From Comamonadaceae bacterium (lineage in GTDB: Bacteria; Pseudomonadota; Gammaproteobacteria; Burkholderiales; Burkholderiaceae_C), in NCBI GenBank assembly GCA_947447985.1, contig CANFLX010000004.1, positions 1-64,000 of the forward strand: DNA of 64,000 bases, in the 5' to 3' direction. This document shows positions 1 to 64,000 of this stretch, in pieces (position 1 is the first letter of the stretch; the number at the start of each line of letters is the position of its first letter). Made by a program: the position numbers and the translations under genes. The notes beneath the pieces were generated by a model. It was not told where the DNA came from, did not search any database, and saw nothing but the letters and a program-made list of their open reading frames with translations.

Positions 1-645
1 GCCCACAAAAACAAGAGCCTGGTGATGGTGCCCTTGCGCGAGAACGGCAAGCTGCGCCCCGGCATCGAAGTGGCCAAAAAAATCCGCAAGATCGGCATGA
101 ACTCCAGCGACACGGGCCTGCTGTACTTTGACGAAGTGCGCGTGCCCCAGCGCAACCGCATTGGCGCAGAGGGCCATGGCTTTATCTACCAGATGCAGCA
201 GTTCCAGGAAGAGCGCCTGTGGGCGGCGGCCAGCTGCCTGCAGTCTTTGAACAACTGCATTGAGTGGACCACCGAGTGGGCGCAGGAGCGCAAGCTGTTT
301 GGCGCCACCTTGGCGGACCAGCAGTGGGTGCAGTTCCGTCTGGCGGAGATGAAAACCGACGTGGAAGCACTGCGGGCCCTGACCTACCGCGCCTGCGAAA
401 TGTATGTGGGTGGACAGGACGTGCTGGAGCTGGCCTCCATGGGCAAGTTGTTGGCAGGGCGCTTGAACCGCACTATTCCCGACGGTTGTCTGCAATTTTG
501 GGGCGGCATGGGCTACACCTGGGAAAACAAAGTCGCCCGCATGTTCCGCGACGGCCGCCTGGGCTCTATTGGCGGCGGGGCGGACGAGGTCATGCTGGGC
601 ATCATCGCCAAGACCATGGGCGTGGCCAAGCGGCCTCAGCGCTAA
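1..645 (+). CDS. Acyl-CoA dehydrogenase, C-terminal part (5' end outside window)
   Basis: The reading frame is open from the first base, so the N-terminal half lies upstream of the window. The visible 214 residues hold the middle beta-domain end (KIGMNSSDTG, DEVRVP) and the C-terminal helical domain of a flavin-dependent acyl-CoA dehydrogenase, which oxidises acyl-CoA to trans-2-enoyl-CoA and passes electrons to ETF. The C-terminal motif reads SIGGGADEVM, with glycine where medium-chain enzymes have the catalytic Glu. A Glu in the helix-G motif QEERLWAA is the likely base, as in isovaleryl/long-chain type enzymes. The gene lies 17 bases before a second acyl-CoA dehydrogenase, so the two are probably cotranscribed. 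The substrate cannot be read from the sequence. Confidence 0.9.
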   Translation, partial: AHKNKSLVMVPLRENGKLRPGIEVAKKIRKIGMNSSDTGLLYFDEVRVPQRNRIGAEGHGFIYQMQQFQEERLWAAASCLQSLNNCIEWTTEWAQERKLFGATLADQQWVQFRLAEMKTDVEALRALTYRACEMYVGGQDVLELASMGKLLAGRLNRTIPDGCLQFWGGMGYTWENKVARMFRDGRLGSIGGGADEVMLGIIAKTMGVAKRPQR

Positions 646-662
646 GCAGATCGGATACGTCC

Positions 663-1817
663 ATGCAAAGCACAGCCCATGCGCAAGACATTGCCCACCT
701 GCAAGACAGCGCCACCCGTTTTGTGCGCCAGGAGGTCAGCGCCCATTTGGCGGACTGGGAGGCGGCAGGCACCTTTCCACGCAGTTTGTACGGCCGCGCG
801 GCCGCACTGGGCTGGCTGGGAATGGGCTATCCCGAACACCTGGGTGGCACGCCTGCGCCCAGCGTGGTGCGCAATGCCTTGACGCACACGCTGGCGCGCG
901 AAAGCGGCAGCGGTGGGCTGATGGCCAGCCTGTTCAGCCACAACATCGGGCTGCCGCCGGTGCTGCGTTGGGGCTCCGACGCACTGCAACAAGAGGTTAT
1001 CCCTTCGGTGCTGCGCGGTGAAAAAATCGCCGCACTGGCCATCACCGAGCCAGGGGGTGGCACCGATGTGGCCGGCTTGCGCACCACGGCGCGTTTGGAT
1101 GGCGACCACTATGTGGTGGACGGCGAGAAGACTTACATCACCTCGGGCGTGCGTGCCGACTGGTTGACCGTGGCGGTGCGCACCGATGCGGCCAACAAAG
1201 GGCGCGGTGGTATTTCGATGTTGGTGATTCCGGGTGATTCGGCGGGCCTGTCCCGCAGCCCGCTGCAAAAAATGGGCTGGCACTGCTCGGACACTGGCCA
1301 TTTGCGCTTTGAGGGCGTGCGCGTGCCGGCGCGCTTTCTGGTGGGGCAGGAGGGCAGCGGCTTCAAGATGATCATGAGCAACTTCAATGGCGAGCGCCTG
1401 GCCATGTCGGTCATGGCCCTGGGCTTTGCCGAGTGCTGCTATGCCGAAGCCCTGGACTGGGCGCGCACCCGCAAAACCTTTGGCAGCGCCTTGGTGGACC
1501 ACCAGGTGGTGCGCCACAAGTTGATGGACATGAAGATGCGCATCGAGTCCACCCGTGCCTGGGTCGATGCGGTGACCGAGCGCCTAGACGGCGGCGACGA
1601 AGGCGCGGAGTGGGTCTCGCAGGTCTGTTTGCTCAAAAACCATGCGACGCAGACCATGCAGTTTTGCGCCGATCAGGGCGTGCAGCTGCTGGGCGCCATG
1701 GGCTTTATGCGCGGCACAGCCTGTGAGCGAATTTACCGCGAGGTCAAGGTGATGATGATTGGTGGCGGTGCCGAGGAAATCATGAAGGAGTTGGCTTCGC
1801 GTCAACTGGGGCTGTGA
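663..1817 (+). CDS. Acyl-CoA dehydrogenase
   Basis: A complete acyl-CoA dehydrogenase of 384 residues, the usual family length. It has the FAD/substrate loop ITEPGGGTDVAG, the beta-domain motif KMGWHCSDTGHLRF and the C-terminal IGGGAEEIM. The catalytic base is probably Glu244 in FNGERLAMS (isovaleryl-type placement), since the medium-chain Glu position is Gly. The ATG at 663 was chosen because the frame is open far upstream but the upstream translation has no family similarity and overlaps the preceding gene. It sits 17 bases after another acyl-CoA dehydrogenase and 10 bases before a thioesterase, which suggests an operon for acyl-CoA breakdown. Substrate unknown. Confidence 0.93.
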   Translation: MQSTAHAQDIAHLQDSATRFVRQEVSAHLADWEAAGTFPRSLYGRAAALGWLGMGYPEHLGGTPAPSVVRNALTHTLARESGSGGLMASLFSHNIGLPPVLRWGSDALQQEVIPSVLRGEKIAALAITEPGGGTDVAGLRTTARLDGDHYVVDGEKTYITSGVRADWLTVAVRTDAANKGRGGISMLVIPGDSAGLSRSPLQKMGWHCSDTGHLRFEGVRVPARFLVGQEGSGFKMIMSNFNGERLAMSVMALGFAECCYAEALDWARTRKTFGSALVDHQVVRHKLMDMKMRIESTRAWVDAVTERLDGGDEGAEWVSQVCLLKNHATQTMQFCADQGVQLLGAMGFMRGTACERIYREVKVMMIGGGAEEIMKELASRQLGL

Positions 1818-1827
1818 CAATAGGCGC

Positions 1828-2355
1828 ATGACCCCAAAGACCCCCACCGGTGCCGACCATGCACCAGATACCAGCATCTTGCCTTTAAGTACCCCCGTGG
1901 TTTTCGAAGAGGAGTTTGTTGCTGGACTCAAAAAAATCTTCGAAGAGCGCATTGCCTTCAACCAGGTCCTGGGCTTGAAGATCACCGCGGTGACGCCCGA
2001 GCGGGTAGCGGCCCGCATCGACATGCGCCCAGAGTTGGTGGGCCATTACGCCTTCAACCGCATCCATGGCGGCGTGATCAGCGCCGGGCTGGACGCCATG
2101 GGTGGGCTGGCCGTGATGGCCGCCATCGGTGCCCGCCACATGGACGAAACACCCACCCAGCGCCTGCACCGCTTCGGCCGACTGGGCACCATTGATTTGC
2201 GCATTGACTACATGCGCCCCGGCATCAGCCCGTATTTTGAGTTGCACGCCTATGTGCTGCGCCTGGGTTCGCGCGTGGCCAACACCCGCATGGAGTTTTT
2301 AGACGCTGACGGGAAACTGCTGTCGACCGGGGCGGCAGCGTACATCGTGTCTTGA
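1828..2355 (+). CDS. Hotdog-fold thioesterase family protein
   Basis: A 175-residue protein of the PaaI/YiiD-C-like hotdog thioesterase type, expected to hydrolyse an acyl-CoA or aryl-CoA. The central helix signature is visible as NRIHGGVISAGLDAMGG (around residues 78-94), followed by the beta-strand TIDLRIDYMRPG. The first 30 residues are an unconserved, proline/threonine-rich lead, so a later start is possible. It begins 10 bases after the acyl-CoA dehydrogenase and probably shares its transcript, which would fit release of free acid in the same acyl-CoA pathway. Confidence 0.8.
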   Translation: MTPKTPTGADHAPDTSILPLSTPVVFEEEFVAGLKKIFEERIAFNQVLGLKITAVTPERVAARIDMRPELVGHYAFNRIHGGVISAGLDAMGGLAVMAAIGARHMDETPTQRLHRFGRLGTIDLRIDYMRPGISPYFELHAYVLRLGSRVANTRMEFLDADGKLLSTGAAAYIVS

Positions 2356-2380
2356 GCGCTGAATCAATGCGGAGCAAACC

Positions 2381-2692
2381 TTATTTATTCGCCTTGGCGG
2401 CCTCAGGCTGCCTTGCTTGTTTTGTGATTTTGTCTGCGCATGCACCTGTGTGGCGCAGCTTCGCTCCCTGCTCACGCATTTTGCATTCATTTTGAAACGT
2501 TGCGGTTTTGGGGGTGTGCATCCAATAACCGCACACAAGTGCCATGTCATTGCTGCAGGCAAGGGCGTTGGGAACCATCACGTGCAGCAAAACCAAAAAC
2601 ACGATGGTGTGGAAAGCTGTGGGCAGCTTGGCAATAGGAGTGCGGTTCACGGTCGTCCTCTGATGCGGGAAATCAAGCTTTGCATTAGTCAT
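2381..2692 (-). CDS. Small exported cysteine-containing protein, unknown function
   Basis: I do not recognise this 103-residue protein. A hydrophobic stretch (residues about 25-45, ending PNALAC) after a charged N-terminus looks like a signal peptide, with cleavage or lipidation near Cys46. The mature part has Cys at about 46, 54, 70 and 85 and a Lys-rich end (KQARQPEAAKANK). Its ATG overlaps the stop region of the zinc-ribbon membrane gene upstream, which suggests translational coupling and supports its being real. It is the last member of the kdpD-kdpE-kup run. The codon pattern is less typical of the neighbourhood, so the call stays tentative. Confidence 0.4.
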   Translation of the reverse strand: MTNAKLDFPHQRTTVNRTPIAKLPTAFHTIVFLVLLHVMVPNALACSNDMALVCGYWMHTPKTATFQNECKMREQGAKLRHTGACADKITKQARQPEAAKANK

Positions 2693-3032
2693 TTGCAAGC
2701 GCAGAACCAGAGACCGATGTATCTGCAATGACTTGCTGGAATTGAAAATACACCATTCTGAAAATCCAGGCGTAAACCCACAAACAAAAGAGATCCAAGA
2801 AGAACTGGGCCAGATCGTAAGCGGCGTTGCCAGAGAGCAAGCGCAATCGTCCAAGACACAGTCCTATGCCAAATCCGCCTGCCACAAAAATGGTTTGAAT
2901 GCGTTGACTGACCAGAAATTCCGGCACGAGCACGAAGGCTTGCTTGCAGTTGGTGCAGTGGCGGTATTCATTGAATAAGCGGATGCGGTGGGCTTGATGG
3001 CACACGCAGCAGGTGTAACGAACGAAGCGCAT
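2685..3032 (-). CDS. Small membrane protein with N-terminal zinc ribbon
   Basis: A 115-residue protein of unknown function. The N-terminus carries two CxxC pairs (Cys8/Cys11 and Cys26/Cys29, in CCVCHQ and CTNCKQ) that look like a zinc ribbon. Two hydrophobic segments follow (about residues 46-64 and 75-97), so the ribbon is probably cytoplasmic and membrane-tethered. The gene starts 24 bases after the kup stop on the same strand and overlaps the next small gene. Its position suggests cotranscription with the potassium transporter, but no functional link can be claimed. Confidence 0.55.
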   Translation of the reverse strand: MRFVRYTCCVCHQAHRIRLFNEYRHCTNCKQAFVLVPEFLVSQRIQTIFVAGGFGIGLCLGRLRLLSGNAAYDLAQFFLDLFCLWVYAWIFRMVYFQFQQVIADTSVSGSALAND

Positions 3033-3056
3033 AGAAATATGGATCCGCTTATTCGC

Positions 3057-4997
3057 TTACAACTCAATCTTGGTGCCGATTTCAATCAAGCGATTCGCGT
3101 CCACCTTGAAGAAGTCCGACGCGCGTGCGGCGTTTTGCATCATCCAGACGAAGATGGCCTCGCGCCACAGTGACATCTGTGGAACTTCTTTCATGATTAA
3201 TGAGTCGCGCGCCATGAAAAAGGAAGTTTCCATGGGCGGGCAATCGATTCCAAAGTCTTTCTTGAGCGTTTCCATGACGACGCCGACATCCGGCGTTTCT
3301 TTGAAACCATAGACTGCACGCACCAAGTAAATTCCCTTGCTCATCTCTTTGACCGAAATGCGCCGATCGGAGTTCACATAAGGAATATCCCAGGTGCTCA
3401 TTTTTAAAAATACCACTTGCTTGTGCAGTACCCGGTTGTGTTTGAGGTTGTGCAACAGTGCTGGCGGCACAAAATCAATGTGTGCGGTCAGAAAGACGGA
3501 GGTGCCCTCAATCCGGTAGGGCGGATGCGCCAGCAGCGAGGGAATGAAATCCTCCAGCCCAATGCCGTTATTGATCGCCTTGGAACGCAGCAACTGGCGC
3601 CCTTGGTACCAGGTCATCATGAGCAAGAACAATGCGCTCGCGATGACCAGCGGAAACCAGCCGCCCTCCAGAATTTTCGACAAGTTGGCAGCGAAAAATC
3701 CTGCGTCCACCAGAAGGAAGGAACCAACGATCAGGCTGGTCGTGCCGCGGCTCCAGTTCCAGCTTTTTTGCATCACCACGGCGCAGAGCATGGAGGTGAT
3801 GAGCATGGTCGATGACACAGCGATGCCGTAGGCAGTGGCCAGGTTGTCGGACTTGCGAAATCCCAACACCACGACGACGACGACCACACACAACACCCAA
3901 TTGATGAAGGGCACATAGATCTGCCCAATCTCACGCTCAGAGGTGTGCACCACCTTCATACGCGGCACGAAGCCCAACAAAATCGCTTCGCTGGTCATGG
4001 AATAAGCGCCCGAGATACAGGCCTGAGAGGCAATGACTGTGGCCAATGCAGAAAGTACCACCAAGGGCAAGGTCAGGTACTGCGGCACCATGAGAAAAAA
4101 TGGATTGCTGACCGTCTGCGCATCGCGCAAAAGCATGGCCCCTTGGCCAAAATAGTTCAATAACAAGGCAGGCATGACCAGCAAAAACCAGGCGTAGCGG
4201 ATTGGCCGAATACCAAAATGCCCCATGTCGGCATAGAGGGCCTCGGCTCCTGTCACGACCAAGAATACGGCACCGGTCACGGCGAACGCAATCGCCGAAT
4301 TTTTGAGCATAAAGCTCAGGGCGTACCACGGTGAGAACGCCCAAAGGATCTCCGGACTCTGTGCGATCTGGTAAGCACCCATGGCACCGATGGTGATAAA
4401 CCAAATCAACATGATCGGCCCGAACAAAATGCCGACGACTTCGGTCCCCTTCTTTTCGAACAAGAACAAGCCGACCAAAATCACCAGCGTCAGGGGTAAG
4501 ACGATATGCCCGAAATCTTCGGACACCACTGTCAATCCCTCGATGGCGGAGAGCACCGAGATGGCGGGCGTGATGACCGCATCCCCATAAAACAAGCAGG
4601 CCCCCAGCACGCCCATCACCATAATGGTCATGGCCTGGATGCTGCCTTGCTTGGCGGTGCGCAAGGCCAATGCCATCAAGGCCAAAATTCCTCCTTCGCC
4701 GTGGTTGTTGGCACGCATCACAAAGGCCACATATTTCAGCGACACCACGATCACAAAAGTCCAAAAAATCATGGACAGCACACCGTAGACCGAGTCTTGG
4801 TTCAGTGGGATGCCGCTGACGGGGTCAAAACAGGATTTCAGCGCGTACAAAGGGCTGGTGCCGATATCGCCAAACACAATTCCTATCGCCAATAACGACA
4901 AGGCCAACAGGCTTCCTTTGACATGGTGGGTGCCTTGGTCAAATTCGATGGGGCGCAAAAATTTGGAATGTGAATATTCAGGATTGCTGATGGACAT
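3057..4997 (-). CDS. kup: Kup-type low-affinity potassium uptake protein
   Basis: A 646-residue inner-membrane K+ transporter of the KUP/HAK/KT family (usual bacterial length about 620-650), thought to work as a K+/H+ symporter. The first membrane segment holds the signature GIVFGDIGTSPLYALKS (near residues 39-55). About twelve hydrophobic segments precede a soluble C-terminal domain of about 150 residues. It starts about 40 bases downstream of a KdpE-like response regulator on the same strand. Many bacteria pair KdpDE with the kdpFABC ATPase, which is absent here, so this sensor pair may control kup instead. Confidence 0.95.
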   Translation of the reverse strand: MSISNPEYSHSKFLRPIEFDQGTHHVKGSLLALSLLAIGIVFGDIGTSPLYALKSCFDPVSGIPLNQDSVYGVLSMIFWTFVIVVSLKYVAFVMRANNHGEGGILALMALALRTAKQGSIQAMTIMVMGVLGACLFYGDAVITPAISVLSAIEGLTVVSEDFGHIVLPLTLVILVGLFLFEKKGTEVVGILFGPIMLIWFITIGAMGAYQIAQSPEILWAFSPWYALSFMLKNSAIAFAVTGAVFLVVTGAEALYADMGHFGIRPIRYAWFLLVMPALLLNYFGQGAMLLRDAQTVSNPFFLMVPQYLTLPLVVLSALATVIASQACISGAYSMTSEAILLGFVPRMKVVHTSEREIGQIYVPFINWVLCVVVVVVVLGFRKSDNLATAYGIAVSSTMLITSMLCAVVMQKSWNWSRGTTSLIVGSFLLVDAGFFAANLSKILEGGWFPLVIASALFLLMMTWYQGRQLLRSKAINNGIGLEDFIPSLLAHPPYRIEGTSVFLTAHIDFVPPALLHNLKHNRVLHKQVVFLKMSTWDIPYVNSDRRISVKEMSKGIYLVRAVYGFKETPDVGVVMETLKKDFGIDCPPMETSFFMARDSLIMKEVPQMSLWREAIFVWMMQNAARASDFFKVDANRLIEIGTKIEL

Positions 4998-5040
4998 GGT
5001 GCAGGAGGTAGCGAAGGAAAGGTGGCGAACAGGGTGGGGG

Positions 5041-5733
5041 TCACTTCATAAAGCGATAACCCACCCCGGTTTCGGTAATGAAATGCCGAGGCTGGCTCGG
5101 GTCGTTTTCGAGTTTGCGACGCAGATGGCCGATATAGATGCGCAGGTAGTGGGTGCTGTCTTTGAATTGCGGCCCCCACACCTCTCGCATCAAGGCACTT
5201 TGGGTGAGCATTTTTCCTGGCGAGCGCGTGAGTGCCGTGAGCAGTCGGTATTCGGTGGGAGTGATATTCACGTTCGTGCCGGCTTTGGTAACACTGCGCT
5301 GCACATAGTCAATCACGACGTCACCAAATTCGAGGCTTGGATTGCTGCCGGTTTCGAGTTTGGAGCCCCTGCGCAATTGCACCCGCACCCGCGCCAGCAG
5401 TTCCCCCAGGCCAAAGGGTTTGGACAAATAGTCATCCGCGCCCCGGTCCAGGGCGTTGACTTTGTCGGTCTCGTTCATGCGCGCCGACAAGATCAAAATC
5501 GGCGCAGGCGACCAGGCCCGGAATTTGTCAATAAAGGCCAAGCCGTCGCCGTCGGGCAAACCCAGGTCGAGCACGATCAGGTCGGGGTGAAACGTCGCTG
5601 CCCGTGTCAATGCCTGCGCCAGGGTTCCGGCCTCTTGCACCTCGAACTCTGCGGACTCGAAGGCAGAACGCAGCAAGCGCTGGATATCCAGGGCGTCTTC
5701 CACCACCAAAATGCGAAATCGATGGGTGTTCAT
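5041..5733 (-). CDS. kdpE: KdpE-like response regulator (OmpR family)
   Basis: A 230-residue OmpR/PhoB-type regulator. The receiver domain (1-120) has the acidic pair in VVEDA, phosphoacceptor Asp56 in LIVLDLGLPDGDG and the conserved Lys in LSKPFG. The C-terminal winged helix (about 130-230) contains LTPTEYRLL-like and GVGYRF motifs. In Kdp systems it binds DNA in response to low K+ or osmotic stress. I chose the ATG at 5733 over an upstream TTG because the protein then starts at the receiver fold and overlaps the kdpD stop by four bases (ATGA), a usual sign of coupling. The adjacent potassium gene is kup, not kdpFABC. Confidence 0.88.
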   Translation of the reverse strand: MNTHRFRILVVEDALDIQRLLRSAFESAEFEVQEAGTLAQALTRAATFHPDLIVLDLGLPDGDGLAFIDKFRAWSPAPILILSARMNETDKVNALDRGADDYLSKPFGLGELLARVRVQLRRGSKLETGSNPSLEFGDVVIDYVQRSVTKAGTNVNITPTEYRLLTALTRSPGKMLTQSALMREVWGPQFKDSTHYLRIYIGHLRRKLENDPSQPRHFITETGVGYRFMK

Positions 5734-7265
5734 GACTCGTTTGGAACCTGGGGGGGCTCGCCCAGTTGGAGCACGATCTGCACGCAAGCGCCCCCCTGGG
5801 GCAGCTTGTGCAGCGATATTTCGCCACCATGCGCCTTGATGATCATTTGGCAGATCGACAAGCCCAAGCCCAGACCTTCTTGCACCTGGGCCAGTGCACC
5901 GCGGTTGTAGCGCTCAAACGCAGTCTCCAGATCTGCAGGCAAAAAGCCGGGCCCTTGGTCGCGCACGCTGATACGGGCGGCACCGTCTTCGATGTGGGCC
6001 TCCACGTGAATTTCCGATCCTGGGGGCGAGAATTTGGCGGCGTTTTCCAGCAGATTGGAAAACACCCGTTCCATCAAAATCGCGTCCATTTCCACCAGTG
6101 GAAAGTCAGGTGCGATGCGCACGCGAACGCTATGTCTAGCCAAGGACTGGCCCAGGTATTGGATGCCGGCACCCACCACTTCTTCGAGCGAATGCCATTC
6201 CAATCTGAGTTTCATCCGCCCTTGCTCCAGACGCACGATGTCCAACAGGTTATTGACCATGGTCTTCAATCGAACCGCGTTGGTGTAGATGTCACGTGCC
6301 ACCGACAGGGCGGGATCTGAAAGCGCAGAATCCCCGCTGCTGAGTGACTCCGCTAGGCCCATGATGACGGTGAGCGGGGTTTTCAGGTCGTGCGACAACG
6401 CCGACAGGATGGTGGCACGCAGTCGCTCCGACACGCGGTCCAGGTCGGCCTGGTTGGCCACCTCCACATAGTGCAGACGCTCTATCGTGATCGCCAACAC
6501 AGCGCCCAGCGCCTGCGCGAGGGAAAGCTCATCGGCACTGAGCGGGGCGCTGCGCCCGAACTGGGACAAAGTCAGCACGCCGCGAATGGCTGCCGACGCT
6601 TTGAGGGGCACATAAATAGAGGCATAGCGGGTGCTGGCCATGGCCTGGTTGTGCAGTGTCTTGCCGCTGCGGATGGCGTTGTGGGCCAAATGTCGCTCCA
6701 GGGGAAAGGAAGTCTGATTGCAGGGCGCCTCAAAGTTGATCTGCCCATCCTCGGCCGTCAGGATGGCGGCTGCTACATGGAGCTCATGTTCAAAGAAGGC
6801 TTGGCAAATCTCCCGGACCTGAATGATCGAAATCGCACCCGCCAAGGTGCGTGCAGTGTCATACAGTGCGCGGGTGCGAATTTCGCGTTGCAGAGCTTGA
6901 CGCTCTTTATCCTTGAGCCCCACTGCCATTTGTCCGCTGATCAGGCCGGTGATCAGCATCACCGCAAAGGTGACCAGGTATTGGGCGTTCTCGACCGCCA
7001 GTGAAAAGCGCGGCGGCACAAAGAGCACGTCAAAAAACAAGACCGATACGACTGCGGCCACGACCGCGCTGACCCGCCCCAGCGTGACCGAGACAAAAAG
7101 CACCACCAACAAAAAGACCATCACGATGTTGGCCAAATCCAGGTGCCCGATCAAGGGGTCCATGAGCGCCGCGCTCAGGCTGCACGCCAGCACGGACAGC
7201 ATGATTTTTTGCTGGGTGCTCAGCCTTTCGGCGCGGGCGGATATGTGGGTAAGAATGGTCAACAT
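5730..7265 (-). CDS. KdpD-like sensor histidine kinase lacking the N-terminal KdpD/Usp part
   Basis: A 511-residue membrane sensor kinase. It has a four-helix DUF4118-like membrane domain (about residues 22-115), a GAF-like region (about 130-265), a dimerisation/phosphoacceptor helix with His292 in LSHDLKTPL, and an ATPase domain with NLLENAAKF, DQGPGF and GLGLGLSI. Full-length KdpD is about 900 residues because of an N-terminal KdpD plus Usp cytoplasmic region. That region is absent here and no frame upstream could supply it: the rpoZ gene and its terminator come immediately before. It is a natural short form or an old truncation with intact catalytic motifs, translationally coupled to the kdpE-like gene and probably cotranscribed with kup. 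Confidence 0.85.
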   Translation of the reverse strand: MLTILTHISARAERLSTQQKIMLSVLACSLSAALMDPLIGHLDLANIVMVFLLVVLFVSVTLGRVSAVVAAVVSVLFFDVLFVPPRFSLAVENAQYLVTFAVMLITGLISGQMAVGLKDKERQALQREIRTRALYDTARTLAGAISIIQVREICQAFFEHELHVAAAILTAEDGQINFEAPCNQTSFPLERHLAHNAIRSGKTLHNQAMASTRYASIYVPLKASAAIRGVLTLSQFGRSAPLSADELSLAQALGAVLAITIERLHYVEVANQADLDRVSERLRATILSALSHDLKTPLTVIMGLAESLSSGDSALSDPALSVARDIYTNAVRLKTMVNNLLDIVRLEQGRMKLRLEWHSLEEVVGAGIQYLGQSLARHSVRVRIAPDFPLVEMDAILMERVFSNLLENAAKFSPPGSEIHVEAHIEDGAARISVRDQGPGFLPADLETAFERYNRGALAQVQEGLGLGLSICQMIIKAHGGEISLHKLPQGGACVQIVLQLGEPPQVPNES

Positions 7266-7358
7266 GCGATTTCCTGGCAGCCCATGCTAGCCCCCTGGTT
7301 GAAAAAAAGTTGTAAAAATCTCAGCCGCCGGTTCCCGAGGTGGGCTGGATTTGGCGCA

Positions 7359-7388
7359 TAAAAAAAGGCCCCTACAGGGGCCTTTTTT
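7359..7388. terminator. Bidirectional rho-independent terminator between rpoZ and the kdpD-like gene
   Basis: A perfect GC-rich hairpin (GGCCCC, loop TACA, GGGGCC) is flanked by an A-run on one side and a T-run on the other, so it can end transcripts in both directions. On the minus strand it lies just after the rpoZ stop and separates the yicC-gmk-rpoZ block from the kdpD-kdpE-kup block. Confidence 0.9.
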
Positions 7389-7405
7389 GTGATCGAAGCG
7401 ACGCT

Positions 7406-7609
7406 TTACAGCGGCACTTTCTTCAGCATTTCAATACCGACCTTGCCGGCGGCAATTTCGCGCAGCGCGGTAACGCCGGGCTTGTTTTTGCTCTCGATTT
7501 TGGGGGTGTGACCCTGGCTCAGCATGCGGGCGCGGTAGGTGGCAGCCAGGACCAGCTGAAAGCGGTTGGGGATCTGCTCGAGGCAGTCTTCGACGGTGAT
7601 GCGGGCCAT
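7406..7609 (-). CDS. rpoZ: RNA polymerase omega subunit
   Basis: A 67-residue omega subunit, the usual betaproteobacterial length, starting [17 protein letters not shown] and containing the conserved [10 protein letters not shown] helix. It binds the beta' subunit and helps RNA polymerase assembly and ppGpp response. It lies 14 bases after gmk on the same strand and before a strong terminator, the classical gmk-rpoZ arrangement. Confidence 0.97.
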
Positions 7610-7623
7610 GGGATTCTCCGAAA

Positions 7624-8247
7624 TTACAAGGGGATGTTGAGCGCTTGGAACGTTGCCGCTCTGGCGCGCGCCTGCGCCACAAACTTGAGCCGCTGGGAAT
7701 GAACGATCGCTTTCAGGTCAAAAAGCGCGCGGTCAAACAACTCGTTAATTATAACGAAGTCGAATTTTTGCGCCTGTGCCACCTCGATGGCGGCGTTTTT
7801 CATGCGCAACTCAATCGTCTCGGGGGCATCCTCGCCCCGCCGCTCGAGGCGTGCGCGCAGCTCTTCCCAGCTCGGGGGCAGGATGAAAATACACACGGCG
7901 TTCGAGAACGTTTCTTTGATCTGAATTGCGCCCTGGAAGTCAATTTCCAGAATCACGTCGGCGCCCGTGGCCATGCGCTCCTCGATGGCTTTTTTGGAGG
8001 TGCCGTAGCGGTTGTTGTGGACATGGGCCCATTCCACAAAGCCCTTGGCCGCCACCATGGCGTCAAACTCCTGCTCCGAGGCGAAATAGTATTCCCGGCC
8101 ATGCTTTTCTTGCCCGCGGGGCGCGCGCGTGGTGTGCGACACCGAGGGCTGTACATGGGAGTCGAGCTCGAGCAGGGCGTTGACCAGGCTGGACTTGCCT
8201 GCGCCACTGGGTGCAGCGACAACAAAAAGGTTTCCGGGGTAATCCAT
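7624..8247 (-). CDS. gmk: Guanylate kinase
   Basis: A 207-residue guanylate kinase that phosphorylates GMP to GDP with ATP. The P-loop is [10 protein letters not shown] near residue 11. The GMP-binding region has [19 protein letters not shown], and ILEIDFQGA is the Walker-B-like strand. It lies 28 bases downstream of the yicC start-to-stop unit and 14 bases before rpoZ, in a conserved operon. Confidence 0.97.
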
Positions 8248-8275
8248 AGCGCAACAGGGCCAAAAATGCGGACTC

Positions 8276-9190
8276 TTATTCTATGTTCTGCACCTGCTCG
8301 CGCATTTGTTCAATCAAGACCTTCATGTCCACCGAAATGTGCGTCAGCGCCAAGGCGGCTGATTTGGAGCCCAACGTGTTGGCTTCCCGGTGCAGTTCCT
8401 GAATTAAAAAGTCCAGACGTTTGCCGATTTCGCCCCCTTTTTTGATCAAGCGCTCGAGTTCGTCCAGGTGGGAGTTCAAGCGGGTGATCTCTTCTGCCAC
8501 GTCAATGCGAATGGCAAAGGCAGTGGCCTCGGTCAGCGCCCGGTCCTGGGCGCTATCGGGCAGGGTGCTGCCATCGGTCAGCGCCATGGCCTCGGCCCAG
8601 CGCTCCATAAAACGCTGGCGCTGTTGGGCCACCAGTTGGGGTACGAGCGGCCCTGCCTGTGCCGCGAGCGCGCGCAGCTGGCGGATGTGTTCGCGCAACA
8701 TGGTCGCCAGGCGGGCGCCTTCACGCGATCGGGCGTCCAACAGGGCGTCCAGCGCTGTTTGCGCCAGGGGCAACAGTGCGTCGCTCCAGTCGGTGCTGCC
8801 CGACGGGTCCGAGGACGCCAGTCGCAGCACATCGCTCACCGACAGGCTGGCAGCCTGCGGCAGCCATACCTTGATATTGTCCTGAAGGCCGTTGAGTCGT
8901 TGCAGCAGTTTGGGCGAGGGGTCTTGCACGCCTGCACGTTGCTCCTCCAAGGAGACGCGCACTTCGACTTTGCCGCGCTTGAGGCGCGCCACGATCAGCT
9001 CGCGCAAGGTGGGTTCCCAATGGCGCAGATCCTCGGGAAGGCGAAAACTCACATCCAGAAACCGGCTGTTGACCGAACGGATTTCCAAGCCCAACTGGCC
9101 GGTCAAGGCCTTTGCGGACTCAGCGGTATTGGCAGTGGCGGGGGCTTGGTGTTGCGCAGTTGCGTAACCTGTCATACTGTAAACTGGCAT
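8276..9190 (-). CDS. yicC: YicC family endoribonuclease-like protein
   Basis: A 304-residue YicC protein starting [12 protein letters not shown], the family's hallmark N-terminus. The C-terminus carries the conserved block of the family ([17 protein letters not shown], then EANTLGSKS). E. coli YicC is described as an endoribonuclease acting on small RNA. I chose the ATG at 9190 because the MTGYA motif must lie at the very N-terminus and the 33-codon upstream extension is unlike the family. It is the first gene of yicC-gmk-rpoZ and divergent from the Ser/Thr kinase gene. A TATAAA-like hexamer upstream is a possible -10 element. Confidence 0.94.
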
Positions 9191-9304
9191 AACACTTCTC
9201 TCTTTTATATTGATTGCATTCAGGGTGAGGTTAAGAATAACCCGCTCATTGGCGCGAGGGTGTGATCGTCGACTCCGGGAGCCGCGCAACGAGATCTCTA
9301 TGGC

Positions 9305-10315
9305 ATGACCCAGGCTGCACCCAAGTCAACCCCGGCGCCCCTTGCCCCTGGCACATGGGTAGGAGGGTACCGCATCGTTCAAAAAATCGGTGCGGGAGGC
9401 TTCGGAATTGTCTATCGTGCCGTCAGTCCTACGGGACAAGAAGTGGCCCTCAAAGAATACCTGCCCGCTGCCCTGGCCAGCAGAGCCAGTGGCGATGCGC
9501 CCGTCGTGGTCGCTCGGGACAAGCGCGCACTGTACCGCATAGGCTTTCGCAGTTTTTTGGAAGAGGGGCGTGCGCTGGCCCAAATCGTTCACCCCAACGT
9601 TGTCAGCGTTTTGAACTTTTTCCAGGAAAACGACACCGTTTACCTGGTCATGAACTATCTCGAGGGCGCCTCACTCCAGCAGTTCATTGTGACCTCGGCC
9701 TCACTGAATCATGCCAAGGTTTTGCGTGAAAGCACGATCCGGTCTCTGTTTGATGAGGTGCTTCGCGGGTTGCGGGTGGTGCACCAGCACAAGATGCTGC
9801 ATTTGGACATCAAGCCCGGCAATATTCTCGTCACCGACGACGACCGTGCAGTGCTGATTGACTTTGGAGCGGCACGCGACGTGCTCAACCAGGACGGCAA
9901 GTTTTTGCAGCCTATGTTTACGCCTGGATTTTCGGCCCCCGAAATGTGCAAACGCGGCAAGCCGATTGGACCCTGGACGGATATTTACGCCATTGGAGCC
10001 TGCATGTTTTCTTGCATGAAGGGCTATCCGCCACCGGACGCAGCGAAGCCCGATTGCCGCTCCAAACTGGAAACTATGGTGCAAGATTTGCATGGCAAGT
10101 ACTCGAACTATCTGATTGACCTTGTCTTGTCGTGCATGCAAACCGACCCGCAGGCCCGGCCGCACTCGGTCCATTCAGTGCAAAAAATACTCACAACGCC
10201 GCCCAAAACGGTATGGCGTACCACCGGCATCTACGAATACGAGGCCACCGAGTTGTCTTCGGATGCATTGCCGCCCACTGCCGCGCTGCGCCTTGGCCGT
10301 GCTCAGCAGCCATGA
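9305..10315 (+). CDS. Hanks-type serine/threonine protein kinase
   Basis: A 336-residue soluble Ser/Thr kinase. It has the glycine-rich loop IGAGGFGIVYRA (near residue 28), the ATP-binding Lys in VALKEYLP, the catalytic loop HLDIKPGNIL (HxD with Leu in place of Arg), the magnesium-binding IDFGAARD and an APE-like SAPE motif. There is no transmembrane segment and no PASTA domain, so the kinase is cytoplasmic. Its stop overlaps the ATG of the PP2C phosphatase gene, so the pair probably forms a reversible phosphorylation switch. A first ATG at 9300 is followed at once by a stop, so the ATG at 9305 is used. Target unknown. Confidence 0.93.
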   Translation: MTQAAPKSTPAPLAPGTWVGGYRIVQKIGAGGFGIVYRAVSPTGQEVALKEYLPAALASRASGDAPVVVARDKRALYRIGFRSFLEEGRALAQIVHPNVVSVLNFFQENDTVYLVMNYLEGASLQQFIVTSASLNHAKVLRESTIRSLFDEVLRGLRVVHQHKMLHLDIKPGNILVTDDDRAVLIDFGAARDVLNQDGKFLQPMFTPGFSAPEMCKRGKPIGPWTDIYAIGACMFSCMKGYPPPDAAKPDCRSKLETMVQDLHGKYSNYLIDLVLSCMQTDPQARPHSVHSVQKILTTPPKTVWRTTGIYEYEATELSSDALPPTAALRLGRAQQP

Positions 10316-11061
10316 TGTTTTCTGTCTTTCAAGTCAGCCACCAAGGCGGACGCAAGCGCAACGAAGACCGCATGGGCTATACCTACACCCAGTCGGCGGC
10401 CATTTTTCTGGTGGCGGATGGGTTGGGCGGACATCCGCACGGCGACATCGCATCGCAACTCTGTCTGCAAGTTGTGACGACCCTGTTTAACAAGCAGGCC
10501 AAACCGAAATTGGCCCATGTCCCCGAATTTCTTCAGGCGGCCATGCTTGCTGCCCATGAGCAGTTGCAGAGTTATGCGGCGACCCATGCACTGGACCAGA
10601 CACCCAGCAGCACTCTGGTGATTTCGGTGCTGCAAGACAACCAGTGTTACACGGCGCATTGCGGTGATTCGCGCCGCTACTTGCTGCGCGCCGGTCAAAT
10701 CGTCAGTCGTACGATTGACCACTCTGTGGCCGAATGGAAAGACAGCATGCTTCCTGCCAGTCGCTCGGCGCCAGGGACCAAGCACCTGCTCTACAGTTGT
10801 CTGGGTGCGTCCCGGCAGCCGGTGATTGAAATGTCGGCGCCTATCGCGCTCGAGTCGGGGGACCGCTTGATGTTGTGTTCTGACGGGCTGTGGGGCAATG
10901 TGGAGGAGGCTGACATCTGCCACGGCTTAACCGCCAACGCGGTGACCGAAGCGGCGCAGGAACTTGCCGATCTGGCCTTGCGCCAAGGTGGGCCCTATTG
11001 CGACAACGTCACCCTGATCGCGGTGGCCTGGGAGAAGGCTGATAATCAGCCGCTTGCCTGA
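10312..11061 (+). CDS. PP2C-family serine/threonine phosphatase
   Basis: A 249-residue metal-dependent protein phosphatase with the PP2C metal-ligand motifs in order: KRNEDRMGY, VADGLGGHPHGD, HCGDSRRYLL, LCSDGLWG and CDNVTLIAV. It should remove phosphates placed by the neighbouring kinase. The ATG at 10312 overlaps the kinase stop by four bases. An upstream in-frame extension is open but lies inside the kinase gene and has no PP2C similarity, so it was rejected. The rph gene follows after 70 bases. Confidence 0.93.
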   Translation: MMFSVFQVSHQGGRKRNEDRMGYTYTQSAAIFLVADGLGGHPHGDIASQLCLQVVTTLFNKQAKPKLAHVPEFLQAAMLAAHEQLQSYAATHALDQTPSSTLVISVLQDNQCYTAHCGDSRRYLLRAGQIVSRTIDHSVAEWKDSMLPASRSAPGTKHLLYSCLGASRQPVIEMSAPIALESGDRLMLCSDGLWGNVEEADICHGLTANAVTEAAQELADLALRQGGPYCDNVTLIAVAWEKADNQPLA

Positions 11062-11131
11062 GCGGCCCGCCCGAGAGGGTGGCTGCAAACGCTCACCTTG
11101 ATTTCTTTCACCCGTCTTCGGGAATTCCATC

Positions 11132-11875
11132 ATGACTTTGTATATCCGCAGCGGTGCACGTGCCGCAAATGCTTTGCGCCCGGTGCGCATCACCCGGGGC
11201 TACACCCGCCACGCCGAAGGATCGGTGCTGATTGAGTTTGGCGGCACCAAGGTGCTCTGCACCGCGTCGGTCGAGGAGCGCGTGCCACCGCACAAGCGCG
11301 GCAGCGGCGAGGGCTGGGTGACCGCCGAGTACGGCATGCTGCCCCGCGCCACCCACACCCGCAGCGACCGCGAGGCCGCCAAAGGCAAGCAAAGTGGCCG
11401 CACCCAGGAGATTCAGCGTCTGATCGGACGGTCCTTGCGCGCCGTGTTTGACCTCAAACGCCTGGGCGAGCGCACCATTTCCCTGGACTGCGACGTGATC
11501 CAAGCGGACGGTGGCACCCGCACCGCTGCCATCACAGGCGCCTTTGTGGCCGCGCAGGACGCGGTCAACTGGCTGCTGGCGCACGGCAAGATCGCCGAGT
11601 CGCCCATCACCGCCAGTGTGGCGGCGATTTCGGTGGGCATTGTCGAAGGCACACCTTTGCTGGACCTGGAATACACCGAAGACTCTGCCTGCGATACCGA
11701 CATGAATGTCGTCATGACCGGTGCGGGAAACTTCGTCGAAGTGCAGGGCACGGCCGAGGGTGCGGCTTTTTCGCGCGCCGAGATGGACCAATTGCTCCAC
11801 CTGGCCGAAAGCGGCATTGGCGATTTGATGCGCCTGCAGCAAGAGGCGCTGGCCCAGCCACTGGCTGGTCACTGA
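11132..11875 (+). CDS. rph: Ribonuclease PH
   Basis: A 247-residue phosphorolytic 3'-to-5' exoribonuclease that trims tRNA 3' ends. Family motifs include RPVRITRGY, a phosphate-binding [15 protein letters not shown] and the [19 protein letters not shown] core. It is followed by rdgB after 17 bases, the usual neighbour. Confidence 0.97.
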
Positions 11876-11892
11876 GCGGGGGAGAGCGGTCC

Positions 11893-12498
11893 ATGCAGAT
11901 TGTTTTGGCGTCCAACAACGCAGGCAAATTGGCGGAGCTGCAGGCCATGTTTGCGCCGCTGGGTTGCGCTTTGGTGCGCCAAAGTGACTTGGGCGTGCCC
12001 GAGTCGCCCGAGCCCTACCGCACCTTTGTCGAAAACGCCCTGGCCAAAGCACGCAATGCCGCGCTGCACACTGGCCTGCCCGCCATTGCCGACGACGCAG
12101 GCCTGTGTGTGGACGCCTTTGGCGGCCTGCCCGGCGTAGACACAGCCTACTACGCCACCCAGTTTGGCTATGCCAAGGGCGACGACAACAACGTGCGGGC
12201 CCTGCTTGAGCAAATGCAAGGCGTGACGAATCGCGGTGCCGCCTTGGTCAGCACGCTGGTGGCCGTGCGCTCGCCAGAGGACCCGGAGCCCTTGATTGCC
12301 GTGGGTCGCGTGGCGGGGCAAATTGCCCCTGCACCCGTGGGCAGCAATGGCTTTGGTTTTGACCCGATCATGTGGATTCCAGCGTTTGGCAAGACCTTTG
12401 CCGAGTTGCCGGTGGAAGTGAAAAACGCCCACAGCCACCGGGGCCGCGCCGCCCAGGCCATGGTGGCGCTGCTGCGCGAGCGCTGGCTGGCGCAATGA
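11893..12498 (+). CDS. rdgB: XTP/dITP pyrophosphatase (RdgB/Ham1)
   Basis: A 201-residue house-cleaning nucleotide pyrophosphatase that hydrolyses dITP and XTP to keep deaminated purines out of nucleic acids. Visible motifs are LASNNAGKLAEL at the N-terminus, TFVENALAKAR, ADDAGLCVDAFGGLPG and the C-terminal SHRGRA. Its stop overlaps the hemW ATG (ATGA), so the two are translationally coupled. Confidence 0.96.
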   Translation: MQIVLASNNAGKLAELQAMFAPLGCALVRQSDLGVPESPEPYRTFVENALAKARNAALHTGLPAIADDAGLCVDAFGGLPGVDTAYYATQFGYAKGDDNNVRALLEQMQGVTNRGAALVSTLVAVRSPEDPEPLIAVGRVAGQIAPAPVGSNGFGFDPIMWIPAFGKTFAELPVEVKNAHSHRGRAAQAMVALLRERWLAQ

Positions 12499-13730
12499 TT
12501 CCTATCGCAAGCGGCAAGCCCGCGGCAGACGCGGTGGTGCAGCACGATATTGCGCATTACATGCGCCCCGGCACGCTGCAGTTGTCTGCCTTGCCGCTTC
12601 TGTCGCTGTATGTGCACCTGCCCTGGTGCCTCAAAAAGTGCCCCTACTGCGACTTCAATTCCCACGAGCAGCCCGCCGGGGCCTTGCCGGAGCAGCGCTA
12701 CATCGACGCCGTGGTGGCCGATCTGGAAGCGGCTTTGCCTCTGATTTGGGGCCGTGGCATTCACAGTATTTTTATTGGCGGTGGCACGCCCAGCCTGTTT
12801 TCGCCAGAGGCCATAGACCGGCTCATCAGCGACATTCGGGCCCGCCTGCGGCTGGAGGCCAACTGCGAAATCACGCTGGAGGCCAACCCGGGTACGTTTG
12901 AGAAAGACCGTTTTGCCGCTTTTGCCCAAGCAGGCGTGACCCGGCTGTCGATCGGGGTGCAAAGCTTTAACGATGCGCACCTGCAAGCCTTGGGCCGGGT
13001 GCACGACCGCGCACAGGCGCTGGCGGCGGTGGAGGAGGCGGCGCGCGCCTTTTCCACCTTTAACCTGGACATCATGTATGCGCTGCCGGGGCAGACGCTG
13101 GAGCAGGTGGGGCAGGACACTCGCACCGCGCTGGGCTTTGCCCCGCCGCACATCTCGATTTACCACCTGACGATTGAGCCCAACACCTATTTCGCCAAGT
13201 TTCCGCCCACCGTTCCCGAGGACGACACGGCCTACGCCATGCTGGACCACATCACCGAGCTGACGGAAGCTGCTGGCCTGCAGCGCTATGAGGTCTCGGC
13301 CTATGCCAAAGACGGCCACCGCTGCGCGCACAACCTGAACTACTGGCAGTTCGGCGATTACCTGGGCATTGGCGCGGGTGCGCACAGCAAAATCAGCTTT
13401 GCGCACCGGGTGGTGCGCCAGGTGCGCTTGCGCGAGCCGCGCCTGTACCAGGAGCGCGCCCTGGCCGGCAACGCTTTGGCACAGAGCGAAGACGTGGCCC
13501 GCGCCGACCTGCCCTTTGAATACATGCTCAACGCCTTGCGCCTGCGCCATGGTTTTGGTTTGCGCGAGTTCACCGAGCGCACCGGCTTGCCCGTGACCGC
13601 GATTGCCGCGGCATTGGACACCGCCGAGCGCAAGGGTCTGATCGAACGCGACCTGCACCGTGTGCGACCCACGGTGAGGGGCTTTGACTTTTTGAGTGAT
13701 TTGCAGGGGCTGTTTTTGGCAGACCGCTAG
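12495..13730 (+). CDS. hemW: HemW, radical SAM haem chaperone
   Basis: A 411-residue radical-SAM protein with the 4Fe-4S motif CLKKCPYC near residue 48, preceded by LYVHLPW, and the HemN/HemW-type IGGGTPSLF and SIGVQSFN motifs. HemW proteins were once called oxygen-independent coproporphyrinogen oxidases but are now viewed as haem-inserting chaperones. They lack the extra N-terminal Cys of true HemN, as here. The ATG at 12495 overlaps the rdgB stop; the open frame further upstream lies within rdgB. Confidence 0.95.
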   Translation: MIPIASGKPAADAVVQHDIAHYMRPGTLQLSALPLLSLYVHLPWCLKKCPYCDFNSHEQPAGALPEQRYIDAVVADLEAALPLIWGRGIHSIFIGGGTPSLFSPEAIDRLISDIRARLRLEANCEITLEANPGTFEKDRFAAFAQAGVTRLSIGVQSFNDAHLQALGRVHDRAQALAAVEEAARAFSTFNLDIMYALPGQTLEQVGQDTRTALGFAPPHISIYHLTIEPNTYFAKFPPTVPEDDTAYAMLDHITELTEAAGLQRYEVSAYAKDGHRCAHNLNYWQFGDYLGIGAGAHSKISFAHRVVRQVRLREPRLYQERALAGNALAQSEDVARADLPFEYMLNALRLRHGFGLREFTERTGLPVTAIAAALDTAERKGLIERDLHRVRPTVRGFDFLSDLQGLFLADR

Positions 13731-13830
13731 GCTTCGACGCCGAGGCGACCCGATCTAGGGGCTTACCCGATAGGGAATCCGGAGCGGCTCAGGCACTATC
13801 GCCCCTGTCAAAAACTTTGAATTTCACGCT

Positions 13831-14724
13831 ATGAACCCGACACAAGTTCAAAATCTGCTGGTGCTTTGCCTTCTCTGCGGCTTTGGCCTGATGGAATTTG
13901 CCACCCGCCGCTACCAAAGCACGGTGCGCACCACCGCCACTTCGAATGACACCAAACTCGAGCTGATGATGTTTGTGAGCCTGCTGGCCATTACCCAGCC
14001 GCTGGCCATTCTGGGTGCCGGCAAACTCGGTGCCTGGCTCGCGCCTGACTTGAAAGGCGCCATGGCCGACTGGCCCTGGTGGGCGATGGTGGGTGTGCTG
14101 TTGGTGGCGGACGACATGACGCAGTACTGGTGGCACCGCGCCTCCCACTCGCCTTTGTTGTGGCCCTTGCACCGGGCGCACCACTCGGCGCAGTACATGA
14201 GCATTCGCGTCACATTTCGCAACAACTTCTTTTACTACCTCATGATGCCCGGCCTGTGGTTTGCCGGTGCGCTGCTGTACCTGGGCGTGGGGGGCTGGGT
14301 CTACGCGATTTACATCGTGGTCAAGCTGTTTGTGATTTTGGGTGCCCACTGCGCCTGGCGCTGGGACGAACCGCTGTACCGAATCCCTGCGCTGCGGCCT
14401 CTCATGTGGGTGCTGGAACGGACGATTTCGACCCCTGCCACCCACTGGGCGCACCACGCGATCACCAATGCCGACGGCGTGGGTCACTACAAAGGCAATT
14501 TCGGCAATCTGCTGTTTTTGTGGGACATTATTTTTGGCTCCGCCCACATCACCCGCCAGTACCCACCTGCCGTGGGTTTGCGTGACGATCAGTTGTTCGG
14601 CCAAGAACGCTGGTACCACCAGATGTTCTACCCCCTGTTCCAGTCCCAGCGGGAATACACGGCGCTGAAGCCGGGTGGCATGATTTACGACGAGTCCCAG
14701 GTATCCGCACCAAGGTCGCATTAA
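13831..14724 (+). CDS. Fatty acid hydroxylase / sterol desaturase superfamily protein
   Basis: A 297-residue integral-membrane di-iron enzyme. The histidine clusters are in order: HRASH (HxxxH), HRAHH (HxxHH) and HWAHH (HxxHH), between four or so hydrophobic segments. Members hydroxylate or desaturate lipids; the substrate cannot be assigned. It stands alone between hemW and a lipoprotein gene. The final 25 codons have a decayed copy at about 16841-16933. Confidence 0.9.
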   Translation: MNPTQVQNLLVLCLLCGFGLMEFATRRYQSTVRTTATSNDTKLELMMFVSLLAITQPLAILGAGKLGAWLAPDLKGAMADWPWWAMVGVLLVADDMTQYWWHRASHSPLLWPLHRAHHSAQYMSIRVTFRNNFFYYLMMPGLWFAGALLYLGVGGWVYAIYIVVKLFVILGAHCAWRWDEPLYRIPALRPLMWVLERTISTPATHWAHHAITNADGVGHYKGNFGNLLFLWDIIFGSAHITRQYPPAVGLRDDQLFGQERWYHQMFYPLFQSQREYTALKPGGMIYDESQVSAPRSH

Positions 14725-15012
14725 GCCACCTGGTAGTCACTGCGCCCGACCTGCGCCAGTTTGGGAAATGCTGAATCACAAGACGGATATACACACGCTG
14801 GCTAACAAACAGTCAATTCAGCGGCGATGGTGGAATAGTATTACCGCAGGTTGACGGCTGCTAGGGCAACGGACCGGTTTGCTTGACTATTGGGGAACCA
14901 AAAGAGGCGGTGTCAATTTCGTAAATTCCGTGTAAAGTTGTAATTCTTGCATTGTTGAATAAAAACGTTTATCGACAAGCATTCCACCAACTTTCCCTAC
15001 ACAGGACACGCC
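14725..15012. other. 288-base intergenic region, no gene seen
   Basis: It separates the hydroxylase from the lipoprotein gene, and its AT content rises toward the right. The lipoprotein ribosome binding site (AGGA) lies about 7 bases before its ATG. TTGACT near 14883 could be a -35 element, but no convincing -10 follows at the right distance. I see no terminator hairpin or RNA gene. Confidence 0.4.
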
Positions 15013-15987
15013 ATGCGCACTTTGAACAACACGAAACTTTTCATTGCTGCGCTTGCCGCAGTGTTGCTAACGGCCTGCGGTGGTGGCGGGGGTGGTAGCT
15101 CCTCTGGCTCACTTCCCCCCCTATTGATTACCTCAAGCAACTACGTTGACGTTGCCGAAAATTCAGTCGCACGGGCGAATGGGGTGTCTGGCACCTCGTC
15201 ACTGGGTACGAGTTTAGTAGGAGCGCAAATCTCGCAAGCCGAATCTATTGCGTTGAAAGATATTGCTTTATCCACAGCAGCGACTCTGCTCGATAACTGG
15301 GCAATGTTTGATAATCCAACTATTGTTGGAGCGGTCACATCAAATACGGTCAATTGCCCTGGCGGCGGGACCGTCAGCGGAGTCGTCAACGCCAGCAACA
15401 ACCTCACCCCAAGCACTGGGGACACCGTCAGTGCGACATTCAACAACTGTAATTTGAACGGTGTGCTTGGAAACGGATCACTTTATATTGTTATCAATAG
15501 TTACAGTGGTAGTAATCTTTCCACCAACGGTTCAGCTTCCCTGACGATGGTATTCAGTAATTTCACGGCCGGTAGTGATGCCGTAGACGGAAGCATTACC
15601 ATGGGCGTGACTGTTTCTAGTGCGACGGTTCGAACGGTGACACTGGCTATGCCGAATTTTCTTGTCACAGCCAATGGAGATTCTTTTTATTTTTCTGCAT
15701 TTAGCATGACAGCTGCTCAAAGTGGTTCGTCTGCAAGTTTGAGCATGGCTGGATCCATTTCGTCTGCCAGGTACGGTGGTTCAGTGATTGTAAGTACTCC
15801 ATCCGCATTTGCCATAAATTCTTCCCGAAGCGTCTCGGGACAAATTCTTATGACAGGCAAAAACGGAACAAAGGCAAGGGTCACCGGGCAGGGGACTACG
15901 ATTCTTATCGAGGCAGATACTACCGGAAGCGGCACATATGACGTCCATACATCGGTGGCGGTGAACAGTTTGGTCTCTAATTGGTAA
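15013..15987 (+). CDS. Ser/Gly/Thr-rich lipoprotein, unknown function
   Basis: A 324-residue protein with a textbook lipoprotein signal: basic start, hydrophobic core and lipobox LLTAC with Cys22, followed by a Gly/Ser linker. The mature part is rich in Ser, Thr, Asn and alternating hydrophobic residues, as expected of a beta-rich surface or periplasmic protein. No catalytic motif was found. Its stop overlaps the start of the outer-membrane protein gene, so the two are probably made together. The pair is more AT-rich than the flanking genes and lies between the hydroxylase and a decayed copy of the hydroxylase tail, which suggests acquisition as a cassette. Confidence 0.75.
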   Translation: MRTLNNTKLFIAALAAVLLTACGGGGGGSSSGSLPPLLITSSNYVDVAENSVARANGVSGTSSLGTSLVGAQISQAESIALKDIALSTAATLLDNWAMFDNPTIVGAVTSNTVNCPGGGTVSGVVNASNNLTPSTGDTVSATFNNCNLNGVLGNGSLYIVINSYSGSNLSTNGSASLTMVFSNFTAGSDAVDGSITMGVTVSSATVRTVTLAMPNFLVTANGDSFYFSAFSMTAAQSGSSASLSMAGSISSARYGGSVIVSTPSAFAINSSRSVSGQILMTGKNGTKARVTGQGTTILIEADTTGSGTYDVHTSVAVNSLVSNW

Positions 15988-16835
15988 ATATTGCTTACGT
16001 TTCGCAAGCGGCAATCGGGGTACTATTCACTGTTGCAAGCTCTGGCGCTGCTGCTCAGGAATTGGAGTTAGCAAGCACTAACGATGAAAAGGTGCGCTGG
16101 ACTGTAGCCCTCACTGGTGGCGTTTGGGGTAGCCAATGGCAGGAGAATCTAATCGGCTCGGCCCGGCATGTTTATGAACGAGCCCATCTTCCCGTGGTGG
16201 CCCTGGAGCTAAACAGAGCTACCGCTAAGGAAAATATAAAGCTTCAGTTTATTTCAAGCGATGGAAAGAGCAGTTATGACGGTTGGACAAGCACTGGTCA
16301 AGCGATTATGTCGTCCAGCGATTTGGAATTGCGTGGTGCTCAGGTGGAGTACCAGTGGAAACTGTCTCCAGACTTTGGTTGGGGCTTTCGTGTTGAACAA
16401 GAATTATTCAACCGCCAAATCAATGGCGTAGCCGCAGTAAAGGGCTATCTTGAGGAATACAGTCGATTGTCATTGCTGGTGGGCGGCACAAAGTCAATTC
16501 AATTCTCTGGTGGCAATCGTGTCAATTTAGCGGCCTGGTATGGCGGCGGTGACGGGAACAAATTCAGGCTGACGCTAGATCCGTATGAACCGGTTACCGT
16601 AAAACTCGGCAGTACCAAAAAAATAGATGTTTCGGCAACGTGGCAGATACCGCTGGATCACGGCGAGCAGTCGAAATGGGACTTCATTGGGCAACTCGCA
16701 TTCAAACGGTCTGAAACAGAGCAAAGCGAAGTTGGAGTCTTAAAAAATCAAGGTCGTTCTGTCGGAACATTTATCCAACCCAGTACCGAAAGTTCCGGCT
16801 GGCAGATAACGTTGGGTATAGCCCGTAGCTGGTGA
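15981..16835 (+). CDS. Predicted outer-membrane beta-barrel protein, unknown function
   Basis: A 284-residue protein with a hydrophobic leader (about residues 5-25, ending GAAAQ) and a mature part of alternating amphipathic strands ending in an aromatic residue (IARSW), as outer-membrane barrels do. The start appears to be TTG at 15981, overlapping the lipoprotein stop; no ATG lies before the signal peptide. With the lipoprotein it may form a lipoprotein/barrel pair at the cell surface. No family was recognised. Confidence 0.65.
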   Translation: MVNIAYVSQAAIGVLFTVASSGAAAQELELASTNDEKVRWTVALTGGVWGSQWQENLIGSARHVYERAHLPVVALELNRATAKENIKLQFISSDGKSSYDGWTSTGQAIMSSSDLELRGAQVEYQWKLSPDFGWGFRVEQELFNRQINGVAAVKGYLEEYSRLSLLVGGTKSIQFSGGNRVNLAAWYGGGDGNKFRLTLDPYEPVTVKLGSTKKIDVSATWQIPLDHGEQSKWDFIGQLAFKRSETEQSEVGVLKNQGRSVGTFIQPSTESSGWQITLGIARSW

Positions 16836-16840
16836 ATAGA

Positions 16841-16933
16841 ATTTTTGAAATTCTCCAGCGCGAACACAGTGCCCTGAAGCCGGGTGGCACGAGTTACGAC
16901 GCGTCCCAAATATCCGCTGGTGTGGAGCGTTAG
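16841..16933 (+). pseudogene. Decayed 3' end of a fatty-acid-hydroxylase gene
   Basis: In one frame this stretch reads LQREH then ALKPGG then SYDASQISA before a TAG stop. It matches the C-terminus of the hydroxylase at 13831-14724 (SQREY, ALKPGG, IYDESQVSA). The DNA from about 16858 to 16918 is visibly alike at roughly four of five bases. No start or upstream hydroxylase sequence remains; it begins just after the outer-membrane protein stop. It is best read as the leftover of a duplicated gene. Confidence 0.7.
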
Positions 16934-16970
16934 CCCATTGGTTAGCGCGGAGGGCCCAGCCACCAAGGCC

Positions 16971-18644
16971 TTAAAACAAGCCCACCACCCTGCCTTGCGC
17001 ATCGATGTCGATGTGCTCCGATGACGGCACTTTGGGCAGACCCGGCATGGTCATGATGTCGCCGCAGACCATCACCACAAACTCAGCACCTGCGGCCAAG
17101 CGCACCTCGCGCACATTGACCACGTGGCCGCTGGGCGCGCCGCGAAGGGACGGATCGGTAGAAAAAGAATATTGCGTCTTTGCCACGCAGACGGGGTAGT
17201 GGCCGTAGCCCGCGTCTTGCAGGCGCTGAATCTCGGCGCGCACCTTGGCGTCTGCCGTAATGTCACTGGCGCCATAAATTTTGGTTGCGACTGCCTTCAT
17301 CTTTTCCCACAGGGGCAGGTCGTCTTCGTAAACAAAGCGGAAGCCCTCGTCCTTTTTGGCCGCCAATGCCACCACTGCATGCGCCACTTCTTCCGCGCCT
17401 GCGCCGCCCTTGGCCCAGTGGCGGGCGGAAAGCACGGGCACCTGCAAATGGGCCAGCTTGCTTTGCAGCAGATCCAACTCGGCGGCCGTGTCAAAGGTGA
17501 AGTGGTTCATCGACACCACACAGGGTAGGCCGTAGTGCTTGTGCACGTTGTTGACGTGGCGCTCCAGGTTCGCAATGCCTTGGGCCAAGGCCGGCAGGTT
17601 CTCCTGATTGAGATCTTTGAGGTCGCAGCCACCGTGGTATTTGAGAGCGCGAATCGTGCCAACCAGCACCACCGCCGAAGGCCGCAAGCCGGACTTGCGG
17701 CACTTGATATCGACAAACTTTTCCGCCCCCAGGTCAGCTCCGAAACCAGCTTCTGTGACCACGTAGTCGGCCAGCTTGAGCGCCATTTTGGTTGCGAGTA
17801 CAGAGTTACAGCCATGGGCAATATTGGCAAACGGGCCGCCGTGGATGAAGGCGGGGTTGTTCTCCAGTGTTTGCACCAGGTTGGGCTTGAGCGCCTCGCG
17901 CAGCAGCACCGTCATGGCGCCGTGCGCGTTGAGGTCGCGTGCGCGCACCGGCGCCAAGGCTCTTGTGTAGCCGATCACGATATTGCCCAAGCGCTCTTTG
18001 AGGTCGGCCAGGCTGGTGGCAAGGCAAAAAATAGCCATCACTTCCGACGCCACCACAATGTCAAAACCATCCTGGCGGGGATAGCCGTTGCCCGGCCCGC
18101 CCAGTGAGGCGGTGATGTCTCGCAACGCCCGGTCGTTCATGTCCATCACCCGCTTCCAGGTGATGCGTCGCACATCAATCCCTAGCGCATTGCCATGGTG
18201 GATGTGGTTGTCAATGAGCGCGGCCAATAAATTGTTGGCCAAAGCGATCGCGTTGAAGTCACCGGTGAAATGCAGATTGATGTCTTCCATAGGCACCACC
18301 TGCGCGTGGCCGCCTCCGGCCGCGCCCCCCTTCATGCCAAAAACCGGCCCCAAACTGGGTTCGCGCAGGCAAATGATGGCTTTTTTGCCAATCCGGTTGA
18401 GCGCATCGCCCACGCCCACGGTGGTGGTGGTCTTTCCCTCACCAGCCGGCGTGGGGCTGATGGCGGAAACCAGGATCAACTTGCCATCGGGGCGGTCCGC
18501 CAGGCTGTGTGCATAGTCGAGTGAAATTTTGGCCTTGTAGCGCCCATACATGTCGACCGCGTCTTCAGGAATGCCCAGCCCCTGAGCAATTTGGCCAATG
18601 GGCAACATGTGCGCCGCCTGGGCAATCTCGATATCTGAAAGCAC
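16971..18644 (-). CDS. fhs: Formate-tetrahydrofolate ligase
   Basis: The enzyme joins formate to tetrahydrofolate with ATP, feeding one-carbon metabolism. Family motifs include the nucleotide-binding [33 protein letters not shown] and [12 protein letters not shown]. With a GTG start at 18644 the protein has 557 residues, the usual length, and starts just before SDIEIAQAA. The frame is open back to an ATG at 18716 (581 residues), but those extra residues are unlike the family, so I prefer the shorter form and am unsure of the start. A repeat-like TTACTTTTTACTTA element lies just before the chosen start. Confidence 0.92.
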
Positions 18645-18932
18645 GTCGCGATCCAATCTAAGTAAAAAGTAACTTACAGAAAAGCCTACCCGCGCAGCGG
18701 AATTCAGGCTTGCCATGGGACGGGCCGAGTTTATGGCTGGCCAGGTTCCGGGGAAACGCTTGATTCACGCCAACAAATTCTGCAATATGGTGCAGGCAGA
18801 CGCGGGTCGATTGTTAGCGGGTAAATACCGATGGGTCGGGTGCCGTCCTTGCCATGGGCGCAGGGGTTTCTGCTCGCCATGTTTCCGTCCCAAGTCGCGG
18901 TTCTTGAATTTGCTGAAAATTTAAGCAGTCTC

Positions 18933-18960
18933 TTGGGGCAATGGCGGTGCAAAGTACAAT
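18933..18960 (+). promoter_or_regulatory. Probable sigma-70 promoter of the tRNA-Ile gene
   Basis: TTGGGG at 18933 and TACAAT at 18955 are separated by 16 bases. The mature tRNA starts 10 bases after the -10 hexamer, so transcription would begin at or just before the tRNA 5' end. The rest of 18645-18932 shows no gene. Confidence 0.55.
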
Positions 18961-18969
18961 CAGTTCCTC

Positions 18970-19252
18970 GGGCCTATAGCTCAGTTGGTTAGAGCAGAGG
19001 ACTCATATTTTTCAAATGTGCCTTGCGCGTGGAAACTGTGCAAGGGATGGTGTCAAAGTCGGCGAAAGCTAAGTGCAGCCATGCATACGCCAACGCCGAG
19101 CCAAGCTTGGGGAGAAATTTCCTTGAAGGTGTAGAGACTTGACGGCACCCACCTAAGGCGCAAGCTACGGTGAAGGCAAAGTCCAGGGAGCAGTGAAAGC
19201 TGCACAAACCGGAATCCTTTGGTCCCAGGTTCAAGTCCTGGTGGGCCCACCA
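18970..19252 (+). tRNA. ileX: tRNA-Ile(CAU), interrupted by a group I intron
   Basis: The exons are 18970-19006 and 19213-19252 and join to a 77-base tRNA with the CCA end encoded. The acceptor stem is GGGCCTA/TGGGCCC, the D arm GCTC/GAGC, the anticodon stem GAGGA/TCCTT, the anticodon CAT and the T arm CCAGG/CCTGG. A CAU anticodon could mean Met or Ile. The body and the known intron-bearing relative in Azoarcus indicate tRNA-Ile whose C34 is changed to lysidine by TilS and reads AUA codons. The intron lies directly after the anticodon, between positions 36 and 37. The gene is essential, so splicing must be efficient. Confidence 0.93.
19007..19212 (+). ncRNA. Group I intron (Azoarcus-like, subgroup IC3), self-splicing ribozyme
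   Basis: This 206-base intron lies in the anticodon loop. P1 is visible: exon CAT plus intron ATTT pair with AAAT plus GTG across a TTC loop, placing the required U-G wobble at the 5' splice site. P2 is CCTTGC/GCAAGG with a GAAA tetraloop. Core blocks GTGTCAAAG, GCCGAGCCAAGC, GAAGGTGTAGAGACTTGACGG and AAGTCCAGGGAG match my recollection of the Azoarcus pre-tRNA-Ile ribozyme (about 205 bases). It ends ACAAACCGG with the terminal G at 19212. It contains no open frame for a homing endonuclease. Confidence 0.92.
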
Positions 19253-19257
19253 AAAGT

Positions 19258-19292
19258 AAAAAGCCACTGATTGAGTTCAGTGGCTTTTTTTT
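19258..19292 (+). terminator. Rho-independent terminator after tRNA-Ile
   Basis: The hairpin AAGCCACTGA / TCAGTGGCTT, with loop TTGAGT, is followed by a run of eight T. It begins a few bases after the encoded CCA end and should end the pre-tRNA transcript. Confidence 0.9.
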
Positions 19293-19388
19293 GCCCTTTT
19301 CTTCCCTTTTTGTAGGTTTGTGTAGGCGTTTTAGGCCCTGTCTCAGTATGGTGTTGCGATCTATTTCTAGTGTTGTTAAGGATGGCTT

Positions 19389-20753
19389 ATGTTTGATTCG
19401 GTGAGCGAAGTTGCGCAGTCGCGTGCGCGGACAGTGGGCGGACGTGTTTTTGCTTTGGTGGCAACGATGGCGCTGGGCATTGCGCCAGCGGTCGCCCAGG
19501 ACCTCAAAGCAGTGATGACCGATGTGCTCAAAACCCATCCGCGCTTGGCGGCGGCACGCAATGACGTGGGATCCGCCGAAGCCAAAGTCAATGACACCTG
19601 GCGCCGCGCCTGGACGCCGAATTTTGACTTGAACGCCGAACGGGGCGTTCAGCGCTATGAGTCGCTTGCCAATGACAGCGCCTTGGATTACCAGCGCTAC
19701 GGTATTCGCGCTACGCAGCAGTTGTATGACTTTGGCAAGACGGGTCACCAAGTGGCGGAAACGCAAGCGGTACTCAACCAAAGCAAGGCCTTGGCAAGTG
19801 GCGCCGAGTCTGGACTGTTGTTGGAGGCCCTGTCCGCGCACTGGAGCTACGTGCGGGCGGACAAGCTGCTGGGCATTGCGCGCCAGTCCGAGGAAAGCGT
19901 GCGTCGCCAGGCAAAGATCGAGTCGTCCATGGTGGAGTTGGGCAAGGGCTATGAGTCCAATGTGCTGCAAGCCAAGGTTCAGTTGACATCTGCAGAGTCC
20001 CGGACCTTGCGTGCCGAGGGTGCGCTCGATATCGCGCAGGCCCGCGTGAAAGCGGTATTTGCCGACGCCACGGGCAAGTTGGATTACAAGGTCTTGTCGG
20101 TGGCCAAAGCGGACATGCTTCCCAAGTCATTGGACGAAGCGATTGCCATCGCGTTGCAGAACAACCAGCAAATTCAGGTCGGTACCCACCGCTCACAGGC
20201 CATCCAAGAGCGCATCAGCTCGACCGACGCCAAGGAATTTTTGCCCCGCTTTAACCTGATTGCCGAGAAAAACGGCCGAAAAAACACCGACGGCATGTCC
20301 AACGAGCGCATGTTTGGTGACGACAAGGTGTATGTCCAATTTCTGTACAACTTCAACGCGGGTGGTGCAGGCCAGAGCGCGGTAGAGGCTGTGAAGCGCG
20401 ACTTTGCGGCCAGTGTTTCGCGTGAAGTGGAAACCAAGCAGCTGGTGGAAGAGCAGGTCAGTATTGCCTGGCGCAATTACCAGGTTGCAGTTGATAACCG
20501 CAAGACGCTGGCGAACCTGGTGCGCATTGCGGCCAAGTTCTACGAGATGGCCGTCGCCGAGCGTCAAATGGGTCGCCGAAGCCTGCTCGAACTGCTCAGC
20601 GCAGAGCTGTCGCTCATCAGCGCACTGGGCGATCTGACATCCACCGAGGCCGATGCTGCTATTGCCTCTTTGACGCTGCTCCAGTCGGTAGGCCGTTTGG
20701 ATTTGAACAGCTTTGAATTGAAGTCGGTAGATGCCGTGCTTCCCAAGCTCTAA
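19389..20753 (+). CDS. TolC-family outer-membrane channel of type I secretion (first copy)
   Basis: A 454-residue TolC/LapE-type protein. A signal peptide ends near ALGIAPAVAQ (about residue 36). Two repeated halves follow, each with long helical coiled-coil segments and short beta-strand segments, the duplicated TolC plan. It precedes, on the same strand, the giant Calx-beta gene and then ABC and HlyD genes, so it probably forms the outer-membrane exit duct for the giant protein. A ribosome binding site (AAGGAT) precedes the ATG. A second TolC-like protein lies at 56007-57251, and which channel serves which exporter cannot be told from sequence. Confidence 0.9.
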   Translation: MFDSVSEVAQSRARTVGGRVFALVATMALGIAPAVAQDLKAVMTDVLKTHPRLAAARNDVGSAEAKVNDTWRRAWTPNFDLNAERGVQRYESLANDSALDYQRYGIRATQQLYDFGKTGHQVAETQAVLNQSKALASGAESGLLLEALSAHWSYVRADKLLGIARQSEESVRRQAKIESSMVELGKGYESNVLQAKVQLTSAESRTLRAEGALDIAQARVKAVFADATGKLDYKVLSVAKADMLPKSLDEAIAIALQNNQQIQVGTHRSQAIQERISSTDAKEFLPRFNLIAEKNGRKNTDGMSNERMFGDDKVYVQFLYNFNAGGAGQSAVEAVKRDFAASVSREVETKQLVEEQVSIAWRNYQVAVDNRKTLANLVRIAAKFYEMAVAERQMGRRSLLELLSAELSLISALGDLTSTEADAAIASLTLLQSVGRLDLNSFELKSVDAVLPKL

Positions 20754-20780
20754 AAAGCCAACACAGACAGCGCTAAGTAC

Positions 20781-20796
20781 CCCCGTCGAGACGGGG
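20781..20796 (+). other. Short hairpin between tolC and the giant gene
   Basis: CCCCGT and ACGGGG pair across a CGAG loop and are followed by TTTG, too weak for a full terminator. It lies in the 95-base gap before the giant gene and could attenuate read-through or merely be chance. No strong promoter was found in the gap. Confidence 0.3.
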
Positions 20797-20848
20797 TTTG
20801 AATGAAAAAAATTGAGTCCGGCGTCAAGCCCTGATCAGAGCAGTCACT

Positions 20849-23800
20849 ATGAACAAGAAAACCAGCCCCAATTCCACAGAACGCTTCGTAGTGGAGGCGC
20901 AACCCGAGTCTGCCTTGGGAGTGGCAAGCAGTTCTGATCAGCTGCTGGAGCAATTGATTGCCTACCTGAGTGCCCGCGGCTCCGACCAGGACAACGACCT
21001 GGTCGTGATTTTGGAGGCGGCAGGTTGGGCGGGCTTGACCGCGGTGCAGATTCAGTATCTGTTGCAGCAATTCAAGGAGGCTGCAGAAGCGCCGCAAACG
21101 CAGTACGTTCAAGCTGCGGCTACCCCGCAAACGACCAGTGACGCAGCGCCTGCTGACAGCACCACGGCGCGCGCAGCAGGCGACGCTGCTGCAACGCCAG
21201 CGGCTGCCGAGCAAGCCGCGCGCACCCCTGCGCCCAGCACAGACGGCACTTTTGCGCAGCAAATCTTGGAGCAGCTGGGCCAGGGCGCCATTCCCCAGGT
21301 CACCAACCCGAGCACCACCGTCGGCAAAACCGCTGCTCCGGCCGGGTCTGCGGCTGACTTTTCGCCGATGGGCGATGCCGTGCTCAAAGCACTCAACAGC
21401 GGCGCCGTGCCCGTGGTTTCCGAGCGGACGGATACACAGTCCAATGCCGGTGCGCCCGCCGGTGTGTCTCAGCCGACCACGCCGCCGCTGCAGGTTCCAA
21501 TCACCGCGCCCGCAGGCTCGCTGGCGCCCTCAGTTTCTCTGACAGGCAATGCCACGGGTCCGACGCAGGTGAGCAGCAACGGCACGAGCACGTCCGGAAA
21601 CTCGGTCAGCCGCATGCCGGCAACGAGCGCTTTGGCGGGCGGGTCGGAGGCCACCAATGCATCTTTGCTGACTCCCTATGTGGAGCAAAAGGTCAGCACC
21701 ACCGGCGCCTTGGTTTCGACGCCGGTCGTTCAGGGTTCCACCGAGTCGGGCAACACCCGAACCACAACGTCGTACGTGCAGCCCGCAGCCGCAGAAGTGC
21801 TCGGCGGAACCGTTACCATTACCCAGGCTGCCAAATCCGCAGCACCGGCGGCGCCCGCTGCCGTGGCGCCGCCCAATCCGTTTGGCAACGTCACCCTGAG
21901 TTTCGCGGGGACTGACGAGTCCGAGCCGCTCCAATCCGGCAGCACAGACCTGAATTTGCCACGCCAGATTCACGAAGGAACTTCGCCGTCTGGCGCGACC
22001 CCCGTCAATCTGCTGGTCGCCCGCATCAACCCCTTGATGCCCGACGACATTCCTTTTGTGATTAAAGGATTGAACGGCCTGGCCGACGTGATTGACGTGC
22101 GCGGCCCCGGTGTCATCAGCCTGACGGTGGACAGCGATGGAACCATTCACGGCAAGGTGCACCTTGACGGCGGGCAGTTTAGCCAGGTCTTGACCATCAA
22201 TATTCGCCAGGACGCGACGGTTGAAACGCTGGAGACCATGAACGTATCCCTCCAGGAGGGTCTGTTTGGCAAGCTGCTGTCAGGCAACCACGCGCTGGAC
22301 CTCAACGTCTTGAACGACGACTTGGCCACGGTCAGCGTGCATGCCAACGCATCACCCTATGACGGCCCCAACGCCAACGACACCCTGCCCCAAGTGGTGG
22401 AAGGCACGGGCGAGGGCGCCTACACCTTGGTCAGCTTCACGGTAACCCGCACCGTTCCGACTAACCACGGCCACGAGACCAGCGGCGGCGTGCCGCTCCT
22501 GGCCGATCGCATGGACTGGAACCTGCTGGTATCAGGTGCGGGCAACATCAGCGCCGCAGACGTTCATGCCGACGATTTGTCGGGCCATATTGATTTTGCA
22601 GAAGGCGAAATGAGCCGCGTGGTGACCATCCGCGTACTCCAAGACGCCTTGCGCGAAGACAGTGCTGAAAACCTCACGCTGCAGCTCAGCGCAGCACATT
22701 CAACGTACAGCCAGTTGGGCACCGATTCCGCAACCACGCGCATCGCCGACGACGATGGATTGGTGTCGATTGCACTAGCCACCGGCCAAGCCGCCAGTGA
22801 ACGCGAGGGCTCTGACAATGGGCAAGCGGTCCACGCGCTGACATTCACGGTGACCCGTAGCAACAGCCTGATGGCAGACACGTTTGACTACGACATCACC
22901 GGCATCAACCAAGACGACCTTGCCAGCGGTTCGATCACGGGCAATTCGGTGAGTTTTGCCGCCGGTGAGACCAGCAAGAACGTGACGGTTCTTATTAACC
23001 AAGACTTCAATGTGGAGTCTGATGAGGCCGTTACGCTCACTTTGCACGACGGCAGCTATGCGCAGGCCGATTCGAGTGCGGACCAGGCCAGCGTGACCGT
23101 TCTCAACGATGACAAAGTCTTGGTAACGATCGCGCCAGACCTTGACCAGGTCGTCGAAGGTACGGAAGTTGACGGTTTTGTCAACGTCATATTCACGGTC
23201 AGCCGTGTCCGGCCGGATTTCCATGATCCACTGATTCCACTGCCGGCCGACCAGATCGGTTGGACGGTCGATCTCAGCGGTGATTTGTCATCGGCCGATA
23301 TCGATTTGTCGAGTGGAACGGTTTCTTTTGCGGAGGGACAAACTGAGGCGACCATCACCATCCGTGTGCGCAAGGATTCGGTGCGCGAGGACCTCAATGA
23401 ACATCTGACGGTGGCTCTGGATGTCTCCTCCAGCAGCATCGCCGTGCTGGGCGACGGCAGCCAGGCTACTACAGAGGTGATCGACGACGACGGCCTGTGG
23501 CGCGTGACCTTGGCGGATGGGCAGGACCCGTCCGTCGATGAGGGTACCGAAGTGGACCAGCAAAGCCTGACCCAGCTGCCCGTGACGGGCCAGAGCCAAT
23601 CCTCGGTCAGCTTCCTGACCAATGCAGGCACGGTGGTAAGCACCGCACACCACCTGAGCGACTTTGACCCCTACCTGTCGCAGTTCAGCTTCGGCGGCGG
23701 CTATGTTTCCAATGACAACGCCCTTGCGTCTGTCCGTCAGGTCGTGCAAGTTAGCGCTACAAAAATGACGTTTTGGGCGGTGATTGAAGAGTCTCCTTAC

Positions 23801-26800
23801 GCCAAAGCCATCAAAGTTCAGGTGCAAGAGGTCAATGGCGGGCTTGAGTTCAAACCGGTGGTGCAAAAATATTTCACGGCAGCCAACATTGGCGCCGTTG
23901 CCGATTTGGAAATTGGCGGCACCTCCCAGCCCCTTGCCACGTCGGTCGATGCCGCTGGGTATGGATTGCACGACATTGAGTTGGCCTTCCGTACGGCAGC
24001 GCCCTCCATGGACAGTTTCACGGTTGCCGATTCCAGCCACTACCTGCCAACGGGCTTAGGTAAGTTTTTGGCGACGTCTCACACCCTGGCCGAGTTTCAA
24101 CCAGGCGCGTCCACCTTCAGCCTGGGTGGCACCTACATTCCCTACAACGCAGCCAACCCCACACCGACGGTTCGTGAAGTGGATTGGCTGAGTCCCACCT
24201 CCATGAATTTCTGGGTGGTGATGTCTGACCCCCAGTACACCAAGGCTGTCAAAGTTCACGCGGAGCAGGTCAGCGGCGGCATCCAATTCACCGCCCTATC
24301 GGCGCAGTACACCAACAATGCGGGTTCGCCTTATCAGACGCTGACGGACTTCGGCGTAGGCTTCAACAATATGGGCGTGTCCACAGCCTCCAACCTGGGG
24401 GGCTACGGCATCAGCAGCTTCACAGCGAAGTTTGCGCAAAGTTTGGATAGCATCCCCACAGAAAGCATTTGGCTCGGTGATGACAACAACTACCTGCCAA
24501 GCGCGGGCACGACCGTTAGCACCTCCTACACACTTGACGCATTCAATGCTGGTGCTTCGGCGCTGCAAATGGGTGGTGGTGATGTGGCAGACGACAATGC
24601 CACAGCGCGTATTACCGAGGTGGTGCGGGTCGACGCCGACCACCTGACCTTCTGGGCTGCCATTGAAGAAGACGGAGCGGTCAAGGCCGTCAAGGTCGAG
24701 GCCACCCAGCACAATGGAAGCATCGTGTTCAACACGGTGGAGGCCAAGAATTTTGCGCTGACAACCATTGACCAAATCAGCAGCTTTGAAGACGGCGGAA
24801 CCACCGAAAGCATCGCAGCGCGCGATTCCGCCGCTGGTTATGGTCTGCACCATTTCGAAGCCGCTTTTGGCGAGTTGGCCTACGCCTCGCAGGCGGTGAA
24901 CTTTCTGGTTACCCGCACCAATGGCACGCAAGCGGACACGGTGGCGTACACCATCAACGGCTTGCAAACCTCGGATCTCGCAGATCCAAATTCCGGAGAG
25001 CTCTCAGGGGTGCTTGAGTTTGCACCCGGTGAATTTGAGAAGACCGTCACCGTGATGGTTCGCAAGGACGCGACCATTGAACACGACGAGCCGGCCACCA
25101 TCTCGCTCGACGACAGCGACAGCCTGTATTCGCACACCGATCCAGAAGCGGCCACCGCAACCGTCATTGTCCGCAACGACGACTTCTTGCAAACCGAGAT
25201 AGCGGCAGACCAACCCACGGTGTGGGAAGGCAACCCCGATGGTCAGGATGGAAGCACCACGGTGACGTTCACCGTGACCCGGTCTTCTTCGAGCGGTAAT
25301 CCTGCTGACCTGATTGCAGACGATGTGCCATGGGCAGTGGATACCACGGTGGACGGTGGCGTGAGTGCCAACGATATTGATCCTGCCTTTTTGCAAGGTC
25401 TGGTGCATTTCGATGCGGGTCAGACAACTGCAACCATCACCGTGCGCGTGGTGCGCGATACGCTGGTGGAGTCGGATGAGGTTTTGACCGTACGGCTGTC
25501 GGCGTCGGACACCAGCACGCCTTCGCCCGATGCCGACTCGGCGGGCACAGTGGTTCTGGACGACGATCCCACCATTTCCTTTGCCGCGCCACCGCAGACG
25601 GTTATTGAAGGCAACACGATGCACTTCACCGTGAGTCGCGTCTCTGGTTTCGGCACCTCTTTTGATGTGGGTTATCGCATCGTGCCGGTATCGGCGAATA
25701 TGACTTCGGTGTCAGAAAGTGATCTGACGACGACGGGCACACTGCACTTTGGTGCCGATGACACGAGCGCAACCATTGACCTTTCCACGATCAATGACCA
25801 ACTGGTCAACGGCGACCAAAAGTTCGTCGTGGTCTTGAACAACGATACCGCCGGTATCCACATCGACGGCGCCACGGCCGAAGGAACCATCCTGAGCGAT
25901 GATTCCGAAGTTGGCATTGAGACTTTGGAAGTCCTCAGCGCCGTTCCTGGGCTGGTGACCTACCAGGTGGTTCTGTACCGCAGCGCCAATACCGCCGGTG
26001 AATTGACCGTGAACATCGGCCTGAACCCCGTGGGTGAGAACCCGGCCGATGTGGGCTTGTTCGAGTTTTCTAGCGGCTTGAGCAGCGCCCCCGGCGACCT
26101 GCCACAGGTCACTTTTGCCGACGGCGTTGATTCGGTGGTAGTCACGTTCACCGCACCGGCCGGCATGATCTCGCGTGGCGTCAATACCTTCGAGGTGCGC
26201 CTGACCGAAGTCGGCGACGCCGATACCAACAATTACATTCTCGGCGTCGACGCTGCGCGCGCCCAGATCCAGCCCGACGGCGTGGACATCAGCGTGGTGG
26301 CCGTGAATGCCAAGACCTTGGAGGGCACGAGCGCCTCCGTGGCACAAACCTTTGAAATCCGGCTGTCGCAGGCAGCGGCTGCCGACGTGGTGGTGCACTG
26401 GACTGCGGCAGCCTATGGCGACGTCAATACCGACCCCAGTTTGGTTGCCACGGCAAACGACTTTTTAGGCGGGGCATTGCCCCGCGGTGACGTGACATTT
26501 GCGCAGGGTGAAACGGTCAAGACCATCACACTGATGACATCGCCCGACAGCGTGGTCGAAAAGAGCGAGTTTTACACCGTTCAGCTCGTCTCCAACACAG
26601 GCCCCGCGGGCATCGCAGCTGGCCAGGCCTTTGGCCAGATCATGAACGACGATGCCACCCTCGGGTTTGACAACGTCCAATACACCTTTGACGAAGGCAG
26701 CACCACCGCGGGCGGCACCGTCATCGCCACCGTTTTGCGCGATGGATTTGCGCGCAGCAGCGTGAGCGCGTCGTGGAAAGTGGTGCTGCTTGACAGTGCC

Positions 26801-29800
26801 AACAACCATGCTGTCGCCGGCGATTTCGCCTCTGGCCAAGACGGTCTGGGCAACAACAACGGACTGCCCAGTGGACGTGTCGAAATGGTCGCTGGTGTGG
26901 CCAACTTGCCAGTGAGCATCCACCTGGTGGGCGACAACACGCTGGAGTTGGGCAAAGACTTCCAAATTGTCATGTTCGACGCGGGCCCAGGTACCGTGCT
27001 GGACAGCGCACGCACATCGGCCACGGTGACCGTGGCCAACGATGACATGGTCTTTAGCATTTCCAGTGTCACCGTGGCGGACGTCACCACGGCTGCAAGC
27101 ACAGCGGTGTTGGACGCGCCAGTGGTCACCGAGGGCCAAGCTGCCAGTACTTCAAGCTTCCAGGTCACCGTCCACCGCGACGGCGACACCCGGCAAGCTG
27201 CCACTGTGTTGTGGAACGTGGCAGGCAGCGGGGATAGCCCTGCTACGGTGGGCACACTCAGCGCAGCCACCACCGACATCGTCAAACCCAGCAGTACCTT
27301 GCTGTACTTTGGCGCTGGCGTGTCGGACGCGACTTTCACCATCACCGTCAAAGGCGATGACGTGCTCGAAAGCGTCGAGCAACTCACTGCGTCTTTGGTT
27401 TCCGCGGGCAATGCCGCCACGGGCGTGATTGACACGGCGCACAACAGTGCCGTGGTGCGCGTTGGTAACGACGACAGTGTCATCAGCTTTGCTGCAGACA
27501 GTGTCAATACAAGCCAAGCCGCCACTGTGGCGGGCAAAGAGAACACCCCGGGCGCTTTCACCTATACCGTTACGCGCAGTGGAGACCTGAGCCGCGCCGA
27601 TGTGGTTTACTGGGTGCTTGATTTCACCGGCAAAACCGCCAATGCGGATGACTTTGGCCCCGAAAATCTGAGTGGTACCGTGCAATTTGCACCAGGCAGT
27701 GCGACCGCGACCTTCACCGTGGTGCCAGCCAACGACAACATCCAGGAATCGGACGAAAGCTTTGGTATCAACCTGGTGGCGCCTGACAGTGGTTCCGGCA
27801 TGAAGCTGGGCGCTTTGGTCAGCACCAGCGGCACACTGCTCAATGACGATGTCTCGGTGACCGTGAGCGCCACGACCGCGCCCGCCAGCGAGGGCGACAG
27901 TGGTACGGGTACTTACACCTTCACGCTGCACCGCACCGGCGATCTTTCCCAAGCCACCGTTGCAGACTGGTCGGTTGCAGGTGCAAGCCTGAAGGACGGC
28001 AATGGCGTGGTACGCGCCGCGGCACTGCCCAATGGCCAATTCTCAGGCAGCACCAGTGGCCAAGTGGTCTGGGCTGCGAACGAAGTGGACAAAACGATTA
28101 CGGTGCAGGTCAGCGGTGACCAACGGGTGGAAGGCGACCAGGCCTTCAAACTCAACCTCACTGCCAACAGCGCAACCGCCGCACACAACGATGTGCAGGC
28201 CGATGGCTTCTATGGCGTGGTGCATGACGATGATGCGACCATCGCGATCACGGCGGGCACCGCCGCGGTCGTTGAAGGCAAAGCCGGCACTTCTCAGGCG
28301 CTCACCTTCACCATTACCCGCACTGGCGACATGTCCAGCCTGGTTGAGGCCGATGTGGTCCTCGCCAACAGCAACACAGCCAACCATGTGGTGGTGGGCA
28401 GCCAAAGCGTCCAGGCCGCGGGTGTGTCTTACACCACCGTTGCGGGCGCTTCCGCCGGTGCCGGCGACACGCCTCAGCATGGCGCGGTAATTGCGCACGT
28501 GGTGTTCAACCCCAATGGCAACACCATCACTATCACCAGCGCTGGCGGCCAAACACAAACGCTGCCCGTGTTTGCCAACGACCAGTCGGCAACCTTAAGC
28601 GTCACGCTCAATGGCGATGACGTCTTTGAAAGTGGCGAATCCTTGGTCTTGGGTCTGTCCAACGCAACCGCCGTTGCAAGCAACGTGGGTGCCTTGGCGC
28701 ACGTTGTTGTGGACAGTGCAGCAGCCACCGCAAGCACCGCGATCACCAACGACGACGTGATTTACAACGTTACCGCATCACGTGCCAGCCTGTTTGAGGG
28801 CATGTACAGCAATGTGGTCGATCAAGCGGTGATTGCACAAGACACCGTTACCAATCCCACCTACAGCTTTACGGTCAGCCGTTCCGGCAGCACCACAGGG
28901 TCGACCACTGTGGACTGGCGCCTGGTGGGCAATGGCGAAGTCCAAGTCAATGCCGATGACTTCTTGTCGTCTGCCAGCAGCCAGTACAACCTCCAAGTCC
29001 CCAACGACGGCATGCCCTCGGGTAAGCTGACTTTTGCTCCGGGTGAAACCAGCAAAGTGGTGACCGTTCAGTTCAACTCGGACAGCGTGATCGAAGGCGA
29101 TGAAGGCTTCCGCTTGGCGCTGACGTCCCCCCAAGGGAACGCCGAGGTGCATGACAGTGCTTCTGCAGTGCTGGTCAGCGATGACTACGGTGTCAACGTG
29201 CTGGCGCGCCAGACCACCGTGGTCGAAGGTGACCAAGGCGATGCGCAGCGCTTCCTGACCTATGACTTTGCTCGTGCAGGCAATACCGGCGCAGCGTACG
29301 ACGTCTACTGGAAAATCGACCTCACGGCCAATGGCGGCATCACAGCGGCCGACCTGGATTTGGCCAATTTGCCCGCGGGTGCGAGCTACGACGCAGGTAC
29401 CGGTTTGCTGACTGGCGTGATGCATTTCGATGCGGGCGTCACAGGCCGCGCCTTGAAGTTGCCCGTGGTCTCAGACTCCATCATGGAACTGGACACCAAG
29501 CAGGGATTGTTGTCGGTCTACAGCGACGCCGGTTTGAGCACCGCGATCCGCAATTCAGATAACACGAGTGATTTGAGCGCCAGCATCTCGCTGGCCGATG
29601 ACGACTCGCTGGTGCAGGTCACCGCCGTCTCCGCCGTCAAGGCCGAGGGCAACACCGGCTTCATGGAATACACATTCTCCGTCAGCCGCACCACCTTGAC
29701 CGGCAACGACGCACTCCAGCTGGGACAGACCAGCACCGTGCACTGGCATGTGGACGGCACGCAGGCGGGTATTACCGCCAGTGATTTTGTCTCGGGCCAA

Positions 29801-32800
29801 GACGCGCTGGAAACCAATGACGGTATTCCTTCCGGAACCGTCACCTTCGAGGCAGGAGACAATGTCTCCAAGACCATCACCATCCGTGTGGCAACCGACA
29901 GTCTCAAAGAGAACAACGAAGTGCTGCGCGTGGTGTTGAGCGACGCCAATAATGGCACCGACATCGTCTCGGGCAATAGCACGGCCGATGGCCAAATTAC
30001 CAACGATGACGCGCTGGTGACTGTCACGGCCGGCCTCAATGACGGCACTGCCAAAGACTTGGACAAGCCCGAAGGCGATGCCGCGCTGCAAGGCGGCGTG
30101 CAGTACACGCCTTACACCTTCGTGCTGCACCGTACCGGCAACCTCAGCCAGGTCTCGCAAGTGGATTGGGCTGTGTCCGCAGAGAGCTCCGGGCTGAATG
30201 CTGCGGACTTTTATCAGCCGCTCAACACCTACACGATTACCGGTTCGAGCGTTGCCAGTCAGCTGCCTCGGGGCACTGCGACCTTTAACTCGGGTGTTGC
30301 AGATATTGAAGTCACCGTCTACGTGACCGCCGACTCCGGCGCCTACGGCTCGGGCCTGGTGCCTGGCAGCAACTGGCTGCATTACCTGCCCTATGGGAAC
30401 AACCAGAACAACAGCCCGTCGTCGACCCTAGAAGTCGATGAGTCTTTCTCTATTTCCCTGGCGCCCCACACCGCGAACGCCGGTACACAAACGGACAGCA
30501 CGCAAACCGCGGCCGTCATTCGCAACGACGACGTCAATATTCAGGTCACCGGCCTGGTGACCAACCGTGCGGAGGGCAACCAAGCGACCCAATACACCGA
30601 AGACGTGCTGCAAACTGTCACCCTGCAACGCCAGGGTGACCCGACCCAAGAAGTGGCCGTCCAGTGGTTTATGACCACTACGAAGGTGGGCGCTGGAGTG
30701 ACGCCTGAAACCTCGGCCAACCAAATTGCCCAAATTTTGGTCAATCACCACACCATCGGCGCGGTGCAAACAACGGTTGGCAGCGCCAACACCCACGAAG
30801 TCCAGGTGTTCACGCCCACCCTGGTGGCGCATGACGTCAATACCCTCACCGTCGGTTCCGTGGTCCTGACCAGCACCGCGACGCTGGATGCATCGCCCAC
30901 CATCGCAGAACTCATCAGCCACCTGACCACCGGTGCGAATGCGCCGATTTACGCCAATGCGGCGTTTACCCTGTCGGACGGCGGACAGGGGCAATTGGTC
31001 CTCACCTGGAAAAACACAGGTGCAGTGAGCGACGCTATCGGGCTCTCGGTGTCCGATTACGCCAGCGCCATGGACATGGCCAGCACGACACACGAGGGCA
31101 CGGCCAATGTGCTCGATAACGCGGGCAACATCACCGCAGCCGGCGATGTCGAAGTGCAAACGCTCGCACCGAGCGAGGTGTTGGGCAGCAGCATGCACAC
31201 GCTCAAAGCAGGTGCCACGGTGCTGACCACATCGGCTTATTTGGGCAACAGCACACCGCCTACCCTGGACCAGTTGGTCACGGCTTTCCAAGGGGCGGCT
31301 TCTTACGCAGGCGCTCCATTCACCATCAGTGCCAACTCAGCGCATGACGCCATTGTTATCACCTGGAAGGCATCCGGTGCGGTGACCGAACAGGCCATGC
31401 TCACCAGCCTGCCCATGAGTGGTGTGATGTCCTGGGCCGCAGGTAACAGCGACGCACTGAGCATTACCGTGCGACCTTTCAGTGACAACGTGGTCGAAGC
31501 CGACACCACGGTCCCGCTGTACATCAAACCGGTCGACGACGCTACAAGCCAGTACATCGACCAAATTGGTTTCAGTGCGACCAGCAACGCGGTCTACGCC
31601 GTGCCGTTCACGACTGCAGATTGGACGACAGAGATCGCCCAGCAACTGCCGGTGGCCAGTTTTGTCATCCGCCGTGACGAGTCAGCCATTTGGGTGTCCA
31701 ACCAGTTGGTTGGTGCTTACAGCGAAACCAGCAGCCTGCCTGTGGGCGTCACATCCACCTACACCGGCGGTGATTACTGGTGGGGTGGCGTTTGGGATAT
31801 CAGCTACAACGGACAACCCTCCAGTGCAGCGAGCAACGAGGGCTCGACGGGCACCGCCAACGCGGGCAGTGACTACACTGCTGCGTCTGCGGCGCTCACC
31901 TTCACTGACAGCACCCGGGTGCAAAACGTGACGGTGCAGATCACCAACGACAGCACGCACGAAAGCACCGAGTCCTTAAGCCTGTTCATGAACCAGGCCC
32001 ACAATGCCAGCGTGGTGGTGGACCGTGGCGTGGTCACGATCAATGACGATGACAAGTTGCCAGGCGATCAGGTCTATGCCCTCAAGGTGCAGGGCAACAC
32101 TGGCATCGAAGGCATAGATGCCAGTGGAAACGCATCGCCCAACGCTACCGTGGACTTCACCGTGGACTTTGGCAAGGCCCTGACGCAAGACACGCAGTTT
32201 GATATTGAGCTGCAGTCCGGTACGGCGCAGATGGCCAACAACACCAACTCTGGTGACTTCGGCCAGTACTTCAACTACTCTACCGATGGCGGCCAGACTT
32301 GGAAAACCAATGCACCGGTTTTCAACTTTACGTACACCTCGGCCAACTCCGTGCAAAGCGTGGACGACCAACTGGTCGCGAGCTACAACTTCAGCAACAG
32401 CTCGGGCAGCGGTTTCGACCAGTGGCTCGAATTCTCAGATCTGAAGGCCGGCAGTGGTGCCATGGTGGGCGGCAAAACCGTCGACTTGCCTTACGACTGG
32501 AACTATGTTCAAGACGGCAATGGGCGCACTACTTTCACTGTGTGGATTCCGGTACGGGTAGACGCCATCATCGACACCAACGCGTTGACGATGGGATTTG
32601 CCGGCATGACGGGCAGCATCAGCGGTCAGTTTATGGGCGTTGCGGACCTGGGTAGCAGCAGCCAAATCAACACGGACGCGCTTGCTTACCTGCAAAGCCA
32701 TGGCGCAGGGTCTACGGCGCAAGAGGTGCAGTCGCACTTCCACAGTTTTGATCCGACCAACGGTGCCGCCGATGTCAAATTCCTGCAGTTTGATCTCTCC

Positions 32801-35800
32801 TACAACAGCAATACCGTACCCGATCTGACTTGGTACGTGAACGGCTTGGATCCGATCTATGTGGTGGCACCACAAAGCACCAGTACTACGGCAGACGTTG
32901 CCTGGTCGCACTTGCAAGTGGTGCAAGACATCACGGTTCACGCGGGTGACACCACCGGCGTGGCCGACGTCGCACTGGGGGCCCAGGCCCATTTCGATAC
33001 GGCGTCCAGCAATGGCGTGACTGCAACGGCGGTTGCTGAAGACCGTTCGCTGGCCCCGACCTTCAGTGTTGCCGATGACACTGGTGTGGACCTCCAGACT
33101 GGCCTGCGCACCATCACGGTCACCGTGACGCGTGGCGATGGAGATCCCAGCCACGACAGCGCGCTGCCGCAGGACGTGGTGCACTATGACTTCAGCGTGC
33201 CGGGCCTCACCGCCGACAAGCTGACCTCTCTCTCAGCGGCGCTGCATGGCGGCGTGGCTTTTGATGCAGGCTCTAACACGACCACACTCACTTTTGAGTT
33301 CGCGGCCATGGAAGTGCCCCTGCCTTACTCCCCGCGACCGGCGGTGGTCAACCACGACCCCATCCACGTGGTGGTGGACGCGGCTGAGCCCTACAGTCAC
33401 AACGGGGGCGGTTCTACGCCGCTGGCCTATGTCGACACCAACGGTGACGGCATCCGCCAGGCGTCTGAAAACACCGTGGCCTTTGACTATGTCGAAGGCG
33501 GCTACCCGGGTGGAGGCCTCAATCGTGATCTCGTCGATCTGGCACACAACCAGGTAATCATCCACTTCAACGGTGTGCCCGATATGCCGCTGAACCTGGA
33601 AGGCTTTGGCGCGGACGACAAGATTGAGATTGATCGTGGCGGTTTGATTGCCAGCGGCTGGAAGGGCGGTAACGTCAGGAACGGTGGCAAGGCCACCAAT
33701 GACGATACCGTCAGCTCCCATTTGACCTCCGCCAGATCCACACTGTCTTTGAGCGGCCATACGGGCAACGGTCAAAGTTACAGTTTGAAGGTCAAGGGTG
33801 AGCGCACCCGGGATGTTTCTTCAGAAGGCGTTGACGAGAACAACCATCTCAAACTCTCAGGTCAGAAGTTCAACAGCTACGGACAAACAAGCGAAGGCAG
33901 CCGGTATGACAACTTCGCAAGCACCAGCAAGATGTTGGGAGACTTTGGCCACAACGGCATCGTTAACGCAAACCACTTCATGTCGAACCAGGTCAGCTTT
34001 GTGCCGGGCCATATTTCGGTCGTGGTTCAGGCCGATGGCGCATGGCTTGACACCAACAACGACGGTGAGCACCAGTCATGGGAAAACCAGTTGGCTTTCA
34101 GTGCGGATCAAGGCCACTACAGTTATAACAACGACCGTGTCGCTGTGGACAAGATCGACGTGCAGCACCATGCTGTCACCATTCATCTCAATGAAACCTT
34201 AGACCAGTACTACGGACACAACACCGTACTCGACCTGTCGGGCTTTGGCGCCGACGACAAGATTGAAATCAACATTCAAAGCCTGAGTGCGAATCAAGGC
34301 TGGGCTTTTGGCAGTGCCGGAGTCAGCCATGCGGCCGCTACTGGATACAGTGGTCACCAGTGGTCCACCAAAGAGATGGACCTGGTGGGATACCACAGTG
34401 GACATTATTCTGTTGAAGGCGTGCGCGCCAATATGAACGGCAGCGGCGCCTTTCAGAGCCACAATCTGGTCTTGCGAGCATATGGCTACACCCAGAGCTG
34501 GGGTGGCCCTGTTACGCATGACATCCGCTTCGCCACACTGGGCGAACTCACGCACGAGGGCAGCGCGCCTGACCGTCAGAGTCACCTCCTGGATGGCAAA
34601 GGGGGCTTGGCCAATCAAATTAGTTTTGTCACGCCGAACAACGCAGAGCACAACCCCAATGTGTATGTGGTAGTTGAACGCGATGGTGCCTGGATCGACA
34701 ACAATGCCGACGGTATTCATCAGGCCTACGAGACCCAGCAAGCCTTTGACTTTACCCATCTCAATGACCGCGGCGCGGCGATGGGCTTGGTCAACGTTGG
34801 CAGCAACTCGGTCACGGTGCGCTTTAATGACATTCCCACGGTCGCACTTGACTTGTCCGGCTTTGACTGGAATGACCGCATTGAAATCAACAAGGGAAGT
34901 CTCATCCAAAACGGCTGGGTCTGGGGCGTACAGGATGACTCGTCGGTGGGCAAACACTATGAGTCGTCGAGCAGCGCGCACACGCAAGTTCACCACCATG
35001 GGCAGAACTGGTCTGCCAATATCAAAGGGACCAAGTCCAGCGAAGGTCGCAACTCTTTGGTTTTCAGCGGTCTGCACAAGTTGGCTGGCAGTGGAAGCGG
35101 GCATTTCACGGCGATAGTGCCCACAGGTGGCGTGCTGGCGGACTTCGGTTCAAGTCTGGAGTCGAGCCCCATCCAGGGTGATGGTGGCTTCATGAGCAAA
35201 GTGTCTCTGGTACAGGGCGCGGTGCACGTGGTGGTGGACCGCACGGGCGCTTGGATTGATACCAATGCCGACGGCGTGCACCAGACCACAGAAAATTTGT
35301 TGGCTTTTGACGCCGCCGAGGGCGTGGGCCATGACTCCACCATTGGCTATTACAACGGTCGGGTCGCTGCCGATCTGATTGATGTGGCGCACAACGCGGT
35401 GGTCATCCGCGTCAACGACATGCCGGTGGACGGCAACGGCAATGAATATGCACTGGACCTGTCTGGGTTTGGCGCGGACGACAAGATCGAGGTCGACGTG
35501 GGAGCGATGTTCGCCGGCGGTCATTGGTATGGTCAATCGTCGAAGTCCCTGGTGCGTACTGGCAGTGACAACGGCTCTCGCAACAACAACTCCACGTCGA
35601 TCACATTGAATGGCTACGCCCAAAGCGATTCCCGATTCCGGTTTACCGGAACGCGCTCTGGCGGCCATTCCCACCAGCGTTGGGACACCAACCTGTTCCT
35701 CATCAAAACCTACACCAGCGACGGTGTCAATCGCCATTTCTTCGCGACATTGGGCCAAGCCACGTCTGAACAATCTAATCCGGCGCACCAAAGCTGGTTG

Positions 35801-38800
35801 ATTGATGGCCGAGGCGGCATGAGTGACCGCATCAGCTTCATCAACACGGCGGTGCACGTGGGTGTCGACGCCAATGGTGCGTGGATTGACACCAACGCAG
35901 ACGGACTGCGCACCATAGGCGAGGCCGACGCGGTTTTCGGCACCTTGAATGTGGATGGTGCGAATGTGGACCTGGCCCATCAAAGCGTGGTGATCCATTT
36001 CAACGATGTACCCGACTCGGCCATCGATATCAGCGGCTTTGACCGCAATGACCGTATTGAGATTGACCGTGCGTCCTTTGCCACCCACGGTTGGGGTGGC
36101 GCGCCGTCCGGCCCTCTGATGCAGCAGGGGCACGCTGCTAATTCGGACTACCAAAGCACCAAGGGCTTTTTCTACAGCTTCTTCCCTGCACCCAGCATGA
36201 TGCTGGCCGCGCACCGCACCAGCGATGCGCGCAACGTCAATCAGCTCAGTATCTTCGGCGTTGGCAGCGCGGGCTCACACGGCGGGGTCTTGGCGACTTT
36301 CGGCTCCTATGGCAACGACACGTCCAACGACATGATCGACGGAGCGGGTGGCTTTTTGTCGAAGGTAGATTTCGTCAACAAACCCACCATTCACGTGGTG
36401 GTCGATTCCCAACACGCGTGGGTGGACAGCAACAACGACGGCGTCTACAACAACAACGAAATGCTGGCTTTTGACCCCGTTGAGGGTAATTACCCGGGCG
36501 ACGGCGTTGCGACAGATTTGGTGGACCTGGCGCACCACAAAGTCGTGGTCACCTTCAAAGGTCTCCCGACCCAGACGCTGGACTTCAGCGGCTTTGGTCT
36601 GGACGACAAGATCGAGATCGACCGTGCAGCCATTGCACAAACACCGGGCTGGAGTGGAGCCAATTTCCATGCCACCTCTGCCAAAGACCATACGCGCTCC
36701 TCCGGGTATGGGGCTCACCGGGAGTTGAGGAATTCCAACTCAACGTTCTACATCTGGGTGCATCAGGAAAGCTCGCACTCCTACATGAACCTGTCGGTGT
36801 CTGCGTCGAGCAGTGAGACCTCGATGCGTGTGGCTGATTTCGGGACTGGACGCGTGAATTCCGTGATTGATATCCACGGCAAGTTGTTCAACAACATTAC
36901 CTTTGTTGACGGTGCTGCAGCCGAAGGCGGAGTCCAGCCGATCAATGTGGTGGTCGACGCCAGCGGCGCCTGGCTGGATGCCAACAACGACGGCGTTCAC
37001 CAGGAGTCAGAAACCACCACTGCGTTTGATATGGAGTATGGCGGCGTGGACCTGGTGGGTCTGAAAGACCACACTGTCACCATCCGCTTCAACGACGTGC
37101 CCACGACCGCGCTGGATCTGTCAGGTTTTGGCGCGGACGACCGCATTGAGATCAACCGTTTTGCATTGGTGCAGGCAGGCTGGGCGAACGGTTTGGTCGG
37201 TACCCAAGTCACGACGCCGCCCCCGATGATGGGCAGCCTGAAAGGCTTTGGCTCTGGTGCCTTCTTTGTTGCCGGCTACCCGGTGACCCACAGCGCCACC
37301 GTGACCAATATCAGGCTGGACTTGATGAGTGGAGTGGAAGGTCTAAGCCATCAGGCTGCGCTTGGCCAATTTGGTGCGAACAATGACCTGACGCACCAGA
37401 TGGGCGGCTTGATCGGGCGCGTGAGCTTTGTCTCCCCGACCTTGGTCGCTGGCGACGTCAGCTTTGGCATGGACCAAAGCGGCAGCCTGAGCTCTGGCGG
37501 CCGTACCGACCCGGGCAACACCATTACGGCGGGCGCAGGGTCCACCGGTATCTTGGTGCAAACACCTATCACCAACGACAAGATTGACGAGACCACCGAG
37601 ACCGTGGGCCTGACAGTGACGGCGCACGACGGCGACAGCTTCGTCATTCCCAACAACGCGGGCACCGCGTCGATTGTGGACAACGACAGCCCGGTGGTGA
37701 CCGCTGCCTGGTCGACCGGCCACGACGTGCAAACAGGCCGCTATTACTTGTTCCAGGCACTGGACATCAACCAGCGCAATCAGGTGTGGGATTACATCGG
37801 CAACCGCTATATCGCGGCGCCTGCAACGCCTTTGGCTGTGAATGGCAATACCGATCCCTCAGACGGCTACCTGGACCAAGTCAAAGACAGCAACGGCAAC
37901 TCGGTAACCACCCGTTCTGTCGCCACAGACGCTGGCGCCGGCCAGAGTTTTACGACCACCCTCACGTTCAAAGGAAGCTGGGAATTTGCCCTGGTGGACA
38001 CCGTACTTGGCCAGCACCGGAGTGCGGCAGGTTATCGGCCCTTGACGGTGGACCATGTGGACAGTGATGGCTTTTCTGTGGCCTATGTCACCGTGCCTTT
38101 GGGCACCGAGCAAGTGCTGCTGCGCTCGGGTATCAGCGCAGACGATGCCACTGCCGGTGTTTCGAGCCTGACGGCCGATCGTTTGCCCATGTCGGTACAG
38201 ATCACGCACGTGGATCCCGTGCTTGTGGTGCGCGATGTGGCAGTGAGCGAGTCTGACGGTACGGCGACCGCACAAGTGATTGCCGTAGGCGGTGACCTGG
38301 GCAACACCCCGGACAGCAGTGCCAGCGTGCATGTGGCCTCGGTGGATGGCACTTGGGTGGAGCGTACCTTCGTCTTTAGCCGTGAATTTGCCACGGCGGG
38401 CGTGCAAACGGCAAACTGGTCGGTGAGCGCCTTGTCGCACGCAGGCAGCGCAATTGCGGGCGAGCCTTACCGCGGTCAGTTTGTGGACCCCACCGGAAGC
38501 AACTATGTCTATGGCTACTTCAGCCACGAGACGACCACCACGGTGACCCCAGGCGATTTCGCGATTTTGGGCGACCAGTCCGCCAACGGCAGCGCCGATC
38601 CACTGTTTGCTGGTATGCCCAGCGGCACGGTCACCTTTGCCGATGGCCAAAAGGAAGTGGCCATTACGGTGCGGGTGCGCGCAGACAACGTCGGTGCGCC
38701 CATCAAAGACTTTGCAGTGGTGCTCACCGCTGCCAATGATGGCGCCCAGTTGTTGGCCAATCCAGAGGCACTGCTGACCTATGCGGCCTACGGCTACGCG

Positions 38801-41800
38801 GGTTACGCCAAGATCCAAAACGACGACCAGGTGTTCAAGCTCCTGGGTGAGGTGTACAACGAAGGCAGCGACAGCAGGGTGGATGGCGAAGGCGGACGTT
38901 CCGCAAGCGGCACGCCAACCGATGTGAATGGCAACGCACTCGTGGCGCCCGCGGGCACCACGCTGCATCAATTCACCATTCACCGCGATGGCGACTCCCG
39001 TGCGGCGGCCTCGGTGGATTGGGTGCTGCAAGTGCGCAGCACGGCCGACCTGGCGCACCAGGCCGAAACGGCGGACTTTGCCTCTTCAGGCACCAGCAGC
39101 ACTTATGGCGTGAGCTGGCAAAACGGCACTGCGCTGGACTACACCGGCGCCAGTGTGTATTCCACAGTCGCAAAAACCGTGGTGTTTGCAGCGGGTCAAA
39201 GCGACGCTGTGGTCACTTTTGCCATCGCCAATGACACGGTGCCGGAAGACGCCGAGCAGTTCACGGTTCAGCTGGTCAATGCCCAGGCACTGCCGGGTAA
39301 CGACGCCACCCCTGGTATCTCGGCCTTGGAAGGCCACGCACAGTTCCTGATCGGCGACAACGACGCCAACACGGTCAGCGTGCACATGAGCATGACGCAG
39401 TTCAACGGCGGTGCTCTGGTGACCAGTGCAGAAGAGGGTACCAACCTGGGCGCGACACCCCATCAGGTGGTGCTGACCTTCACCCGTGCGAACGGCGAAG
39501 GCTTGGGCGCTACGCAGGCAGCCTTCCAACTGCAGGCCGACCATGTGCTCAACAACCTGAGCAACTACCTGAGCCTGGCTGCAGATTCCACCGGCCATGC
39601 TGCGCTGGTGAATTCGGACCTGCGATACGACACCACCGACGCTTCGGTGTACTGGAACGGGGTCGTAGACTTCGCTGCCGGCTCCACCACCACTACGGTG
39701 AAGTTTGACGTCAACTCGGACAACCTGGTCGAGTACAACTTGCCTATTTCCGTGCGCTTGGTCGACGACGAGCACTTGCCGTTCACGGACGGATACAACC
39801 CGATTGCCTGGGGTTGGGGCGTGAGCGGCGGTGTGAGCCTGTTGGACCACGTGGGTATCGGCGACGCAACCCAACTGCCCAACTGGGGTACCACCCACGC
39901 GGACCCCTTGGCCTCGACCGATTCGCTCACCGTGCAAAACGACGATGTGCGCTTGTGGCTTGGCGGGTTTAGAGATACACGCGGCACGGGCCGAGGTTCA
40001 GAGAACTGGAAATCCAACTACCACTACCGTGACGTGCTGACCGTCAGCGGTCGGGAAGGCGACTCCGACTATGCAACCACGCCTTCGGGCGACAACCCCA
40101 CCTACGCCGACGGCGGGAAGAACTTCGGTGGATTGCCTGCGTCCAACAACGGATACAACAACGGGGTGGTGCTGGACTTTGTCCGCGCCGGCTCCTTGGT
40201 GCACGACGTGACCCTGACTTGGGAAGTGGTGCTCAACGGCACCGCCAGCGAAGATGACTTCAATTCGGCGGTGTTCAACGGGGCAGCGCGCAGTGTGGAC
40301 TCCGATGGTTTTGTCCATCTGGTGGGCTCGACGGCTATCACGCTTACGGGTGATCAAAGCACCACGTTCAGCGGCGCCACCCACTACTCCATCGGTTTGG
40401 ACAATCTCTTTAGCCCCGACCGGACGATGGAGAACAACGAGACCTTTGCGCTCAATTTCACATCGTCGAACAACACCGTCAAGTTCACTTACGACTGGAT
40501 CGGCGAGGCCGATGGCGGCCAAACTGACCGCAATGGCACCTCCAGCATGCAGGTGCATGGCCAGATCGTCAACGACGATGTGCAGTACACCATTGCAGCC
40601 GCGACTCCAGGTGTGGTATCGGGTACGGTCACGGACGGCGTCAAAGAGGCAGATGTTGGCTCAAGCAACTTCTTGACCTACAGCATTGCGGCCCAAGTGG
40701 ACTTGCAAAACTTCGAGTTCAACCAAGCACCGTTTACGCTGTCGAGTACAACGGCCAACGGCAACGGCAGCAACCTTTTCATTAACTGGAAAGCGACCGG
40801 CGATATCAGCGACGCGGCCACGTTGACGCTCAATGGTGCCTCACCGCAGACCTGGACCTCGACGGTCAGTACGGTGAACAGCGTGTTGCAAAACGGCAGT
40901 GCGTCGGCCCACGAACAGCAGCAGTTCACTGGCGTGACGCTCACGCCGGGTGCCAGCTACACCTTGACCTACGGTGGCCATTCGTGGACCGCGCAGATTC
41001 CCCTGCTCAATGGGGGCTACGACTGGACGGGCTCGAATGCCATCAACGCAGGCTACTTGGCCAGCGCGTTTACCAGCAACCAGGGATTTGCTGCAGCCAG
41101 TGACGTGATGTGGCGCGTGGTGCCTGTGGGCGATGCCACTTACGCTACCTTGGCCAATGACTTTGCAAGCGGCCAAGATATCAACGGCGATAACAATGGT
41201 CTGCCCAGCGGCGTGGTGTCGTTTAGTGGCGGCAATGCCTTGCGCAACATTCAGGTGTACACCCAAGGCGATAACTCCGTAGAGCAGGGCAATCACTTCC
41301 GCGTGGAGCTTTACAGCGCAAGCACGGGCTATGTGGTGGATGGTGGCACGTCGGTCGCCAGTGGCACCTTCATCAACGATGACGTGGGTGTCAAAATCAG
41401 CGACGTTCAGGTGCGCGAAGGCGATACCGGCGACGTGACGGCGGTGACCTTCACCATCACCCGCTACGGTGATATCGCCCACGATGCCAGTGTGAACTGG
41501 GCCAAGTACAACGGTGCCTTGTCCAGTGCAGACTTCCTGGTTGACGCGGATCACCCCATCAGCGGCACGGTAAACTTTACCGCCGATACCGACCCTAGCC
41601 ATATGGTGGACGGCTACGGGGAGCAAACCCAAACCGTCACGCTTTACGTGAAGGGCAATAACACGCCCGAGGCGGACCGTAACTTCACGGTGCGTTTGTC
41701 AGGCCTGGTGGGCGTGAACGACCTGACAGGCAGCGACTTGCTGGGCGTCGGCACCGTGAAAAATGACGACACGGTGTTCAGTGTGGTATCCACCGCAGCC

Positions 41801-44800
41801 AATGCCTACGCCGAGGACATTGGCCACACCTTCTCTTACCGTATTACCCGCAGCAACTCCACCGTTCAAGACCAAACAGTGCACTGGTCTCTGGTGGGTG
41901 CGGGTGGACGCAGTGTGGTGGATGCGACCGACTTCGGCGGCGCTTTGCCCTCAGGCTCGGTGGTGTTCCAAGAAGGTGAGATGTACAAAGACATCACCGT
42001 GGATGCCAGCAACTTTGATGCGACGGCCGAAGCCGACGAACGCTTCGCAATTCGGGTGGATACGTCCGAATTCAGCTCCGCCAACGGTACGGCCAGTGCC
42101 ACCTGGGACAACGTCGATGCGTTAGGAACGGTGGTGAATGACGACGCCGCTATCTTTATCAGCGACAGCCAGCCCATCGTGCAGGCCGAAGGCACGGGCG
42201 CCGACACCTTCTACCGCTTCGAAATTGTGCGTTCGGGTGGCGTGAGCGGCAGCAAGACGGTGCATTGGAGCATCGTCAGCGACCTGGGAGACAACGTCGA
42301 TTTGGCTTCTGGTGGTGACTTTGCAGTCGGCCAGGCACTGTCGGGTGATTGGACTTCAAGTGCCGATGGCTCGCAGCTGATTGCGCTCAAGCTCAACTCC
42401 AACACCACGGCCCAAGCGGATCGCAATTTCCATATCGAGATCACGGGCAGCAACAACATCGTTGCGGGTGCCGATCACGTGCTGGGCACGATTGCCGACG
42501 ACGACTTCGAGCTGCGTTTCAACAGTGCGACGACGTCCACGCCTGAGGGCGATGGCGTGAAGACCGTCAGCCTGGCGATGACCGCCTATGGCCTCAATGG
42601 GGTGAAGACACTGGCCATCGGTACACCGGTGAGCTGGCAGTTGTTGGACATGGACGGACATGCCCTGGTGTCTGAGCACCTGCCCGTGACCTCGGGCGTT
42701 TTCCAAATTCCTGCGGGCACCAGCAGCTACAACTTGCCGATCACCATCATGGGAGATCAGACGGTTCAGGCAGACGAGTCATTCCAGGTGCGTTTGACCT
42801 ACAACGGCAGCGCAGTGGCTACTTCTACCGTCACGCTGACCAACGACGACGAAGTGTTTGCCGTGACCCCCACGGGTTCGGCGACTAATTTGGATGTTGT
42901 CGAGGGCACCGACACCAACGGCGTACTGCATTTCACCGTAACCCGCACAGGCAATTTGTCGGGCACCAGCAGCGTGGACTGGGCCTTGCAGGCTCCCTCG
43001 GCAAGCGCCCATGCAGTGAATGCCGCAGACTTGGTTGGCAATGCGCTGCCCAGCGGTTCGCTGGTGTTCGCAGACGGCCAGGACCATATCGACGTGACGG
43101 TGGACGTTCAGGCCGACGGCAATTGGGAAAACGACGAAGCCTTTGAAATCAGGTTGTCCAACAATGGCGACGGAAGTTCTATTTCATCGACGCTGGGTAC
43201 CGTGGCTGGTTTGATCCTGAACGATGACCAGGGCTTTATTGTGTCGGCCGATGCGGCGACCGCGCTGGAGGGTGACAGTGGCACGACCTTGGTCACCTTT
43301 ACCGTGACACGCTCAGGCGGCACGGCCGCAAGTACTGTCGATTGGTCCGTGAGCGATCTGCACGGCCAGTTGGACTTCAGCTCAGAAACTGGCAGCACGC
43401 TGTTTTTTGATCAAGGTGTGATGACCCAAACCATCACGCTGCGGGTGCAAGGCGATGTGACTTCAGAAGCACTCAGCTCCGAACTCACGGTCACACTGTC
43501 GAATCCGTCTTCTGGATCCGTGGTGGTGGACACCGCTACGACCACCGTGCAGGATGATGACAGCGTATTGACCCTGGTGGCGATGGATCCTGAATCCACC
43601 ACGGAAGGCACGACCACGTCGGTGGTGGACACAGCGGGTTACCGCGAGGTGACGTTTGAGGTTCTGCGCACAGGTTCATTGCTGCGCGCTAGCACCGTGG
43701 ACTGGTCCCTGTCCGGCAGTGGCAATCACCCTGCGAATGTCGACGCCAACACAGCGCATCCAGATATCTTGTCGCCCATGACCGGACAGGTCACATTTGC
43801 GGCGGGCGATGACACGCCACAGTTCATTCGGGTGCTGGTGGCGGCTGACGCCATCGGTGAATACGACACGGGCTTTACCCTGACCCTGAACAATGCGACC
43901 ACCGGAACCACACTGGCTTCGCAAGCCTACCAGGCGAACGCTGGCGCTGCATCGGACACGGCCAGCTTGGCCCACACGATTCAAAATGATGACCCAGCAT
44001 TGTTTGTGAGCACGGCTGCCACCGTGGTCGAGGGCAACGACCTCGCGGACACAGCCTTCACGTTTACCGTCGTGCGCTCGGGCAATACCACCGGCGAAAG
44101 CCGAGTGAACTGGGCGATCGAGTCGACCTCCGACAGCGCGACGGTGGACGCGCTGGACTTCGGCGGCTTCTTCCCCAGCGGCATGGTGATCTTCGCTGAC
44201 GGTGAGTCCAGCAAGACCATTACCGTGTTGACGGGTGGCGACAATGTCTTTGAGAGCGATGAAAGCTTCCAGGTGGTGTTGTCGAGCCCCGTGAACGCTA
44301 CGGTGGTGGAAGGGACTGCGACTTCTACGCTGGTGAACGACGATGTGGGCGTGAGCATTGCCGCACGCAGCAGCGACGCGTTGGAAGGAAATCTGGGTAG
44401 CCTGCCTACTTGGGTTGGTTTCGACTTGAACGCCCATGGTTCTGTATCTGCCAAAACGGCGACGGTGTACTGGCACGTGGAGGGCTCGGGCAGCAACCCC
44501 TTGCAGGTTTCCGACTTTGTGTCGGGCTATGACAAGCTGGGTGTTTTCGGCGGGTATCCGTCGGGTTCTGCGGTGATCAACATCAGCAACGGCGAAGGCA
44601 CCAAGACCATCTTTGTGCCGGTGGCAGGGGACAACAACTTTGGACCCGACGAAGCCTTCAAGGTGGTGATCGACAAGATCGTGGCAGCCGACAGCAGCCA
44701 CCACGAACTCGGTGCGAGTGTGGATGGACCCGATGCCGCGGTGGTGACCGTCATCAACGATGACACGCTGATCGGCTTGCGTGCAGAAGCACACCAGTTG

Positions 44801-45592
44801 GTGGAAGGCGATAGCGGCACGACGGAGATGCGTTTCTACATCGACGATTTGGGGCACTCAGACACCAGCCCTGCGATGACGGACATCACGGTGAACTACG
44901 AAATCACTGGCAGCACCGACCAAAACGACTTTGCTTCGCCCACAACGGCAAGCGGTGTTCACCTTCAGTACGACGCCGACCATGGCTACTATGTGGCTTT
45001 GCAGGTCAATGGCGATACCGACATCGAAAGCGACGAGGTCTTCAACTTCCGACTGACCGGTGCCAACGGACTGACCAGTGGTGGCGTAGAGATCAGCAGC
45101 GGCCGGGACAAGGCCGCTGCGGCTATCGTGGCTGACGACACAGGCTTGCAGGTCATCAGCACCACGACCGAGCAGTTGGAAGACAGGGCCCGGTTCAGCT
45201 TTGATGTGTTGCGCGGCGGTGCGATCAGCGAGGCCATGGACGTAACCTGGAGAATCGGCAATATCGACGTCAATGGCGACGCCTTGGCAGGTGTCAGTGC
45301 CAATGACTTCATCGATCCCGCCACCGGCCAACCGGCCACCGCAGGCTTGACCGGAACGGTGCACTTCGATGCCGGCCAAACCAGTGGGCGCTTTGTGGTG
45401 GAAACCACCCATGATTTCACCCCGGAGTTGGACGAGCACTTCAGCGTGGGGGTTGCCTCCGATGCGCCAAGCTACCACGGTGGCGAGACCTATGTGGATT
45501 GCGTGATCCTGAACGACGACACCCCAGCCGTCGTGGATCCATCGCATTACGTGAATCCAGACCCTGTGCTTGATGTGATTCACCACGCATAA
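20849..45592 (+). CDS. Giant Calx-beta-repeat surface/secreted protein (8247 residues), putative type I secreted adhesin
   Basis: One uninterrupted frame of 24.7 kb. Residues 1-80 form a helical N-terminal region with no Sec signal, perhaps a retention or folding element. Residues 85-340 are a low-complexity Ala/Thr/Ser/Pro linker. From residue 343 to the end I count about 38 Calx-beta-like units. Each has an EG near the start, TFTVTRSG, VDW or VHW, ADF, LPSG, a FAxGE motif, DNxxExDE and a closing NDD. Interleaved are a triple module (about 921-1344), a small module (about 3307-3520, recurring near 6614-6725) and seven EF-hand-like modules (about 4170-5530). I noticed one cysteine only, at residue 8218. 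No RTX nonapeptides are present. Flanking TolC, ABC and HlyD genes and the lack of a Sec signal argue for type I export by a C-terminal signal. Calx-beta domains usually bind Ca2+ and serve adhesion; adhesion is inference. Confidence 0.9.
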   Translation: MNKKTSPNSTERFVVEAQPESALGVASSSDQLLEQLIAYLSARGSDQDNDLVVILEAAGWAGLTAVQIQYLLQQFKEAAEAPQTQYVQAAATPQTTSDAAPADSTTARAAGDAAATPAAAEQAARTPAPSTDGTFAQQILEQLGQGAIPQVTNPSTTVGKTAAPAGSAADFSPMGDAVLKALNSGAVPVVSERTDTQSNAGAPAGVSQPTTPPLQVPITAPAGSLAPSVSLTGNATGPTQVSSNGTSTSGNSVSRMPATSALAGGSEATNASLLTPYVEQKVSTTGALVSTPVVQGSTESGNTRTTTSYVQPAAAEVLGGTVTITQAAKSAAPAAPAAVAPPNPFGNVTLSFAGTDESEPLQSGSTDLNLPRQIHEGTSPSGATPVNLLVARINPLMPDDIPFVIKGLNGLADVIDVRGPGVISLTVDSDGTIHGKVHLDGGQFSQVLTINIRQDATVETLETMNVSLQEGLFGKLLSGNHALDLNVLNDDLATVSVHANASPYDGPNANDTLPQVVEGTGEGAYTLVSFTVTRTVPTNHGHETSGGVPLLADRMDWNLLVSGAGNISAADVHADDLSGHIDFAEGEMSRVVTIRVLQDALREDSAENLTLQLSAAHSTYSQLGTDSATTRIADDDGLVSIALATGQAASEREGSDNGQAVHALTFTVTRSNSLMADTFDYDITGINQDDLASGSITGNSVSFAAGETSKNVTVLINQDFNVESDEAVTLTLHDGSYAQADSSADQASVTVLNDDKVLVTIAPDLDQVVEGTEVDGFVNVIFTVSRVRPDFHDPLIPLPADQIGWTVDLSGDLSSADIDLSSGTVSFAEGQTEATITIRVRKDSVREDLNEHLTVALDVSSSSIAVLGDGSQATTEVIDDDGLWRVTLADGQDPSVDEGTEVDQQSLTQLPVTGQSQSSVSFLTNAGTVVSTAHHLSDFDPYLSQFSFGGGYVSNDNALASVRQVVQVSATKMTFWAVIEESPYAKAIKVQVQEVNGGLEFKPVVQKYFTAANIGAVADLEIGGTSQPLATSVDAAGYGLHDIELAFRTAAPSMDSFTVADSSHYLPTGLGKFLATSHTLAEFQPGASTFSLGGTYIPYNAANPTPTVREVDWLSPTSMNFWVVMSDPQYTKAVKVHAEQVSGGIQFTALSAQYTNNAGSPYQTLTDFGVGFNNMGVSTASNLGGYGISSFTAKFAQSLDSIPTESIWLGDDNNYLPSAGTTVSTSYTLDAFNAGASALQMGGGDVADDNATARITEVVRVDADHLTFWAAIEEDGAVKAVKVEATQHNGSIVFNTVEAKNFALTTIDQISSFEDGGTTESIAARDSAAGYGLHHFEAAFGELAYASQAVNFLVTRTNGTQADTVAYTINGLQTSDLADPNSGELSGVLEFAPGEFEKTVTVMVRKDATIEHDEPATISLDDSDSLYSHTDPEAATATVIVRNDDFLQTEIAADQPTVWEGNPDGQDGSTTVTFTVTRSSSSGNPADLIADDVPWAVDTTVDGGVSANDIDPAFLQGLVHFDAGQTTATITVRVVRDTLVESDEVLTVRLSASDTSTPSPDADSAGTVVLDDDPTISFAAPPQTVIEGNTMHFTVSRVSGFGTSFDVGYRIVPVSANMTSVSESDLTTTGTLHFGADDTSATIDLSTINDQLVNGDQKFVVVLNNDTAGIHIDGATAEGTILSDDSEVGIETLEVLSAVPGLVTYQVVLYRSANTAGELTVNIGLNPVGENPADVGLFEFSSGLSSAPGDLPQVTFADGVDSVVVTFTAPAGMISRGVNTFEVRLTEVGDADTNNYILGVDAARAQIQPDGVDISVVAVNAKTLEGTSASVAQTFEIRLSQAAAADVVVHWTAAAYGDVNTDPSLVATANDFLGGALPRGDVTFAQGETVKTITLMTSPDSVVEKSEFYTVQLVSNTGPAGIAAGQAFGQIMNDDATLGFDNVQYTFDEGSTTAGGTVIATVLRDGFARSSVSASWKVVLLDSANNHAVAGDFASGQDGLGNNNGLPSGRVEMVAGVANLPVSIHLVGDNTLELGKDFQIVMFDAGPGTVLDSARTSATVTVANDDMVFSISSVTVADVTTAASTAVLDAPVVTEGQAASTSSFQVTVHRDGDTRQAATVLWNVAGSGDSPATVGTLSAATTDIVKPSSTLLYFGAGVSDATFTITVKGDDVLESVEQLTASLVSAGNAATGVIDTAHNSAVVRVGNDDSVISFAADSVNTSQAATVAGKENTPGAFTYTVTRSGDLSRADVVYWVLDFTGKTANADDFGPENLSGTVQFAPGSATATFTVVPANDNIQESDESFGINLVAPDSGSGMKLGALVSTSGTLLNDDVSVTVSATTAPASEGDSGTGTYTFTLHRTGDLSQATVADWSVAGASLKDGNGVVRAAALPNGQFSGSTSGQVVWAANEVDKTITVQVSGDQRVEGDQAFKLNLTANSATAAHNDVQADGFYGVVHDDDATIAITAGTAAVVEGKAGTSQALTFTITRTGDMSSLVEADVVLANSNTANHVVVGSQSVQAAGVSYTTVAGASAGAGDTPQHGAVIAHVVFNPNGNTITITSAGGQTQTLPVFANDQSATLSVTLNGDDVFESGESLVLGLSNATAVASNVGALAHVVVDSAAATASTAITNDDVIYNVTASRASLFEGMYSNVVDQAVIAQDTVTNPTYSFTVSRSGSTTGSTTVDWRLVGNGEVQVNADDFLSSASSQYNLQVPNDGMPSGKLTFAPGETSKVVTVQFNSDSVIEGDEGFRLALTSPQGNAEVHDSASAVLVSDDYGVNVLARQTTVVEGDQGDAQRFLTYDFARAGNTGAAYDVYWKIDLTANGGITAADLDLANLPAGASYDAGTGLLTGVMHFDAGVTGRALKLPVVSDSIMELDTKQGLLSVYSDAGLSTAIRNSDNTSDLSASISLADDDSLVQVTAVSAVKAEGNTGFMEYTFSVSRTTLTGNDALQLGQTSTVHWHVDGTQAGITASDFVSGQDALETNDGIPSGTVTFEAGDNVSKTITIRVATDSLKENNEVLRVVLSDANNGTDIVSGNSTADGQITNDDALVTVTAGLNDGTAKDLDKPEGDAALQGGVQYTPYTFVLHRTGNLSQVSQVDWAVSAESSGLNAADFYQPLNTYTITGSSVASQLPRGTATFNSGVADIEVTVYVTADSGAYGSGLVPGSNWLHYLPYGNNQNNSPSSTLEVDESFSISLAPHTANAGTQTDSTQTAAVIRNDDVNIQVTGLVTNRAEGNQATQYTEDVLQTVTLQRQGDPTQEVAVQWFMTTTKVGAGVTPETSANQIAQILVNHHTIGAVQTTVGSANTHEVQVFTPTLVAHDVNTLTVGSVVLTSTATLDASPTIAELISHLTTGANAPIYANAAFTLSDGGQGQLVLTWKNTGAVSDAIGLSVSDYASAMDMASTTHEGTANVLDNAGNITAAGDVEVQTLAPSEVLGSSMHTLKAGATVLTTSAYLGNSTPPTLDQLVTAFQGAASYAGAPFTISANSAHDAIVITWKASGAVTEQAMLTSLPMSGVMSWAAGNSDALSITVRPFSDNVVEADTTVPLYIKPVDDATSQYIDQIGFSATSNAVYAVPFTTADWTTEIAQQLPVASFVIRRDESAIWVSNQLVGAYSETSSLPVGVTSTYTGGDYWWGGVWDISYNGQPSSAASNEGSTGTANAGSDYTAASAALTFTDSTRVQNVTVQITNDSTHESTESLSLFMNQAHNASVVVDRGVVTINDDDKLPGDQVYALKVQGNTGIEGIDASGNASPNATVDFTVDFGKALTQDTQFDIELQSGTAQMANNTNSGDFGQYFNYSTDGGQTWKTNAPVFNFTYTSANSVQSVDDQLVASYNFSNSSGSGFDQWLEFSDLKAGSGAMVGGKTVDLPYDWNYVQDGNGRTTFTVWIPVRVDAIIDTNALTMGFAGMTGSISGQFMGVADLGSSSQINTDALAYLQSHGAGSTAQEVQSHFHSFDPTNGAADVKFLQFDLSYNSNTVPDLTWYVNGLDPIYVVAPQSTSTTADVAWSHLQVVQDITVHAGDTTGVADVALGAQAHFDTASSNGVTATAVAEDRSLAPTFSVADDTGVDLQTGLRTITVTVTRGDGDPSHDSALPQDVVHYDFSVPGLTADKLTSLSAALHGGVAFDAGSNTTTLTFEFAAMEVPLPYSPRPAVVNHDPIHVVVDAAEPYSHNGGGSTPLAYVDTNGDGIRQASENTVAFDYVEGGYPGGGLNRDLVDLAHNQVIIHFNGVPDMPLNLEGFGADDKIEIDRGGLIASGWKGGNVRNGGKATNDDTVSSHLTSARSTLSLSGHTGNGQSYSLKVKGERTRDVSSEGVDENNHLKLSGQKFNSYGQTSEGSRYDNFASTSKMLGDFGHNGIVNANHFMSNQVSFVPGHISVVVQADGAWLDTNNDGEHQSWENQLAFSADQGHYSYNNDRVAVDKIDVQHHAVTIHLNETLDQYYGHNTVLDLSGFGADDKIEINIQSLSANQGWAFGSAGVSHAAATGYSGHQWSTKEMDLVGYHSGHYSVEGVRANMNGSGAFQSHNLVLRAYGYTQSWGGPVTHDIRFATLGELTHEGSAPDRQSHLLDGKGGLANQISFVTPNNAEHNPNVYVVVERDGAWIDNNADGIHQAYETQQAFDFTHLNDRGAAMGLVNVGSNSVTVRFNDIPTVALDLSGFDWNDRIEINKGSLIQNGWVWGVQDDSSVGKHYESSSSAHTQVHHHGQNWSANIKGTKSSEGRNSLVFSGLHKLAGSGSGHFTAIVPTGGVLADFGSSLESSPIQGDGGFMSKVSLVQGAVHVVVDRTGAWIDTNADGVHQTTENLLAFDAAEGVGHDSTIGYYNGRVAADLIDVAHNAVVIRVNDMPVDGNGNEYALDLSGFGADDKIEVDVGAMFAGGHWYGQSSKSLVRTGSDNGSRNNNSTSITLNGYAQSDSRFRFTGTRSGGHSHQRWDTNLFLIKTYTSDGVNRHFFATLGQATSEQSNPAHQSWLIDGRGGMSDRISFINTAVHVGVDANGAWIDTNADGLRTIGEADAVFGTLNVDGANVDLAHQSVVIHFNDVPDSAIDISGFDRNDRIEIDRASFATHGWGGAPSGPLMQQGHAANSDYQSTKGFFYSFFPAPSMMLAAHRTSDARNVNQLSIFGVGSAGSHGGVLATFGSYGNDTSNDMIDGAGGFLSKVDFVNKPTIHVVVDSQHAWVDSNNDGVYNNNEMLAFDPVEGNYPGDGVATDLVDLAHHKVVVTFKGLPTQTLDFSGFGLDDKIEIDRAAIAQTPGWSGANFHATSAKDHTRSSGYGAHRELRNSNSTFYIWVHQESSHSYMNLSVSASSSETSMRVADFGTGRVNSVIDIHGKLFNNITFVDGAAAEGGVQPINVVVDASGAWLDANNDGVHQESETTTAFDMEYGGVDLVGLKDHTVTIRFNDVPTTALDLSGFGADDRIEINRFALVQAGWANGLVGTQVTTPPPMMGSLKGFGSGAFFVAGYPVTHSATVTNIRLDLMSGVEGLSHQAALGQFGANNDLTHQMGGLIGRVSFVSPTLVAGDVSFGMDQSGSLSSGGRTDPGNTITAGAGSTGILVQTPITNDKIDETTETVGLTVTAHDGDSFVIPNNAGTASIVDNDSPVVTAAWSTGHDVQTGRYYLFQALDINQRNQVWDYIGNRYIAAPATPLAVNGNTDPSDGYLDQVKDSNGNSVTTRSVATDAGAGQSFTTTLTFKGSWEFALVDTVLGQHRSAAGYRPLTVDHVDSDGFSVAYVTVPLGTEQVLLRSGISADDATAGVSSLTADRLPMSVQITHVDPVLVVRDVAVSESDGTATAQVIAVGGDLGNTPDSSASVHVASVDGTWVERTFVFSREFATAGVQTANWSVSALSHAGSAIAGEPYRGQFVDPTGSNYVYGYFSHETTTTVTPGDFAILGDQSANGSADPLFAGMPSGTVTFADGQKEVAITVRVRADNVGAPIKDFAVVLTAANDGAQLLANPEALLTYAAYGYAGYAKIQNDDQVFKLLGEVYNEGSDSRVDGEGGRSASGTPTDVNGNALVAPAGTTLHQFTIHRDGDSRAAASVDWVLQVRSTADLAHQAETADFASSGTSSTYGVSWQNGTALDYTGASVYSTVAKTVVFAAGQSDAVVTFAIANDTVPEDAEQFTVQLVNAQALPGNDATPGISALEGHAQFLIGDNDANTVSVHMSMTQFNGGALVTSAEEGTNLGATPHQVVLTFTRANGEGLGATQAAFQLQADHVLNNLSNYLSLAADSTGHAALVNSDLRYDTTDASVYWNGVVDFAAGSTTTTVKFDVNSDNLVEYNLPISVRLVDDEHLPFTDGYNPIAWGWGVSGGVSLLDHVGIGDATQLPNWGTTHADPLASTDSLTVQNDDVRLWLGGFRDTRGTGRGSENWKSNYHYRDVLTVSGREGDSDYATTPSGDNPTYADGGKNFGGLPASNNGYNNGVVLDFVRAGSLVHDVTLTWEVVLNGTASEDDFNSAVFNGAARSVDSDGFVHLVGSTAITLTGDQSTTFSGATHYSIGLDNLFSPDRTMENNETFALNFTSSNNTVKFTYDWIGEADGGQTDRNGTSSMQVHGQIVNDDVQYTIAAATPGVVSGTVTDGVKEADVGSSNFLTYSIAAQVDLQNFEFNQAPFTLSSTTANGNGSNLFINWKATGDISDAATLTLNGASPQTWTSTVSTVNSVLQNGSASAHEQQQFTGVTLTPGASYTLTYGGHSWTAQIPLLNGGYDWTGSNAINAGYLASAFTSNQGFAAASDVMWRVVPVGDATYATLANDFASGQDINGDNNGLPSGVVSFSGGNALRNIQVYTQGDNSVEQGNHFRVELYSASTGYVVDGGTSVASGTFINDDVGVKISDVQVREGDTGDVTAVTFTITRYGDIAHDASVNWAKYNGALSSADFLVDADHPISGTVNFTADTDPSHMVDGYGEQTQTVTLYVKGNNTPEADRNFTVRLSGLVGVNDLTGSDLLGVGTVKNDDTVFSVVSTAANAYAEDIGHTFSYRITRSNSTVQDQTVHWSLVGAGGRSVVDATDFGGALPSGSVVFQEGEMYKDITVDASNFDATAEADERFAIRVDTSEFSSANGTASATWDNVDALGTVVNDDAAIFISDSQPIVQAEGTGADTFYRFEIVRSGGVSGSKTVHWSIVSDLGDNVDLASGGDFAVGQALSGDWTSSADGSQLIALKLNSNTTAQADRNFHIEITGSNNIVAGADHVLGTIADDDFELRFNSATTSTPEGDGVKTVSLAMTAYGLNGVKTLAIGTPVSWQLLDMDGHALVSEHLPVTSGVFQIPAGTSSYNLPITIMGDQTVQADESFQVRLTYNGSAVATSTVTLTNDDEVFAVTPTGSATNLDVVEGTDTNGVLHFTVTRTGNLSGTSSVDWALQAPSASAHAVNAADLVGNALPSGSLVFADGQDHIDVTVDVQADGNWENDEAFEIRLSNNGDGSSISSTLGTVAGLILNDDQGFIVSADAATALEGDSGTTLVTFTVTRSGGTAASTVDWSVSDLHGQLDFSSETGSTLFFDQGVMTQTITLRVQGDVTSEALSSELTVTLSNPSSGSVVVDTATTTVQDDDSVLTLVAMDPESTTEGTTTSVVDTAGYREVTFEVLRTGSLLRASTVDWSLSGSGNHPANVDANTAHPDILSPMTGQVTFAAGDDTPQFIRVLVAADAIGEYDTGFTLTLNNATTGTTLASQAYQANAGAASDTASLAHTIQNDDPALFVSTAATVVEGNDLADTAFTFTVVRSGNTTGESRVNWAIESTSDSATVDALDFGGFFPSGMVIFADGESSKTITVLTGGDNVFESDESFQVVLSSPVNATVVEGTATSTLVNDDVGVSIAARSSDALEGNLGSLPTWVGFDLNAHGSVSAKTATVYWHVEGSGSNPLQVSDFVSGYDKLGVFGGYPSGSAVINISNGEGTKTIFVPVAGDNNFGPDEAFKVVIDKIVAADSSHHELGASVDGPDAAVVTVINDDTLIGLRAEAHQLVEGDSGTTEMRFYIDDLGHSDTSPAMTDITVNYEITGSTDQNDFASPTTASGVHLQYDADHGYYVALQVNGDTDIESDEVFNFRLTGANGLTSGGVEISSGRDKAAAAIVADDTGLQVISTTTEQLEDRARFSFDVLRGGAISEAMDVTWRIGNIDVNGDALAGVSANDFIDPATGQPATAGLTGTVHFDAGQTSGRFVVETTHDFTPELDEHFSVGVASDAPSYHGGETYVDCVILNDDTPAVVDPSHYVNPDPVLDVIHHA
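23609..24880 (+). repeat. Three tandem ~145-residue modules inserted in a Calx-beta domain
   Basis: Three copies of a module inside the giant protein (residues about 921-1344). Each contains, in order, an STAHHL/ATSHTL/STSYTL start, an FGGGYV-like strand, a TFWAVIEE-like strand, KAIKVQVQEVNGG, and a GYGLHDIELAF-like end. The preceding Calx-beta unit begins normally (DEGTEVD near 23540) but only resumes with FLVTRTNG after copy 3, so the modules sit within that domain. I do not recognise the family. Confidence 0.75.
30770..31410 (+). repeat. Two copies of a small ~90-residue module
   Basis: Inside the giant protein (residues about 3307-3520), two adjacent copies share a pattern of LTVGSVVLTST or LKAGATVLTTS, then FTLSDGG or FTISANS, then LTWKNTGAVSD or ITWKASGAVTE. 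Like the triple module, they split a Calx-beta unit between its first strand (QEVAVQWF) and its later ITVRPFSDNVVEAD part. Family not recognised. Confidence 0.6.
33349..37434 (+). repeat. Seven tandem ~200-residue modules with EF-hand-like calcium loops
   Basis: Seven modules in the giant protein (residues about 4170-5530) each start with an IHVVVD-like strand, then GAW, then a 12-residue loop DxNxDGxxxxxE. The first Asp of the loop is at residues 4196, 4401, 4617, 4804, 5014, 5193 and 5377, so the spacing is 179-216 residues. All seven loops keep D1, N3, D5, G6 and E12, the calcium ligand pattern of EF-hand and dockerin loops. After the loop come VDLAHHxVVIxFNDVP and LDLSGFGADDKIEI, then a variable tail rich in Gly, Ser and His ending in a DFG or TFG strand and a SFV strand. 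The copies differ too much for a recent duplication. Confidence 0.85.
40690..41020 (+). repeat. Third, rearranged copy of the small module
   Basis: The pattern PFTLSSTT, FINWKATGDISD, then LTPGASYTLTYGG recurs here, with the FTLS/WKxTG half before the LTxG half. This is the reverse of the order in the two copies at 30770-31410. It could be a circular permutation or just the remainder of two partial copies. Confidence 0.45.
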
Positions 45593-45612
45593 CCTCAAGG
45601 GAGATAGACTGC

Positions 45613-45639
45613 GTCCCTCCTGGAATCTCCAGGGGGGAC
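45613..45639 (+). terminator. Strong hairpin between the giant gene and the ABC transporter gene
   Basis: A 12-base-pair stem (GTCCCTCCTGGA / TCCAGGGGGGAC, one G-T pair) has a three-base loop, 20 bases after the giant gene's stop. The following sequence (GTTGCGTTTCT) is only modestly T-rich. It may act as a partial terminator that lowers ABC/HlyD expression relative to the giant gene, or as a 3' end that protects the long mRNA. Confidence 0.6.
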
Positions 45640-45675
45640 GTTGCGTTTCTGAGGCAAGACCGTTAAAGGGAAAAC

Positions 45676-47400
45676 ATGATTCGTCAGCTGATCAGCGATT
45701 TGCTAGGTGGCCGCCGTGGGGCCGAATTGATCGGGGCGACCGTCACCATCAATGTGCTGGCCCTCGGGTCTTCGATGTACAGCATCCAGCTACTCAACCG
45801 CTATGTGACGGTGGGCTTGGCGCCTACGCTGGTGACCCTGACGCTGGGAGTGCTGTTTGCCATTGTGCTTGAGGTGTCCTTGCGCAAGGAGCGGCAAAAA
45901 GTCTTGTCGGATTTGAACCGCGAAAATGATGCGCAGGTGAGCTCGCGTCTGTTTACCGCATTTGCCACCTCGCGCTACGAGGCGATGTCTGCGCTTCCTT
46001 TGTCGCAGCGGCGTGAGGCCTTGGGCGCGCCATCCACCTTGCAGCAGCTCGCCAGTACCAGCAACCTAGGCTCTTTGTTGGATTTGCCGTTTGCCTTGTT
46101 TTTCTTGTTTTGTGGCACCTTGTTGTATTGGCCCATGGGCATTATCGGTGTCACAGTCTGTGCTCTGACCCTTTGGATGGGCGTGCGTGGCGAGCGCGTT
46201 CAGCGCGCAGCGGCAGAAGAGCATGCCAAAGCCAACTCCCGCGCGACGCAATTGGGTCAGTTTTTGCTGACCGCGGGCGAGACCGTTCGCGGCCTGCCCA
46301 TGATGGGGCCGCTGCGCCGTCGCTGGACTGCGATCCAAAGCGAGAGCTTAGGAAGCCGCAGGGAAGGCATGTTGCTGCAGGCCAATTTGCAGCAGTCGAT
46401 TGCAACGGTCGGTCAGGTATTGACGGTGATGATCTACTGCGTAGGGGCCATTGCTGCAGTCAAAGGTGATTTGACGACCGGCTCCCTGATCGGTGCCAAC
46501 ATTCTTTTCAGCCGCGCGTTTGCGGTATGCAGCCGTGCCGCCTATTTGGCGGACCCGATTTTGCGTGCCACTCGCGCCAACGAAGCGCTCAAAGCCGTTG
46601 AAGTGAGTGAGCTTGAGCCTCTGAGCGGCGCCAGTCCGTCCGAAATGGCGGGCCACCTTGAACTGTTTGACGTGGCTTTTTCGTACCCGAAGCAGCCGGT
46701 GCCCATTTTCGAAAGCCTGAATTTAAAACTCGAACCGGGCAAGGTGATGGTCATCACCGGTCCCAATGGAGCGGGCAAATCCACGCTGGTCAAACTCATG
46801 ATGGGTTTGTTAACACCCATTCGCGGCATGGTGCGCAGCGACCGCATAGAACTGCGTCAGCTGTCGTCGGAGTGGTGGAGAAACCACGTGGGGTACGCCC
46901 CCCAGGAGCCGGTGTTCTTTGATGGCAGTTTGCGTGAAAACCTGTTGCTGGACCGAGCGGTCGACGACAGCACCATCATCGAATGGGTTCGCGACCTCGG
47001 CTTGGACCATTTTTTAGCCGCAGACCCGGCGGGTTTGGACAAGCAGATCAGCAGCCACGAGACCGGAATGGCGGTGGGCTTGCGCCGCCGCTTTGTGCTC
47101 ATTCGTGCGGTGATCGGCGATGCGAAGGTGGTTTTTCTTGACGATCCAACGGAGGGGCTGGACCAGGCCGGGCAGATGGCAGTCGCCAAGCTGTTGAACC
47201 GAATGCTCAAAGAGGGACGCACTCTGGTAGTCGCCAGCAACGAGCCCTTTATCTTGCGGGCGGCGGATCTGGTCGTCGACATGGGCAAAAAGCCCACCCC
47301 GGAGGTGAAAGTCGCGCAGCGGGCACCCGCACCGGAGACGGCCCCCATGGCTGGCACGGGTCTGGCAACGCCCAGCCAGAACGAGGAGCGTTCCGCATGA
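45676..47400 (+). CDS. Type I secretion ABC transporter with degenerate ATPase motifs
   Basis: A 574-residue transporter of PrtD-like length: six membrane segments (about 20-300), then a nucleotide-binding domain. No N-terminal C39-like domain is present. Walker A is intact (GPNGAGKST), as is the Q-loop (APQEP). The signature motif reads ETGMAVGLRRR instead of LSGGQRQR. Walker B reads VVFLDDPTEGLD, with Asp for the catalytic Glu, and the H-loop is VVASNEP, with Asn for His. ATPase activity may be weak. It lies after the giant gene and overlaps the HlyD-type gene by four bases, so it probably exports the giant protein, alone or with the intact exporter at 57248-59437. A ribosome binding site (AAAGGGA) precedes the ATG. 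Confidence 0.88.
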   Translation: MIRQLISDLLGGRRGAELIGATVTINVLALGSSMYSIQLLNRYVTVGLAPTLVTLTLGVLFAIVLEVSLRKERQKVLSDLNRENDAQVSSRLFTAFATSRYEAMSALPLSQRREALGAPSTLQQLASTSNLGSLLDLPFALFFLFCGTLLYWPMGIIGVTVCALTLWMGVRGERVQRAAAEEHAKANSRATQLGQFLLTAGETVRGLPMMGPLRRRWTAIQSESLGSRREGMLLQANLQQSIATVGQVLTVMIYCVGAIAAVKGDLTTGSLIGANILFSRAFAVCSRAAYLADPILRATRANEALKAVEVSELEPLSGASPSEMAGHLELFDVAFSYPKQPVPIFESLNLKLEPGKVMVITGPNGAGKSTLVKLMMGLLTPIRGMVRSDRIELRQLSSEWWRNHVGYAPQEPVFFDGSLRENLLLDRAVDDSTIIEWVRDLGLDHFLAADPAGLDKQISSHETGMAVGLRRRFVLIRAVIGDAKVVFLDDPTEGLDQAGQMAVAKLLNRMLKEGRTLVVASNEPFILRAADLVVDMGKKPTPEVKVAQRAPAPETAPMAGTGLATPSQNEERSA

Positions 47401-48725
47401 CCGCCGATGTGACAGATATCCACGAAAAGCCAGGCCGTTTCGCGCGCTGGAAGGAGCAACTGCCGGTGCCTTGGCGGCGCAACCCCTTGCTTTGGACGCA
47501 GGTCCTCACCGTCGCTGTGTTTGTGCTCTGGATCAGCTGGTTTCCTTTGGATGTAGCAAGTTACGCGCAAGGGCAAGTGATCCCTGCCGGCCAACTCAAG
47601 AAGATTCAGCATTTGGAAGGGGGCATCATTCGTGAGATTCATGTGACTGAAGGCCAGCAAGTGGCCCAAGGTACCGTGATCGCCGACCTCGAGGACGTGG
47701 CGTCCAATTCGGATGTTGGTGAACTCACCTCACGCGCGGCGTCCTTGCAAATCAAGGTACTGCGCTTGACCGCCAGTTTGACAGGGCAAGACCGTATGCA
47801 GATACCGCCAGAACTGGAGAAGGCGGTTCCCGACGTGGTACGTGATGCCCGTTCTGCATTGAGTTCCTACCGCGACCGGTTTGTGGCGATGGTGCAAACC
47901 CGTGAGGCACGTATTGCCCAGCGCAAGGCGGAAATTCAGGAATCCAAAGAGCGCTTATTAGGCTTGCAGTCGCGCAGCAAGATCATCGCCGACCAGGTTC
48001 GTATCAGCGAGCAGATGCTCAAGCAAAAGCTCAATAGCGAGTACGAGCATTTGCAATTGCTCAAGGAGCAGTCACAAATTGACTCTGATCGCAACACCAC
48101 GGTAGCGACTCAACAGCGTTCAGCCACCGCGTTGCAAGAAGAGATTGCATCCTTGGCGTCTTTCCGCAAAGAAGAAGAAGTTGGCTTGCGCAAGGAGTTG
48201 TTGGACGCAAATACCGAATGGAACTCTCTAAAAGAGCGTTTGCGCAAGCCGTCCGACTCCTTTGATCGAACCCAGGTGCGAGCGCCCGTGGCAGGCAGCG
48301 TGATGACGCTCTATTTCAAAAACCGGGGCGCTGTAGTCCCCCCAGGCGGAACGATTGCGACCCTGGTTCCCGAAGGTGAGGCCTTGTTGGTGGAGGCCAA
48401 ATTGCCGATCGGCGATGTGGGCTTTGTGCGACCGGGCGCCCCGGCGCGACTGTCATTGCCGACGGGGGCGAGTGGTTTTTCGACCATTGACGCCGAGGTG
48501 GTTCACATCAGCCCGGACTCGACCGTGGATGAGAAAAACGGGTCTTCTTACTTTATCGTGCGGCTGAAGCCCAAGCTGTTCGTATTCAAACGCGGTGCAG
48601 AGTCGTATCCATTGCGGCCCGGAGTGCAAGTGACGTCGGCCATTATTACGGGCCAGCGCTCGGTGTTGTCCTTGTTAATGGAACCCTTCCTTGGGAATGG
48701 CATCCGACCGCTCACTGAACGTTGA
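47397..48725 (+). CDS. HlyD-family periplasmic adaptor of type I secretion (first copy)
   Basis: A 442-residue membrane-fusion protein. A cytoplasmic N-terminus leads to one membrane segment (about residues 37-55, near LTVAVFVLWISWF). A lipoyl-like half (HLEGGIIREIHV), a long coiled coil (about 130-300), the second lipoyl half (VRAPVAGSVMTL) and a beta-barrel domain with PGAPARLSLP follow. It should bridge the inner-membrane ABC protein and a TolC-type channel. The ATG overlaps the ABC stop (ATGA). Confidence 0.92.
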   Translation: MTADVTDIHEKPGRFARWKEQLPVPWRRNPLLWTQVLTVAVFVLWISWFPLDVASYAQGQVIPAGQLKKIQHLEGGIIREIHVTEGQQVAQGTVIADLEDVASNSDVGELTSRAASLQIKVLRLTASLTGQDRMQIPPELEKAVPDVVRDARSALSSYRDRFVAMVQTREARIAQRKAEIQESKERLLGLQSRSKIIADQVRISEQMLKQKLNSEYEHLQLLKEQSQIDSDRNTTVATQQRSATALQEEIASLASFRKEEEVGLRKELLDANTEWNSLKERLRKPSDSFDRTQVRAPVAGSVMTLYFKNRGAVVPPGGTIATLVPEGEALLVEAKLPIGDVGFVRPGAPARLSLPTGASGFSTIDAEVVHISPDSTVDEKNGSSYFIVRLKPKLFVFKRGAESYPLRPGVQVTSAIITGQRSVLSLLMEPFLGNGIRPLTER

Positions 48726-48753
48726 GGTGTTATGACAAAGCGGATCGCAGTGC

Positions 48754-50109
48754 ATGTTCAAAAGCAGCGTTCCTGAGTTGTGCTGGCCTGCGGTGATCGA
48801 CCCGCAAGCAGCGACCGTCTTTCACTTCCTTCATTTTTTGCGGCGTACACAGTGGCTCAAGCCCACTGTGCTCCAAAAAGCGCAGTCCATTCAATTGGCT
48901 GCGCGCTTGGAGCATGCGCGCCAACACAGCGCGGTCTATAGCGGGTTGTTAGGCGGCAGTCCTATCGCACCCCAGCGGGCTTTTTCCGTGCTTGCCACGC
49001 TCCCCATTTTGAGGCGATCCGACTTGCAGTCGGGCGGGACGCGGTATTTTGAAAACGTTCCGCCAGAGCATGGCAAGGTGTCTGCAAACAGTACCTCTGG
49101 TTCGACCGGCGAGCCCGTGACCGTGCGGTGTTCCGGGATTTCTTACGCATTGCGTGCTGCCCATACCATGCGTGGACACGCCTGGCATGGCGTGTCATTT
49201 CTAAGTTCTTTGGGTGCTATCCGAGGCGGCGTAGCGGAGCACGGCCAGGGTCAATCCATGGCCTTGCCCCACTGGGGCGGCTATACCGCCAAGCTGTTCG
49301 AGACCGGCCCGAGTGCCGCCTTGGACATCACAACGCCCTTGGATGAACAAGCGCTTTGGCTCAAGCAAGTTCAACCTGCGGTTTTCATGACACTGCCATC
49401 CAACCTGGATGCATTGCTGGACCTCATGCCTGCACCTTGGCCGGGTTTGGCGACCGTGCTGACCTTGAGTGAGGCGCTGCACCCGGATATTCGGGCCCGG
49501 GTGAAGCAGCAGTGGGGTGCACGGGTGTTTGACAAATACAGCTCTGAAGAACTGGGGCCTATCGCGTTCGAATGCGCGCATGGGCAATACCACGTGGTGG
49601 AAAACTTGGTCACCGAAGTGCTCAACGACAACGATGAGCCCTGCAAGGTGGGTGAGATTGGGCGCGTGGTGGTGACCGATACGTATAACTTCGCCACCGG
49701 GCTGTTCAGGTATGAAATTCGCGACCATGCCATGGTCGGGGAGGCCTGCGCCTGTGGACGCGGCCTGATGCCTCTGCGGCGCATCATGGGACGTGTGCGC
49801 AACATCATGACGCTGCCCGACGGAAGGCGTTTTTGGCCTTTGTTTGGCATGCGGACGTATGGCGAGTTGGCCCCCATTCGGCAATTGCAGGTGGTGCAGA
49901 CGGCGCTCGATAGCCTGACCCTGCGCATGGTGGTGCACCACGCATTGACGCCCGAAGAGGAGTCTGCCGTGGCCGACCGCGTCCGTGCTTCGGTGGGCTG
50001 GCCCATGCGCATCAGCTTCGAAACGGTCGAGGGTTCCCTGATCACGGGAAACAACCGTAAATTCGAGGAATTCAAGTCATTGATCGTGCCCCCTGAGGTT
50101 GCCGTGTGA
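48754..50109 (+). CDS. CapK/PaaK-like adenylate-forming enzyme (first of tandem pair)
   Basis: A 451-residue protein of the phenylacetate-CoA ligase/CapK branch of the ANL superfamily. The AMP/phosphate-binding loop is STSGSTGEPV (near residue 113), the A5-like motif KYSSEELGP and the late motif GEIGRVVVTD followed by FRYEIRD. A Cys-rich CACGRG stretch is typical of the branch. Members activate a carboxylate as an acyl-adenylate; CapK proteins often sit in surface-polysaccharide or secretion loci with unknown substrates. It begins 28 bases after the HlyD-type gene and overlaps the next paralogue by four bases, so it is probably cotranscribed with the exporter. Substrate not predictable. Confidence 0.85.
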   Translation: MFKSSVPELCWPAVIDPQAATVFHFLHFLRRTQWLKPTVLQKAQSIQLAARLEHARQHSAVYSGLLGGSPIAPQRAFSVLATLPILRRSDLQSGGTRYFENVPPEHGKVSANSTSGSTGEPVTVRCSGISYALRAAHTMRGHAWHGVSFLSSLGAIRGGVAEHGQGQSMALPHWGGYTAKLFETGPSAALDITTPLDEQALWLKQVQPAVFMTLPSNLDALLDLMPAPWPGLATVLTLSEALHPDIRARVKQQWGARVFDKYSSEELGPIAFECAHGQYHVVENLVTEVLNDNDEPCKVGEIGRVVVTDTYNFATGLFRYEIRDHAMVGEACACGRGLMPLRRIMGRVRNIMTLPDGRRFWPLFGMRTYGELAPIRQLQVVQTALDSLTLRMVVHHALTPEEESAVADRVRASVGWPMRISFETVEGSLITGNNRKFEEFKSLIVPPEVAV

Positions 50110-51440
50110 GAGTGCGTTCGGCGTCCTCGACCTTGCGCTGGCCCGCTTTGGTGCCGCCCAAAGCGCACAAAGTTCACGCCCTGTGGGTGCAGCTCATACA
50201 GGGGCAGGGGCTCACGGCGACTGCGCTGCAAGCGCTGCAAGATAAGCAGCTTGCGGCCCGTCTGGTGCATGCAGCGCAGCACAGCACGCACTTTGCGCCA
50301 CAGCTAAAAGGCGTGCAAATCGTTCCCGAAAATGCCCGTGAGGTGCTGGCGCGACTGCCCTTGCTTGGCCGCGCTGACCTGCAGACACAAGCAGAAAGCA
50401 TTTATTGCGCGACAGGCCCATGGCATGGCGCGGTACAAGAAAAAAGAACCACGGGCTCTACCGGCCAGCCCGTGGTGGTAAGGTGCACGGACGCTGCATT
50501 TGACTTGCGGGAGGCCATCACGCTGCGCAACTTCGCAGGCTTTGGCATGGATGTGCGCCAATCGTTTGCTGCGATTCGCAGCGGTGTGGCCAAGGGGCAC
50601 CCCGAGGGCATCAGCCGGCCCGGTTGGGGCGGCGTAATAGGCCAACTTTTTGTCACCGGACCCAGCCATGCGCTCGACCTTGCGACCCCCGTGGAGCAGC
50701 AAATAGCGTGGTTGGAAAAACACAGACCCACCTATTTGTTGACCTATCCCTCGAATCTGCAGCTATTGATGTCGATGGGTCTCAGGGCATGGAGCGGCTT
50801 GCAAGGCATTCTGACGGTTGGCGAAAACGTCAGCGACGAACTGCGCCAAAACGTGCATACCTGCTTGAAGGCGGCCGTCTGGGACCAGTACAGCTGCGAA
50901 GAAGCGGGCCACCTTGCTGCGCAGTGTTCCGCGGGTCAATACCATGTGCCCAGCGAAAATGTGCTGCTGGAAGTGTTGCGAGAGGATGGCTCTGCGTGCC
51001 TGCCAGGCGAAACAGGCCGCGTAGTTGTCACCGATTTGCGCAACTTTGCAAGCGCATTGCTACGCTACGAGTTGCGTGACTACGCCGAGCTGGGTTCAAC
51101 ATGCAGCTGTGGCCGGCATTCGCCAGTGTTGCGACGGATGTTAGGGCGTACCCGTCAGCAAATCCATTTGCCCGATGGCCGCAAGGTGTGGCCAAGTACG
51201 GGTCTGCGAAATTTTGTCGACGTGCCTTTGCGGCAGTTCCAGTTGGTCCAGCTTTCACTGCATCGTTTGGAGTTGCGCGTGCACACCGACCGTGAATTGA
51301 CACCGCAGGAAAAAATCCGCATTGTTGAAACCGTTCAAACGGCCTTGGGCCATCCTTTTGACATCGAGGTTGTGAATTCTTTACAAGCTTTGCCTTTGGG
51401 GCCGGGAGGCAAGTTCGAGCAATTCGTGTCTCTGGTGTGA
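50106..51440 (+). CDS. CapK/PaaK-like adenylate-forming enzyme (second of tandem pair)
   Basis: A 444-residue paralogue of the preceding gene with the same motif order: TTGSTGQPVVVRC, QYSCEEAGH, GETGRVVVTD, LRYELRDYA and a CSCGRH stretch. It starts with GTG overlapping the stop of the first copy, which suggests a duplication followed by divergence to a second substrate or a hetero-oligomer. It ends 10 bases before the convergent methyltransferase gene. Confidence 0.85.
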   Translation: MRVRSASSTLRWPALVPPKAHKVHALWVQLIQGQGLTATALQALQDKQLAARLVHAAQHSTHFAPQLKGVQIVPENAREVLARLPLLGRADLQTQAESIYCATGPWHGAVQEKRTTGSTGQPVVVRCTDAAFDLREAITLRNFAGFGMDVRQSFAAIRSGVAKGHPEGISRPGWGGVIGQLFVTGPSHALDLATPVEQQIAWLEKHRPTYLLTYPSNLQLLMSMGLRAWSGLQGILTVGENVSDELRQNVHTCLKAAVWDQYSCEEAGHLAAQCSAGQYHVPSENVLLEVLREDGSACLPGETGRVVVTDLRNFASALLRYELRDYAELGSTCSCGRHSPVLRRMLGRTRQQIHLPDGRKVWPSTGLRNFVDVPLRQFQLVQLSLHRLELRVHTDRELTPQEKIRIVETVQTALGHPFDIEVVNSLQALPLGPGGKFEQFVSLV

Positions 51441-51450
51441 AATACGCGTT

Positions 51451-52311
51451 TCAGGGCTTCGAGTGCGTGGCAGGTTTGGCGTGAATCACGATGCTTTGCA
51501 GGCTGGTTCTTGCATGGGCGCCGGGAAATCCATGGCCCAATCCCGCTAAGCGCGTTTCAAGCACTTGCAAACCTGCTGTCAGGCACTCGCCAACCACGTC
51601 GTCCACATGCCGGTAGGGTATCGGGTTTTGCGCCATATACCTGTAAAACCCTTCCACAGATTGGTTCAGGTTGTGGCGCTCTTTCGGGGTGATTGCTGTG
51701 AGAGCGTCCAGTGCTTCTGAGGCCATGGCCGCCTTGCCGCGGACCCAGTGCGCGGAGTCGATGGCGGTTTGCTGGCCAGCCTGATCGGGGTCCAGTTTGA
51801 CGGCCAGTACCAAACTGCCGAACGGCGTCAGCCAATGGGTCAATTGACCCAGCAATTTCTTGCGGTCTTCAGCCTTGAGAAAGGGCAACAAAGAGTGACA
51901 CAGAATCACATCAAACTTGTTTTCTGGGGCAAAGCTGAGTAAGTCCATGGTCTCGGTCGTTAACCCATAGCGCGAGCTTGCCCTGTGGCTTTCGCAGGCC
52001 GCCAGTGGCGTGGCGCATCGGTCCACCACCGTGATGTTGCATGGGACGTCTCCAGCGAGCTCTTGGACAAGCTGGAGTTGCGCGTCGTCGGCAGAGCCGG
52101 CAATAAGAATGTGGCCGCCTTGCTTGCTGAGCAGGGGGCTGAGTACAGCGCTCAGCGCCAGTTTGTCGGCGTCGATGCCACCGACGAGACCCGCTGCGCG
52201 CAAAAACGGCCAGGCGGTGTGGTAATCACGGCAATCCACTGTGCACAAGGTACGCGCTCTCTGCCATTGCGCATGGGCTGCGGACAACAAGGTAGCCTGA
52301 TCACGGCTCAT
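51451..52311 (-). CDS. SAM-dependent methyltransferase-like protein
   Basis: A protein of 286 residues from the ATG at 52311, which overlaps the stop of the upstream gene (ATGA). The fold is class I: glycine-poor motif I region HILIAGSADDAQLQL, acidic strand ITVVDR, then FDVILCHSLLPFL and TPFGSLVLAV. Motif I (normally GxGxG) reads AGSAD, so SAM binding is likely but not certain. The target is unknown. It belongs to the sulfotransferase operon. Confidence 0.65.
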   Translation of the reverse strand: MSRDQATLLSAAHAQWQRARTLCTVDCRDYHTAWPFLRAAGLVGGIDADKLALSAVLSPLLSKQGGHILIAGSADDAQLQLVQELAGDVPCNITVVDRCATPLAACESHRASSRYGLTTETMDLLSFAPENKFDVILCHSLLPFLKAEDRKKLLGQLTHWLTPFGSLVLAVKLDPDQAGQQTAIDSAHWVRGKAAMASEALDALTAITPKERHNLNQSVEGFYRYMAQNPIPYRHVDDVVGECLTAGLQVLETRLAGLGHGFPGAHARTSLQSIVIHAKPATHSKP

Positions 52312-53153
52312 GTACCGCGACGAACAAAACGCAAGCTGGGGCAACACGCAGCGAACTCGTAATCGCCTGTGCGTGTTTCTTGCAGTTCAAACCATGGCGA
52401 CAAGGTGTCTGCGATTTCATCCGGACTGGGAAAAAAATACTGCGCGGGGTTCGCTTTGTAGGCTGCCAATGTTGACAAAGAAGCCGGTGGCCAGCCTGTC
52501 ATTCGGAAGAATGCGCTGGCATCTGGAAATTCGCGGTCAAAAACATCGCATGCCTCACTGGTGCGCACGCCAATCTGCGGTGTATCGCCGTGCAAGGCCA
52601 TGAGCAGCCTGAACCTGAATATATTGAAATTGCCGATCCGGCCATTTCGCACGGCGTCCATCACCTGTTCAACCGACTCTGCTTGCGCAGGGCGAGCAAA
52701 GCAGCGCAGCATCAACAAGCCCTCTGGCAACAGGCAGGAATGCACTTGCTGCCCCAAGCGTTCAAGACCCGATGGATATGCCACCAGTGTGCTGACGCCG
52801 TCACCCAGTACCAGACCCACGCTTTGCGCCGCCAGGGGCAAATCCAGCCAGTCGCCCACAATGACCCGCCGCATTGGAGTGTCGCCCAGCCAAGCTTCGT
52901 CGATCATTGCTTGCGACAAGTCGACGGCAGTGAGCGGCAGTTGGTGGTACTCACACAGAGCCGTGAGTTCGGCGGTGACACCCAACAGCAGGGCCTTGCG
53001 TGCGCTTGGTGTTGCTGCGCCCTGGCGCTGGAGCCACATGCTTACCCAGTCTTCAACAATCCCTATGTCCTGTGGTCCGGGTCGCAGCGGAGCCGATTGC
53101 CACGCCCAGGCTCGCCGGTGTGCGGACTCAAAAGGCTGGGGCTTGGTGCTCAT
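52308..53153 (-). CDS. Class I methyltransferase-like protein
   Basis: A 281-residue protein with KALLLGVTAEL at the place of motif I, LTAVDLSQAM as motif II and RVIVGDWLDLP as the adenine-binding acidic strand. This order is typical of class I SAM methyltransferases. The C-terminal half has no recognised specificity domain. Four-base overlaps on both sides couple it to the TPR sulfotransferase upstream and the second methyltransferase-like gene downstream. Confidence 0.65.
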   Translation of the reverse strand: MSTKPQPFESAHRRAWAWQSAPLRPGPQDIGIVEDWVSMWLQRQGAATPSARKALLLGVTAELTALCEYHQLPLTAVDLSQAMIDEAWLGDTPMRRVIVGDWLDLPLAAQSVGLVLGDGVSTLVAYPSGLERLGQQVHSCLLPEGLLMLRCFARPAQAESVEQVMDAVRNGRIGNFNIFRFRLLMALHGDTPQIGVRTSEACDVFDREFPDASAFFRMTGWPPASLSTLAAYKANPAQYFFPSPDEIADTLSPWFELQETRTGDYEFAACCPSLRFVRRGT

Positions 53154-55720
53154 GCGGCCTGGGCGGGACGGTCTTCGGTTTTATTACCAGCTTTGGCACG
53201 CAGCTTGGCCGCTTCGTCTGTATTTCCCAGAGCAGTTTCGACATTGGCCAGGTTTTGAAGCCACTGGGGCTGAGGGCCCATCAGCTCAATGGAGCGGCGC
53301 ATCGCGGTTCGGGCTTCAGCGAGTTTGCCCTGGCTGTAGAGCGCAGCGCCCAGAAAGTGGTGGCTTGCTGCATGTGCGGGCCGCGCTTGCAAAATTTTGC
53401 GGAATGTTTGCTCGGCAGCGGGCGCTTGCTGGCCTTTGAGTTGGTCCATGCCGCTCAGGAACAAGCCGGGTTCGAGTTTGGGCAAGGGCAAGGCCACAGG
53501 CGCAGGGGGGATTTCCGCCAGGGCCGCTTCCAGCGGTTCCAAGTGGCTGGCATACGCCTTCCACTTGGCTTTGGATGTTTTGTAAACGGGTTGCCGTACC
53601 TGCCAGACACTGGCGGTTTTGACGGCGCGGTCGAGCTCTTGGAATGCCAATACGCCGTCTTCCCAGGCCAGTCCGAGGTGCGAAATAATTTTTTTCGCCC
53701 ACCCTTCCACGTCTTCAACGAGGCTGTCGTAATCGACTTCAAGAATCTGGCCCGGGAACACCCGGTGCCAGTGGTCCATCATTCGCTGGTGGTCTACCAA
53801 CTGCTCGCCAATGGCGCTGAGGTCGTAGGCAAAGCCCATGCCGCCAAACTTGGCCGAGTAATCGGTGAAGAAATTGGAAATGGCAACGTCACGCGGCTCG
53901 CGCTTGAGATGCAAAATTTTGGCATTGGGAAACAGCAGCTTGATCAGGCCGATGTTTTCAAAGTTATGCGGCAGCTTGTCCACGATGCGCTGGGCCTCTG
54001 GCGCATAGGCCTGTAACTCTGCCAAATGCTTTTCAGCGAACCGCCGCAATTCTGTCGATGTGAGGTCATCGACGCACTCTGGGTATTCCCGCTTGGACCC
54101 CAGACGCATCTCCCAGGCGTCCAATTTTTGCGTGAGTTCGCCCACCAGGGACAGTTCACCCGCGCCAAACACCTGGCTGTGGCTTCCCAAAATTTGCTCT
54201 ACCAATGTGGTGCCGGACCGGGGCATACCCAGAACGAAGGTGGGCACCGTACTTTCGTGGCCCCACGCATTGCGCGATTCAAGGAAGGCCTTGGAAAATC
54301 GGGCCACGATGCGGTCGACTTTTTGCCGGTGTACTTCAGGGCGGTATGGAATTTTTTTCTGGGTTGCCTCATTGGCCTCTACGGCGAATTGCCAGGCTTT
54401 CTCGTAGTCCTTTTTCTTCTCCCAGGCTGCTGCGAGCGTGAAAAGCATATGGGTCTGCACCGGACCGTCCAGGCTGGGTCGGTGTGCGGCCACTGCCATT
54501 TTCTCCAATACCGCGGGATCGTCAGGCACCTCGCGGGCGTGGATCAATTGGCTCCAACCTTGGAGCGGGGCAATTTTTTTGACTTCTTCGTAGCAGGCCA
54601 TTGCATCGTCGACGCGGCCCATTTGCATCAGCAAGCGCCCCAGTCCGGTCAGCAGCGGAACGCAGTTTGCTTGAATGGCCAAGCCTTCGCGATAGGCGGC
54701 TTCGGCTTCTGCGTGTTTTCCCTCTTCAAGCAGCACGTGTGCATGGGCATTGAGCGCCAACGCGTGGGGCAAGCCGCCTTTGTCGCGCGTCAGCTCCAGT
54801 GCCTTGTCGGCTGCGAGCCGACCCTGCTCTGCGCCCAATCGATGACCAGCAAGCATGGCGCGCTGACGCCACAGCGCCGCGTTCTCGGGTTTGACTTGGA
54901 GCGCCTTGTCCAGGTAGCGATCCGCCTCGCCAAAGCGGCCGCGCACTTGTGCGATTTCGGCGGCAAGCTCGAGAAGGTCCACGTCGTCCGGCGAGGTGTC
55001 CAGAGCTTCTCGCAAGACATGCCAGGCCTCATCGTGTTCACCTTGCGAAGCCAACAAATTGACCAGCACCTTGACCGCATTGGCTTGTCCCTGTGCCACT
55101 GCCTCTCGCAATGCACCGATAGCTTCGGCTTTGCGACCTAGGCGGGTTAATGCTTCGGCCTGCGCCAGGCTGAACAGGTCGGGCTCTTTGTCTGGCAGCG
55201 GGGCCGCTTTTTCCAGAGAGTTCAGGGCATCTTGGTTTGCTCCTGCGGCCAGTTGCGCGCGGGCGAGATTGAGCCAGGAGCCCCCCGATTGGGGCATTAA
55301 ACGCACCGCCTCTTTCAGGTGGGGCAAGGCCTCGTCCAGCTTGCCCACGGCAAGCAGGCACGCGCCAAGGCGGGCATTCACCAGCGGGTGCTGTGCTTGT
55401 AGGCCGTGCGCAGCGCTAAGGTACTCAATCGCCGGCGTCAGGTCGCCAAGCTTGAACCAGGCGCTGCCAATGGTCAGAAGGACCTCGGTATGTTTCTCGG
55501 CGGTGGACGCAGGAACTTCTTTCAGGGCCTGTCGCGCCGTATCTTCATCCCCGTGCATGGCCGCCGCCAGCGCCAACAGGGCGTGCGCTGGCCCTGACGC
55601 AACTTTCTCATTCGCCAAAGCCCTGGCCTGATCCATGGCGGCCAGGTAGTGCCCCTCGGCGATTTGCCGATTCGTTTGGGACAAGCGAGCATCCAGGGAA
55701 CTAGGTGCGGTGGGAGCCAT
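53150..55720 (-). CDS. TPR-repeat sulfotransferase
   Basis: An 856-residue protein from the ATG at 55720, which has a GAAGG ribosome binding site; an upstream in-frame start adds 12 residues. Residues up to about 480 are tetratricopeptide helices. A sulfotransferase domain follows with the PAPS-binding loop FVLGMPRSGTTLVEQIL and the 3'-phosphate motif KREPRDVAIS, then a final TPR segment. This plan is like TPST-type/Sulfotransfer_3 enzymes that move sulfate from PAPS to tyrosine or sugar hydroxyls, with TPRs as the substrate-docking platform. It heads a minus-strand operon with two methyltransferase-like genes, divergent from a complete type I export operon ending in a CysQ-type phosphatase. 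The acceptor is unknown. Confidence 0.88.
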   Translation of the reverse strand: MAPTAPSSLDARLSQTNRQIAEGHYLAAMDQARALANEKVASGPAHALLALAAAMHGDEDTARQALKEVPASTAEKHTEVLLTIGSAWFKLGDLTPAIEYLSAAHGLQAQHPLVNARLGACLLAVGKLDEALPHLKEAVRLMPQSGGSWLNLARAQLAAGANQDALNSLEKAAPLPDKEPDLFSLAQAEALTRLGRKAEAIGALREAVAQGQANAVKVLVNLLASQGEHDEAWHVLREALDTSPDDVDLLELAAEIAQVRGRFGEADRYLDKALQVKPENAALWRQRAMLAGHRLGAEQGRLAADKALELTRDKGGLPHALALNAHAHVLLEEGKHAEAEAAYREGLAIQANCVPLLTGLGRLLMQMGRVDDAMACYEEVKKIAPLQGWSQLIHAREVPDDPAVLEKMAVAAHRPSLDGPVQTHMLFTLAAAWEKKKDYEKAWQFAVEANEATQKKIPYRPEVHRQKVDRIVARFSKAFLESRNAWGHESTVPTFVLGMPRSGTTLVEQILGSHSQVFGAGELSLVGELTQKLDAWEMRLGSKREYPECVDDLTSTELRRFAEKHLAELQAYAPEAQRIVDKLPHNFENIGLIKLLFPNAKILHLKREPRDVAISNFFTDYSAKFGGMGFAYDLSAIGEQLVDHQRMMDHWHRVFPGQILEVDYDSLVEDVEGWAKKIISHLGLAWEDGVLAFQELDRAVKTASVWQVRQPVYKTSKAKWKAYASHLEPLEAALAEIPPAPVALPLPKLEPGLFLSGMDQLKGQQAPAAEQTFRKILQARPAHAASHHFLGAALYSQGKLAEARTAMRRSIELMGPQPQWLQNLANVETALGNTDEAAKLRAKAGNKTEDRPAQAA

Positions 55721-56006
55721 TGTGGGAGCCTTCAAAATAACCAAAAACGATACCAAATTTATGCAAATTTGACTTTTGATTGTACCTACCCAAAAACGTC
55801 AATTCCCTCTATTTTGAGGGGGCCGACAAGAGCCAAAAGGGCGGCCCGCCATGCCGCACTGATGGGCTAAAATCCGAGGGCAGACCAAGAGATCTGTCAG
55901 CCTGCATTGGGACCTGTCAAGCGATATGACGGGTTGAAAAAATACTTTGCAATGTTTTTGTGCGCGACGCCAAAGTATTCATGAATTGATTGTTTCCGGA
56001 TTGCAA
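55721..56006. promoter_or_regulatory. Divergent regulatory region with repeated YCTGTCA boxes
   Basis: This gap separates the sulfotransferase gene (-) from the second type I operon (+) and should carry both promoters. At 55891-55900 and 55911-55920 the boxes GATCTGTCAG and GACCTGTCAA are 20 bases apart. The second also pairs with TGACGGG at 55927-55933, giving a near-palindrome, and could be an operator. No -35/-10 pair with good spacing was found. CCCTC/GAGGG around 55807-55823 is a short hairpin. Confidence 0.35.
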
Positions 56007-57251
56007 ATGTGTAAATCAATGCAGAAATTGTTCCTTCTGGTTTTCCTGCTGATTCCAGTCTTCAGCCAGGCACAGTTGCGAACCGAGGACGCGTTAACGC
56101 AAGCATTGGCCTCGCACCCCACCATTCAGTCAAAGCAGAACGACTTGAAGGCCGCCATGGAGCGCCTGGGCGTCTCCAGCTGGGGCTACTGGCCTTCCGT
56201 GTCTTTGCAATCGACGGCGATGCAGGATTCGGCCACCCTGCCCGTGACCGTGCGGCTGGAGCAGCCCCTGTGGGCGGGCGGTCGACTCGACGCCGATTTC
56301 AAATTGTCGGAGGCCAAGGTGCGCATCGCCAAAGCCCTTTTGGTAGAGGCAGAGCAGTCGCTGATGGTCAAAGTTGCGTCTGCGTTCGCGGAAATCCTGC
56401 GCTTGCAACTCCGGATTGAAGCGGTGGATGAAAATGTGGCGGAGCATGAGCGCCTGCTGGCGTTGATTCGCCGACGCGCCGAGGCCGAAATCTCGCCCGA
56501 AGGGGACGTGGTGGTGGCCAAGGCACGACTGCAGCAGGCTTTGTCGGATCGGATTCAGCTGCGCAATACATTGGCCAATGCACGCGGTGACCTTGATCAG
56601 CTGATCTCGCAGCGCTCCGGCCCGCTCCAAGCGCCCGTGCGCGTCCGGATCGATTCAAAGACCTTGGAAGAACTGCTGAAGCAGGCCGAGGCGAACGCGC
56701 CCATGCTGGAGCGCATGGCGGCGGAAATGGTGTCGGCAGAAGCCGACATCGATACCGCCAAGGCGAGTTATTACCCGCAACTCAGTGCCCGCTTTGACCG
56801 AACTTTCGGCAACACCAACCAAAACAACGAGCAGACCTACCTCGCGCTCACTTTTCAGCCGGGTCCGGGCCTTGCCGTCGCGTCCTCCGTCCGCGCAGCC
56901 ACTGCGCGCAAAGAGTCGGCGGCCGATGCCATTGAAATTGCGCGAAAAGAACTGTTGGACAAAGTTCGGACGGACTGGAACCAACATCAATCCGCTGCGG
57001 CTGACAGCGAAGTGCTGGCGGAGTTGGTCACCGCCACGCGCGCCAGCTACGAATCCGCGATTCGCCAGTATCCGATCGGCCGAAAGAGCTGGTTGGAGGT
57101 TCTTAATTCGCAGCGAGAAGCCACACAGGCGCGCAATTCTTTGGCCGATGCCATGTGGTCCGGCTACCTTGCGGGCGTGCGCGTGTCGATCGCCACAGGC
57201 GATCTCTCCAGGCAAACACTTACCCAGCCCAGTCAGGTGAACAAGCAATGA
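56007..57251 (+). CDS. TolC-family outer-membrane channel of type I secretion (second copy)
   Basis: A protein of 414 residues from the ATG at 56007 (56019 is also possible), starting just before a signal peptide (LFLLVFLLIPVFSQA). Long helical repeats with the LapE/TolC pattern follow (QPLWAGGRL in the first half, YPIGRKSWLEVLNSQ near the end). The stop overlaps the ABC gene's ATG. It is the outer-membrane member of a complete TolC-ABC-HlyD operon. Confidence 0.9.
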   Translation: MCKSMQKLFLLVFLLIPVFSQAQLRTEDALTQALASHPTIQSKQNDLKAAMERLGVSSWGYWPSVSLQSTAMQDSATLPVTVRLEQPLWAGGRLDADFKLSEAKVRIAKALLVEAEQSLMVKVASAFAEILRLQLRIEAVDENVAEHERLLALIRRRAEAEISPEGDVVVAKARLQQALSDRIQLRNTLANARGDLDQLISQRSGPLQAPVRVRIDSKTLEELLKQAEANAPMLERMAAEMVSAEADIDTAKASYYPQLSARFDRTFGNTNQNNEQTYLALTFQPGPGLAVASSVRAATARKESAADAIEIARKELLDKVRTDWNQHQSAAADSEVLAELVTATRASYESAIRQYPIGRKSWLEVLNSQREATQARNSLADAMWSGYLAGVRVSIATGDLSRQTLTQPSQVNKQ

Positions 57252-59437
57252 TCCATCAGTCAATCCCGCAAGCGCTGGTCGAAGCGCAGCCACAGACCCC
57301 ACCGGCTGTGGACACCGACTTGGCGGTCTTGCTGTCCCGCTTGGCAGCCTTGCAAGGGGTCGCACTGCCGGTCCATCGCTTTGAGATGATGTCGACCTCC
57401 GAGATGGGGAGCACGGTCGATCAGCTGAGCCGGCCGCAGCGTGCCATCGAATGGTGGCTGTCGGCCTTGCCCAACGGCGTGGCCCAACAGATGGAGGGTT
57501 TGCCTGACCGTTCGGATATTCCTTTGCTCTGGATTTCAGCGGAAGATGGCCAGGTTGGGCTGCTCACCAGCGTCTTGGTGGGCGGTGGCTGCGGTGTGGA
57601 GTGGAGCGACGGGCAGACGGGTGAGTTGTCTGTAGCGCAACTGCAAGACGGCAAACTGCTGGCCATGCGCACCACGGTGGAGGCCGATGCCGCCGACCAC
57701 GAAAAGCCGAAAACCGCAAGCAATTGGTTTTTCTATGCGATTCGCAAGCGGTATCGCGTCTTCGTTGAATCTGTGATTGCTACGGCGCTTGCCAGCCTTT
57801 TGACCCTGGCCATTTCGTTTTACACCATGCAGGTGTATGACCGCGTCGTGCCGAACCAGGGCTACTCCACCCTGGCGGTGTTGACCGTGGGAGTGGTGCT
57901 GGCGCTGATGTTTGAGCTGCTGATGAAGCAGTTGCGCGCGCGCATGATGGACCGGGTTTGCAAAGAAATTGACGAAGAGCTCTCGGGCGTATTTTTTAGC
58001 CGCGTGCTGTCGATTCGTATGGATGCACGCCCCCGTTCTATTGGAACCTTTGCGTCCCAGGTCAAACAGTTCGAGACGGTGCGCCAGTTCATGACCTCGT
58101 CCACCTTGTTCTTGATCGCCGATTTGCCCTTCGTGATTTTTTTCCTGGCGGTGATGTTCAGTATTGGTGGCATGGTGGTGCTCGTGCCCCTCGCGCTGTT
58201 GCCACTTTCGATCGGCGTGGGCCTGTACGCACGTTGGCATTTGATGCGTGCCACCGAAGAGCAGGCGAAATCAGCCAACCGAAAAAATGGCGTCCTGATT
58301 GAGGCGATCGACGGGATCGAGGCCATCAAGGCCGTCGGCGGCGAATGGAAGTTGCAGCATCAATGGCAGCGCCTAACCCGCGACATGGCGATTCACGAAA
58401 TGGACATTCGCAACACCTCGACCATGAGCGCGAACATGACGCAGACCATTCAGCAACTGAGTTACATCCTCATGATTGCGTTTGGTGCCTACCTCATCAC
58501 GGTGGGGCAGATCACGCAGGGCGCGCTCATGGCCTGTTCGATCATCAGCAACCGCGCACTGGGGCCCATCTCTCAAATCTCTGGAATGATCGTGCAATGG
58601 CAGCAGTCGCGCATTGCATTGGCAGGGCTGGACGACATGATGAAGCTGCCCTCCGACCATGGCGAAGGCGAGCGGCACATCATTCCCGGCAAATGCCGTG
58701 GCGAGCTCAGCCTGGAAGCGGCCAGCCTGAGCTACCACACCGCGATTCCTGCGCTGCTGGCGTCGACGCTCATGATCAAGCCGGGCGAGCGGATTGCCCT
58801 GCTGGGGGCGGTCGGTTCCGGCAAATCTTCCTTGATCAAACTGCTGTCGGGTTTGTACAAACCGACGGAAGGGCGGGCATTTTTGGACGGTGTGGACATG
58901 ATGCACCTGGCGCCGGAGTACGTGCGCGAACACATCGGCTACCTCACGCAGGACGTGCGCCTTTTCAGCGGAAGTCTGCGCGACAACCTGGTCCTGGGCT
59001 TGCCCTCGCCGACAGACGCCCAGGTCTTGCAGGCCGCCGCGCAGACCGGGCTGGATCAATTGGTCAAATCCCACCCCGCAGGCATGGGCTTGCCCATTTT
59101 TGAGGGGGGGCGGGGTCTGTCGGGCGGTCAGCGCCAGTTGGTGGGCCTGACCCGCATGTTGATTGCGCGCCCCTCAATATTGCTGTTGGATGAGCCCACG
59201 GCTTCGCTGGATGGTGACCTCGAAGTCAAGGTCATGCGGACCTTGTTCCACAACATGGCCGCCGACGCTGTGATCGTCCTGGCAACCCACAAGCGCAGCC
59301 TCTTGGGCCTTGTCGATCGCATTATTGTGATGGACAAAGGCCGCATCGTCATCGACGGGCCACGCGACGAAGTCATGGCCAAATTGGGCCGTCCAGCACC
59401 CGCATCGGCCCGTCCCACTCTACCCACGGAAGCTTGA
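57248..59437 (+). CDS. Type I secretion ABC transporter, LapB-like, with inactive C39-like domain
   Basis: A 729-residue exporter. Residues 1-150 form an N-terminal domain in the position of the C39 peptidase. I see no catalytic Cys-His pair, so it is a C39-like substrate-binding domain, as in LapB/HlyB. Six membrane segments follow, then an intact ATPase: Walker A GAVGSGKSS, signature LSGGQRQL, Walker B ILLLDEPTASLD and H-loop LATHKR. LapB-type exporters usually carry very large adhesins. The ATG at 57248 overlaps the tolC stop; the frame continues upstream inside tolC but that part is not protein-like. Confidence 0.92.
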   Translation: MIHQSIPQALVEAQPQTPPAVDTDLAVLLSRLAALQGVALPVHRFEMMSTSEMGSTVDQLSRPQRAIEWWLSALPNGVAQQMEGLPDRSDIPLLWISAEDGQVGLLTSVLVGGGCGVEWSDGQTGELSVAQLQDGKLLAMRTTVEADAADHEKPKTASNWFFYAIRKRYRVFVESVIATALASLLTLAISFYTMQVYDRVVPNQGYSTLAVLTVGVVLALMFELLMKQLRARMMDRVCKEIDEELSGVFFSRVLSIRMDARPRSIGTFASQVKQFETVRQFMTSSTLFLIADLPFVIFFLAVMFSIGGMVVLVPLALLPLSIGVGLYARWHLMRATEEQAKSANRKNGVLIEAIDGIEAIKAVGGEWKLQHQWQRLTRDMAIHEMDIRNTSTMSANMTQTIQQLSYILMIAFGAYLITVGQITQGALMACSIISNRALGPISQISGMIVQWQQSRIALAGLDDMMKLPSDHGEGERHIIPGKCRGELSLEAASLSYHTAIPALLASTLMIKPGERIALLGAVGSGKSSLIKLLSGLYKPTEGRAFLDGVDMMHLAPEYVREHIGYLTQDVRLFSGSLRDNLVLGLPSPTDAQVLQAAAQTGLDQLVKSHPAGMGLPIFEGGRGLSGGQRQLVGLTRMLIARPSILLLDEPTASLDGDLEVKVMRTLFHNMAADAVIVLATHKRSLLGLVDRIIVMDKGRIVIDGPRDEVMAKLGRPAPASARPTLPTEA

Positions 59438-59443
59438 CTGACC

Positions 59444-60631
59444 ATGATGCAATCCCCCAAAGATCGGTTCGGCAGTAAAAAGCGCCACTCCACTCTGCAG
59501 GCCATCCCCACCACGTTGTGGGTCACCTCCGCTTTATTGATCGTCGGATTTGTCTGGGCGTCCCAGTCTGAAATCGAGCAGGTCACCCGTGCCACGGGGC
59601 AGGTGGTCGCCAGTTCGCGCACGCAAGTGATCCAGTCCCAGGATGGCGGCGTTCTGGAAACCTTGTTCGTCAAAGAAGGCGACGAAGTGACCAAAGGAGA
59701 GGTGCTGGCAAAACTCGACACCACCAAGCTGGTGGCATTTTTTCGGGATTCGGAATCGAAGGTGGCGGCACTCAAAGCAGCCAGTGCCCGCCTCACTGCC
59801 GAAATTGAAGGTACGGAAATCAAGTTCGGCCCCGAAGTCAATGACTACCCCCAGTTCCGCGCCAGCCAGTCCCTCTTGCTTGCGAAGCGCCGTGCGGCCA
59901 TCGAAGATGACATTGCCTCGCTGACCGCCATGAAAGCCTTGGCCATCAAAGAACTGCAGATGACGGAACCGCTCTTGAAAACCGGTGACGTCAGTCGGGT
60001 GGACGTGCTGAAGCTGGAGCGAACAGTGGCTGACTTGCAGGCGCAGATCACCAACAAGCGAAACAAATACCTTCAAGACACCCAGGCCGAGTTCAGCAAG
60101 GTCAGTGAAGACCTGGCCAGCGCCGAGCAAACCTTGCTGCAGCGCAAGGACCAACTGGTGCATGCCGAGATACGGTCACCGTCCAACGGCGTCGTTAAAA
60201 ACGTACGCATCACCACGCTGGGGGGAGTGCTCAAACCCAGCGAAGAATTGATGCAAATTGTGCCTGTCGAGGATGCGCTGCTGATCGAGGTGAAGGCCAA
60301 GCCGACCGACATTGCATTTATCAAACCAGGCCTGCCTGCCAACGTCAAAATTGACGCCTATGACTACTCGATTTACGGCACGCTCAGTGGCCATGTGACC
60401 TACATCAGTGCCGACACCCTGAGCGAAGACCTGCGCCAAGGGGAACAGCCCTACTACCGTGTGCAAATCAAGACAGATGGCAAACGCTTCAAAGGCCGGC
60501 CCGACGAAAAACTCGAGATTCAGCCTGGTATGACAGCCGTTGGCGAGGTCATCACAGGACGCAGCACCGTGCTGCGCTACCTGGTGAAGCCGCTGGTGAA
60601 AACCTTGAACGAATCGATGGTCGAGCGTTAA
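59444..60631 (+). CDS. HlyD-family periplasmic adaptor of type I secretion (second copy)
   Basis: A 395-residue LapC/HlyD-type adaptor. One membrane segment (about residues 23-40, TLWVTSALLIVGFVW), lipoyl halves around SQDGGVLETLFV and EIRSPSNGVVKN, a coiled coil (about 100-240) and the C-terminal QPGMTAVGEVITGRSTVL motif of the family are visible. It follows the intact ABC gene after six bases and precedes the CysQ-type gene by 12 bases. Confidence 0.93.
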   Translation: MMQSPKDRFGSKKRHSTLQAIPTTLWVTSALLIVGFVWASQSEIEQVTRATGQVVASSRTQVIQSQDGGVLETLFVKEGDEVTKGEVLAKLDTTKLVAFFRDSESKVAALKAASARLTAEIEGTEIKFGPEVNDYPQFRASQSLLLAKRRAAIEDDIASLTAMKALAIKELQMTEPLLKTGDVSRVDVLKLERTVADLQAQITNKRNKYLQDTQAEFSKVSEDLASAEQTLLQRKDQLVHAEIRSPSNGVVKNVRITTLGGVLKPSEELMQIVPVEDALLIEVKAKPTDIAFIKPGLPANVKIDAYDYSIYGTLSGHVTYISADTLSEDLRQGEQPYYRVQIKTDGKRFKGRPDEKLEIQPGMTAVGEVITGRSTVLRYLVKPLVKTLNESMVER

Positions 60632-60643
60632 GCGCGGGTTGCG

Positions 60644-61441
60644 ATGTCACACATCTCCGAGTCCACCCTCTTTGAGCTGCTCTTGCCCATCGCCCGACGC
60701 GCGGGCGCCGCGATCATGGAAATTTATGGCAGTGAGCAATTTGCCATCAACCAGAAAGCGGACCAGAGTCCGGTGACCGCTGCAGATCTTGCAGCGCACC
60801 ATGTTCTCGTTGACGCACTGGCCCCGCTTTTGCCGCAATGCCCCATCGTCTCGGAAGAGGATGACGCCTCTCAGGCGCACCGCCACAGCGAGGGCCGGTT
60901 CTGGCTGCTGGACCCGCTGGACGGCACCAAGGAGTTCATTGCCCGCAATGGTGAATTCACCGTCAATATTGCGCTGATCGCGCAAGGCAAGACGGTGCTG
61001 GGCGTCGTCTATGCGCCAGCCATTGATTGCATGTATTGGGGCGGAGCGGGCCTGGGCGCCTACCGCATGCAAGGCGGGGACAAAGAAGCAATTGCAGTCG
61101 GCGGGGGCGATGCCCATGGCGTCTGCCGGGTGGTCGCCAGCAAGAGCCATTTGAACGCGGAGACCCAGGCCTTTATCGACCAGCTCAATCCAGTGCAACT
61201 GGTGCAAGCCGGAAGCTCCTTGAAGTTTTGCCGTGTCGCAGAAGGCGCCGCCGACATCTATCCCCGTCTAGCGCCCACCTGTGAGTGGGACACCGCCGCG
61301 GCACAAGCCGTACTCGAGGGCGCAGGCGGTGCGGTGCTCGACCTGCATGGAAGCCCGCTTCGCTATGGAAAAGAGCAGGTGTTGAACCCCTCGTTCATCG
61401 CCACCCGGGACGTCGCTCTGATTCCAGCAGCACCCCGATAA
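60644..61441 (+). CDS. cysQ: CysQ-type 3'(2'),5'-bisphosphate nucleotidase
   Basis: A 265-residue member of the inositol-phosphatase superfamily. It has the metal-binding EED near residue 70, DPLDGTKEFI (about residues 90-99) and WDTAAAQAVLEGAGG, the typical CysQ pattern; the KEFI ending separates CysQ from SuhB. CysQ removes the 3'-phosphate of PAP, the product of every PAPS-dependent sulfotransferase, and so relieves product inhibition. Its place at the end of the type I operon, opposite a sulfotransferase operon, fits that role, although CysQ also serves sulfate assimilation generally. Confidence 0.88.
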   Translation: MSHISESTLFELLLPIARRAGAAIMEIYGSEQFAINQKADQSPVTAADLAAHHVLVDALAPLLPQCPIVSEEDDASQAHRHSEGRFWLLDPLDGTKEFIARNGEFTVNIALIAQGKTVLGVVYAPAIDCMYWGGAGLGAYRMQGGDKEAIAVGGGDAHGVCRVVASKSHLNAETQAFIDQLNPVQLVQAGSSLKFCRVAEGAADIYPRLAPTCEWDTAAAQAVLEGAGGAVLDLHGSPLRYGKEQVLNPSFIATRDVALIPAAPR

Positions 61442-61477
61442 GCTGCGGGCTGGCAGCATCAGCCGCCCAGCCGGTGC

Positions 61478-62965
61478 TCAGCTTTGAAACGGTATTCCCA
61501 GCACCTTCGCCACCTGTCGGGCCAGTTCTCCGCGCCGGACCTTGCCCATCTCGTTGCGCGGAATTTCACTCAGAATAATGACGCGGCTAGGGCTGTGCGA
61601 ACCGAGGTTTACCGCCGCGAAGTCCGACAGCTCCTCTTGCGATGCGGTGGCGCCCTCGTGAAGTTCAACCGCGCAAACCGGGATGTGTTGGTGCACGGGA
61701 TGGTGCAGCGGAAATGCACTCGCATCGGCCACCGCCGGGTGGGCGCACAGGCAATTCTCAATCTCCGCCGGTGCGATGTTGACGCCGTTCATCACCATCA
61801 TCTGGTCAGAGCGTCCGTAGTGAATCAGCTGACCTGATGGGCTAAGCGCCCCGAGATCACCGGGCTTGAACCATCCCTCGTTGAAATCGCGCGCCGTTGC
61901 CTCAGGGTCGTTGTGGTATGCGGTGATCATGGCCTTGCTGCGCAGCCAGATTTCCCCCGTTGTTCCAGCGGGCAGAACTTGATTCTGCCGATCGCGAATC
62001 TCGATCTCGACAAATTTCACCGCGGGTCCGACGGTGCCGGGGACGGCCCGGATATCGTCGGGCTTCGCCATGGTGATCAAGCCAAAATCATTGGTGCCAT
62101 AAGGAATGTGGAGGCAGGACGCAAGGTGCTTGAGGGTGCGCCGGCGCAAGGACTCGGTCACCATCGCGCCGCCCGCACTCACGACGCGCAAGAAATCGAG
62201 CGGCCGCTCATGTTTGCGGGTTAGCTGCTTGAGCATTTGCTCAAGATGAATCGCCGACAGAAACAGGATGGTGACCCCCAAACGTCGGCATTGTTCAATA
62301 AAGTCTGCTTGCCGGTTTGCCAACACAATTGGTACCCCGTGCGACAGCGCTGTCAAGCAGCCTAACTTGCTCACCCAAAAGTCAATGCGTGACACCGTGG
62401 CAAGGCGATCCGCCGCTGTCATTGCCAAGGTCTCGAACAAGACCTCAGCGCGCAGTCGGAAAATTTCGTGGCTGATGGGAATCAGTTTGGGGGTACCTGT
62501 TGTGCCTGAGCCCACGACCAGGAAGCAGGGCGCTTGCGGATCCATGTCGCACGGACTGCTTGCTGGTGCAGCGCTTGATGCGGCATAGAGCGCGTCGGTG
62601 GACAACACCAACTCCGATGCAAACAGGCCGCTGACACCTTCGACTTCTCCGTCCCGCAGCAAGACCGTGGCTTGGGTGCGTGCCACGATTTGAGACTTCA
62701 CGGGCGCGACCTCGGTCACTGGCAGTGACACCGACGTTGCGCCCAGCCGCGCCACTGCCAGCATGGCCGCTACCGCCAGGCGTTCGTCGCGCAGGGAGAG
62801 GGCCACCACCGTGCCCGATCCGATACCCGCACTGAACAATTGGTTCGTGATGGAATGAACCGCCCGGTCCAAGCCCGCCCACGTGACGGAGTCCGAACTC
62901 GTATAGATGGCTACGGCTTCGGCTTGCTGTGCCGCTTGCAAGGCGATGGCGTGGGCAATATTCAT
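61478..62965 (-). CDS. AMP-dependent acyl/aryl-CoA ligase-like protein
   Basis: A 495-residue ANL-superfamily enzyme with all core motifs: the P-loop-like VVGSGTTGTPKLI, the A5 motif IPYGTNDFG, GEIWLRSKAMITAY, GWFKPGDLG, GRSDQMMVMNGVNI and the catalytic Lys in the C-terminal MGKVRRGEL. It should activate a carboxylate and join it to CoA or a carrier. The start was set at MNIAHAIA; the open frame further up is unlike the family. It follows the Bug-type receptor gene after about ten bases, so the pair may import and activate the same organic acid. The exact substrate is unknown. Confidence 0.85.
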   Translation of the reverse strand: MNIAHAIALQAAQQAEAVAIYTSSDSVTWAGLDRAVHSITNQLFSAGIGSGTVVALSLRDERLAVAAMLAVARLGATSVSLPVTEVAPVKSQIVARTQATVLLRDGEVEGVSGLFASELVLSTDALYAASSAAPASSPCDMDPQAPCFLVVGSGTTGTPKLIPISHEIFRLRAEVLFETLAMTAADRLATVSRIDFWVSKLGCLTALSHGVPIVLANRQADFIEQCRRLGVTILFLSAIHLEQMLKQLTRKHERPLDFLRVVSAGGAMVTESLRRRTLKHLASCLHIPYGTNDFGLITMAKPDDIRAVPGTVGPAVKFVEIEIRDRQNQVLPAGTTGEIWLRSKAMITAYHNDPEATARDFNEGWFKPGDLGALSPSGQLIHYGRSDQMMVMNGVNIAPAEIENCLCAHPAVADASAFPLHHPVHQHIPVCAVELHEGATASQEELSDFAAVNLGSHSPSRVIILSEIPRNEMGKVRRGELARQVAKVLGIPFQS

Positions 62966-62975
62966 GGGCGAGTCT

Positions 62976-63977
62976 TCACTTCGATTTGGGGCTGGTCGGG
63001 GCAGGGCGTTGCAAACGACCCCAGTGTTCCATCTCTGCCCGCACAAATTTGTTGGTGTTGTGGGGTTCCACGGGCGACACCTGCAAGGACGCCACGGCCA
63101 GTGCCTCGATAAATTCAGGGTCCTTTTTGATGGCCGCCAGATCTCGGCGCAAATCGTTCAGCAAAGCGGCAGGCGTGTTCTTGGGTGCCAGCAGGGCAAA
63201 CCAGGTGAGAAAGGTGAGGTCGCCGTAGCCCAGCTCTGTAAAGGTCGGCGTGGTGGGCACTTGGGCGCTGCGAGACGGACTGCTGATGGCCAGCGCCCGA
63301 ATCTGGCCCGACTGCAGCAGGGGCAGGGCGCCACTCAGGGTCACGACTGCGAACTGCACGCTGCCGCCCGCGACGTCGAGCAAAGCTTGCGGGCCACTTT
63401 TATAGGGCACGTGGATGGTTTCACCAGCACCCGCGCGGTTCAAAACAGACTGGCCCAAAAAGTAGCCGAAGGTGGACACGCCAGGCGATCCCCAGCTCAA
63501 GGGCTTGCGGTTGCGCACGCTGTCTTCCACCAAGCGCTCCAGCGTCGTCGCACCTTGGCGCGCGTCGGTGACGATCAAGGTGGGTGCGCCCGCAATGATC
63601 CCGATCGGAGCCAGGTCCGTCATCAAATCGATTTTGGGGCTGTCGGGCTCGCGGGCGAGCAAGAAAGAACCCGCCCCGGCAATCAGCAGCGTCGCGCCGT
63701 CAGGTTCCGCCTGCGACACATACGTTGCGCCAATCAGCCCCGACGCACCTGCACGGTTTTCCACCACGTATTTGCGGCCATTGGCGCGCGACAGAAAAAT
63801 CCCGGTGGTGCGGGCAACAATGTCGGTGGGGCCTCCGGGCGCAGCAGGCACCACCAAGCGCACCGGCTTGGTGTCGGGCGCATCGGCGGCCTGCGCGGGG
63901 CAGATCAGCAACAGGGCGGCGGCGACCGCGCACAAGAGGAGTGGTGAAGCAAGGACGGCGCGCAAAGTACGTGTCAT
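62976..63977 (-). CDS. Bug-family periplasmic solute-binding protein (tripartite tricarboxylate transporter type)
   Basis: A 333-residue TctC/Bug-type receptor with a Sec signal peptide (LLLCAVAAALLLICPAQA) and the family motif RLVVPAAPGGPTDIVAR. YVVENRAGASG and the GYGDLTFLTWFAL stretch follow later. These receptors bind small carboxylates or amides in the periplasm. Very large numbers of orphan Bug genes are usual in Burkholderiales. No TctA/TctB membrane genes lie nearby. The downstream ligase-like gene suggests an acid ligand. Confidence 0.92.
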   Translation of the reverse strand: MTRTLRAVLASPLLLCAVAAALLLICPAQAADAPDTKPVRLVVPAAPGGPTDIVARTTGIFLSRANGRKYVVENRAGASGLIGATYVSQAEPDGATLLIAGAGSFLLAREPDSPKIDLMTDLAPIGIIAGAPTLIVTDARQGATTLERLVEDSVRNRKPLSWGSPGVSTFGYFLGQSVLNRAGAGETIHVPYKSGPQALLDVAGGSVQFAVVTLSGALPLLQSGQIRALAISSPSRSAQVPTTPTFTELGYGDLTFLTWFALLAPKNTPAALLNDLRRDLAAIKKDPEFIEALAVASLQVSPVEPHNTNKFVRAEMEHWGRLQRPAPTSPKSK

Positions 63978-64000
63978 GGCGTGCAAAAAAGGCGTGAGGT

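Follow-up and report, generated by a model that had tools for sequence, protein, structure and literature searches.

The seven tandem modules carried by a giant surface protein of this Comamonadaceae bacterium are copies of an undescribed domain of ~160-240 residues which, as co-occurrence across genomes shows, has been inherited with one clade of TPR-sulfotransferase. Our analysis centres on the window, the whole stretch of 64,000 nucleotides, together with related loci in other genomes. We propose that the module is a secreted, Ca2+-folding partner of a sulfotransferase dedicated to it, and that it may also be the substrate of this enzyme, a proposal on which we judge the case to be evenly balanced.

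The array occupies residues 4170-5528 (nt 33356-37432), and its seven modules, each of 166-217 residues, have diverged to 30-42% pairwise identity around 16 invariant columns (Table 1). Scanning the whole giant protein for D.N.DG.....E returned seven matches, at residues 4196, 4401, 4617, 4804, 5014, 5193 and 5377, against a mean of 0.015 in 200 residue shuffles, and the pattern GFxxxDxI.[IV] also matched seven times, once in each module and always with E as its penultimate residue. The sequence-only reading had described seven tandem modules, a D1, N3, D5, G6, E12 loop beginning at these same residues and shared GFGADDKIEI-like strands, and all three observations are borne out. Chance resemblance or a translation artefact is refuted as a source of the repeats by the number of in-frame copies relative to that expectation and by homologues in other genomes, leaving it vanishingly improbable.

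Table 1. Features of the module array, its host protein and the surrounding locus.
Feature	Positions (nt)	Strand	Remarks
TolC-type outer-membrane protein, 5' of giant gene	19389..20753	+	OEP E 6.6e-43
Giant Calx-beta surface protein bearing the modules	20849..45592	+	ORF, 8247 aa
Site A without module in window, residues 3876-3896	32474..32536	+	alignment with relatives
N-terminal part of interrupted Calx-beta unit (site B)	33047..33355	+	own-profile positions 17-77, E 1.7e-4
Module M1, 217 aa	33356..34006	+	loop DTNGDGIRQASE from nt 33434
Module M2, 215 aa	34007..34651	+	loop DTNNDGEHQSWE from nt 34049
Module M3, 188 aa	34652..35215	+	loop DNNADGIHQAYE from nt 34697
Module M4, 210 aa	35216..35845	+	loop DTNADGVHQTTE from nt 35258
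Module M5, 179 aa	35846..36382	+	loop DTNADGLRTIGE from nt 35888
Module M6, 184 aa	36383..36934	+	loop DSNNDGVYNNNE from nt 36425
Module M7, 166 aa	36935..37432	+	loop DANNDGVHQESE from nt 36977; subject of the structure prediction
C-terminal part of interrupted Calx-beta unit	37433..37720	+	own-profile positions 58-118, E 0.009 (weak)
Type I secretion ABC transporter, 574 aa	45676..47400	+	62-66% identity to L036-L038 counterpart
HlyD-family adaptor	47397..48725	+	TIGR01843 307.7 bits, cut-off 208.65
TPR-sulfotransferase, 868 aa	53150..55756	-	PRSGTT at residue 512; all eight other module genomes have close relatives
CysQ, 3'(2'),5'-bisphosphate nucleotidase	60644..61441	+	TIGR01331 285.9 bits, cut-off 228.8

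Conservation of the loop extends well beyond the window. Among 36 modules from seven genomes, position 1 is D and positions 3 and 5 are D or N in all 36 (position 5 being D in 26 and N in 10), while G6 and an acidic residue at position 12 are each kept in 35 and positions 2, 4, 10 and 11 vary. The modules thereby show the D1, [DN]3, [DN]5, G6, acidic-12 pattern of the Dx[DN]xDG loop, which the available part of Rigden et al. 2011 (PMC3123361) describes as a Ca2+ binder in many folds, strand-loop contexts among them, with the same spacing and ligand positions as here; the rest of the module, e.g. GFGxDD[RK]IEI, is matched by no described family. From its letters we infer that the module loop is of this calcium type and binds Ca2+.

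The predicted structure of M7, in which residues 1-80 fall in blocks of pLDDT 92-98, places a strand at residues 11-14 that leads into the loop at 15-26, followed by coil and short strands. Before residue 75 the model holds only three-residue turns (33-35 and 43-45), the first helix of at least four residues being that at 75-80, and pLDDT drops below 50 at residues 92-121. The module core is accordingly predicted to be beta in character without flanking helices, and would consist of a beta strand, then the Dx[DN]x[DN]Gx5E loop, two paired strands, the GFGxDD[RK]IEI strand and a short helix, after which a hypervariable stretch would precede a closing beta hairpin and VSFV strand. This bears directly on the earlier description of the loops as EF-hand- or dockerin-like. 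The spacing of D1, N3, D5, G6 and E12 is identical to that of EF-hands as given in the available part of PMC3123361, and 6 of the 36 members weakly match EF-hand_5 (best E 0.048). In the model, however, a strand rather than a helix enters the loop and no helix directly follows it, so that a helix-loop-helix is lacking, and position 8, where EF-hands carry Ile, Leu or Val, is L or I in only 16 of the 36 modules; the seven copies in the window have H, R or Y there instead. Each module also contains a single loop where dockerins have a duplicated loop-helix, and no dockerin family is among the nine Pfam families matched at E<=1 by the 36 members. Within the limits of a predicted structure, the EF-hand or dockerin assignment is refuted, and we consider it very improbable.

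Comparison with described families, the check on which the claim of a new repeat had been staked, returned no Pfam or NCBIfam model above its cut-off for the modules, which supports an undescribed repeat with a calcium-type loop. The best sub-threshold Pfam match of the region, GEVED (PF20009), reached 16 bits against a cut-off of 24.4; it has a similar short stretch at the loop, but only ~20 residues align. Foldseek comparison with solved structures gave a best E of 1.1 and probabilities of at most 0.09 among the 50 of 57 matches listed, and such weak matches do not prove a new fold. Further resemblances were rejected. The serralysin C-terminal domain (alkaline protease, E 0.072 over ~32 residues with profile A1) was lost with the wider profile A4 and was taken as a short look-alike. 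Matches to the S-layer protein SlpA, and to a pair of ubiquitin chains that we take to be lanthanide tag carriers, were confined to the loop, at E 1.1 and above. The B repeats of staphylococcal SdrD, which hold a D-x-N-x-D-G-x5-E loop and bind Ca2+, resemble the modules by description and are not among their Pfam matches.

The array lies between Calx-beta domains (PF03160, E 2.4e-72 before it and 3.3e-45 after), and the sequence-only reading had suggested that it splits a Calx-beta unit. Neither array-flanking piece in the window is recognized as Calx-beta by Pfam alone, but a profile built from 11 of the giant protein's own units, with E-values calculated for 12 short pieces, detects both, the second weakly, and in loci L036-L038 it matches six flanking pieces at profile positions 15-78 and 56-118 (E <= 1e-5). 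The two pieces overlap by ~20 columns and both hold the same strand pair, and the closing motifs TAGAGSTGI (residue 5560) and DNDSP (residue 5611, its only occurrence in the giant protein) both appear after module 7. These data support the suggestion that the array interrupts a Calx-beta unit. A single module is also present at a second position, site A, in each of L036, L037 and L038; neither Pfam nor the giant protein's own Calx-beta profile identifies a clear domain as host there. Elsewhere the domain follows cadherin repeats or forms most of small proteins. Genes for TolC, ABC and HlyD components adjoin the giant ORF, and the modules are therefore probably a type I-secreted domain.

Motif and profile searches place the module family in nine genomes, namely that of the window, a Magnetospirillum, two beta-proteobacterial MAGs and five from the Geotalea order or Desulfuromonadales, with a median pairwise identity of 31% between modules. 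All of 28 further family genomes that matched profile A1 at 1e-3 were excluded from this count; their matches covered only positions 48-148 at 20-25 bits, fell in ORFs of 361-411 aa in 26 of the 28, and aligned, in the dozen alignments listed, to a His-rich protein that is presumably a CobW-type GTPase. Among three relatives, 23 of 42 best matches pair modules from the same array position, where chance would give 6; best matches of the window's modules do not track array position, and 12 of the 33 inner branches of the module tree are open.

The enzyme that accompanies the modules has a Sulfotransfer_3 domain (PF13469, E 8.8e-47) and the PAPS motif PRSGTT, as expected of a protein-tyrosine sulfotransferase-like enzyme. 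Its catalytic part matches TPST chains (E 1.4e-10 to 8.9e-9); for its TPR part, engineered TPR proteins rank first and OGT next. OGT itself joins a TPR superhelix to a glycosyltransferase domain that acts on the hydroxyl groups of proteins; here a sulfotransferase takes the place of that domain. Identity of the window enzyme to its counterparts is 60-64% in seven of the other eight module genomes and 46-75%, in pieces, in the eighth. The 60-64% level persists even though the scaffolds differ (Calx-beta versus cadherin), the modules themselves share a median of only 31%, and ABC and HlyD proteins from three Desulfuromonadota loci have no more than 23-27% identity to those of the giant's system. 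In the order of G883, represented by 141 genomes, modules and enzyme occur in one and the same set of four, a coincidence with a probability of 1/C(141,4)=6e-8 if genomes are independent, an independence that 4/141 overstates because three Geotalea-order genomes are seemingly close kin. Enzyme and module gene share a contig in 8 of the 9 module genomes (they lie on different contigs in G884), and in 200 family genomes, with four candidates scored per genome, no other member of the clade of at least 60% identity was found outside module genomes. The TPR-sulfotransferase is not the sole part that tracks the modules, since the window's second HlyD has 45-46% identity to its counterparts in three module loci, slightly above the 41% for two loci that lack modules. 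The pairing with the TPR-sulfotransferase falls outside the segment that the sequence-only reading described.

Co-inheritance could also arise if the modules were a plain structural repeat that binds Ca2+ outside the cell to stiffen or lengthen the stalk, with the sulfotransferase acting elsewhere, on a surface glycan or lipid, as an operon fellow traveller. Stiffening by Ca2+ is common among giant type I adhesins, and the strong conservation of the loop over 36 modules agrees with such a role, as does the want of a fixed acceptor, no Ser, Thr or Tyr column being invariant over the 36. In G884 a group 1 glycosyltransferase lies ahead of the enzyme, and TPR-sulfotransferases of 41-43% identity occur in module-free type I loci, in G280 and on the Comamonas endophytica plasmid NZ_CP106882.1, where a giant cadherin protein, a TPR-sulfotransferase (only 43% identical), TolC, ABC, HlyD and cysC stand in a row. 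Against this, the clade of at least 60% identity was seen only alongside modules in the nine genomes, including the four of 141; a domain search covering a minority of ORFs saw no glycan-synthesis gene near the module, enzyme or type I genes in the Geotalea and L041 loci; and the small proteins of G884 are little beyond one or two modules. We regard this explanation as possible but doubtful.

The hypervariable stretch, of 56-138 residues differing in both length and letters behind a conserved core, may have a further function. It could be a ligand-binding face, in which case the array would be a head for adhesion and not a spacer, with Ca2+ only setting the fold. The low pLDDT at residues 92-121 fits this picture, as does an enrichment of Cys (46 across the variable stretches, compared with 8 among the 24,117 residues that lie outside modules) that suggests disulfides in L036 and L037; on the other hand, no known binding fold is matched among the structure matches listed, and the low pLDDT may merely reflect a shallow alignment. 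We consider an adhesive head unlikely, and it is compatible with the modules being partners of the sulfotransferase.

Sulfation of the modules would most likely fall in these same variable stretches, which are richer than the sequence outside modules in Tyr (3.94% vs 2.27%) and Ser (12.7% vs 9.1%) and poorer in Thr (8.1% vs 10.5%). Classical sulfation sites are tyrosines near acidic residues, whereas the tyrosines here have acidic neighbours no more often (50%) than Phe (51%) or Gly (47%) does. Because a glycosyltransferase precedes the enzyme in G884 and an OGT-type protein is found among the module genes, a glycan could be the acceptor. In the mechanism we propose, the TPR superhelix would bind the still unfolded substrate in the cytosol, as in OGT, and the TPST-like domain would move sulfate from PAPS onto hydroxyl side chains of the module or a glycan on them. 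The giant protein would then leave through the type I system of its own locus, and outside the cell each module would fold through Ca2+ binding in its loop, yielding a long fibre that bears a block of calcium-locked, sulfate-bearing domains. Window CysQ, not seen in the other loci compared, could remove the sulfotransferase by-product PAP. CysD and CysNC adjoin the enzyme in G880, follow the secretion genes in G884 and occupy the far end of the G881 locus. In 6 of the 9 module genomes, however, the best APS kinase is found away from the locus, and this family is common (11 of 14 control genomes).

A close precedent is the Rax system of Xanthomonas, whose RaxST is not known to have TPRs. The available part of PMC6637879 describes raxX-raxSTAB as combining a TPST-like sulfotransferase with PAPS supply and with a type I system that exports the sulfated product; a TPST-like enzyme, type I genes and PAPS genes also occur here, and sulfation would be the putative counterpart. 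The same part of that source gives RaxX as a 60-residue precursor with a double-glycine leader and the Rax PAPS genes as housekeeping, whereas our candidate substrates, ORFs of ~380 to 8247 codons, are too large for such a peptide and PAPS genes are in the locus in 3 of the 9 module genomes.

In summary, giant adhesins gain a new domain family through this module, which is a concrete candidate substrate for a TPR-sulfotransferase within a five-gene locus. A search of one literature library found no paper on TPR-sulfotransferases or their substrates, and to our knowledge bacterial protein sulfation is known mainly from RaxX. Somewhat more tentatively, at a little short of even, we envisage a dedicated bacterial sulfated-adhesin system that would join an OGT-like TPR scaffold and a TPST-like enzyme, with the new Ca2+-folding domain as its target on giant type I fibres and small module proteins and with PAPS genes in some loci, and that would span beta-proteobacteria, Magnetospirillum and the Geotalea order. 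The co-occurrence of module and TPR-sulfotransferase thus hints at adhesins decorated with sulfate.

The most interesting result of this analysis is the pairing of the module, a repeat of ~160–240 residues with a calcium-type loop, with one clade of TPR-sulfotransferase. Of the eight other module genomes (G880–G885, G932, G934), seven have the window's enzyme at 60–64% identity and the eighth, G934, has it as four pieces at 46–75%; in eight of the nine genomes the enzyme gene and a module gene are on one contig. In Geotalea, L041 and G932 the module gene is followed, in this order, by the sulfotransferase, TolC, ABC and HlyD genes. The exception to the shared contig is the Geobacteraceae MAG (G884), where the enzyme, on contig C766, follows a glycosyltransferase and precedes TolC, ABC, HlyD, CysD and CysNC. 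In the order of G883 (Geotalea; n=141) the four genomes with modules are the same four that have the enzyme, and in a family sample (n=200) the close form is confined to the window's genome, with three others at 35–41%, both searches having scored just 4–6 candidates per genome. No module was found within ~20 kb on each side of these three; one of them, G280, nevertheless carries TolC, ABC and HlyD-type genes there. Among 72,556 plasmid records six enzyme matches were obtained at 1e-60 (best 41.5%), and the four inspected include a type I locus and a case adjoining an autotransporter. The Enterobacter sp. 638 plasmid (L094) has a TPR-sulfotransferase whose neighbours are a glycosyltransferase of family 8 and an autotransporter, another secreted protein near such an enzyme. 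The TPR part of the window's enzyme matches engineered TPR proteins and OGT, and the rest matches protein-tyrosine sulfotransferases. Elsewhere on the window's contig, Sulfotransfer_3 matches twice in an ORF of 680 codons (L103, G000:C4:88781-90385).

Window features and loci recovered by the motif scan
Feature	Position	Strand	Description
Giant ORF	20849..45592	+	8247 aa
ABC protein	45676-47400		matches LssB model from position 153 onward only
PaaK-like adenylating enzymes	48754-51440		two side by side, downstream of ABC/HlyD pair
TPR-sulfotransferase	53150-55756	-	TPRs + Sulfotransfer_3 domain
Second type I set	55947-60631		TolC-type, ABC, HlyD
L036			Magnetospirillum moscoviense
L037			Ramlibacter MAG
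L038			Comamonadaceae MAG
L039			Geotalea sp. SG265
L040			Geobacteraceae MAG
L041			Desulfuromonadales MAG

The secretion genes provide a comparison for this pairing. The giant protein's own ABC and HlyD are 59–66% identical to their L036–L038 counterparts but only 23–27% identical to those of L039, L041 and G932, which are no closer than two module-free loci (24–28%). The window's second ABC stands at 36–37% to L039, L041 and G932 versus 38% to the module-free loci, and its second HlyD is slightly closer to the former (45–46% versus 41%). Of the parts compared, the enzyme (60–64%) and the module are the only ones that closely connect all the loci, one reason why we link the two. Module proteins are presumably secreted. 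The ABC protein beside the giant ORF appears to be missing the N-terminal portion of the LssB model. Past the window's end, at ~G000:C4:66115, another long ORF starts (L085, at least 4628 codons).

The giant protein contains the loop pattern seven times, against 0.015 expected in residue shuffles, at exactly the residues listed in the sequence-only reading, which confirms that observation, with one GFxxxDxIE[IV] strand per module copy. The module block spans residues 4170–5528, with single modules of 166–217 aa at 30–42% pairwise identity, and a search of the whole genome with the seven-module profile (E <= 10) returned these seven and nothing else. That reading could not tie the GFGADDKIEI-like strands of the modules to a known family, and searches of Pfam, NCBIfam, PHROGs and PDB sequences found no described family for the modules. 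Nothing in the module region exceeded the cut-off among 24,736 Pfam models (top GEVED, 16 bits); best E values were 0.0088 (Pfam) and 0.014 (NCBIfam) for 36 modules scanned singly, 0.014 (PHROGs) for five of the 36, and 0.072 and 1.1 (PDB sequences) for the seven-row and 36-row profiles. The proposed EF-hand/dockerin membership was rejected, as the predicted structure of the seventh module, M7 (36 rows, mean pLDDT 79.4), places a strand upstream of the loop and coil downstream. In this model residues 1–80 form blocks of pLDDT 92–98, residues 92–121 fall below 50 and the closing hairpin (126–147) has blocks of 73–87; a Foldseek search of the PDB turned up nothing credible as a relative. Judged from sequence, the modules are a new domain family whose calcium loop itself is of known type, and they would be expected to bind Ca2+. 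The 36-module alignment (median pairwise identity 31%), which leaves out 13 other G884 matches and six from G932 and G934, has fixed loop ligand positions and varying intervening residues. Its variable stretches contain 46 cysteines, versus eight in 24,117 residues outside modules; 41 come from L036 (20) and L037 (21), where disulfides are possible, and none from the window's modules.

When 84,980 species genomes were scanned for the motif, six loci emerged, and because the scan used one pattern only, the real number of module loci is probably larger; a profile search of G883's order (141 genomes) added G932 and G934. Module matches total 55 in nine genomes: seven each in the window's genome, G880, G881 and G882, three each in G883, G932 and G934, 17 in G884 and one in G885. 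In samples that are subsets of larger groups, modules were found in none of 99 additional genomes from the window's genus, credibly in 0 of 398 other family genomes once 28 weak look-alikes were dropped, and in 0 of 397 other phylum genomes (threshold 1e-8), and the family of G880, the Magnetospirillum genome, gave 0 of 54 others. No phage or plasmid relative of the first module, M1, and no viral-contig relative of two module alignments was found.

The giant proteins of the window and L036–L038 align over long stretches, the main ones at ~30–39% identity. In those of L036–L038 a single module occupies site A, flanked by VG[GE] and T[VM]WIPVRAD, and site B has six; in the window site A (residues 3876–3896) is empty and site B holds seven. 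With a Calx-beta profile built from the protein's own units, the site B flanks match complementary parts, the window's closing part weakly, which upholds the earlier view that the array splits a Calx-beta unit. The site A host domain gave sub-threshold Pfam matches only, with no clear Calx-beta match. Best matches among L036–L038 modules fall at the same array position in 23 of 42 cases versus 6 by chance, and several of these positions group together in the module tree, so that this array looks old. In the window M1–M4 and M7, five of the seven modules, form one cluster with modest support (80/82), which suggests local re-expansion. In Geotalea and L041 modules follow cadherin repeats, and the Geobacteraceae MAG has several ORFs of 384–579 codons with one or two modules each; in most of them ~180 residues precede the modules, and this leading part contains a hydrophobic stretch in those inspected. 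A protein that combines TPRs with an OGT-type domain of glycosyltransferase family 41 (L082:4729-6768) lies amid that MAG's module genes, L040 has a 29% relative of the PaaK-like enzymes after a module gene, and the module and sulfotransferase genes of G934 (L123) are split over several frames in the assembly.

Sulfation before type I export has a working precedent in Xanthomonas, where, as PMC6637879 describes, RaxX is sulfated by RaxST and then exported. PAPS supply genes lie within the locus in G880, G881 and G884, and two relatives without modules also have such a gene nearby (cysC in Comamonas, an APS kinase at G280:C85:63754); CysQ is present in the window, and APS kinase occurs in all ten genomes searched, the nine module genomes among them, and also in 11 of 14 controls. 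We infer that the modules themselves may be sulfated, but several observations weigh against this. Neither a fixed acceptor residue nor an acidic context of tyrosines was found across the modules, and the variable stretch is modestly enriched in tyrosine and serine and depleted in threonine, a bias that could be surface composition. A glycosyltransferase adjoins the enzyme in G884 and its distant relative on the Enterobacter plasmid. Because enzyme relatives at 41–43% sit in module-free loci, the substrate may instead be some feature common to such secreted proteins.
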